Positions 1 to 32,432 of a stretch of DNA of 32,432 nt are shown here, one piece after another. Under the pieces are notes generated by a model, which was not told where the DNA came from, made no database searches, and saw only the letters and a list, made by a program, of their open reading frames with translations. The stretch lies in assembly GCA_029213165.1 (NCBI GenBank), contig JARGNO010000002.1:1-32432 (forward strand), in the 5' to 3' direction. The stretch comes from Minwuia sp. (GTDB lineage Bacteria; Pseudomonadota; Alphaproteobacteria; Minwuiales; Minwuiaceae). The stretch's first letter is position 1; every line of letters begins with the position of its first letter. Made by a program: the position numbers and the translations under genes.

Positions 1-1
1 T

Positions 2-130
2 TATTTCCGGACCGTCCCGTTCGTCGAGACAGGCGACGAACGCTATGCCTGGATGAACGGGATCGTCGCTGTCGGACTGGGCGACCGGACGCCGCGCGGT
101 CCGTTCTACAGCGTGCATCAGGTCCTCTGA
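2..130 (+). CDS. DUF3237 family protein, C-terminal end only
   Basis: Only the last 42 codons are in the window; the start lies to the left. The reading frame ends with TGA at 128-130. The visible protein carries the typical end of the DUF3237 (UPF0311) family: a YFRT-x-P-x-x-ETG segment, then Y-x-W-M-N-G-I-V-A-V-G-x-G-x-R, then a final Y-x-V-x-x-V-L strand. The molecular function of this family is not established; members are small beta-barrel proteins often found beside catabolic genes. The Ldh-family gene begins 4 bases after the stop on the same strand, so the two are probably co-transcribed. The family call rests on motif memory over a short piece. Confidence 0.72.
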   Translation, partial: YFRTVPFVETGDERYAWMNGIVAVGLGDRTPRGPFYSVHQVL

Positions 131-134
131 GGTC

Positions 135-1175
135 ATGCAGGCGCGCCACGACGCCCGCCGCCTGAACCGGTTCGCCGCGCGGCTTTTCGAGAAGGCGGGA
201 ATGCCAGCCGACCGCGCGGCCAGGGTCGCCGCCTTGCTGACCGATGCAGACATGATGGGGCATGACACCCATGGTCTCAACCTCGCCCCGCAGTATCTTG
301 CTGCCCTGACGGCAGGCGAGATGCCCGCCACCGGCGACCCGAAACGGCTGTCCGATACCGGGCCGGTCGTGCTTTGGGACGGCAATTATCTCTCCGGTGT
401 CTGGCTGGTGGATGCAGCGATGGACCTCGGGCTGCAACGCGCACGGGAATTCGGTCTCGCCGCCGTCGGCATTCGCCGTTCCGGCCATATTGCCTGCCTG
501 CAGAGTTTCCTGCCCAAGGCTACGGAGAAGGGCTTCCTTGTCCTGCTGCTCAGTTCAGATCCGGCCGCGAAGGGTGTTGCACCGCCCGGCGCGACGGAGG
601 CGGTCTATACCCCCAACCCGATTGCTGTCGGCATCCCGACCGAGACCGATCCGGTGCTGATTGATATCTCCTGCTCCATCACCACCATGGGTCTGGCCGG
701 ACGCAAGAAGGCGGAGGGTGAGCGTCTGCCCGGCGCATGGCTGGTTGACGGAAGCGGATCGCCCACCGATGACCCGGAGACCGGCGTGGCTCTGCTGCCG
801 CTGGGTGGCACCGAAAGCGGCCACAAGGGCTTCGCGCTTGGCCTGATGGTGGAGGCGCTGACCTCCGCGCTCGGTGGTTTCGGGCGCAAGGACGGGCCAA
901 CGCAGCACGGCGCATCAGTCACGCTGCTGCTGTTCGACCCGGAGGCCTTTGGCGGGCGGGAGGATTTCACGGCGGAGAGCAGTTTCCTCGCCGCCGCCTG
1001 CCGTGCCGCGAATGTACCGGAGGGCGCGGCGGAGGTCCGCATTCCGGGTGCGCGCGGCCTGGATGCCCGACGCAAGGCACTGGCAGGAGGAGTGACGCTT
1101 TATCCGGGGATCATGGACCGGCTTGTCGAATGGGCTGAACGGCTGGGTGTCGAGGTTCCCGATCCCCTGAACTGA
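135..1175 (+). CDS. Ldh family (malate/L-lactate/ureidoglycolate type) NAD(P)-dependent oxidoreductase
   Basis: This 346-residue protein has the length and motifs of the Ldh_2 family, which reduces 2-oxo acids or oxidises 2-hydroxy acids with NAD(P)H/NAD(P)+. Visible signatures are HDTHG at residues 43-47, S-G-H-I-A with the likely catalytic His118, the nucleotide-site segment Y-T-P-N-P-I-A-V-G-I-P, and GHKGFALGLMVE. There is no signal peptide, so it is cytosolic. It sits between a DUF3237 gene and an HpcH/HpaI aldolase, which suggests a small pathway for a hydroxy- or oxo-acid; the actual substrate cannot be told from sequence. The ATG at 135 has a GAGG only 2 bases upstream, so the start is plausible rather than certain. 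Confidence 0.88.
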   Translation: MQARHDARRLNRFAARLFEKAGMPADRAARVAALLTDADMMGHDTHGLNLAPQYLAALTAGEMPATGDPKRLSDTGPVVLWDGNYLSGVWLVDAAMDLGLQRAREFGLAAVGIRRSGHIACLQSFLPKATEKGFLVLLLSSDPAAKGVAPPGATEAVYTPNPIAVGIPTETDPVLIDISCSITTMGLAGRKKAEGERLPGAWLVDGSGSPTDDPETGVALLPLGGTESGHKGFALGLMVEALTSALGGFGRKDGPTQHGASVTLLLFDPEAFGGREDFTAESSFLAAACRAANVPEGAAEVRIPGARGLDARRKALAGGVTLYPGIMDRLVEWAERLGVEVPDPLN

Positions 1176-1197
1176 CGAAAACCAAATGGAGAGCAAC

Positions 1198-1956
1198 ATG
1201 CGCACGAACAAGGTTCGCGATATCTGGAACGCAGGCGGCAATGTGGTGAACGGCTGGGTCGCTTCCGCCAGTTCCTACACCGCCGAGATCATGGCCGCGC
1301 AGGGTTTCGACTCGGTCGGCGTCGATCTGCAGCACGGCATGATCGATTTCGACCATGCCATTGCCATGCTGCAGGGCATTTCGGTGCAGGAGGCAACGCC
1401 GCTCGCCCGGATCCCCTGGAACGACCCGACATGGATCATGAAGGTGCTGGATGCCGGCGCCATGGGCCTGGTCTGTCCGATGGTGAACACGGCAGAGGAA
1501 GCAACCCACTTCGTGCAGGCCAGCCATTATCCGCCGCTGGGATTCCGGTCCTTCGCGAATGTGCGTGGCCCGCTCTATGCCGGATCCGACTACAAGGCGC
1601 GGTCCCGCGATCTGGTGATTACCCTTGCCATGATCGAGACCAAGGACGCGCTGGACAATATCGAGGAGATCGTGGCGGTCGAGGGGCTGGATGCCGTCTA
1701 TATCGGCCCTTCCGACCTTGCCATCGGTCTTGGCCATGATCCGGTCGGAGACCCGACGGAGCCGGAGGTTCTTGAAGCCATCACCCATATCCGCAAGGTC
1801 TCGGAAGCGGCAGGTGTGAAACCATGTATCCACACCGCAGGCGGTGATCACGCCAAACGGTGCTTCGAAGAAGGCTTCCGGCTCTGCACCCTGGCCAACG
1901 AGATCCGGTTCATCATCGACGGCGCCCAGCGGGAGATCGGCAAGGCCCGCGCCTGA
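1198..1956 (+). CDS. HpcH/HpaI family class II aldolase
   Basis: The product (252 residues from this start) belongs to the metal-dependent HpcH/HpaI aldolases, which split 4-hydroxy-2-oxo acids into pyruvate plus an aldehyde. Key family residues are visible: D-L-Q-H-G with the base His46, R-I-P-W with Arg71, M-I-E with the metal ligand Glu147, and G-P-S-D-L with the metal ligand Asp173. An in-frame ATG lies 12 bases upstream at 1186, but ATG 1198 is preceded by GGAGAG at 1188-1193 at proper spacing and the protein then begins MRTNKVRDIW, as homologues do. It follows the Ldh gene by about 22 bases and probably shares its mRNA. The natural substrate is unknown. A strong hairpin follows the gene. 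Confidence 0.88.
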   Translation: MRTNKVRDIWNAGGNVVNGWVASASSYTAEIMAAQGFDSVGVDLQHGMIDFDHAIAMLQGISVQEATPLARIPWNDPTWIMKVLDAGAMGLVCPMVNTAEEATHFVQASHYPPLGFRSFANVRGPLYAGSDYKARSRDLVITLAMIETKDALDNIEEIVAVEGLDAVYIGPSDLAIGLGHDPVGDPTEPEVLEAITHIRKVSEAAGVKPCIHTAGGDHAKRCFEEGFRLCTLANEIRFIIDGAQREIGKARA

Positions 1957-1975
1957 CGGTCCCGTTTCGCGACCT

Positions 1976-2007
1976 GACAGCGCTGGCGGCATTGCGCCAG
2001 CGCTGTC
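1976..2007. terminator. Convergent hairpin between aldolase and glutaminase genes
   Basis: A perfect 13-bp inverted repeat (GACAGCGCTGGCG / CGCCAGCGCTGTC) with a 6-base loop occupies the gap between two genes that converge. No T-run follows on either strand, so it is not a textbook intrinsic terminator, but position and stem strength fit a shared bidirectional terminator or 3'-end stabiliser. Confidence 0.6.
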
Positions 2008-2019
2008 CCCGGTTCCGTC

Positions 2020-2940
2020 TCAGAAGACTGACAGGCCGGTCAGGGAAGCGAATTTCTCCAGCGCCATGGTACCGACAAGGGAATTGCCCTGGGCACTGAG
2101 ACCCGGCGACCACACAGCAACCGACAAATCCCCCGGCGCAATGGCCACGATACCACCCCCGACACCGCTCTTGCCCGGCAGGCCGACGTGAAATGCAAAG
2201 TCGCCGGACGCATCATAGTGACCACAGGTAAGCATGATGGCGTTGATGCGGCGTGCCCGTCGTTCGGACACGATCCGGCGTCCCGTTATCGGATCCATGC
2301 CCCTGTTGGCGAGAAACAGCATCGACCGCGCGAGCCCCTGACATGACATCTCCAGCGCGCACTGATTGAAATAGACGTGCAGCACATCGTCCGGCGGATT
2401 GTGCAGATTGCCGAAGCTGCGCATGAAATTTGCCACCGCGGCATTCCGGAAGCCCGTTTCACGCTCCGATTCGGCCACACGCGGGTCAATCCGAACCGGC
2501 TCCCCATCTGCCAGTTCCGTCGCGAACTGCAGTATCGCCTCGACCGCACCATCCCGGCCATATTGACTGACCAGTACATCGGTCGAGATCAGGGCGCCTG
2601 CATTGATCAGCGGGTTGCGGGGGATTCCGTTCTCGTGCTCAAGCTGGACAAGTGAATTGAAAGGGTCGCCGGAGGGCTCCCGTCCGGAGCGTTTCCAGTA
2701 GGATTCCCCCACCGCCTCCAGCGCCATGGTCAGGCTGATGACTTTCGTGACACTCTGCAGCGAGAACTGGCGATCTGCCCGCCCGACCGAGAACCTCTCC
2801 CCTGCCCGCGTGACAACGGCCATTCCGAAGTTCATCGGATCGACTTCGGCCAGTGCGGGAATGTAGTTGGCAACCTTGCCGGTGCCCCGTTGCGGCTCGA
2901 TGGTCTGCGCCACTTCCCAGAGAATTTCGTCGTAGTTCAT
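2020..2940 (-). CDS. glsA: Glutaminase (beta-lactamase-like fold)
   Basis: Glutaminase hydrolyses L-glutamine to glutamate and ammonia in the cytosol. The protein matches the bacterial GlsA/GlsB family along its length: G-K-V-A-x-Y-I-P-A-L near the N-terminus, the catalytic S-x-x-K motif in F-S-L-Q-S-V-T-K, ENGIPRNPLINAGAL, a later S-F-G-N-L-H, and G-K-S-G-V-G-G-G-I-V-A-I toward the end. From ATG 2940 it is 306 residues, close to the roughly 308 of E. coli GlsB. An ATG at 2952 is in frame, but 2940 has a GAGG 6 bases upstream. It lies downstream of the receiver/Hpt trio on the same strand, separated by a hairpin, and converges with the aldolase gene. Confidence 0.95.
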   Translation of the reverse strand: MNYDEILWEVAQTIEPQRGTGKVANYIPALAEVDPMNFGMAVVTRAGERFSVGRADRQFSLQSVTKVISLTMALEAVGESYWKRSGREPSGDPFNSLVQLEHENGIPRNPLINAGALISTDVLVSQYGRDGAVEAILQFATELADGEPVRIDPRVAESERETGFRNAAVANFMRSFGNLHNPPDDVLHVYFNQCALEMSCQGLARSMLFLANRGMDPITGRRIVSERRARRINAIMLTCGHYDASGDFAFHVGLPGKSGVGGGIVAIAPGDLSVAVWSPGLSAQGNSLVGTMALEKFASLTGLSVF

Positions 2941-2954
2941 GAAGGGCCTCATAT

Positions 2955-2986
2955 GGACCGGTCGCGCACAATTGCGCGAACGGTCC
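2955..2986 (-). terminator. Hairpin between degenerate receiver gene and glsA
   Basis: The stem is GGACCG/CGGTCC (6 bp), then a 2x2 internal mismatch, then CGCGC/GCGCG (5 bp) around a 6-base loop. On the minus strand it follows the last gene of the receiver/Hpt trio and ends only about 14 bases before the glsA start codon. It lacks a U-tract. It could be a weak terminator, an mRNA processing barrier, or an operator or leader structure for glsA. The structure is seen directly; its role is inferred. Confidence 0.45.
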
Positions 2987-3015
2987 AGTCTAGCCCTTTA
3001 CCGGGATCGCGTGCA

Positions 3016-3576
3016 TCACCCTGCGGAAACCTCTGCGGCTTCCGCCTCGTCCCCGTCATTGTCGTCGATCTCGATCTCGATGGCGCGGCGCTCCATCCCG
3101 CCAGGCGCGCCTGTATCCTTGAACCGACGGCACGGACCGACGTAGTTGTCCTGATCGACAAAGGGCCGCGGATGGTTGGCGACCCATGACAGGCGGTCGT
3201 AGAGCCCGCCAGGAGAGAGCGGCAAGGTCAGCACCATGTTGGCACCAGCATCGCGCGAACTGGTCACCGCACCGATGGTGGTGTGACCCAGGGTCATCAG
3301 GATCGGGATATGCCGCGCCGGGTTCCGCCGGTTCTCCCGAACGCTGCGGACCAGGTCGACGCCACCCTTGCCGTCAATGTTGTAATTGACGATCAGCAGA
3401 TCCACGGTCCCGCGCTGGATCAGTTTGCTCGCCTGCTCGACATTGCGCGCATGCACTACCGGATCGGCACCAAAGGATTTCAGGATCGACTGCGTGATTC
3501 GGAAAGCCGGCTCCCCCGAATCCGCGACAAGAACGGAGATGTTCTTGAGATTGATATCCTTGGCCGGACCCTTCAT
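3016..3576 (-). CDS. Degenerate CheY-like receiver protein (no phosphoacceptor Asp)
   Basis: This 186-residue protein is a stand-alone receiver domain (about residues 13-135) followed by an R-P-F-V-D ... Y-V-G-P-C-R-R tail and an acidic C-terminus. It is a clear paralogue of the product encoded at 4121-4702; both share the order I-N-L, Q-S-I-L, F-G-A, N-P/H-P-A-R, D/S-G-A-N and the GPCRR tail. The phosphoacceptor position is Asn64 (L-L-I-V-N-Y-N) and the conserved Lys is replaced by Leu (V-L-T-L-P), so normal phosphorylation is not expected. It may act as a phosphorylation-independent partner or decoy. It is the third gene of a leftward trio, 39 bases after the Hpt-like gene, with AGGA upstream of the ATG. 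Confidence 0.82.
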   Translation of the reverse strand: MKGPAKDINLKNISVLVADSGEPAFRITQSILKSFGADPVVHARNVEQASKLIQRGTVDLLIVNYNIDGKGGVDLVRSVRENRRNPARHIPILMTLGHTTIGAVTSSRDAGANMVLTLPLSPGGLYDRLSWVANHPRPFVDQDNYVGPCRRFKDTGAPGGMERRAIEIEIDDNDGDEAEAAEVSAG

Positions 3577-3615
3577 CAGGATGGCTTCCTTAAGTTGTCT
3601 CGCGTTGGCTGTACG

Positions 3616-4119
3616 TCAGCCGATATTGCCGGTTGGTTCGGGGTAGTGATCCACCAGTTGTCCCAGGGCATTCATCAATGATGCCAACTCGCCTTCGCCC
3701 TCACGCTTGAAGGTCGGCGTACTGACCAGCCGCAGCGCATTCAGATGCGTCCGCATCGCATGCGGATCATTGCGCTTCGCCTCGGTAAGGCGATGAATCA
3801 ATTCGCAGAAACTGTCAGCCACATGCGTTACCGCCTCATAGTCGAAAGTGGCACCAAGGTTGCGGATCTGATTCGACAGGCCATAGGCTTCCTCCCCATA
3901 TGGATTCGGGAAAGTATCGTCCTGACCGGCCTTGTCTACTGCTGACCAGAGTTCGCGCAGCAATCCGTCCACCCATTCAAGGTATTCGGGTTCCAGTTCG
4001 GTGACGGCGGACTGACCCGCCTCGATTGCGTCTTCCCTGGAGATGCTTGGCTTCTGGCGTGCGATCTGCGTGAACCGTGTGGGCACAATTCGCGCCTCAT
4101 TTGTTTTCTTGTTCGGCAT
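3616..4119 (-). CDS. Hpt-like helical protein lacking the expected histidine
   Basis: The 167-residue product is predicted mostly helical and soluble. Residues about 80-132 resemble the Hpt-like proteins that accompany small receivers in alphaproteobacteria, whose core (as I remember it) reads A-H-D-I-K-G-x-G-x-x-F-x-Y, followed later by H-x-x-A-L-R. Here the aligned stretch is S-N-Q-I-R-N-L-G-A-T-F-D-Y, so the phospho-accepting His is replaced by Asn83, while HLNALR is kept. It starts 1 base after the stop of the upstream receiver gene, so translation is probably coupled. The family assignment is by pattern memory and is uncertain; a plain hypothetical protein is the conservative alternative. 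Confidence 0.6.
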   Translation of the reverse strand: MPNKKTNEARIVPTRFTQIARQKPSISREDAIEAGQSAVTELEPEYLEWVDGLLRELWSAVDKAGQDDTFPNPYGEEAYGLSNQIRNLGATFDYEAVTHVADSFCELIHRLTEAKRNDPHAMRTHLNALRLVSTPTFKREGEGELASLMNALGQLVDHYPEPTGNIG

Positions 4120-4120
4120 G

Positions 4121-4702
4121 CTACTGAATTCCGGTTGACGTGATCATGGGGTTTGGAACACGGACTGCTCGGCCTCGCGTTTCCATGCCTGCTTCGGTCT
4201 TGTTTTTCATTCTGCGCTCGATCTGGTTGGGGGCGCCTGCCGCACGGAACCGGCGGCAGGGACCTGCATAGACTTCGTGGTCGACGAAGGGACGGGGTCG
4301 GTGAGCTATTGCCGCCAGACGTTCGTAGAGCGCCTGGACGGAAACTGGCTTGGTCAGCACCAGGTTGGCACCACTGTCGCGGCAGCGCCCGACATCGCGT
4401 GCTGTCAGGTGACCACAGGTGATCAGCACGGGGATATAGCGTGCCGGATGGTTGGAGGTCCGACGCAGTTCCTTCACGAAATCGGGGCCCCGACCATTGC
4501 CGAGGAAGAAATCGCAGATCAGAACGTCGATACCCCCAAACATCAGCCGGTCACGTGTAGCCTGCAAGCTGCCGGTATGGTGAATGAACACGGCGCCGAA
4601 GCCCTGCAGGATCGACTGCATGACCCTGCGACCGCCCTCGTTCTCATCCGCAACGAGAAAGTTGACCTGTGCCAGGTTGATGTGTTGCTCGGCGAGCTTC
4701 AT
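4121..4702 (-). CDS. Stand-alone CheY-like response regulator with GPxRR tail
   Basis: This 193-residue protein is a single receiver domain with an intact phosphorylation site: acidic pair Asp19-Glu20, phosphoacceptor Asp64 in L-I-C-D-F-F, Thr96 (V-L-I-T-C-G-H), and Lys119 in V-L-T-K-P. It has no DNA-binding output domain; after the receiver comes R-P-F-V-D-H-x-x-Y-A-G-P-C-R-R, a tail shared with the paralogue at 3016-3576, and a basic C-terminus. It is the first gene of a leftward trio with the Hpt-like gene (1-base gap) and the degenerate receiver. A CtrA-like box lies 48 bases upstream. The partner histidine kinase is not in the window. A role in motility or cell-cycle signalling is inference only. 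Confidence 0.87.
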   Translation of the reverse strand: MKLAEQHINLAQVNFLVADENEGGRRVMQSILQGFGAVFIHHTGSLQATRDRLMFGGIDVLICDFFLGNGRGPDFVKELRRTSNHPARYIPVLITCGHLTARDVGRCRDSGANLVLTKPVSVQALYERLAAIAHRPRPFVDHEVYAGPCRRFRAAGAPNQIERRMKNKTEAGMETRGRAVRVPNPMITSTGIQ

Positions 4703-4749
4703 GGCCCCTGCTTCTCAATTGAACAGGGTCACACTCTATGCGCGCCGGG

Positions 4750-4765
4750 GTAAAATGACGGTTAA
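4750..4765 (-). promoter_or_regulatory. CtrA-like box upstream of receiver/Hpt trio
   Basis: Read on the minus strand the site is TTAA-CCGTCAT-TTTAC, which fits the CtrA consensus TTAA-N7-TTAAC with one mismatch. It begins over the livM stop codon and lies 48 bases before the first ATG of the trio, a usual distance for a box overlapping a -35 region. The same TTAAC/TTTAC form with 7-base spacing is found before fliF. CtrA binding is inferred from the pattern. Confidence 0.5.
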
Positions 4766-6138
4766 CGCCGAACAACCTCGGGCAGCAGTCCCCGCGGACT
4801 GAAACGCATCACCAGAAGCAGGATCAGTCCCATGGTGAACAGGCGCATGTGCGCGGCCCCCTCGATCAGGTGCAGGCGCAGGGCATTGTCCTCCGCCAGA
4901 CCAGAAGTCAGGGTCGACATCAGCCACAGCCCGACCGGCTCCGCCTCGATCCACAGGAACCAGATCAGGAAGCCCCCAAGCACCGCCCCATAATTGTTTC
5001 CGGAACCGCCGACGATCACCATGACCCAGATCAGAAAGGTGAAACGCAAGGGGTTGTAGGTGCCTGGCGTGAACTGTCCGTCCAGCGTCGTCAGCATGGC
5101 ACCGGCGACACCGACGACGGCGGACCCCAGGACAAAGACCTGCAGATGGCGGCGGGTCACATTCTTGCCCATGGCGCTGGCCGCGACCTCATTGTCGCGG
5201 ATGGCCCGCATCATGCGTCCCCAGGGTGACTTCAGCGCCCGCTCGCTGAGCCACAGCACGACAAGCAGGACCGCCGCGAACAGCAGCACATAGCAAAGCT
5301 TCACGAAGATGCTGGAACCATCAATGACAAACTGCTGCAGCGCCTCTGACCTGGCGGCAGGTTCAAGCGCCTGCAGACTGCTGCTGTTCAGGCTCTCGAC
5401 CAGGTTGCGGAACCATCCCGTCTCCTGCAGGTCAATCTCGTAGGGCACGGGCCGGTCGAGGCCGCTGACGTTCTTCACGCCGCGGGTCAGCCAGTCCTCG
5501 TTCTTCAGCATGGCAATGACGATCTCGGAGATGCCGAGGGTCGCAATCGCCAGATAGTCGGACCGCAGGCCCAGCGCGATGCGCCCGACGATGAAGGCCG
5601 CCCCCGCTGCGAAGACGCCGCCCACCGCCCAGGAGAAGATGATGGGCAGTCCCAGACCACCGAGATAACCCGTCTTGGCCGGATTGACCCCTTCGATGGC
5701 GTCCACCGCCGGATCGAAGAAGGCGCGCGCCGCGAAATAACCGATCCCGATAATCAGGGTCATGCCGATGATGCGGGCCGGACCACGCGGCAAGCGGCGA
5801 TGTGCGAATATCGCGACGATCACCGTGGCGACCACGACCGCCAGCGCCAGAAAGACCCCCGTGCCGCCGACCGACCAGGCTTCCCCGACGGGCGACTTGG
5901 AGACAAGGACACCGGCGATACCACCGAGCGCGGCGAAGCCCATGATCCCGACATTGAACAGCCCGGCATAGCCCCACTGGATATTGACGCCCAGGGCCAT
6001 GACGGCGGAGATCAGACAGAGCTGCAGGATGGAGAGGCTGACCGACCAGGACTGTCCAAGGCCCACCGCGATCAGCGCCACCGCCATGATGGCGAAGGTG
6101 ATCAGGCCGCGATTGCGGGTGGCGTCACCGGCACTCAT
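4762..6138 (-). CDS. livM: Branched-chain amino acid ABC transporter permease LivM
   Basis: This 458-residue integral membrane protein is one of the two permeases of a HAAT-type (branched-chain amino acid or related solute) importer. Many hydrophobic segments are visible. The family core is clear: N-I-Q-W-G-Y-A-G-L-F-N-V-G near the start, R-S-D-Y-L-A-I-A-T-L-G-I-S-E-I, S-P-W-G-R-M-M-R-A-I-R-D-N-E-x-A-A (the loop contacting the ATPases), and G-G-x-G-N-N-Y-G-A-V-L-G. It is longer than the roughly 300-residue minimal form, with a soluble insert near residues 215-275. Its ATG overlaps the livH stop by 4 bases (ATGA), preceded by GGGGGAAGG. It is the last gene of the transporter operon; the substrate cannot be fixed from sequence. 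Confidence 0.92.
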   Translation of the reverse strand: MSAGDATRNRGLITFAIMAVALIAVGLGQSWSVSLSILQLCLISAVMALGVNIQWGYAGLFNVGIMGFAALGGIAGVLVSKSPVGEAWSVGGTGVFLALAVVVATVIVAIFAHRRLPRGPARIIGMTLIIGIGYFAARAFFDPAVDAIEGVNPAKTGYLGGLGLPIIFSWAVGGVFAAGAAFIVGRIALGLRSDYLAIATLGISEIVIAMLKNEDWLTRGVKNVSGLDRPVPYEIDLQETGWFRNLVESLNSSSLQALEPAARSEALQQFVIDGSSIFVKLCYVLLFAAVLLVVLWLSERALKSPWGRMMRAIRDNEVAASAMGKNVTRRHLQVFVLGSAVVGVAGAMLTTLDGQFTPGTYNPLRFTFLIWVMVIVGGSGNNYGAVLGGFLIWFLWIEAEPVGLWLMSTLTSGLAEDNALRLHLIEGAAHMRLFTMGLILLLVMRFSPRGLLPEVVRR

Positions 6139-7148
6139 ATCACCTTCCCCCTGAATATCCCGGTGGGTCTGACCAGCAGCACCACCACAAGGATGATGAA
6201 GGAGACAGCGAACTTGTAGTCGGTGGACAGAAGCTGGACCAGCGTATCGGGCGCCATGTCATCGGGCAGCAGGTATCGCAGGAACTTCTTGTAGGCATAG
6301 GTGATCGTTACCTCCGAAAAGGCGATCACGAAGCCACCGACAATGGCCCCCAGCGGTTGCCCGATGCCGCCAACGATTGCCGCGGCAAACATGGGCAACA
6401 GCAACTGGAAATAGGTGAAGGGCTTGAAGCTCTTGTCCAGGCCATACAGCGTGCCGGCAATGGCTGCCAGGCTTGCCGCGATGATCCAGGTCACCAGCAC
6501 GACCCGGTCCGGATCGATACCGGACAGCAGTGCCAGATCTTCATTGTCCGAATAGGCCCGCATGGACTTGCCGGTACGGGTCCGCTGCAGGAACCAGAAC
6601 AGCGCCGACACGACCAAAATCGCCACGACGACCGTCAGGGCCTGTGTCTGGCGGATGGCGATGCCTTCCCGCAGGCCGGTCAGGTCCTTGAACTCACGGA
6701 AGGTGATCAGGAACCGCGCACCGTCGGCAAATGCCTGGTCGTCAGGACCGATGATGAAGCGGACGATGCCGTTCAGCATGAACATCACACCGACGGAGGC
6801 GATGACGAAGATGATCGGCTTGCTCTTCTGCTTGCGGTAGAAGCGGAAGACCGCCCGATCCGCCAGCAGGGCGATCATGATTGCGCCCAGTATGCCGAAG
6901 GGCAGCGCCAGCAGCGCCGTTGGCAGGGGCGCGATGCCGATACCCCAGCTCTGGAACAGCCATGTCACCAGGATGACGACCATGGTGCCAAAGGCCATCA
7001 GGTCGCCATGGGCGAAATTGGCAAACCGCAGGATACCGAAGACCAGCGTGATCCCCAGCGCGCCCAGCGCCAGCTGGGAACCATAGGCCAGTGCCGGAAC
7101 GACGACAAAATTGCTGAACAGGGCCAGGGCGTTGAGGATATCGATCAT
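6135..7148 (-). CDS. livH: Branched-chain amino acid ABC transporter permease LivH
   Basis: The product (337 residues) is the second permease of the importer. It has about eight hydrophobic segments and LivH-type motifs: L-A-L-G-A-L-G-I-T-L-V-F-G-I-L-R-F-A-N-F near the N-terminus (A-H-G-D next), then T-R-T-G-K-S-M-R-A-Y-S-D-N (the loop contacting the ATPases), and G-G-I-G-Q-P-L-G-A-I-V-G-G. Three in-frame starts are stacked: GTG 7154, ATG 7151 and ATG 7148. GGAGG at 7155-7159 is best spaced (6 bases) for ATG 7148, which is chosen here. All overlap or abut the livF stop, so translation is coupled. It overlaps livM by 4 bases. Confidence 0.92.
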   Translation of the reverse strand: MIDILNALALFSNFVVVPALAYGSQLALGALGITLVFGILRFANFAHGDLMAFGTMVVILVTWLFQSWGIGIAPLPTALLALPFGILGAIMIALLADRAVFRFYRKQKSKPIIFVIASVGVMFMLNGIVRFIIGPDDQAFADGARFLITFREFKDLTGLREGIAIRQTQALTVVVAILVVSALFWFLQRTRTGKSMRAYSDNEDLALLSGIDPDRVVLVTWIIAASLAAIAGTLYGLDKSFKPFTYFQLLLPMFAAAIVGGIGQPLGAIVGGFVIAFSEVTITYAYKKFLRYLLPDDMAPDTLVQLLSTDYKFAVSFIILVVVLLVRPTGIFRGKVI

Positions 7149-7150
7149 CA

Positions 7151-7855
7151 TCACCCTCCCAGGAAGGACCGGCGGACTTCCGGGTTGGCCAGCAGGGCCT
7201 CCCCCGTGTCCGTGAAGCGGTTCTCGCCCGTCACCAGCACAAAGCCCCGGTCGGCAATGTTCAGCGCCTGCCGCGCATTCTGCTCCACCATCAGGATGGC
7301 AATACCGGTGTTGCGGATCTCCAGGATGCGGTCGAAAAGTTCGTCCATGACGATGGGCGAGACACCGGCGGTCGGCTCATCCAGCATCAGCACGGTGGGC
7401 TGGGTCATCAGCGCCCGCCCGACGGCAACCTGCTGCCTCTGACCACCGGAAAGCTCTCCGGCCGGCTGCGCCCGCTTCTCGGCCAGGATGGGGAACAGCT
7501 CGAACACCTGCTCCATCGTCACGCTGATGTCGTCGCGGCGCAGGAATGCCCCCATCTCCAGGTTCTCCTGCACGCTCATTCCGGCGAAGACATTGCTGGT
7601 CTGCGGGACGAAGGCCATGCCCTGTTTCACGCGATCCTGTGGTGAAAGCCCGGTAATGTCCCTGTCACCAAGCCGGACCTGGCCTTCGCGCAGGTTCAGC
7701 ATTCCGAAGACGGCCTTCATGGCGGTGGACTTGCCCGCGCCATTGGGTCCGACGATCACGGCGATCTCGCCCTTGTCGACCTCGATGGTACAGCCACGCA
7801 GGATGTCTGCGCCGCCATAGCCCCCGGTCATTGCCTCGCCGATCAGGAAACTCAT
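7151..7855 (-). CDS. livF: Branched-chain amino acid ABC transporter ATP-binding protein LivF
   Basis: This 234-residue cytosolic ATPase is one of two that power the importer. Visible motifs are Walker A G-P-N-G-A-G-K-S-T, the Q-loop in F-V-P-Q-T-S-N-V-F, signature L-S-G-G-Q-R-Q-Q, Walker B V-L-M-L-D-E-P, and the LivF-typical M-V-E-Q-N in place of the usual H-loop histidine. Length is normal for LivF. It overlaps the end of livG by 4 bases and the livH start region, so the four genes are translationally coupled. Together with LivG it would form the heterodimeric motor on the LivH-LivM core. Confidence 0.94.
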   Translation of the reverse strand: MSFLIGEAMTGGYGGADILRGCTIEVDKGEIAVIVGPNGAGKSTAMKAVFGMLNLREGQVRLGDRDITGLSPQDRVKQGMAFVPQTSNVFAGMSVQENLEMGAFLRRDDISVTMEQVFELFPILAEKRAQPAGELSGGQRQQVAVGRALMTQPTVLMLDEPTAGVSPIVMDELFDRILEIRNTGIAILMVEQNARQALNIADRGFVLVTGENRFTDTGEALLANPEVRRSFLGG

Positions 7856-8664
7856 GCGCCTGTGGTCTCCGCAGCCGTCGGAGCCGGTTGCTTGCCGGGC
7901 TTGTTCTTCAGACCAGTGCCGAGATAGGCCTCGATCACCTGCTCATTCGACTTTACCTCTTCCGCCGTGCCTTCGGTCAGCACGGTCCCTTCCGCCATCA
8001 CGATCACCGGATTGCAGAGGCGGGAAATGAAGTCCATGTCGTGCTCGATCATGCAGAACGTGTAGCCGCGTTCCTGGTTGAGGCGCAGGATCGCATCGCC
8101 AATGGTGTTGAGAAGGGTCCGGTTCACCCCTGCCCCGACCTCGTCCAGAAAGACGATGCGGGCATCGACCATCATCGTCCGGCCAAGCTCCAGCAGCTTC
8201 TTCTGGCCACCCGACAGGTTGCCAGCCAGTTCGGTTGCGACGTGTCCCATGTTGAGGAAGTCGATCACGCCCTCCGCCTTCTCGCGAACGCGCCTCTCCT
8301 CCTCCCGGATCTGCCGTCCGCGGAACCAGGCACCGATCAGGTCCTCCCCTGTCTGACCGCCCGGCACCATCATCAGGTTCTCAAGCACCGTCAGGGTCGA
8401 GAACTCATGCGCGATCTGGAACGTGCGCAGCACGCCCTTCGCAAACAGTTCATGCGGTTTCAGGCCCGTGATGTCCTCATCGGCCAGCCAGACACGGCCG
8501 GAAGTCGGGGGAAACGCACCCGCAATGACATTGAACAGGGTGGTCTTGCCTGCGCCGTTGGGACCGATCAGACCGGTGATCGAGCCCTCGGCGATCTCCA
8601 GCGTGGCACCATTGACGGCGTGAACACCGCCAAAATGCTTGTGTACATCCTCGACGCGGATCAT
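7852..8664 (-). CDS. livG: Branched-chain amino acid ABC transporter ATP-binding protein LivG
   Basis: The protein (270 residues from ATG 8664) has Walker A G-P-N-G-A-G-K-T-T, Q-loop R-T-F-Q-I, signature L-S-G-G-Q-K-K, Walker B I-V-F-L-D-E-V and H-loop I-E-H-D-M-D, the LivG pattern. In-frame TTG 8676 and GTG 8673 exist upstream, but ATG 8664 gives the usual start M-I-R-V-E and has a GGTGG nearby. The C-terminus carries an extra Pro/Ala/Thr-rich tail of about 20 residues after Y-L-G-T-G. A hairpin-bearing gap of 108 bases separates it from the upstream binding-protein gene, and it overlaps livF by 4 bases. Confidence 0.93.
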   Translation of the reverse strand: MIRVEDVHKHFGGVHAVNGATLEIAEGSITGLIGPNGAGKTTLFNVIAGAFPPTSGRVWLADEDITGLKPHELFAKGVLRTFQIAHEFSTLTVLENLMMVPGGQTGEDLIGAWFRGRQIREEERRVREKAEGVIDFLNMGHVATELAGNLSGGQKKLLELGRTMMVDARIVFLDEVGAGVNRTLLNTIGDAILRLNQERGYTFCMIEHDMDFISRLCNPVIVMAEGTVLTEGTAEEVKSNEQVIEAYLGTGLKNKPGKQPAPTAAETTGA

Positions 8665-8722
8665 GCGCGCCACCAACCATGAGAAAAATGGAAAAACAAA
8701 TCGGTTTGCCCGCTCGCGGATG

Positions 8723-8752
8723 GGGAGGCCGCGCGACGCCGCGCGACCTCCC
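8723..8752 (-). terminator. Hairpin between binding-protein gene and livG
   Basis: An inverted repeat GGGAGG-C-CGCGCG / CGCGCG-A-CCTCCC, with one C/A mismatch and a 4-base loop, lies in the gap after the substrate-binding gene and before livG on the minus strand. No U-tract follows directly. Such hairpins often cause partial termination or protect the 3' end so that the binding protein is made in excess over the membrane parts. The role is inferred. Confidence 0.5.
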
Positions 8753-8772
8753 GCATCACGAAACGCCCGGGA

Positions 8773-9960
8773 TCAGCGGATCGACTTGGTTTCGAACTTG
8801 CCGCCCTGAACCTCAAGCTCCTTGTAGGAACCGGAGGCTTCACCAACGTCGGTCAGCTCGACATTGCTCGCGCCGACATAATCGACTTCACCACCGCTGG
8901 AGAGAATCTTCAGCGCCTTGCCAAGTTCGCCGGGATAGATGCGCTCACCCGGTGCATTGGCGACATCCATCAGCTTGGCCTGGATGGCGGCACGATCCGG
9001 GGTGCCGGCAGCCTGAATGGCCAGCATGATCAGCGCCGCCGCATCGTAGGACTCGCCACGGAACGGTCCGTCACCATCGTTGCCGGCAGCTGCGGAAATC
9101 TCCAGGAACTTCGCGGCACCCGGGGAATCGCTGCCCGGAAGCGTCGCGACGGAACCGGTCAGGCCGCTGCCGATGGCGTCGATCAGCGACTGGCCGACCA
9201 TGCCGTCAGCCATGAAGAACATGTCATAGGCACCTGTATCGAGGGAGGTCTGGATGATGCCCTTGCCGCCCTGATCGACGTAACCGAAGACCACCAGCGC
9301 ATCGGCACCGGCTGCGGCAAGTGCCGCGACTTCAGCGGAATAGTCTGCCTTGCCATCTTCATGCGCAGCGGTGATCTCCACCTTGCCGCCCATACCGGTG
9401 AAGGAACCGCTGAAGGCATCAGCCAGGCCCTTGCCGTAGTCGTTGTTGGTATAGGAGATCGCGACGCTCTTCACGCCCCGTTCCTTCACGATGGTGGCCA
9501 GAACCTGCCCCTGACGGGCATCTGACGGGGCGACACGGAAGAAATAGCCGTTGTCGTCGATCGTCGTCAGCGCCGGAGACGTGGCCGAAGGCGACACCAT
9601 CACGACCCCGTTCGGGACCGCCACATTGTTGGCAATGGCCGTGGTCACACCGGAACAGTCGGCGCCAACGATAGCGGCCACACCGTCAGATGTGATCAGG
9701 CGTTCAGCCGCTGCAGTCGCCGCAGCCGCGTCAACACATGTTGAGTCACCACGAACCGGCGTGACGGTCTCACCATCCAGCAACATGCCGGAGTCGGATA
9801 CTTCCTTCATTGCCTGTTCGGCACCTGCAGCCATACCCGGCGTCAGGCTTTCGATCGGTCCGGTGAACCCCATGATAACGCCGAGCTTGATCTCGGCGGA
9901 GGCGGTGGTTGCCGCCAGAGCCATCGCCATCGCGGCGGAGGCCATCATGATCTTGCGCAT
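8773..9960 (-). CDS. HAAT-type ABC transporter periplasmic substrate-binding protein
   Basis: This 395-residue protein begins with a Sec signal peptide (M-R-K-I-M-M, hydrophobic Ala/Met stretch, cleavage likely after A-S-A at residue 22). The mature part is a type I periplasmic binding protein of the LivJ/LivK kind: E-I-K-L-G-V-I-M-G-F-T-G-P at the start, G-A-D-C-S-G-V-T-T-A, Y-T-N-N-D-Y-G-K-G and A-D-A-L-V-V-F-G-Y. It captures branched-chain amino acids or a related solute and delivers it to LivHM. It is first in the leftward transporter group, 108 bases before livG, with GGGAG upstream of the ATG. Members also bind amides, urea or aromatic acids, so the ligand is open. Confidence 0.9.
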   Translation of the reverse strand: MRKIMMASAAMAMALAATTASAEIKLGVIMGFTGPIESLTPGMAAGAEQAMKEVSDSGMLLDGETVTPVRGDSTCVDAAAATAAAERLITSDGVAAIVGADCSGVTTAIANNVAVPNGVVMVSPSATSPALTTIDDNGYFFRVAPSDARQGQVLATIVKERGVKSVAISYTNNDYGKGLADAFSGSFTGMGGKVEITAAHEDGKADYSAEVAALAAAGADALVVFGYVDQGGKGIIQTSLDTGAYDMFFMADGMVGQSLIDAIGSGLTGSVATLPGSDSPGAAKFLEISAAAGNDGDGPFRGESYDAAALIMLAIQAAGTPDRAAIQAKLMDVANAPGERIYPGELGKALKILSSGGEVDYVGASNVELTDVGEASGSYKELEVQGGKFETKSIR

Positions 9961-10065
9961 TTCATGCTCCCTGATTCCTGTTGCGTGCGTGTGCTTGCGC
10001 GCACGTCACTGCTCAGCAACAGAGCTTCAACTTCACGTGGCCGGGGTCAAGCGAAAACCGGATCG

Positions 10066-10581
10066 TCAATCTTCGTCGGCAAGGCTGATGGCGCTCGAAT
10101 AATGGACACGCTTCATGATCAGATCGACCCTGATGCCAGAGCTGGAGAATGGCAGGTCCAGGCTCTCGAACCGGATATGCCCCTTGCGGGCGTGCACCAT
10201 CTCGCCATAGGCCCGCACGGGCCTTCTGTGTTCCTGGTTCCAGCGATAGGAACCGACAGCAACATCATAGAATTCAGGGCCATAGACATCTTCCAGGAAC
10301 ATGCCGGTGGAATCCCGAGACAGGCCGATCGCGATATCCGCACCCACCAGCCTGAACCGATACCTCTCGGGATCATGCTCGACATCAATCAAGGCGATCC
10401 AGCCAAGATGCCCTTTCAGGTCCCAGGGCTCGAAATCCCTGCGCGCTGGCATCTCCCGCTTGCCACGCCAGCCATGCCACCGTGCAAGAAGGTCGTGCAT
10501 GGGCGCGAACTTGAACTGCAGTTCCGGATCAAGCGTCCGGAAAGACGCATAGCCCTTGGCGTAGGATGTACCGGGAGACAT
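10066..10581 (-). CDS. PAS_5 family protein (PAS-like single-domain)
   Basis: The product is about 171 residues and resembles the alphaproteobacterial PAS_5 (PF07310-like) proteins: a leading helix with L-L-x-x-W-H-x-W-R-G-x-R-E-M-P-A-R-x-D-F-x-P, then L-I-D-V-E-H-D-P-x-R-Y-R-F-R-L-V-G-A-D-I, then a T-G-M-F-L-E-D-V-Y segment. These proteins are thought to sense small ligands, but no partner output domain is present. The frame is open back to a TTG at 10635 that abuts the GST gene; ATG 10581 is preferred, although neither has a strong ribosome site. It lies 105 bases upstream of the binding-protein gene and 59 bases after GST on the same strand. Confidence 0.7.
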   Translation of the reverse strand: MSPGTSYAKGYASFRTLDPELQFKFAPMHDLLARWHGWRGKREMPARRDFEPWDLKGHLGWIALIDVEHDPERYRFRLVGADIAIGLSRDSTGMFLEDVYGPEFYDVAVGSYRWNQEHRRPVRAYGEMVHARKGHIRFESLDLPFSSSGIRVDLIMKRVHYSSAISLADED

Positions 10582-10640
10582 GGCAGAATGGTAATCCTGC
10601 CACACACCAACGTCAAAGCCGATCAACGCGCGCAAGCCGG

Positions 10641-11246
10641 TCAGACAGCGTCCATCGCCACGTAGCCGGGCAAGCCTGCGATACGGTCCAGCCAGCCGCG
10701 GATTGCCGGATAGTCGGACAGTTCGAAACCGCCCTGATAGGCGACGTGGGTATAGGCATAGAGGGACAGGTCCGCGATGGTCGGCTGGCCGGCCACCATG
10801 AATGACCGTTGATCCAGGTGAGCCTCCATTACGCCCAGCGCCCGATACCCCTCCTTCTCCCGTGCAGGAATCTGCCGACGCAGTTCCTCACTGATCGGAC
10901 CGTGCCGCGCCCGGGCACGCAGGACGGCGACATTCGGCTCGTGGCTGTACTGTTCGAAGAACATCCACTGCAGCACCTCCGCCGTATCGCGATGCCCTTC
11001 AGGTAGGAAGGATGTGTCTGCCGCCAGATACCAGAGCAGCGCGTTGGACTCCCAGAGATAACTGCCGTCCTCCAGCTCCAGCGCAGGAACCTTGCCGTTG
11101 GGATTGCGTTGCAGGAATCCCGGGGTACGGGTCTCGCCATGCACCGAGTCGATCTCGATCCGGCGATAGGGAATGTCCAGCAGGGCAAGCAGCAGCCGGA
11201 CCTTGTAGGCATTACCGGAGTCAGCATTGTCGAACAGGGTCAGCAT
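10641..11246 (-). CDS. Glutathione S-transferase family protein
   Basis: This 201-residue cytosolic protein has the GST layout: an N-terminal thioredoxin-like domain (about residues 1-78) and a helical C-terminal domain. Ser10 in D-S-G-N-A-Y-K-V-R occupies the usual glutathione-activating position; N-P-N-G-K-V-P-A-L gives the cis-proline, and L-W-E-S-N-A-L-L-W-Y-L gives the E-S pair that binds the gamma-glutamyl group. The C-terminal part has the N-capping-box-like P-T-I-A-D-L-S-L-Y-A-Y. Members conjugate or reduce electrophiles; the substrate is unknown. GAGGTGAG lies just before the ATG. It probably heads a short leftward unit with the PAS_5 gene. Confidence 0.9.
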   Translation of the reverse strand: MLTLFDNADSGNAYKVRLLLALLDIPYRRIEIDSVHGETRTPGFLQRNPNGKVPALELEDGSYLWESNALLWYLAADTSFLPEGHRDTAEVLQWMFFEQYSHEPNVAVLRARARHGPISEELRRQIPAREKEGYRALGVMEAHLDQRSFMVAGQPTIADLSLYAYTHVAYQGGFELSDYPAIRGWLDRIAGLPGYVAMDAV

Positions 11247-11442
11247 CTCTCACCTCATGATGTGGAAGCAGATTGCTTCCCGGCGCAGTCTCCAGCGCCC
11301 AGGCCCGGTCCGGCAAACGAGAAGTTCTGGGGCGCGGAGAAGAATTTCTTAACCACAAACCTGACGGAAATGACCCGGCAGATTGTGCCGATAGTACGGA
11401 CCGGCATGACCGCGGCCACGGCTGATTGAGCGTAATGCGCTG

Positions 11443-11454
11443 TTTCATATGAAA
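11443..11454. promoter_or_regulatory. 12-bp perfect palindrome upstream of the sigma-54 promoter
   Basis: TTTCATATGAAA is a perfect palindrome followed by an A/T-rich run (TATTTTTT). It lies about 18 bases before the -24 element of the sigma-54 promoter. It could be a binding site for a dimeric regulator, or the A/T-rich stretch could be a bending site. The rest of the 279-base gap between GST and fliK (11247-11525) holds no gene; a TTAACC half-site is at 11349-11354. Confidence 0.35.
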
Positions 11455-11472
11455 TATTTTTTCCCTCCGATT

Positions 11473-11487
11473 TGGCACCGGCCTTGC
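11473..11487 (+). promoter_or_regulatory. Sigma-54 promoter of the fliK-flgD-flgE group
   Basis: TGGCAC-N5-TTGC matches the sigma-54 consensus at every conserved base, with the required GG-N10-GC spacing (GG 11474-11475, GC 11486-11487). Transcription would begin near 11499, 27 bases before the fliK start codon at 11526, and this excludes the longer in-frame start at 11472. The activator is probably FlbD, encoded at 20345-21742. Confidence 0.8.
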
Positions 11488-11525
11488 GAAGTCCGGTCCG
11501 TACCAAAGTCAGGATCGGGAACATT

Positions 11526-12989
11526 ATGCAGCCGAACGTATTTTCCTCCGCCCCCAGCAGCAGCCCGGCAATTGCGCTGAAGGCCAGCAAGCAGATGGGC
11601 CCCGCATACAACGACAGTCGCCGCGCGGACAGCGCCGACAAGCCGCCCAAGTCCGAGTTCGCGAAGATGGTCGTCAACAAGGACAAGCCGGTCGAAACCA
11701 GGGCACCTGAGAAGGACACCGATACGCAGGCCGTGAAGTCCGGGAAAGTCGACGGGACGGCGAGCGCCGAAACCGATGAAGCCGCCAAGACTGCCGCTTC
11801 TGCAGATCACGCTGGGGCCGCTCAGATTGTGGAAGAAGAAGCCACGACCGGCGATACGGAGACCACAGCCAACACGGAAGCTGCTGCCGAAGTCGCAGTC
11901 ATTGCTGATCAGGTAGAGACCGTCGCCGCAAGCGGGTCACCGGTCGCGGCAGCCGCGGGCAAGGCCGATGCCGCCGCGACGGTTGCCGCTGCTGCGGTCG
12001 ACGCCGCATCTGCGGACGGGGAAGAGCAGGCTACGGCGACAGGGGCCGACAAATCCGCAGCGACCGGTGCGAACGCACAGTCGGTCAATGCCGGGTCGGA
12101 AGCGAGCGCAGCAACGCCGGTGCCAGGCGCCGACAGCGCGCAAGCGGGAGCGGGAGCGGGAGCGGCGACTGGGTCCGCCACCGAAGCCGCAACTGCAACA
12201 CCGGCCCCGCTGAAGGATCCCGCCCAGGAAACATTGGCCAGTGCAAAGGCCGGATCGTCCGAAGCCGCGACTGTGAAGGCTGACGAGGCCGGAGGCAGCG
12301 CGCGTGTCACTGACCGGTCAGCGGCTTCGTCCGTTGCCGCGGAGGACAGTGCACGTAGCGGCTCGGCAGAGGGTGTGGCCCGTGAGGGCGCAACGCCTGA
12401 CCTGTCCCGCGCGAACGCAACGGCCACCGCGACTGCTGCGCTCGCCACAGCCGCCCAGGGCGTCGGTGAGCAGGTGCCGCAGACGAATGTCGCACCAGTC
12501 AACGGGCCGCAGGCCGTACAGAGTTCGGCGCCTGTGCAGCAACTCGCCGCGGCAGCACCGCAGGCCCAGGTGCCTGATGCCCCTGTGCAGCAGCTTGCCG
12601 TGCATGTCACGCGTGCCGCCAAGGAAGGCGCCGACCGGATCGAGATCCAGTTGAAGCCCGCCGAACTCGGCCGGGTCGATGTGAAGCTGGAAGTCGGACA
12701 CGACGGTCGCGTTCAGGCGGTGGTGAGTGCGGAGCGTTCAGACACGCTCGACCTGCTGCGCCGTGACGTGCAGCAGCTGGAGCGCGCCCTCACCCACGCC
12801 GGTTTCAATACCGACAAGGACAGCTTCAGCTTCGCCGAGCGTGGTGGCGAGCGCGGCCAGCAGGCCGATGGTCGGGGCAACGGACAAGGTGACGGCGATC
12901 TGGCCAGCGATGACCAGGTCGCGGAATCAGCAAACGACAACCGCAGACGCATGGCCGTAGACCGGCCCGGCGTTGATGTGAAGGTCTGA
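11526..12989 (+). CDS. fliK: Flagellar hook-length control protein FliK
   Basis: FliK is exported through the flagellar type III apparatus, measures hook length and triggers the switch to filament export. This 487-residue protein has a long Ala/Thr/Glu-rich, low-complexity N-terminal and middle part, usual for the FliK ruler, and a C-terminal Flg_hook domain at about residues 353-440: R-I-E-I-Q-L-K-P-A-E-L-G-R-V-D-V-K-L, then R-D-V-Q-Q-L-E-R-A-L. The frame is open to 11472, but the sigma-54 promoter there places the transcript start near 11499, so ATG 11526 is chosen. flgD follows 11 bases after the stop, supporting a hook operon. The low-complexity part gives no homology support; the call depends on the C-terminal domain and the context. 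Confidence 0.88.
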   Translation: MQPNVFSSAPSSSPAIALKASKQMGPAYNDSRRADSADKPPKSEFAKMVVNKDKPVETRAPEKDTDTQAVKSGKVDGTASAETDEAAKTAASADHAGAAQIVEEEATTGDTETTANTEAAAEVAVIADQVETVAASGSPVAAAAGKADAAATVAAAAVDAASADGEEQATATGADKSAATGANAQSVNAGSEASAATPVPGADSAQAGAGAGAATGSATEAATATPAPLKDPAQETLASAKAGSSEAATVKADEAGGSARVTDRSAASSVAAEDSARSGSAEGVAREGATPDLSRANATATATAALATAAQGVGEQVPQTNVAPVNGPQAVQSSAPVQQLAAAAPQAQVPDAPVQQLAVHVTRAAKEGADRIEIQLKPAELGRVDVKLEVGHDGRVQAVVSAERSDTLDLLRRDVQQLERALTHAGFNTDKDSFSFAERGGERGQQADGRGNGQGDGDLASDDQVAESANDNRRRMAVDRPGVDVKV

Positions 12990-13000
12990 GGAGTAGAACG

Positions 13001-13678
13001 ATGGATCTTTCCGCCCTTGGGCTTTCCACCCTGCCAAAGGCTTCCGGCGCTGATTTCGCCGGAGCCAAGCTGGCAGATGATTTCGATACATTCCTGACCC
13101 TGCTGACGACCCAGCTGCAGAACCAGGATCCGCTGGAACCGATGAAGTCGGAACAGTTCACCGAACAGCTCGTCCAGTTCTCCAGTGTCGAGCAGCAGAT
13201 TGCCACGAACGACAACCTGGAAACCCTGACATCGCTCGGCCTGGCTGGACAGCAGGGTGCGCTGGTCAGCTTCATCGGCAAGAACATCGAAGGAGTTGGC
13301 AACCAGGCCACCCTGTCCGATGGGCTCGCGAGCTGGAAATTCGATCTGGAGGATGCAGCCGACTCGGTCTCGATCCTGATCACCAATTCCACCGGCAAGG
13401 CAGTCTTCACGACCAAGCTGAATGACGTCGATGCCGGCGCGAACAGCTTCATCTGGGACGGTCGCGACAATGCCGACAACGAACTGCCTGATGGCGACTA
13501 CCGCATCTCCATCAGCGCCACGGACGAGGACGGGACTTCCGTCGCCTCCACCGTCCGCTCCAGCGGCCTGGTGGAAGGGGTGGAGATCGTCAACGGCGTC
13601 GCTCAGCTGCGCGTCGGCGGCAACATCGTCCCCGTGAACCAGGTGACTTCCGTATCAACGGCGCCAGACCCTTCCTGA
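13001..13678 (+). CDS. flgD: Flagellar hook capping protein FlgD
   Basis: FlgD forms the temporary cap at the tip of the growing hook, guiding FlgE assembly. The 225-residue protein has the conserved FlgD N-terminal region (D-F-D-T-F-L-T-L-L-T-T-Q-L-Q-N-Q-D-P-L-E-P, residues about 27-47, then Q-L-V-Q-F-S-S-V-E-Q) and the C-terminal FlgD Ig-like/tudor part with W-D-G-R-D-N-x-x-x-x-L-P-D-G-D-Y. Length is usual. GGAG lies 7 bases before the ATG. It follows fliK by 11 bases and precedes flgE by 98 bases on the same strand. The protein is exported without a cleavable signal peptide. Confidence 0.95.
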   Translation: MDLSALGLSTLPKASGADFAGAKLADDFDTFLTLLTTQLQNQDPLEPMKSEQFTEQLVQFSSVEQQIATNDNLETLTSLGLAGQQGALVSFIGKNIEGVGNQATLSDGLASWKFDLEDAADSVSILITNSTGKAVFTTKLNDVDAGANSFIWDGRDNADNELPDGDYRISISATDEDGTSVASTVRSSGLVEGVEIVNGVAQLRVGGNIVPVNQVTSVSTAPDPS

Positions 13679-13776
13679 CGCTGTAACCGAACATGCCGAA
13701 CCGCCAGAACGCCGGTCGGCCTGAATCTCAGGGCAAAAGGCCTCCCCTACCCTCTCTCTCCCTGGAGAATTGAAAC

Positions 13777-15111
13777 ATGAGTATCATTGGTGCACTGCAG
13801 TCCGGCGTTTCAGGTCTTAACGCCCAGAGCCAGTCGATGAGCGTCATCGCCAACAACATCTCGAACGTCAGCACCGTCGGCTACAAGGCCAGCCGGACCG
13901 CGTTCTCCACCCTGGTGACCCAGACCGTCGCCGCAACGGGTTTCTCGACCGGCGGCGTGCAGGCCGAATCCCTGCAGCTCAACGATGTCCAGGGCCTGCT
14001 GCAGCAGACGTCCTCGGCCACCGACATGGCGATCAGCGGTGATGGCTTCTTTGTCGTCAACAACGAGTCGGAACCCGGTGTGGCCACCGGTCAGTTCATG
14101 TTCACCCGCGCCGGACAGTTCGTCCCGAACGAGGATGGTGACCTGGCAAATACCGCAGGCCTGTTCCTGCAGGGGTGGCCGATCGACGAGACCGGTGACA
14201 TTCCCAGCAACCGCACCGACCTGAACGTCCTGGAAACCGTCAACGTGCGTGGTCTTACGGGTTCTGCCGAAGCCACTTCGGAGATCAACCTGCGTGCCAA
14301 TCTGCAGGCAACGCAGACAGTCAACGCCAACGTCGGCGCCTATGTGGCCGGTGACATGGCAGCCGGGACCTTCACACCCGACTTCCAGACCAGTGTCCAG
14401 ATGTTCGACAGTCAGGGCGGTGTCCGGAACCTGACCTTCAGCTACCTGAAATCGTCGACGCCGAACCAGTGGTTCACCGAAGTTCATGCGGAGCCTGTCG
14501 CGGATGTCGATATCGCCACTCATCCGAACGGCCTCGTGGTATCCGGGACCACCGCCTTCAACAGCGACGGCACGATGGATCTGACCAACTCGACCGCCGC
14601 GCTGACCAGCCCGACCGTGACGTGGAACAGCAATCTCGGCATCGACGACTCGGTGCTGACCGTGAACTACGGCAGCGAAGGCCAGGCTGATGGTCTCAGC
14701 CAGTTCAACGGTACGTCCCGAATCATCTCGTCCGATGTGGACGGTGCTGTCTTCGGCGGTCTGGCCGGTGTTCAGGTTGGTGACGACGGTATCGTGACCG
14801 CCCTGTTCGACAACGGCACGCGGGAGGATATCTTCAAGCTGCCGATCGCGACCTTCCCCAATGCCAATGGGCTGGAGGCCAAGACAGGCAATGCTTTCCT
14901 GGCCACCAATGACTCAGGTGACTTCAGCCTCAACGAGGCCGGAACCGGCAGCGCCGGCGTGGTCGCGGCCTCCGCCGTCGAAGGATCGACCGTGGATCTG
15001 ACGCGGGAGTTCACCCTGATGATCGAGACCCAGCGGTCATTCTCGGCCAACGGTCGCATCATCACCACGGCAGACGAAATGTTGAACGAACTGGTCAATC
15101 TGAAGCGGTAA
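13777..15111 (+). CDS. flgE: Flagellar hook protein FlgE
   Basis: FlgE is the structural subunit of the flagellar hook, the universal joint between rod and filament. The 444-residue protein starts with the rod/hook N-terminal motif (S-G-L-N-A-Q-S, then I-A-N-N-I-S-N-V-S-T-V-G-Y-K) and ends with the matching C-terminal helix (L-M-I-E-T-Q-R-S-F-S-A-N-G-R-I-I, then E-M-L-N-E-L-V). The middle has the FlgE variable domains; F-F-V-V-N-N marks the second conserved block. GGAG lies about 8 bases before the ATG. The 98-base gap after flgD shows no clear promoter, so flgE is probably read from the sigma-54 promoter before fliK. A hairpin follows the gene. Confidence 0.95.
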   Translation: MSIIGALQSGVSGLNAQSQSMSVIANNISNVSTVGYKASRTAFSTLVTQTVAATGFSTGGVQAESLQLNDVQGLLQQTSSATDMAISGDGFFVVNNESEPGVATGQFMFTRAGQFVPNEDGDLANTAGLFLQGWPIDETGDIPSNRTDLNVLETVNVRGLTGSAEATSEINLRANLQATQTVNANVGAYVAGDMAAGTFTPDFQTSVQMFDSQGGVRNLTFSYLKSSTPNQWFTEVHAEPVADVDIATHPNGLVVSGTTAFNSDGTMDLTNSTAALTSPTVTWNSNLGIDDSVLTVNYGSEGQADGLSQFNGTSRIISSDVDGAVFGGLAGVQVGDDGIVTALFDNGTREDIFKLPIATFPNANGLEAKTGNAFLATNDSGDFSLNEAGTGSAGVVAASAVEGSTVDLTREFTLMIETQRSFSANGRIITTADEMLNELVNLKR

Positions 15112-15118
15112 GTGATTG

Positions 15119-15147
15119 AAATCGGGCGGTCACTGATCGCCCGATTT
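15119..15147 (+). terminator. Hairpin terminator after flgE
   Basis: A perfect 10-bp stem AAATCGGGCG / CGCCCGATTT, extendable by two more pairs, closes a loop of about 5 bases and starts 7 bases after the flgE stop. The 3' arm ends in TTT, followed by CC, so the U-tract is short. It probably ends the fliK-flgD-flgE transcript and separates it from sciP. Confidence 0.7.
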
Positions 15148-15221
15148 CCATTAACCAAATGATTTAGAAGAAAATTAAAAGCCGCTCCGTATCTTCGGAA
15201 CCGTTCGCAACGCCTACTCAC

Positions 15222-15521
15222 ATGGATGGACCGATGTCAGATCGATACGAAACAAGACCCAGCGTGATCGGCCCCGATGGCAGGCCGCTGACGCTGGACG
15301 ACCTGCCACCGCCGTCGACCACCCGCTGGGTGGCACGGCGCAAGGCGGAAGTCGTGATTGCCGTTCGTGGTGGTCTGCTGACGCTGGAAGACGCCTGCCG
15401 CCGTTACACATTGTCCGTGGAAGAGTTCCTTTCCTGGCAGCGTGCGGTCGAAAGGCACGGCATGGCTGGTCTTCGTGCCACCCGCCTGCAGGATTATCGC
15501 CCCATGACGATCAATACCTGA
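15222..15521 (+). CDS. sciP: DUF1153 / SciP-type CtrA inhibitor
   Basis: This 99-residue protein closely matches Caulobacter SciP as I remember it: V-I-G-P-D-G-x-P-L-T-L-x-D-L-P-P, R-W-V-x-R-R-K-A-E-V-V, A-V-R-G-G-L-L-x-L-E-D-A-C, then E-E-F-L-S-W-Q-R-x-x-E-R-H-G. SciP is a small helix-turn-helix protein that prevents CtrA-bound promoters from being transcribed and so times flagellar and cell-cycle genes. A second start, ATG 15234, is possible (GGA just upstream) and would give 95 residues. It sits alone between flgE and fliF, after a terminator. Upstream is an A/T-rich stretch with TTAACC at 15151-15156, a possible imperfect CtrA site. Confidence 0.9.
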   Translation: MDGPMSDRYETRPSVIGPDGRPLTLDDLPPPSTTRWVARRKAEVVIAVRGGLLTLEDACRRYTLSVEEFLSWQRAVERHGMAGLRATRLQDYRPMTINT

Positions 15522-15652
15522 GACCACGACACCTGCAATATCGAGACTTATGACCGACAGAAGACAGGTCAAAGGCGCGCAGAAGGCCGCCCCTCTTCGG
15601 ATACAGCCAGCCTTCACCGTATTCAGTTGATACCTTTTCCAGACCAGTGCGG

Positions 15653-15669
15653 CCCGGTGATCCACCGGG
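15653..15669. promoter_or_regulatory. Palindrome plus A-tract upstream of fliF
   Basis: CCCGGTG-ATC-CACCGGG is a perfect 7-bp inverted repeat with a 3-base centre, followed at once by seven A residues and then TTCCC. It lies in the 273-base gene-free stretch between sciP and fliF, about 38 bases before the CtrA-like box. It might be a regulator-binding site. As a terminator for sciP it would be odd, because A rather than T follows on the coding strand. Confidence 0.35.
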
Positions 15670-15706
15670 AAAAAAATTCCCCCTACCCGGCAAATACTGC
15701 CCAGCG

Positions 15707-15722
15707 TTAACCCTGCCTTTAC
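15707..15722 (+). promoter_or_regulatory. CtrA-like box upstream of fliF
   Basis: TTAA-CCCTGCC-TTTAC fits the CtrA consensus TTAA-N7-TTAAC with one mismatch and has the same two half-sites as the box at 4750-4765. It is 72 bases before the fliF start codon. In Caulobacter and relatives CtrA turns on early flagellar operons, including the MS-ring gene, so the position suits that role. Confidence 0.5.
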
Positions 15723-15794
15723 GACCTTGGCACTACCGTCCGCCTGTCAGCGAAGTTCCTCGCTGTGCCCAGACGCTGTCGACGGAGTGCCAAC

Positions 15795-17492
15795 GTGCAG
15801 GACATCTTTCGCAACCTCGGAGTGACCCGGCTGCTCATCATTGCCGGTATCACGCTCTCGGTCGTTGCCTTCTTCGTCTTCCTCGCCAGTCGTGTGGCAA
15901 AGCCGGACATGGCCCTGCTCTACAAGGATCTGGAATCGCGCGACGCCGGCAGCATCGTCGGTATCCTTGAGAGCCGCCAGATCCCGTTCGAGCTGCGCGG
16001 CGACGGCACGGAGATCTACGTGCCGCGCGACCAGGTCGCACGGATGCGCATGGCCGCCGCCGAAGAGGGCCTGCCCCTCGGCGGTTCGGTCGGCTACGAG
16101 ATCTTTGACAATACTGACTCCCTCGGCACCACCAGCTTCGTGCAGAACATCAACCTGCTGCGCGCGCTGGAGGGTGAACTGGCGCGGACCATCTCCTCCC
16201 TCGACGGGGTCGAGGCCGCGCGGGTGCATCTGGTCCTGCCGAAGCGCGAGGTCTTCGCGCGCCAGACACAGCAGCCCAGTGCCTCCATCATGCTGAAGAC
16301 GCGTGGCAACCTGGGTCGTGACCGTGTTGCCGCGGTGCAGAACCTCGCCGCCGCTGCCGTGCCAGGTCTGGAACCCGGTCGCGTGTCCGTCGTGGACAGC
16401 CGTGGCAACCTGCTTTCCCGCGCGCTGGAAGATGGCGATGACCCGCTTACCGCCCCCACGGCGCTGCAGGAACTGCGGCAGGGACATGAACGCCGCATCA
16501 AGCGCGCCGTCGAGACCCTGCTGGAACAGACCATCGGCGCAGGCCGGGTCCGGGCCGAGGTCGCGGCGGAAATCGACTACGACCGCGTGACGACCAACCG
16601 GGAGAGCTACGATCCCGACAGCCAGGTGGTCCGTTCCACGCAGATCCGCGAGGAGCGCTCCAATTCCTCCGAGGGAAATCAGCAGGACGCGGTGACCGTT
16701 GCCACCAACCTTCCGGGCCAGAATGGTGCCCTGGGCGGATCCGACAGGATCTCCACATCGGATGAATCGACCGAGGAGACTGTCAACTACGAGATCACCC
16801 GTGAGACCACGACCCAGGTGCGGGAAGCCGGCGTGCTGCGCCGCATCTCCGTCGCCGTGCTGGTCGATGGTGTCTATGAGCCCAATGCGGAAGGCGTGGC
16901 CGAATACCGGCCCCGGACCGAGGACGAGATCGAGGAACTGACCCGCCTGGTCCAGTCCGCAGTGGGCTTTGACGAGGATCGCGGCGACAGCGTCACGATC
17001 AGCAACCTTCGTTTCGCGGACATCGATACCTCGTTCGAGGCTGGCGAACCCGAGTTCGCTGTCGCCGGTTTCACCAAGTCGGAGATCATGCGGATCGCCG
17101 AGATCCTGATCCTGGGCATCATTGCCCTGCTGGTGATGCTGCTGGTCGTTCGCCCGATGCTGAACCGTGTCCTGAGCGCCGGAAACCTTGACGTCGGTTC
17201 CGACACCATCGCACTCGCTGGCGCAGGCGGAATGGGCGGCGGACAGGCCCGGATCGGTAGCGGAGGCGGATCCGACTATTCCATCGGCAGCGATGGTTCG
17301 GGTGGAATGCCCGCCCTGAGCGACAACCGCGCCTCAACCCAGTCGATGCCCGAACGGGAGTCCTCCATCGACATCAATCAGGTCGAGGGCCGGGTCAAGG
17401 AATCGTCGCTGAACAAGATCTCCGAGATCGTCAACAAGCACCCTGAAGAGGCCGTCGCGATCCTTCGCACATGGCTCTATCAGGACCGCTGA
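15795..17492 (+). CDS. fliF: Flagellar MS-ring protein FliF
   Basis: FliF forms the MS ring in the inner membrane, the base on which the rotor and export apparatus are built. The 565-residue protein has an N-terminal membrane segment (about residues 11-30), ring-building domains starting [11 protein letters not shown] and including [18 protein letters not shown], a second membrane segment near residues 430-455, and the C-terminal FliG-binding tail ([20 protein letters not shown]-x-W-L). The frame is open to GTG 15765, but GTG 15795 has GGAG 7 bases upstream and gives M-Q-D-I-F-R-N-L-G. It heads a tight operon with fliG, fliH and fliN. Confidence 0.95.
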
Positions 17493-17512
17493 GCAGGGAA
17501 CGGGACAGGACA

Positions 17513-18526
17513 ATGGCAGTTCTCGACTATCGCAACCTTTCCGGCTCGCAGAAGGCCGCGATCATGATCCTCTCGCTTTCCGACGAGAGTCTTGCACCCC
17601 TGTGGGAGATGCTGGACGACGAGGAAGTGAAGGAAATCTCGCAGACCATGGCCAACCTCGGCTCCGTCACGTCGGAAACCGTTGAACGGCTGTTTGTTGA
17701 CTTCGCCAACCAGATGTCGGCCGGTGGTTCGCTGGTCGGCAGTTTCGAGAGCGCGGAACGGCTGCTCGGCAAGTCCCTGCCCCGCGAACGCGTCGAGCAG
17801 ATCATGGAAGATATCCGCGGTCCCGCTGGTCGCACCATGTGGGACAAGCTGGGCAACGTGAACGAGACCGTGCTCGCCAACTACCTGAAGAACGAATATC
17901 CGCAGACCGTCGCCGTGGTCCTGGCCAAGATCAAGCCCGACCATGCGTCCCGCGTCCTCGCCGCACTGCCCGAAGACTTCGCGCTGGAAGTCGTGGCGCG
18001 GATGCTGCGGATGGAATCGGTGCAGAAGGAAGTGCTCGACAAGGTCGAGGAAACCCTGCGCATCGAGTTCATGAACAATCTGGCGCGCACCAACCGCCGC
18101 GACAGCCACGAGATGATGGCGGAAATCTTCAACAACCTGGACCGCCAGACGGAGAACCGCTTCGTCTCCGCGCTGGAGGAACGCAACCGTGACTCCGCCG
18201 AGCGGATCAAGGCGCTGATGTTCACGTTCGAGGATCTCTCGAAGCTGGATCCGGCGGGTGTGCAGACCCTGCTGCGGGTGGTGGACAAGGACAAGCTCGG
18301 CATGGCGCTGAAGGGCGCCTCCGACACGCTGCGTGATCTCTTCTTCTCCAACATGTCGGAACGTGCGGCAAAGATCCTGCGCGAGGACATGGAGGCCATG
18401 GGCCCGGTCCGGCTGCGCGATGTGGAAGCCGCACAGATGGAGATGGTGAATGCCGCCAAGGATCTCGCCCAGAAGGGCGACATCATGATGGCGGACAACA
18501 AGGGCGACGACGAGTTGGTGTACTGA
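17513..18526 (+). CDS. fliG: Flagellar motor switch protein FliG
   Basis: FliG links the MS ring to the C ring and takes torque from the stators. The 337-residue protein shows the three-domain layout: N-terminal FliF-binding part ([10 protein letters not shown]), middle armadillo domain with E-Y-P-Q at residues 128-131 (the EHPQ motif with Tyr for His), and a C-terminal charged torque helix (D-K-L-G-M-A-L-K-G, then [12 protein letters not shown], then G-P-V-R-L-R-D-V). The open frame extends to 17471 inside fliF; ATG 17513, with GGGA upstream and 20 bases after the fliF stop, gives the usual start M-A-V-L-D-Y. fliH begins 1 base after its stop. Confidence 0.96.
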
Positions 18527-18527
18527 C

Positions 18528-19160
18528 GTGGCTGAGAAATTCCTTTTCGATCATGATTTCGATACCGGTGGCAGCGCCCTGCGCAAGCGCCCGAAGGCGG
18601 AGGTCTATGAGGCCGCTGACCTGGAGGCCGCCCGCGCGGAAGCAATGGCCGAGGGCGAGCAGCGGGGACGCCAGCTCGCCGGGCAGGAAGTGGAGGCTGC
18701 TGCCTCCACCACACTCGGCATGATCGCCAGCGGCATCGATGAATGCCGGGTGGCCCTGACCGAGATCGAAGCACGCCAATCGAAGGAAGCGGCACGGGTC
18801 GGCATCGCCATCGGCAAGCGGCTCGCAGAGACCCTGATCACGCGCTTTCCCGAGAAGGAAATCGAGAACCTGGTGACGCGGTGCCTGAAGGAACTGCGTG
18901 ACGAACCCCGCCTGGTGGTCCGCACATCCGAAACCGTGGCCGACAGCCTGCGTGACCGGGTCGACCAGATGGCGGCTGGCGCAGGCTTTGCCGGACGGGT
19001 GGTCCTGCTGCCCGATGACACGATGGGCCCACAGGACGCACGCGTCGAATGGGCCGACGGCGGCGCAAGCCGCGACCATGCCGCAACCGAGGCTGCGATT
19101 GCCGAGGCTGTGGACCGGTTCCTTGACGAGAACGAACGCCAGAACGGCGGAATGGAGTAA
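18528..19160 (+). CDS. fliH: Flagellar assembly protein FliH
   Basis: FliH binds and regulates the export ATPase FliI and attaches it to the C ring through FliN. The 210-residue protein has a variable N-terminal part, a helical Ala/Glu-rich stretch with a G-x-x-x-G-like spacing (residues about 40-60: A-E-G-E-Q-R-G-R-Q-L-A-G), and a C-terminal domain similar to the ATPase peripheral-stalk subunit (L-V-V-R-T-S-E-x-V-A, ending in A-R-V-E-W-A-D-G-G). It starts at GTG 18528, one base after the fliG stop, which implies translational coupling. Sequence conservation of FliH is low; position between fliG and fliN supports the call strongly. fliI is not in the window. Confidence 0.85.
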   Translation: MAEKFLFDHDFDTGGSALRKRPKAEVYEAADLEAARAEAMAEGEQRGRQLAGQEVEAAASTTLGMIASGIDECRVALTEIEARQSKEAARVGIAIGKRLAETLITRFPEKEIENLVTRCLKELRDEPRLVVRTSETVADSLRDRVDQMAAGAGFAGRVVLLPDDTMGPQDARVEWADGGASRDHAATEAAIAEAVDRFLDENERQNGGME

Positions 19161-19166
19161 TTCGAG

Positions 19167-19523
19167 ATGGCTGACGAAACCAACCTCGACCTGAGTGAGA
19201 TCAAGGACGAAGCCAATACCGGCACCGCCGTTGCCACCACCAGTGGCGATGACGATGACGACGATATTTCCCGCACCGCCGGTGACCTGGAGACCGTCTT
19301 TGATATCCCGGTTCAGGTTTCTGCGGTGCTGGGCCGTTCACGGATGCAGGTCAGCCAGCTCATGCGCATCAGCAAGGGCGCGGTTGTCGAGCTGGACCGC
19401 AAGGTGGGTGAGGCCATCGACATCTACGTCAACAACCGCCTCGTCGCCCGTGGCGAGGTTGTGGTCGTCGATGACCGTCTTGGCGTGACCATGACGGAAA
19501 TCATCAAGGGCAATCGGGGCTGA
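19167..19523 (+). CDS. fliN: Flagellar motor switch protein FliN
   Basis: FliN builds the lower C ring and takes part in switching and export. The 118-residue protein has a short acidic N-terminal part with a run of six Asp (residues 28-33) and a SpoA domain from about residue 40: V-F-D-I-P-V-Q-V-S-A-V-L-G-R-S, then G-A-V-V-E-L-D-R-K-V-G-E, then V-N-N-R-L-V-A-R-G-E-V-V-V-V-D-D-R-L-G-V. This is the standard FliN signature. It follows fliH by 6 bases and is followed by the motA-like gene after 18 bases. fliM is absent here. Confidence 0.95.
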   Translation: MADETNLDLSEIKDEANTGTAVATTSGDDDDDDISRTAGDLETVFDIPVQVSAVLGRSRMQVSQLMRISKGAVVELDRKVGEAIDIYVNNRLVARGEVVVVDDRLGVTMTEIIKGNRG

Positions 19524-19541
19524 CCCGGAGGGCTGTGGCAC

Positions 19542-20324
19542 ATGTTTGCACGCTTTGACTTTGCAACGCTGATCGGTCTGGTGGCGAGCGTCCTCGTGGT
19601 GGGCAGCGTCATCTGGCTGGGGGATGGGTTCACGGCCTTTCTGAACCTGCCCTCCCTGCTGATTGTCTTCGGCGGCACGCTGGCCGTGACCCTGATCAGC
19701 TATCCGCTGGGCGATGTCCTGCGCGCATTGCCCGCGGTCATTTCGATCATGTTCCGCCGCCTGCGGGATCCTTCCGAAGCGGCAATGCTGGCGGTCAAGC
19801 TGGCGGATGAGGCCCGTCGTCACGGTCATCTGGCACTGCCCGCCCGGATGCAGCGGGAACGGAACGAGCCATTCCTGCGCAAGGCCATGCAGCTTGTCGT
19901 TGACGACATACCGACCCAGGAGATCGAGCGCATTCTCACCAATGACATGGGCTCCCAGGTCCAGCGCGAGAAGCTCAGTGCAGCTGTCCTGCACCGCGCC
20001 GGCGAGATCGCCCCTGCCATGGGCCTGATCGGTACCCTGCTGGGGCTGGTTCAGATGCTCGGCCGCCTCGACAACCCGACGGAGATCGGTCCAGCCATGG
20101 CACTCGCCCTGCTGACCACCCTCTATGGCGCGATCCTGGCCAACATGGTCCTGCATCCGCTCGCCACCAAGCTGGAGCATCACGCGGAGGAGGAGGCAAC
20201 GCTGAACCGCCTCTATGCCGCCGCTGCCCGTTCCATCAGTTGCAAGGAAAACCCGCGCCATCTCGAGGCGCTGATCAACAGCCTGCTGCCGCCGCTGAAA
20301 CGCGTCCGCTACTACGCAGCCTGA
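19542..20324 (+). CDS. motA: MotA/PomA-type stator protein
   Basis: MotA-type proteins pair with MotB to make the ion-driven stator. This 260-residue protein has the family layout: two N-terminal membrane segments (residues about 9-27 and 35-52, with S-L-L-I-V-F-G-G-T-L-A-V-T), a cytoplasmic loop (R-R-H-G-H-L-A-L-P, then R-K-A-M-Q-L-V-V-D), and two C-terminal membrane segments (A-P-A-M-G-L-I-G-T-L-L-G-L-V-Q-M-L and G-P-A-M-A-L-A-L-L-T-T-L-Y-G). It resembles the PomA/MotP/LafT branch, often sodium-linked, but the ion cannot be assigned. GGAGG lies 10 bases before the ATG. No motB is adjacent; flbD follows. Confidence 0.85.
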   Translation: MFARFDFATLIGLVASVLVVGSVIWLGDGFTAFLNLPSLLIVFGGTLAVTLISYPLGDVLRALPAVISIMFRRLRDPSEAAMLAVKLADEARRHGHLALPARMQRERNEPFLRKAMQLVVDDIPTQEIERILTNDMGSQVQREKLSAAVLHRAGEIAPAMGLIGTLLGLVQMLGRLDNPTEIGPAMALALLTTLYGAILANMVLHPLATKLEHHAEEEATLNRLYAAAARSISCKENPRHLEALINSLLPPLKRVRYYAA

Positions 20325-20344
20325 CGCTCAAAGGAGAAAACCAG

Positions 20345-21742
20345 ATGAGACTTCTGATCGTCGGTCCCCTGTCCGGACAGTTCGGTGCAGCCAGCAAGAT
20401 CGCCATCCAGAACGGTGCCAAGGTGGCACATGTGAACACGGTCAGCGACGCACTGGTGCAGCTGCGTGCCGGGCGTGGCGCGGACCTCGCCATGGTGGAC
20501 GTGAAGCTGGATATCGGTGACTTCGTCACCCAGCTGATCAGCGAACACATCAACCTGGAGGTCGTGGCCTGCGGCGTCGGCAACGACACGGATGCTGCCG
20601 TCCGCGCCATCAAGGGCGGTGCCAAGGAATATGTGCCCCTGCCCCCCGATCCGGAGCTGATCGCGGCGGTGCTGAAGGCCGTTGCCGATGACGATACCGA
20701 TCTGCTGTTCCGCGATCAGCGGATGCATGCGGTGATGAAGCTGGCGGATCAGATCGCCCCCTCCAATGCCTGCATCATGATCACGGGCGAGAGCGGCACG
20801 GGCAAGGAAGTCATGGCCCGCCACATCCATCAGAAGAGCCGTCGCAGCGACAAGGCCTTCGTGGCCGTGAACTGCGCGGCCATCCCTGACAACCTGCTCG
20901 AATCCGAACTGTTCGGCCATGAGAAGGGTGCCTTCACCGGCGCCGTGACCCGCCGCGTCGGCAAGTTCGAGGAAGCTGACGGTGGTACACTGCTGCTGGA
21001 CGAGATCAGCGAGATGGATATCCGGCTGCAGGCCAAGCTGCTGCGCGCCATCCAGGAACGCGAGATCGACCGTGTCGGCGGCTCGAAGCCGGTCAAGGTC
21101 GACATACGCGTCATCGCCACCTCGAACCGCGACCTGGCCGAGGAAGTGCGCCAGGGCAACTTCCGGGAAGACCTGCTCTATCGCCTGAACGTCGTCAATC
21201 TGGTGCTGCCCCCGCTGCGGGAACGTCTGGAAGACGTGGCGCTGCTGGCCGATCATTTCGTGCGCAAGTATGCGGAAGCCAACGCCGTCCCGCCCCGCCC
21301 GCTCTCGACTGCCGCCCTGTCGGTGCTGAAGCGTCATGGCTGGCCGGGCAATGTCCGGGAGCTGGAGAACACCATGCACCGCGCCGTGTTGCTGGCCACC
21401 GAGGACGAGATCGAGGAAATGGCCATCGTGTTGCCCGACGGCAGCCGTCCGGCCGCCGCCCATTCGCCCATTGCCGTCGCCGCAGCGACGACCGGTGGCC
21501 CTGCCGCATCCCCGGCCATGGATGATGAGGATGCGGAAGCCGCGAACCTGGTCGGTCGCACCGTCGCCGAGGTCGAGCGGCAGCTGATCCTGGAGACGCT
21601 GGACCACTGTCTGGGCAACCGGACCCACGCCGCGAACATTCTCGGCATCTCGATCCGCACGCTGCGCAACAAGCTGAAGGCCTACACGGAAGAAGGAATC
21701 TCCGTGCCGGGTCCCGGTGAGATGCGCCGCTATGCCGTCTGA
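20345..21742 (+). CDS. flbD: Sigma-54-dependent flagellar regulator FlbD
   Basis: FlbD activates sigma-54 promoters of late flagellar genes and can repress early ones. The 465-residue protein has an N-terminal receiver-like domain (Asp52 present in M-V-D-V-K-L-D, but no acidic pair near residue 8), an AAA+ domain with Walker A G-E-S-G-T-G-K-E at 148-155, the sigma-54 contact loop GAFTGA at 195-200 and Walker B at 213-220, and a C-terminal Fis-type helix-turn-helix (residues about 420-455, N-R-T-H-A-A-N-I-L-G-I-S-I-R-T-L-R-N-K). The start M-R-L-L-I-V-G with A-K-V-A-H-V-N-T-V matches Caulobacter FlbD as remembered. The open frame begins at 20240, but GGAG at 20333-20336 fixes ATG 20345. Confidence 0.93.
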   Translation: MRLLIVGPLSGQFGAASKIAIQNGAKVAHVNTVSDALVQLRAGRGADLAMVDVKLDIGDFVTQLISEHINLEVVACGVGNDTDAAVRAIKGGAKEYVPLPPDPELIAAVLKAVADDDTDLLFRDQRMHAVMKLADQIAPSNACIMITGESGTGKEVMARHIHQKSRRSDKAFVAVNCAAIPDNLLESELFGHEKGAFTGAVTRRVGKFEEADGGTLLLDEISEMDIRLQAKLLRAIQEREIDRVGGSKPVKVDIRVIATSNRDLAEEVRQGNFREDLLYRLNVVNLVLPPLRERLEDVALLADHFVRKYAEANAVPPRPLSTAALSVLKRHGWPGNVRELENTMHRAVLLATEDEIEEMAIVLPDGSRPAAAHSPIAVAAATTGGPAASPAMDDEDAEAANLVGRTVAEVERQLILETLDHCLGNRTHAANILGISIRTLRNKLKAYTEEGISVPGPGEMRRYAV

Positions 21743-21792
21743 TCGCCGAAACCTGTCCGTGACACCCCTTTCCGACATCCGAGGATCATGAA

Positions 21793-23958
21793 TTGAGCGA
21801 TCAGCTTCCGGCAGAACGCGGCAGCAACTCAGTAACGACGGGTAGCACCAGCGGCGGACCAGGCAGCCCCTTCGGCGGTCCCGAGGCGCTGGGCCTGTTG
21901 CGCCAGCTCGCCCGCCGTGGCGACATTGCGCTGGCCCTTGCTGTCGTCGCCATCCTGGTGGTCCTGATCCTGCCCATGCCGGGCTGGCTGCTCGACTTCA
22001 GCCTGGCCATCTCCATCACCTTCTCGGTTATGGTGCTGATGACCTGCCTGTTCATCCAGAAGCCGCTGGAGTTCAGTTCGTTCCCAACCGTGCTGCTGAT
22101 CGCCACGATGATCCGGCTGGCCCTGAACATGGCCTCCACCCGGCTGATCCTGTCGGAGGGACACAACGGCACCGATGCTGCCGGTCAGGTCATCGAAGCC
22201 TTTGGCAATTTCGTCATGGGCGGCAATTTCGTCATCGGCATCATCGTCTTCGCGATCCTGGTGATCGTGAACTTCGTCGTCATCACCAAGGGCTCGGGCC
22301 GCATCGCGGAAGTCGCCGCGCGTTTCACGCTGGATGCCATGCCCGGCAAGCAGATGGCGATCGATGCAGACCTGTCCGCAGGCCTGATCAACGAGGATGA
22401 GGCACGTACCCGCCGCAAGGATCTGGAGGACGAGAGCACGTTCTTCGGTGCCATGGACGGTGCGTCGAAATTCGTTCGCGGTGATGCCATCGCCGGTCTG
22501 ATGATCACTTTCATCAATGTCATCGGCGGCATCATCATCGGCGTTGCCCAGAACGACATGAGCTTCATGGAGGCGGGGCAGACCTATACCCTGCTGACCG
22601 TGGGCGACGGTCTGGTCTCGCAGATCCCGGCGCTGATTGTCTCCACGGCTGCCGGTCTGCTGGTCTCCAAGGCCGGTGTCTCCGGGTCGGCTGACAAGGC
22701 GCTGTTCCGCCAGTTCAGCGGCTATCCCGCGTCTCTCGGCATTTCGTCCTTCCTGCTTGTGGCACTTTCGCTGCTGCCGGGCATTCCGCTGGTTCCCTTC
22801 TGGATCCTGGCCGGTGCCGCCGGTTACGGGGCCTGGGTCCTGTATCGCAAGGGGCAGAGGCAGACTGTTGATGCGGAGGTCATGGAGGGTGTGGAAGGTG
22901 AGGCCTCGGCAGAACCGGTCGAACAGCCCATCGCCGAGATCCTGGCCATCGACGATCTGCGGCTGGAGATCGGTTACGGCCTGCTGAAACTGGTCGAGGG
23001 CGACACCAACGGGCCGAAGCTGACCGACCAGATCCGCGCCCTGCGCCGCCAGATCGCGACCGACATGGGTTTCGTCATGCCCAGCGTCCGCATTCTCGAC
23101 AACATGCAACTCGGTGCGAATACCTATTCCATCCGCATCAAGGAAGTCGAAGCCGGAACTGGCGACGTTCGTGCCAACAAGCTGATGGTGCTGGATCCCG
23201 CTGGTGGCGATATCGACATGCCGGGCGAGAACACCACGGAACCCGCCTTTGGCCTGCCCGCCAAATGGGTCGATGATTCACTCCGGGAAGAAGCGAGTTT
23301 CCGTGGTCTGACTGTCGTTGATGCCTCCACCGTGGTCACGACGCACCTGACCGAGGTGCTGAAGGACCACATGCCGGACCTGCTGTCCTATGCCGAGACG
23401 CGGAAGCTGCTGGACGAACTGCCGGACGCCCACCGCAAGCTGGTCGATGACCTGATCCCGAGTCAGATCAGTGTTTCCGCCGTGCAGCGCGTGCTGCAGA
23501 ACCTGCTGGCGGAACGCGTCTCCATCCGCGATCTGGCGACGGTGCTGGAAGGCATTTCCGACGCCGTCGGCTTCACCAAGAACGTCAGCCTGATCACGGA
23601 ACATGTGCGCAGCCGCCTGTCGCGCCAGATCTGCAATGCGAACCTGATGCCGGACGGTTTCCTGCCACTGGTCACCCTGTCCCCCGACTGGGAAAGCGCC
23701 TTTGCGGAAGCCCTGGTGGGTCAGGGGGAGGAGCGTCAGCTCGCCATGGCACCCAGCAAGGTGCAGGAATTCATCGGCGCCATCCGCATGACCTACGACC
23801 GGCTGGGCCAGCAGGGCCAGGATCCGGTATTGCTCACCAGCCCTGCCATCCGGCCCTTTGTCCGTTCCATCGTCGAGCGCATCCGTGGCGCGACGGTTGT
23901 AATGTCACAGAACGAGGTGCATCCGAAAGTGCGCCTGCGTCAGCTGGCACAGGTCTGA
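21793..23958 (+). CDS. flhA: Flagellar biosynthesis protein FlhA
   Basis: FlhA is the large export-gate protein of the flagellar type III system. The 721-residue protein has about eight membrane segments in its first half, the FHIPEP-family signature G-S-G-R-I-A-E-V-A-A-R-F-T-L-D-A-M-P-G-K (residues about 167-186) followed by A-I-D-A-D-L, and a large cytosolic domain that docks substrates and chaperones. Translation appears to begin at TTG 21793, with GAGGA at 21781-21785, 7 bases upstream; the nearby ATG at 21788 is out of frame and stops at once. It follows flbD by 50 bases and precedes flhF by 6. Confidence 0.96.
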   Translation: MSDQLPAERGSNSVTTGSTSGGPGSPFGGPEALGLLRQLARRGDIALALAVVAILVVLILPMPGWLLDFSLAISITFSVMVLMTCLFIQKPLEFSSFPTVLLIATMIRLALNMASTRLILSEGHNGTDAAGQVIEAFGNFVMGGNFVIGIIVFAILVIVNFVVITKGSGRIAEVAARFTLDAMPGKQMAIDADLSAGLINEDEARTRRKDLEDESTFFGAMDGASKFVRGDAIAGLMITFINVIGGIIIGVAQNDMSFMEAGQTYTLLTVGDGLVSQIPALIVSTAAGLLVSKAGVSGSADKALFRQFSGYPASLGISSFLLVALSLLPGIPLVPFWILAGAAGYGAWVLYRKGQRQTVDAEVMEGVEGEASAEPVEQPIAEILAIDDLRLEIGYGLLKLVEGDTNGPKLTDQIRALRRQIATDMGFVMPSVRILDNMQLGANTYSIRIKEVEAGTGDVRANKLMVLDPAGGDIDMPGENTTEPAFGLPAKWVDDSLREEASFRGLTVVDASTVVTTHLTEVLKDHMPDLLSYAETRKLLDELPDAHRKLVDDLIPSQISVSAVQRVLQNLLAERVSIRDLATVLEGISDAVGFTKNVSLITEHVRSRLSRQICNANLMPDGFLPLVTLSPDWESAFAEALVGQGEERQLAMAPSKVQEFIGAIRMTYDRLGQQGQDPVLLTSPAIRPFVRSIVERIRGATVVMSQNEVHPKVRLRQLAQV

Positions 23959-23964
23959 TAGGCA

Positions 23965-24960
23965 ATGCGGATACGAACCTTCACAGCACGGTCCATGAGC
24001 GAAGCCCTGCGGCTTGTCCGCGAGGAGCTTGGACGCGATGCGGTCATCCTGGGAAACCGGGATGTCGCCGAAGGCGTCGAAGTGACTGCAGCCATCGACC
24101 CGTCCGACGAACCTGCAGGCGGCGGCTTTCAGATCAGGGATCGCGATCTCGGCCCCAATGTCCTGCCCCTGGAAGTCAACGACGACGACCAGTTGCCGGA
24201 GGAGGCGGAGCGGCTGCTGCGCGCCGTCGCGTTTCACGGCGCCCCGATCGAGGTCAACGAGAGGCTTTGCAGGCGTGCCGCACAGGTCAATGACCCGTCC
24301 CTGACCATTTCCCTCTCCGCGGGGGTGGAGGATGTGTTTCAGTTCGCCCCCTTTGGTCGCCCGTCCGACAATGCGCTGGTGCTGGTTGGTCCACCTGGCG
24401 CGGGCAAGACGGTGGTTGCGGCCAAGTATGCGGTTGAGTCCGTGCTTTCCGGCAGGCCACTGAAGATTGCCACCACGGATATCGAGCGCCCGGGCGGTGA
24501 AATGCGGCTGATGGAACTGGCCGAGATTCTGGACAATCGGCCGGTAAGGCTCACGCCGGGCCGCAGACTGGAATGGTCGGGGCCGCGCATCATCGATACA
24601 GAGGGTGTGAACCCCTTTGATGACGACGACATCCAGAAGCTGCGCGAAACCATCGAGATCAATGATGCGGAACCTGTGCTGGTGCTGCCTGCCGGTGGCG
24701 ACCCCTATGAGTACGAGGACATTGCCCATGTCTTCGCGGAACTGGGTGTGCGGCGGCTGGTGGCGACGCGCATCGATACCGCGCGCCGTATTGGCGGCAT
24801 TCTCGCCGCCGCAGCGACAGGCCTGAGTTTCGCCGCTGCCGGTGCCTCCCCCGTCATCGCCGACGGCCTTTACCCCCTCACCCCGACCGCTCTGGCGCGC
24901 CTGATCCTGAATGACCCGGATGGCGCGGCGGACCTGGATGAAGACAGGAAGCACGCATGA
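23965..24960 (+). CDS. flhF: Flagellar GTPase FlhF (short, divergent form)
   Basis: FlhF is an SRP-type GTPase that sets flagellar position and number together with FlhG. This 331-residue protein has the FlhF start (M-R-I-R-T-F-T-A-R-S-M-S-E-A-L-R-L-V-R-E-E-L-G), then a short linker, and a G domain with Walker A G-P-P-G-A-G-K-T at 142-149. Other G motifs are altered: D-T-E-G at 211-214 for D-T-A-G, followed by V-N-P-F, and T-R-I-D at 268-271 for T-K-x-D. It is shorter than many FlhF proteins. It lies 6 bases after flhA and overlaps flhG by 4 bases (ATGA), as expected of a coupled pair. Confidence 0.88.
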   Translation: MRIRTFTARSMSEALRLVREELGRDAVILGNRDVAEGVEVTAAIDPSDEPAGGGFQIRDRDLGPNVLPLEVNDDDQLPEEAERLLRAVAFHGAPIEVNERLCRRAAQVNDPSLTISLSAGVEDVFQFAPFGRPSDNALVLVGPPGAGKTVVAAKYAVESVLSGRPLKIATTDIERPGGEMRLMELAEILDNRPVRLTPGRRLEWSGPRIIDTEGVNPFDDDDIQKLRETIEINDAEPVLVLPAGGDPYEYEDIAHVFAELGVRRLVATRIDTARRIGGILAAAATGLSFAAAGASPVIADGLYPLTPTALARLILNDPDGAADLDEDRKHA

Positions 24961-25769
24961 GCGATCAAACCATACGCTCCCGCTCCAATGACAAGGCAGC
25001 CACCCATCCGGAGGCGTTGTCGGGAAAGAAGCTGATCACTGTCGCATCCGGCAAGGGCGGCGTGGGAAAGACCTGGTTCGCCATCACGCTGTCACATGCA
25101 TTGGCGCAGGCAGGCCGCAAGGTGCTGCTGTTCGACGGTGACCTTGGACTGGCCAACATCGACATCCAGCTTGGCCTCAATCCCTCCCACGACCTCAGCG
25201 AGGCTGTGCTTGGCACGAAGCGTTTTGATCAGGTCGTGACGAAGTCGCCCGATACCGGCTTCGATATCGTTGCTGGTCGTTCGGGTTCCGCCCGCATGGT
25301 CAATATCCGCCACGATCAGATCAGTCTGCTGCGCCACGGACTGCTGGCCGCTGGTCAGGTCTACGATCACGTGGTGCTCGACCTCGGTGCCGGTGTCGAC
25401 CGCAGCATTCGTGGCCTGGCCGCCAACGCCGGGCCGACGATGGTGGTCACGACCGAAGAACCGACCGCGATCACCGATGCCTACGCGCTGATCAAGCTGT
25501 TGCACGGCGACCGGCCGGGGGGCGACTACCGCGTGGTGGTCAACATGTGCGGCGGTCGTGCAGAGGGGGAGCGCACCTTCGCCAAGCTGTCGACGGCCTG
25601 TGAGAACTTCCTGAAGGTGAAGCCTCGCCTTGCCGGGATCATCACGCGCGACCCAAATGTCAACGACACGATCCGTCGCCAGACTCCAATGCTGAAGCGT
25701 CATCCGCTCAGCCCCGCGGCGGAAGATGTTGCCCGGATCGCCCGCACCCTGATCGCCGAGAGCACCTGA
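24957..25769 (+). CDS. flhG: MinD-like ATPase FlhG (FleN type)
   Basis: FlhG limits flagellar number, acting with FlhF at the membrane. The 270-residue protein has the deviant Walker A S-G-K-G-G-V-G-K-T-W at residues 31-40, a switch I-like D-G-D-L-G-L-A-N-I-D, and a Walker B-like V-V-L-D-L-G-A-G-V-D. It resembles MinD but lacks an obvious amphipathic end; the leading 22 residues are basic and polar. Its ATG overlaps the flhF stop. It is the last flagellar gene in this part of the cluster; a short hairpin follows. Confidence 0.9.
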   Translation: MSDQTIRSRSNDKAATHPEALSGKKLITVASGKGGVGKTWFAITLSHALAQAGRKVLLFDGDLGLANIDIQLGLNPSHDLSEAVLGTKRFDQVVTKSPDTGFDIVAGRSGSARMVNIRHDQISLLRHGLLAAGQVYDHVVLDLGAGVDRSIRGLAANAGPTMVVTTEEPTAITDAYALIKLLHGDRPGGDYRVVVNMCGGRAEGERTFAKLSTACENFLKVKPRLAGIITRDPNVNDTIRRQTPMLKRHPLSPAAEDVARIARTLIAEST

Positions 25770-25790
25770 ACCTGCCCTTTTTGCCCTGAT

Positions 25791-25808
25791 GCCTGCGAAA
25801 ATGCAGGC
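25791..25808 (+). terminator. Possible weak terminator after flhG
   Basis: GCCTGC-GAAAAT-GCAGGC is a perfect 6-bp stem 21 bases after the flhG stop, followed by TTGCTGC rather than a clear T-run. It may mark the end of the flagellar transcript before the TPR gene. The stem is short, so this is uncertain. Confidence 0.35.
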
Positions 25809-25824
25809 TTGCTGCTCACGCCGT

Positions 25825-25853
25825 TTGCATCGCATCGGGGCAATCGCTATCTA
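25825..25853 (+). promoter_or_regulatory. Possible housekeeping promoter of the TPR-bamB-der group
   Basis: TTGCAT and TATCTA are separated by 17 bases and end about 41 bases before the start codon of the TPR gene. Each hexamer matches the sigma-70 consensus at only three of six bases, but spacing and position are right and a terminator-like hairpin precedes it. Confidence 0.3.
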
Positions 25854-25894
25854 GAGCGCTTGTTCTGATCCCCAGGTAACAGCAGGCGGCAGCG

Positions 25895-26548
25895 TTGAGC
25901 GACGATCTGATTTTCCGTGAAGTGGACGAGGATGTCCGCCGAGACCGTGCAACCGAGATGGCACGCCGCTATGGCCCCTATGCGATTGCCGCCGTCGTGC
26001 TGGTGATCGCGGCCACCGCAGCCGTTGTCGGTTGGCGTGAATATACGGCCGCCGAACAGCAGGCACAGGGTGCCCGGTTCGAACAGGCAATGGTCCTGCT
26101 TGAAAGCGAAAAGCCGGCAGAGGCCGCGGAGATATTCGAGGCCCTGGTTGCCGAAGGTTCGGAAGGGTATCGCGCACTGGCCGGACAGCAGGCGGCTGCC
26201 GCACGCGCCGCCGCCGGTGACGATGCCGGTGCGCTGTCCGCATTCGACCGCATTCGCAGGGACAGCGACCTGCCCGCCGACCAGCGTGATCTGGCCGCGA
26301 TCAAGGCGGCGATGCTGGCGCTGAAGATCGAAGGGGCCGATGCGGCGACCGAACGCCTGCAGCCGGTGATTGACGGTTCAGGACCTTTCCGTGGCATGGC
26401 CCGCGAGGTCCAGGCCTCAGCACAATTGACGGCTGGCGACAGGGAAGGCGCGATCTCAACCCTGAAGGCCCTGACGCAGGACGCTGCATCGAGTGCCGGT
26501 GTCAAGGCACGCGCCGAACAGTTTCTGCGGGCACTTGGGGCCGAGTGA
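25895..26548 (+). CDS. YfgM-like membrane-anchored TPR protein
   Basis: This 217-residue protein has a short cytosolic N-terminus, one membrane segment (about residues 29-47) and a periplasmic helical domain with TPR_21-like repeats (Q-G-A-R-F-E-Q-A-M-V-L-L, A-A-E-I-F-E-A-L-V-A-E-G, G-Y-R-A-L-A, then later A-I-S-T-L-K-A-L). In gammaproteobacteria YfgM is a SecYEG-associated chaperone-like protein encoded beside bamB and der; the same order is seen here. The start is TTG 25895, with AGG/GG bases just upstream, giving M-S-D-D-L-I-F-R-E-V-D-E-D-V-R-R-D-R. bamB follows after 1 base. Assignment is from topology and context. Confidence 0.8.
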   Translation: MSDDLIFREVDEDVRRDRATEMARRYGPYAIAAVVLVIAATAAVVGWREYTAAEQQAQGARFEQAMVLLESEKPAEAAEIFEALVAEGSEGYRALAGQQAAAARAAAGDDAGALSAFDRIRRDSDLPADQRDLAAIKAAMLALKIEGADAATERLQPVIDGSGPFRGMAREVQASAQLTAGDREGAISTLKALTQDAASSAGVKARAEQFLRALGAE

Positions 26549-26549
26549 C

Positions 26550-27887
26550 ATGCTTTCCCGTCACCCGTTCATACGGCTGGCCGTGGTGGGTGCACTGGGG
26601 CTGTCCCTGTCCGGTTGCGACACGATAGGCGGCTGGTTCTCGACCGAAGAGCCGAAACTGCCCGGGGAGCGCATTTCGATCCTGGCGCTGGAGACCAAGC
26701 TGGAACCGGAACAGCGTGTCCAGGATCTGGAAGTCATCCTGCCCGCCCCCTTCGTCAATGCCGAATGGCCCCAATCTGCCGGGACCGCCGACGCAGCGAT
26801 GCAGCATGTCGCGCTTGGCGCGTCACTGCAGCGGGTCTGGAGCGCGGATATCGGTGCCGGGGCCGATGGTCAGGAACAGATCGTCTCCCGCGCGCTGGTG
26901 GCGGGGGGACGTGTCTACACGATGGACTCCCAGTCCAAGATATCCGCATTCGACGCCCGCAGCGGCGAACGCATCTGGCGTGTGGGACTGGCCCGCCGGG
27001 GCGAGGATCTGGGCGAGGTCGGTGGCGGCATGGCGATCGGCGAGGGTCGTCTGATCGTCGCCACGCCCTATGGCGACATCTATGCCATGGAACTTGCCAC
27101 GGGGCGCTACTACTGGCGCGGCAAGGTCGATGGCCCGGTGCGCGGCGCACCGACCATCAGCAACGGCCGGATATTCCTGCTCGCCTCCGAGAACCGGCTG
27201 TTTGCGCTGAATATCGAGGATGGCAATGAGCTCTGGCAGCATCAGGGCATCATCGAGGCGGCGGAACTGATCGGCGCCCCTGCCCCATCCGCACAGGGGC
27301 CGTTCGTGCTGGCCCCCTATTCCTCGGGTGAGCTCTATACCCTGCGCGCGGATACAGGCCAGGCACTTTGGTCTGACCAGCTCGTCCGCGCCCGGCGGAT
27401 CACGCCGCTTGGTTCGATCAACGATCTTGACGGCCAGCCGGTGATTGATGCCGGCAGGGTCTATGCGATCAGCCACGGCGGCTATCTGGCCGCCTATGAC
27501 CTGCGACAGGGCAATCGCCTGTGGGATCAGGACATGGCGGGCAGCGAGACGCCCTGGATTGCCGGTGACTTCCTGTTCCTTGTCACCAACGAGGCGGAGC
27601 TCGTGGCGCTCTCCACCCTGGACGGAGGTATCCGCTGGGTAACCCAGATGCCAAAGTTCACCGATGTGGAAGACAAGCGCGGGCGCATCACCTGGGTCGG
27701 CCCGGTTCTGGCGGGCGACCGTCTGATCGTGGCGGGCAGCAACGGCACCGTCTGGTCCATGTCGCCCTATGACGGCTCCGCGCTGGGACGCATCAAGTTC
27801 TCTGACAGTATCTCCGTGGCGCCGGTTGTGGCGGGGGAGACGCTGTACATCGTCACGGATGGCGGCGATCTCGTCGCCTATCGCTAG
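26550..27887 (+). CDS. bamB: Outer-membrane protein assembly lipoprotein BamB
   Basis: BamB is the beta-propeller lipoprotein of the BAM complex that inserts outer-membrane proteins. The 445-residue product has a lipoprotein signal peptide with lipobox L-S-G-C and Cys23 as the lipidated residue, then PQQ-like propeller repeats (R-V-Y-T-M-D-S-Q-S-K-I-S-A-F-D-A-R-S-G, V-A-T-P-Y-G-D-I-Y-A-M-E, R-L-F-A-L-N-I-E-D-G-N-E-L-W). The open frame extends to 26493, but ATG 26550 immediately precedes the signal peptide and lies 1 base after the stop of the TPR gene. der follows 13 bases downstream. Confidence 0.92.
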   Translation: MLSRHPFIRLAVVGALGLSLSGCDTIGGWFSTEEPKLPGERISILALETKLEPEQRVQDLEVILPAPFVNAEWPQSAGTADAAMQHVALGASLQRVWSADIGAGADGQEQIVSRALVAGGRVYTMDSQSKISAFDARSGERIWRVGLARRGEDLGEVGGGMAIGEGRLIVATPYGDIYAMELATGRYYWRGKVDGPVRGAPTISNGRIFLLASENRLFALNIEDGNELWQHQGIIEAAELIGAPAPSAQGPFVLAPYSSGELYTLRADTGQALWSDQLVRARRITPLGSINDLDGQPVIDAGRVYAISHGGYLAAYDLRQGNRLWDQDMAGSETPWIAGDFLFLVTNEAELVALSTLDGGIRWVTQMPKFTDVEDKRGRITWVGPVLAGDRLIVAGSNGTVWSMSPYDGSALGRIKFSDSISVAPVVAGETLYIVTDGGDLVAYR

Positions 27888-27900
27888 AACGGCCTGACCC

Positions 27901-29256
27901 ATGAGTTTCACTGTTGCCATCATTGGCCGACCGAACGTCGGCAAGTCCACGCTGTTCAACCGTCTGGTGGGCAAGCGTCTGGCGCTTGTCGATGACCTGC
28001 CGGGGGTTACCCGCGACCGCCGGGAAGCTGAAGGCCACATCGCCCGGCTGGAGTTCCGGGTGATCGACACTGCCGGGCTGGAGGATGTCTTCGACAACAG
28101 CCTGGAGGCGCGGATGCGCCAGCAGACCGAGCTGGCGCTGGCGGAGGCCGATGTGGCGCTGTTCGTCATCGACGCCCGTGCTGGTGTGACCCCGGTGGAC
28201 AAGCATTTCGGGGACTGGCTGCGCCGCAGCGAGGTGCCGGTCATCGTTGTTGCCAACAAGTGCGAGGGCCGGGCGGGCGAAGGCGGCATATATGATGCCT
28301 TCGGCATGGGTCTTGGTGATCCGGTCGCCATCTCGGCGGAGCATGGCGAGGGCATGGTCGATCTGCATGATGCCCTGCTGCCCTTCGCCCCGGACGAAGA
28401 TGATGATGCCGCGGCGGAAGACCCGGACAACAAGCCGCTGATGCTGGCCATCGTTGGTCGGCCGAACGCGGGAAAGTCGACCCTGATCAACCGCATCATC
28501 GGCCAGGACCGCCTGCTCACCGGACCCGAAGCCGGTATCACACGCGATTCCATCTCCGTGGACTGGGAACACGACGGGCGCATCATCCGCCTCTATGACA
28601 CCGCCGGAATGCGCCGTCGCGCACGGGTGAACCAGAAACTGGAGAAGCTCGCGGTCGCTGACGGCCTGCGCGCGGTGCAGTTCGCTGAGATCGTCGTCCT
28701 GCTGATCGATGCCACACAGCCGCTGGAACGGCAGGATCTGGTCATCGCGCGGCAGACGGAGGAGGAGGGCCGCGGCCTGGTCATCGGCGTCAACAAGTGG
28801 GATCTGGTGGAAGACGGCGCCGAGACCATGTCGGAGATCCGCTACAAGCTGGAAACGCAGCTTGCCCAGATCAAGGGCGTCCCGATCGTCACCTTCTCGG
28901 CCTTGAAGGGGCGTGGCGTGGACAAGCTGCTGCCCACGGTACTGAAGGCGGAGAAAGCCTGGAACCTGCGTATCAGCACGGCACGGCTGAACCGCTGGAT
29001 CGAGGAGATGACACGGAAGCATCCGCCGCCGCTGGTTGACGGACGCCGGTTTCGCATCCGTTACATGACGCAGGTCAAGGCGCGTCCGCCGACCTTCAGC
29101 CTCTTCACCTCGTCCGGCGGGCAATTGCCGTCGGCTTATGAGCGCTATCTGGTCAATGGCCTGCGCGACACGTTCGGGCTGCACGGCGTGCCGATCCGGA
29201 TCATGCTGCGCAAGTCGAAGAATCCCTTTGCCAGCGAGGATGAGAGACGCCGATGA
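27901..29256 (+). CDS. der: Ribosome assembly GTPase Der (EngA)
   Basis: Der is an essential GTPase for 50S subunit assembly. The 451-residue protein has two tandem G domains (Walker [10 protein letters not shown] at residues 9-17 and G-R-P-N-A-G-K-S-T near 185-193), D-T-A-G in both, an acidic linker ([10 protein letters not shown]), N-K-W-D in the second domain, and a C-terminal KH-like domain ([16 protein letters not shown]). In the first domain G4 reads N-K-C-E instead of N-K-x-D. The start ATG 27901 gives [12 protein letters not shown]. The stop overlaps the next gene, a P450, by 4 bases, which is unusual company for this gene. Confidence 0.97.
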
Positions 29257-30647
29257 CTGATGTGGTGGACCTGAGCAACCGCCCGCGCCAGCGCCATCCG
29301 GGCAAGGACCGGCGACTGAGCGTGGTCGAGACCATCCGGACCATCCGCGACAATATCATCGAGGTCTATCCGCCCTACGTCTTCGACAAGGACTACACCT
29401 TCCGCCGTATCGGGTTTCAGCCATTCGTTCTGGTGAACCGCCCGGACTGGATCCACGAGATCCTGGTGGAGAAGCCCGATATCTACACCAAGGGTCGGCT
29501 GAACCGCCGGATCCTTGGTCCTGCCCTGGGCAATGGGCTGCTGACAGCGGAAGGCACCTTCTGGCGCAGGCAACGCCGCATCGCCGCCCCGGCGTTCCAT
29601 TACAAGCGCCTGCGGGTGCTGGCTGGCATCATGGCGGAATGTACCGAAGGGCTGATCGAACGCTGGGACGCCATCGCCGACACGGGACGCCACGTCGATA
29701 TTGCCCAGGAGATGATGCGCCTGACCATGGAGATCGTGGCCCGCACCCTGTTCTCCCGCGATCTGGGCACCTCGATCGACGAGTTGGGCAAGGCCGTCGC
29801 GACCCTGATCAGCAGTTTCGGACGGACGCCGGTGATCGAGATGCTGGGCCTGCCGGAATGGCTGCCACGCCTTCGTGATCCGGAAGCGACACGGGCGCTG
29901 GCAACGCTGGACCGCATGATCCTGGACCTGATCGAGACCCGGCGCGCCGCCGCCGAGCCGGGGGAAGACCTGCTGCAGATGCTGCTGGATGCGCGCGACC
30001 CGGAAACCGGCGAAGGCATGACTGATGCCCAGTTGCGTGACGAGGTGGTGACACTGTTCGCAGCCGGTCACGAGACGACGGCACAGGCCCTGACCTGGGT
30101 CTTCTATCTGCTGGACCAGCACCCGGACGAAGATGCGTTGCTGCATCGTGAAGTGACGCAGATGCTGGGGGACCGGCGCCCCGGCTTCGACGACCTGCAT
30201 CCACTTCAGCGCACCCGCATGATCTTCGACGAAACCCTGCGGCTCTATCCACCTGCCTTTTCCATCAGCCGGTTCGCGGAGAAAGCTGACAGATTGGGTG
30301 GCGAAGGCCCTGATGGACTGCTGGTGCCCAAGGGGGCCTATGTGACAGTCAGCCCCTACATCACCCATCGCAATCCGAAGCTGTGGCCGGACCCGGAAAT
30401 CTTCAATCCGGAGAGGTTTGCTGACGAGAAGGTGCACGCCCGGCACAAGCATGCCTATTTCCCGTTCGGTGGGGGGCCGCGCATCTGCATCGGATCGGGG
30501 TTCGCACAGACGGAGGGGCGTCTGGCACTGGCGATGATCGCCCGTCGCTATCGCCTGCGTCTGAAGCCGGGCCACCCTGTCATGCCACAGGGCATCGTGA
30601 CGTTGCGTCCACGCTTCGGTATGAAGATGAGTATCGAACGACGATAA
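29253..30647 (+). CDS. Cytochrome P450 monooxygenase
   Basis: This 464-residue soluble P450 has all core motifs: W-R-R-Q-R at 104-108 (helix C), A-A-G-H-E-T-T at 270-276 (oxygen-activating I helix), E-T-L-R at 327-330 (ExxR), and the haem loop [12 protein letters not shown] with Cys412 as thiolate ligand. No membrane anchor or fused reductase is present, so separate ferredoxin/reductase partners are needed and none is encoded nearby. The style resembles bacterial CYP4/CYP102-like hydroxylases, often acting on fatty acids, terpenes or alkyl chains, but the substrate is unknown. Its ATG overlaps the der stop by 4 bases. Eukaryote-like P450s of this sort are common in alphaproteobacteria. Confidence 0.95.
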
Positions 30648-30687
30648 GCGTGCGCTGCGGCGTCGCGATCCTGGGGAGGAATTCAAG

Positions 30688-31875
30688 ATGACTGGTGTTT
30701 TGAGCGGCTATCGGGTACTGGATTTCGGGCGCTACATCGCGGGTCCCTATTGCGCCACCCTGCTGGCAGAGTTCGGGGCGGACGTGATCCGCATCGAGAA
30801 GGTCGCGGGATCGGAAGATCGTTACACCACGCCCGTGAACGGTGACGGCGGTGTCGGCGCGCTGTTCATGCAGGTCAACCGCAACAAGCGTGGCCTGACC
30901 CTGAACCCGATGAAGCCGGAAGGTCGCGAGATCGTGGCAAAGCTGGTGGAGACCGCCGACGTCGTGGTCGCCAACCTGCCGCCGCAGGGTCTGCTGGCCA
31001 TGGGGCTGGACCTCGAAAGCCTGCGCAAGATCAAAAAGGACATCATCCTGACCACCGTCTCGGCCTATGGCCACGGTGGCCCCTACAGCGACCGGGTCGG
31101 CTTTGACGGCATCGGACAGGTCATGTCCGGCAGCACCTACATGTCCGGTTCCGAAGATCAGCCGGTCAAGTTCGCGGCGCCCTTCGTCGATTTCACCACT
31201 GCCATGATGTCCGCCATCGGTACTCTGGTGGCGCTGATGCACCGCGACAAGACCGGCGAGGGTCAGATGGTGGAGGGCGCGCTGGTCCGCTCCGCCCTCA
31301 CCATCGGCAATGCAGCACTGATCGAGCAGGCGCTGACCGGCATCAACCGCAAGCCCACCCTGAACCGCGGCCAGACCGCAGGTCCGACCGACATCATCCA
31401 GACCGGCGATGGCTGGATCATCGTGCAGGTGGTGGGTCGACCGCTGTTCGAACGCTGGGCCGACATGGTCGGACGCCCGGAACTGAAGGATGATCCGCGC
31501 TTCACCAGCGACCTCGACCGTGGCGACAACGGCGAGATCCTTTCGGATATCGCCCGCGAACACGCGAAGGGCCGCAAGACCGTCGATGTGCTGGCTGACT
31601 ACGCCGCCGCCTCTGTTCCCGCCGGTCCGATGCATTCACCGCAGCAGGCGCTCGACGATCCGCACATCCAGGCCATGGGCTTCCTGCAGGGTGTCGAGTA
31701 CCCGGACGTACCTGCCCCTGCCCCGATAGCCTCCGCGCCGATCAACCTGAGCGGCACACCGGGCGGCATCCGCCACCGCGCACCGATGCTGGGTGAGCAT
31801 ACCGATCAGATCCTGGGCGATCTCGGCTACGGTGCCGACATGATCGCCGCCCTGCGCGAGAAGCGGATCGTCTGA
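30688..31875 (+). CDS. CaiB/BaiF family class III CoA-transferase
   Basis: Members move CoA between carboxylic acids through an aspartyl-CoA intermediate. The 395-residue protein has the family start (L-S-G-Y-R-V-L-D-F-G-R-Y-I-A-G-P), A-D-V-I-R-I-E, then N-R-N-K-R-G-L-T-L-N, and A-P-F-V-D-F-T-T-A-M-M with Asp168 as the likely catalytic residue. Length is normal. A strong GGAGGA sits 7-8 bases before the ATG. It starts 40 bases after the P450 on the same strand; a joint role, for example activating an acid made by hydroxylation, is conceivable but unproven. The substrate is unknown. Confidence 0.92.
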   Translation: MTGVLSGYRVLDFGRYIAGPYCATLLAEFGADVIRIEKVAGSEDRYTTPVNGDGGVGALFMQVNRNKRGLTLNPMKPEGREIVAKLVETADVVVANLPPQGLLAMGLDLESLRKIKKDIILTTVSAYGHGGPYSDRVGFDGIGQVMSGSTYMSGSEDQPVKFAAPFVDFTTAMMSAIGTLVALMHRDKTGEGQMVEGALVRSALTIGNAALIEQALTGINRKPTLNRGQTAGPTDIIQTGDGWIIVQVVGRPLFERWADMVGRPELKDDPRFTSDLDRGDNGEILSDIAREHAKGRKTVDVLADYAAASVPAGPMHSPQQALDDPHIQAMGFLQGVEYPDVPAPAPIASAPINLSGTPGGIRHRAPMLGEHTDQILGDLGYGADMIAALREKRIV

Positions 31876-31948
31876 ACGGGAAGGCGTCGAGAGGTTCCGT
31901 CGACTTGCCCTCCGAGCCCGGTGAAATTGTAATATTCCAGGAATGAAG

Positions 31949-32432
31949 ATGTCCACCGAACAAGAGATTCTGCCCATCGGTCGTTTGGAGAGCGTGCCTC
32001 TGAGGAACGCCTGGGAAACCGAGGCGATGAATTTCACACCCTGGTTGGCACAGGAAGACCATCTGGGAATCCTTTCGGACGTGCTCGGACTGGAGTTGGA
32101 ACTCGAGGCGCAGGAGAAGGCAGTTGGCCCATTTCGGGCAGACTTGTTGTGCAAGAATGTCGGCTCAGACGAGTGGGTGCTGATCGAGAACCAGTTGGAG
32201 CGCACCGACCATACACATCTCGGTCAGCTGCTGACCTACGCCTCCGGCCTTGAAGCCGTGACGATCATCTGGATTGCGGCACGCTTCACCGAAGAGCACA
32301 GATCGACGCTGGATTGGCTGAACCGGATCACGGACGAGAGCTTCAGGTTCTTCGGTATCGAGATCGAACTCTGGCGTATTGGCAACTCACCGGTTGCGCC
32401 CAAGTTCAATGTCGTCTCGAAACCCAACAACT
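31949..32432 (+). CDS. DUF4268-type nuclease-like protein, 3' end outside window
   Basis: The frame is open from ATG 31949 to the window end (161 codons) and continues beyond it. ATG 31943 is also in frame, but AGGA at 31939-31942 is spaced for 31949. The visible part resembles proteins with a PD-(D/E)xK-like core and DUF4268: V-G-P-F-R-A-D-L-L-C-K, V-L-I-E-N-Q-L-E-R-T-D-H-T-H-L-G-Q, then I-I-W-I-A and P-K-F-N-V-V-S-K-P-N. The Asp of R-A-D and the E-x-Q pair suit a nuclease active site. TTG is used for leucine at least six times here, whereas neighbouring genes mostly use CTG, which suggests transfer. Function is unproven; relatives occur in accessory regions. Confidence 0.75.
   Translation, partial: MSTEQEILPIGRLESVPLRNAWETEAMNFTPWLAQEDHLGILSDVLGLELELEAQEKAVGPFRADLLCKNVGSDEWVLIENQLERTDHTHLGQLLTYASGLEAVTIIWIAARFTEEHRSTLDWLNRITDESFRFFGIEIELWRIGNSPVAPKFNVVSKPNN

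Follow-up and report, generated by a model that had tools for sequence, protein, structure and literature searches.

Three open reading frames (ORFs), read leftward, lie at positions 3016–4702 of the window, that is, the whole stretch of 32,432 nucleotides analyzed here, which was taken from the 4.12-Mb genome of a marine alphaproteobacterium. Its genus, Minwuia, forms an order of its own. The ORFs encode a CheY-like receiver (R1), an Hpt-like protein, and a second CheY-like receiver (R3), and are separated by 1 base (R1/Hpt-like) and 39 bases (Hpt-like/R3). ORF starts were assigned mechanically, and negative gene gaps reflect the choice of start. As claimed in the first-pass annotation of this DNA, all three ORFs are full length (193, 167, and 186 aa). 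The features of the locus are listed below, where ARR denotes the arginine-rich tail.

4121..4702, minus strand: R1, CheY-like receiver with Cle-type ARR, 193 aa (ORF, Pfam, alignments)
within 4121..4702, minus strand: R1 residues D19, E20, D64, C96 (Thr/Ser position), K118, and alpha-4 R108 (alignment)
4211..4294, minus strand: ARR (c-di-GMP-type motif) of R1, R137 to R164, including YAGPCRR (alignment and Cle paper)
3616..4119, minus strand: pseudo-Hpt (CheA P1-like helical bundle) without phospho-His, 167 aa (alignment, profile, model)
3871..3873, minus strand: Asn83 codon, phospho-His position of the pseudo-Hpt (alignment)
3745..3747, minus strand: His125 codon of the pseudo-Hpt, second His, near-invariant in His-bearing and His-less members (alignment)
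3016..3576, minus strand: R3, CheY-like pseudo-receiver with Cle-type tail, 186 aa (ORF, Pfam, model, alignments)
within 3016..3576, minus strand: R3 residues D19, S20, N64, L96, L118, and alpha-4 R108 (alignment)
3385..3387, minus strand: Asn64 codon of R3, phospho-Asp position (alignment)
3085..3168, minus strand: ARR of R3, R137 to R164, including YVGPCRR (alignment and Cle paper)
11472..25766, plus strand: flagellar cluster, context only, with FliK-type, FlgD, hook/rod protein, FliF, FliG, and sigma-54 activator genes (Pfam)
within 11472..25766, plus strand: further members of the cluster, FlhA family and MinD/ParA-type ATPase (Pfam)

The nearest named loci are those of Minwuia thermotolerans DHS20C03 (95% on R3) and IMCC3096 (83%), whose DNA is identical to that of the same-genus genomes G001 and G002. 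The trio is followed by what we take to be a glutaminase-like gene and preceded, presumably, by branched-chain-type ABC transporter genes. It lies approximately 13.9 kb from fliG, and this distance is equal in G002 and G004; in G006, the receiver/Hpt pair is located approximately 1 Mb away from fliG. Chemotaxis genes were searched for near the trio and its Minwuia relatives and none was found; the window has the flagellar cluster instead. Promoter and terminator scans of positions 1900–5300 gave matches at about the level of shuffled sequence. FliM is encoded in the genome, with NQDEIDSLLG near its N-terminus. The sigma-54 activator of the flagellar cluster (20240–21739) has a receiver part that scored 21.3 bits against the Pfam cut-off of 30.2, and is perhaps another pseudo-receiver. 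On a further contig of the same genome (C114, locus L183, 1345–2433), two more adjoining ARR receivers with canonical GPDRR tails were identified, and a search of this 3.3-kb locus for an Hpt-family ORF found none.

Receivers R1 and R3

Both receivers exceeded the cut-off of Pfam Response_reg (PF00072; 30.2 bits), with scores of 48.1 for R1 and 41.2 for R3, and they shared 44% identity across 164 residues. At the five phosphorylation positions, the alignment gave D, E, D, C, and K for R1 and D, S, N, L, and L for R3; the canonical set (two acids, Asp, Thr/Ser, and Lys) is complete in neither. R1 had been annotated as an ordinary phosphorylatable receiver with an acidic pair, Asp64, Thr96, and Lys119. 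Asp64 and the acidic pair (D19 and E20) were confirmed, but Thr96 was a register slip and the Lys is residue 118. The Thr of R1 sits in the preceding column, at residue 95, a position that Leu, Met, Val, or Ile mostly occupies in relatives. Because residue 96 is Cys, R1 lacks one of the five usual phosphorylation residues, and its description as an ordinary phosphorylatable receiver was not supported. Position 96 in 83 distinct ARR receivers is Thr in 45 and Ser in 24 (Thr/Ser in 69/83), and Cys in 4. D64, C96, and the Lys were found in 4/4 R1 orthologues, including that of the own genome. The annotated Asn64 of R3 and its Leu in place of Lys (L118) were both borne out by the alignment and occur in 5/5 orthologues (own genome included). 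A pseudo-receiver has been defined as a receiver lacking any one of the five residues (review PMC12632262); R3 fits this definition, and R1 fits it if Cys is not counted as Thr/Ser.

Structure matching of the receivers covered the R3 model. It was predicted at high confidence to be a receiver over residues ~11–134; residues 140–186, which hold most of the ARR, had pLDDT under 50. The best solved matches in Foldseek were CheY structures, including activated CheY3 (E 1.0e-8) and CheY with the FliM N-terminus (4.3e-8).

The ARR of Cle receivers is a tandem [Y/F]xGP[D/E][R/K]R motif, preceded by a conserved Arg and followed by an Asp, and binds c-di-GMP; the alpha-4 Arg adds to this binding (PMC5677366). 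CleA and CleD function without phospho-residues and act at FliM (PMC5677366), and the action of Cle receivers at FliM was also studied by C-ring imaging (PMC7534056). Like Cle receivers, R1 and R3 have a single receiver domain, the alpha-4 Arg (R108 in both), a C-terminal ARR with a GPxRR core, and a flagellar context; phosphorylation residues, shown to be dispensable in CleA and CleD, are lost here. Their tails contain the preceding Arg, Y-x-G-P-C-R-R, and the later R-R, and the GPCRR that the first-pass annotation had recognized in both occupies residues 147–151 in each. Unlike in Cle receivers, the first motif has Cys in place of Asp/Glu (GPCRR, not GP[D/E]RR), a replacement found in 10/83 ARR receivers, the second motif is degenerate (APNQIERR and APGGMERR, reduced to ERR), and the final Asp is absent. 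The trio also differs in having a second receiver without Asp and Lys, plus an Hpt-like partner gene. The term "hpt" is absent from the main text of the Cle paper (PMC5677366).

The 83 ARR receivers were picked by their GPxRR tail, and these letters are therefore the selection rule; R137 was present in 83/83, R164 in 81/83, and the alpha-4 Arg in 81/83. In alignment A3 (21 rows, not selected by tail), R108, R137, and R164 were all found in 21/21 rows, the second acid in 5/21, Thr/Ser in 11/21, and D64 and K118 in 18/21; the three rows that lack them are those of R3. The ARR receiver family likely binds c-di-GMP. For R1 and R3, binding is only probable, and it may be weak or lost given their degenerate second motif and missing final Asp. 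At least 14 of the 83 ARR receivers (those of L033–L037, L040–L047, and L080) end in a FliM-N-like peptide such as LAQDDIDSLF, a possible mimic of the site at which FliM binds CheY; this peptide is absent from R1 and R3.

Within the genus, dN/dS was 0.08–0.19 for R1 (6 comparisons), 0.07–0.16 for the Hpt-like gene (6), and 0.07–0.15 for R3 (10), compared with a lower 0.03–0.08 (6) for the glutaminase-like neighbor used as a control, with dS partly saturated in these comparisons. Decay of the trio was set aside because dN/dS is low (0.07–0.19) and the full length and gene order are kept, in agreement with the earlier view of a maintained module.

The Hpt-like protein

The first-pass annotation had also stated that relatives of the Hpt-like protein have His at the position of Asn83. 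In a gap-free alignment, N83 indeed shared its column with the phospho-His of those relatives that have one, such as a paralogue from the own genome with "SHNVKGQGSTFGY". This paralogue adjoins what we take to be tatBC-like genes, shows 24% identity to the Hpt-like protein, and matched PF01627 (Pfam Hpt) over the cut-off. Alignment A2 (21 rows, 14 with His) was gapless around the site, and G89, G93, T98, and C105 were nearly invariant. The site can be read in six genomes of the genus, counting the own one; four have Asn, two have Gln, and none has His.

The trio's protein itself matched neither PF01627 nor, with E up to 1, any NCBIfam family; its only Pfam match (E 0.24) was at chance level. 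Its His-bearing relatives matched PF01627 at E 0.001 or better in 8/10 cases, 5/10 over the cut-off, and 14/21 rows of A2 matched at E up to 10. When the A2 profile was compared with the PDB, CheA P1 chains were found (2ld6, 3.5e-8; 1tqg, 4e-8; 1i5n, 7.6e-6); two synthetic repeat proteins outscored them and were read as helical-bundle background. The model of the Hpt-like protein (pLDDT 83.0, pTM 0.69) had CheA P1 as its best VIA match (1i5n_D, Z 14.5, rmsd 2.7 Å, 123 residues), and its Foldseek E-values were weak (best 0.045). Since helical bundles reach such Z values by chance and the Foldseek matches were weak, the assignment depends mainly on sequence similarity to His-bearing Hpts. Taking together the Hpt matches of its His-bearing relatives, the CheA P1 matches of the A2 profile, and the P1-like model, we concluded that the protein is an Hpt homologue without the phospho-His. 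It resembles CheA P1 and Hpt domains (PF01627) in its predicted P1/Hpt-type helical bundle and in its full-length homology to His-bearing stand-alone Hpts, and differs from them in having Asn83 for the phosphorylatable His and no PF01627 match of its own. The kinship supports the earlier reading of the trio as a module with a pseudo-Hpt and a pseudo-receiver.

A phospho-His at another aligned position would have argued against this reading. H125 was considered as a replacement phospho-site and set aside, since nearly all members have it, whether or not they keep the phospho-His (exceptions L035, L039, L062, and L132), and so it appears to be no stand-in for the lost His; its conservation suggests a structural role.

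A plant Hpt with Asn for the phospho-His, AHP6, inhibits cytokinin signaling (PMC6518804); it is likewise an Hpt homologue, from another kingdom and another pathway. In a census, the His was missing in 0.9% (90/10,312) of the sampled Hpt domains (PMC12632262). As Pfam is blind to the trio's pseudo-Hpt, Pfam-based counts of Hpts would miss such proteins. HmrX and HmrB of Caulobacter are putative Hpts (PMC11481889).

Spread of the family, loss of the histidine, and receiver partners

With an E cut-off of 1e-6, profile A1 of the family matched 118/385 genomes of the class. We analyzed 80 regions, which cover 85 of at least 150 matched places, taken best scores first with gaps, and one place in G003. 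In addition, 19 named loci were found via the receiver; L042, without an Hpt-like gene, was dropped. Hpt-family proteins longer than 550 aa (CheA-size) were removed before counting. In total, 107 Hpt-family ORFs were scored from the 80 regions and 19 loci, 69 with and 38 without the His. An ARR receiver was paired with 36/38 His-less ORFs and with 42/69 His-bearing ORFs (including 7 fusions), and none was nearby in the other 27/69. Receiver-found ORFs (1 with His, 17 without) were all paired with an ARR receiver (18/18), and loci found in this way cannot measure how often an Hpt stands without a receiver. Among Hpt-found ORFs, 41 of the 68 with His and 19 of the 21 without were paired. Conversely, 57 of the 58 ARR receivers in the 80 regions were located within 1 kb of an Hpt-family ORF and one elsewhere, a density ratio of ~124. 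The partnership between ARR receivers and the Hpt family is therefore real and general, with 27/69 His-bearing members lacking it.

Single proteins in which an ARR receiver is fused to a His-bearing Hpt were found at L104, L129, L130, L134, L152, L153, and L156. At L136 (4213–4764; G007, same family), a His-bearing Hpt lies downstream of an ARR receiver with Ala for Asp and Met for Lys. In one region, L119 (G224; 4252–9322), ARR receivers are accompanied by three Hpt-family genes, and two of these have Arg in place of the His.

In a tree of 115 Hpt members, built with the trait column omitted, the trio's protein fell in a set of 29 rows, 28 of which lack the His (SH-aLRT 97); on the other side, 71 have it and 15 do not. 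The missing His is thus common to an old branch, and the earlier idea that the rewiring is peculiar to the trio was not supported. The His-less set holds Minwuia, Hyphomicrobiales, Caulobacteraceae, and others, with Brevundimonas-type members deep and long-branched. Outside Minwuia, the residue at the His position in this branch is mostly Arg, Ala, Val, or Met, with single cases of Cys, Ser, Tyr, Leu, Asp, and His. The His label requires at least 10 changes on the tree, four of them forced by well-supported branches. As the tree is unrooted, the term "loss" relies on the presence of the His in Hpts and CheA at large; by this argument, the sequences indicate one old His loss plus several young ones.

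The receiver tree contained a matching set of 34 rows, 33 of them beside His-less partners (support 98). An all-Minwuia set of 11 rows (98) comprised R1 and R3 together with the lone receiver of G003 and that of G006; within it, R1 and R3 formed a group of 9 rows on a branch that was not well supported. These placements indicate a gene duplication in the Minwuia line as the origin of R3, either predating or following the divergence from G003 and G006.

The phosphorylation residues of partner receivers were compared by the type of Hpt beside them. The old-branch receivers were those of L031–L041, L043–L049, and L080–L087, where the Minwuia entries are R1 from two genomes plus the G003 and G006 receivers. 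All five residues were kept in 39/41 receivers beside His-bearing Hpts, 7/11 beside young His-less Hpts, and 1/26 of the old branch. For the second acid, the values were 40/41, 8/11, and 4/26, and for the Asp, 40/41, 8/11, and 26/26, respectively. The Lys was kept in 26/26 old-branch partner receivers and the alpha-4 Arg in all 78/78 partner receivers. Although the tree assigns L115 to the His-less branch, these counts include it on the opposite side; moving it changes the five-residue counts to 1/27 and 7/10. An independent-pairs test of His loss against receiver erosion found only two well-supported pairs and lent joint loss no support beyond the level of the branch, and the joint loss may therefore be a single event or a few. 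The Asp and Lys kept in 26/26 branch partner receivers imply that some Asp chemistry may remain, R1 included.

Chemotaxis genes, called with Pfam on 20 example proteins, are frequent near relatives from other genera. A cheA gene was present within the fetched 10–12.5 kb at 16/16 non-Minwuia named loci with an Hpt-like gene, and cheB, cheR, cheW, or MCP genes were also near in some; the CheZ-like gene of L048 scored under the Pfam cut-off. A nearby cheA was found at 17/26 loci of the His-less branch and 1/72 loci of the other side (17/27 and 1/71 with L115 moved), a contrast that is inflated because the named loci came with larger fetched regions and were receiver-found. Among eight Hpt-found branch regions (6–9 kb), cheA was near in one and any chemotaxis marker in two.

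Proposed module and its alternatives

Here, we propose that the trio forms a motility module of receivers and pseudo-Hpt that is gated by c-di-GMP and works without phosphate, R3 being a duplicate arisen in Minwuia, and assign this model a probability of roughly one half (about 0.52). It starts from what was observed, namely the residues, families, conservation, gene linkage, and fold predictions. The pairing of pseudo-Hpt and receiver is old, widespread, and often located beside chemotaxis genes, and it thus probably serves as a switch for motility in which phosphate transfer has ceased. In the model, c-di-GMP would bind the ARR tail and the alpha-4 Arg of R1 and R3, and this binding, rather than Asp phosphorylation, would alter the alpha4-beta5-alpha5 face that touches partners such as the FliM N-terminus. 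The pseudo-Hpt, a putative CheA-P1/Hpt-like bundle with its His lost, would dock the receivers and hold or position them with no phosphate passed. R3 would be a duplicate from Minwuia in which the remaining phospho-site is gone. FliM or another CheY target would be the output, and the c-di-GMP level would set how the receivers are split between the pseudo-Hpt and the flagellar switch and so tune motility.

The first-pass annotation had suggested phosphorylation as the gate. R1 would then be phosphorylated by CheA or another kinase and exchange the pseudo-Hpt for another partner, with R3 as a constitutive competitor. D64 and the Lys in 4/4 R1 orthologues and 26/26 branch partner receivers, together with cheA near in relatives, are consistent with this, but R1 has Cys at the Thr/Ser position, only 4/26 branch receivers have the second acid, and CleA and CleD do not need phosphorylation (PMC5677366). 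The GPCRR tail, as a variant of the Cle-type c-di-GMP-binding motif, also does not support phosphorylation as the likely gate, and we consider this reading unlikely. It is similarly improbable that the Hpt-like protein acts as a decoy; by filling the kinase or receiver surfaces that CheA P1 or a true Hpt would use, it would damp some other phosphorelay, for example that of the His-bearing paralogue in the same genome. AHP6 inhibits its pathway as an Hpt with Asn for His (PMC6518804), the fold is P1-like, and such a paralogue exists; however, identity to this paralogue is low (24%), and R1 and R3 are themselves poor phospho-acceptors by sequence.

The His position of an Hpt faces the receiver Asp in Hpt–receiver complexes, and an amide there could make the Hpt-like protein a CheZ/CheX-like phosphatase toward phosphorylated R1. 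The amides seen in the genus (Asn in four genomes, Gln in two) would fit such a role, as would the Asn of L112, L125, and L142, three His-less members that fall elsewhere in the tree than the branch. Other members of the branch carry mainly Arg, Ala, Val, or Met at this position, so that this is no branch-wide mechanism, and we regard it as very unlikely. Least probable, with hardly any weight, is that the three proteins are drifting relics of a former phosphorelay with no present role: active-site losses are found in all of them, but dN/dS is 0.07–0.19 among four to five genomes, and full length and gene order are kept.

Returning to the c-di-GMP-gated module, Cle receivers, pseudo-receivers, and pseudo-Hpts are each already known. 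An Hpt-family partner of Cle-type receivers, or its His-less form, is not named in the titles and abstract openings of a literature set mostly without subscription journals and bioRxiv preprints. Tentatively, at somewhat below even odds, we suggest that alphaproteobacteria have an undescribed, widespread unit consisting of a c-di-GMP-binding CheY-like receiver and a dedicated stand-alone Hpt, with fusion of the two in some cases. Both partners may have given up phosphotransfer together in one old lineage, which is often linked to chemotaxis clusters, and become a second-messenger-gated binding pair, in which the pseudo-Hpt would be the receiver's dedicated anti-motor or adaptor protein. This raises the question of whether the pseudo-Hpt keeps the c-di-GMP receiver off the flagellar motor or delivers it there. 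The linkage indicates a genetic partner for Cle-type c-di-GMP receivers, and the family offers a case in which an Hpt and its receivers would have lost phosphate chemistry yet stayed linked.
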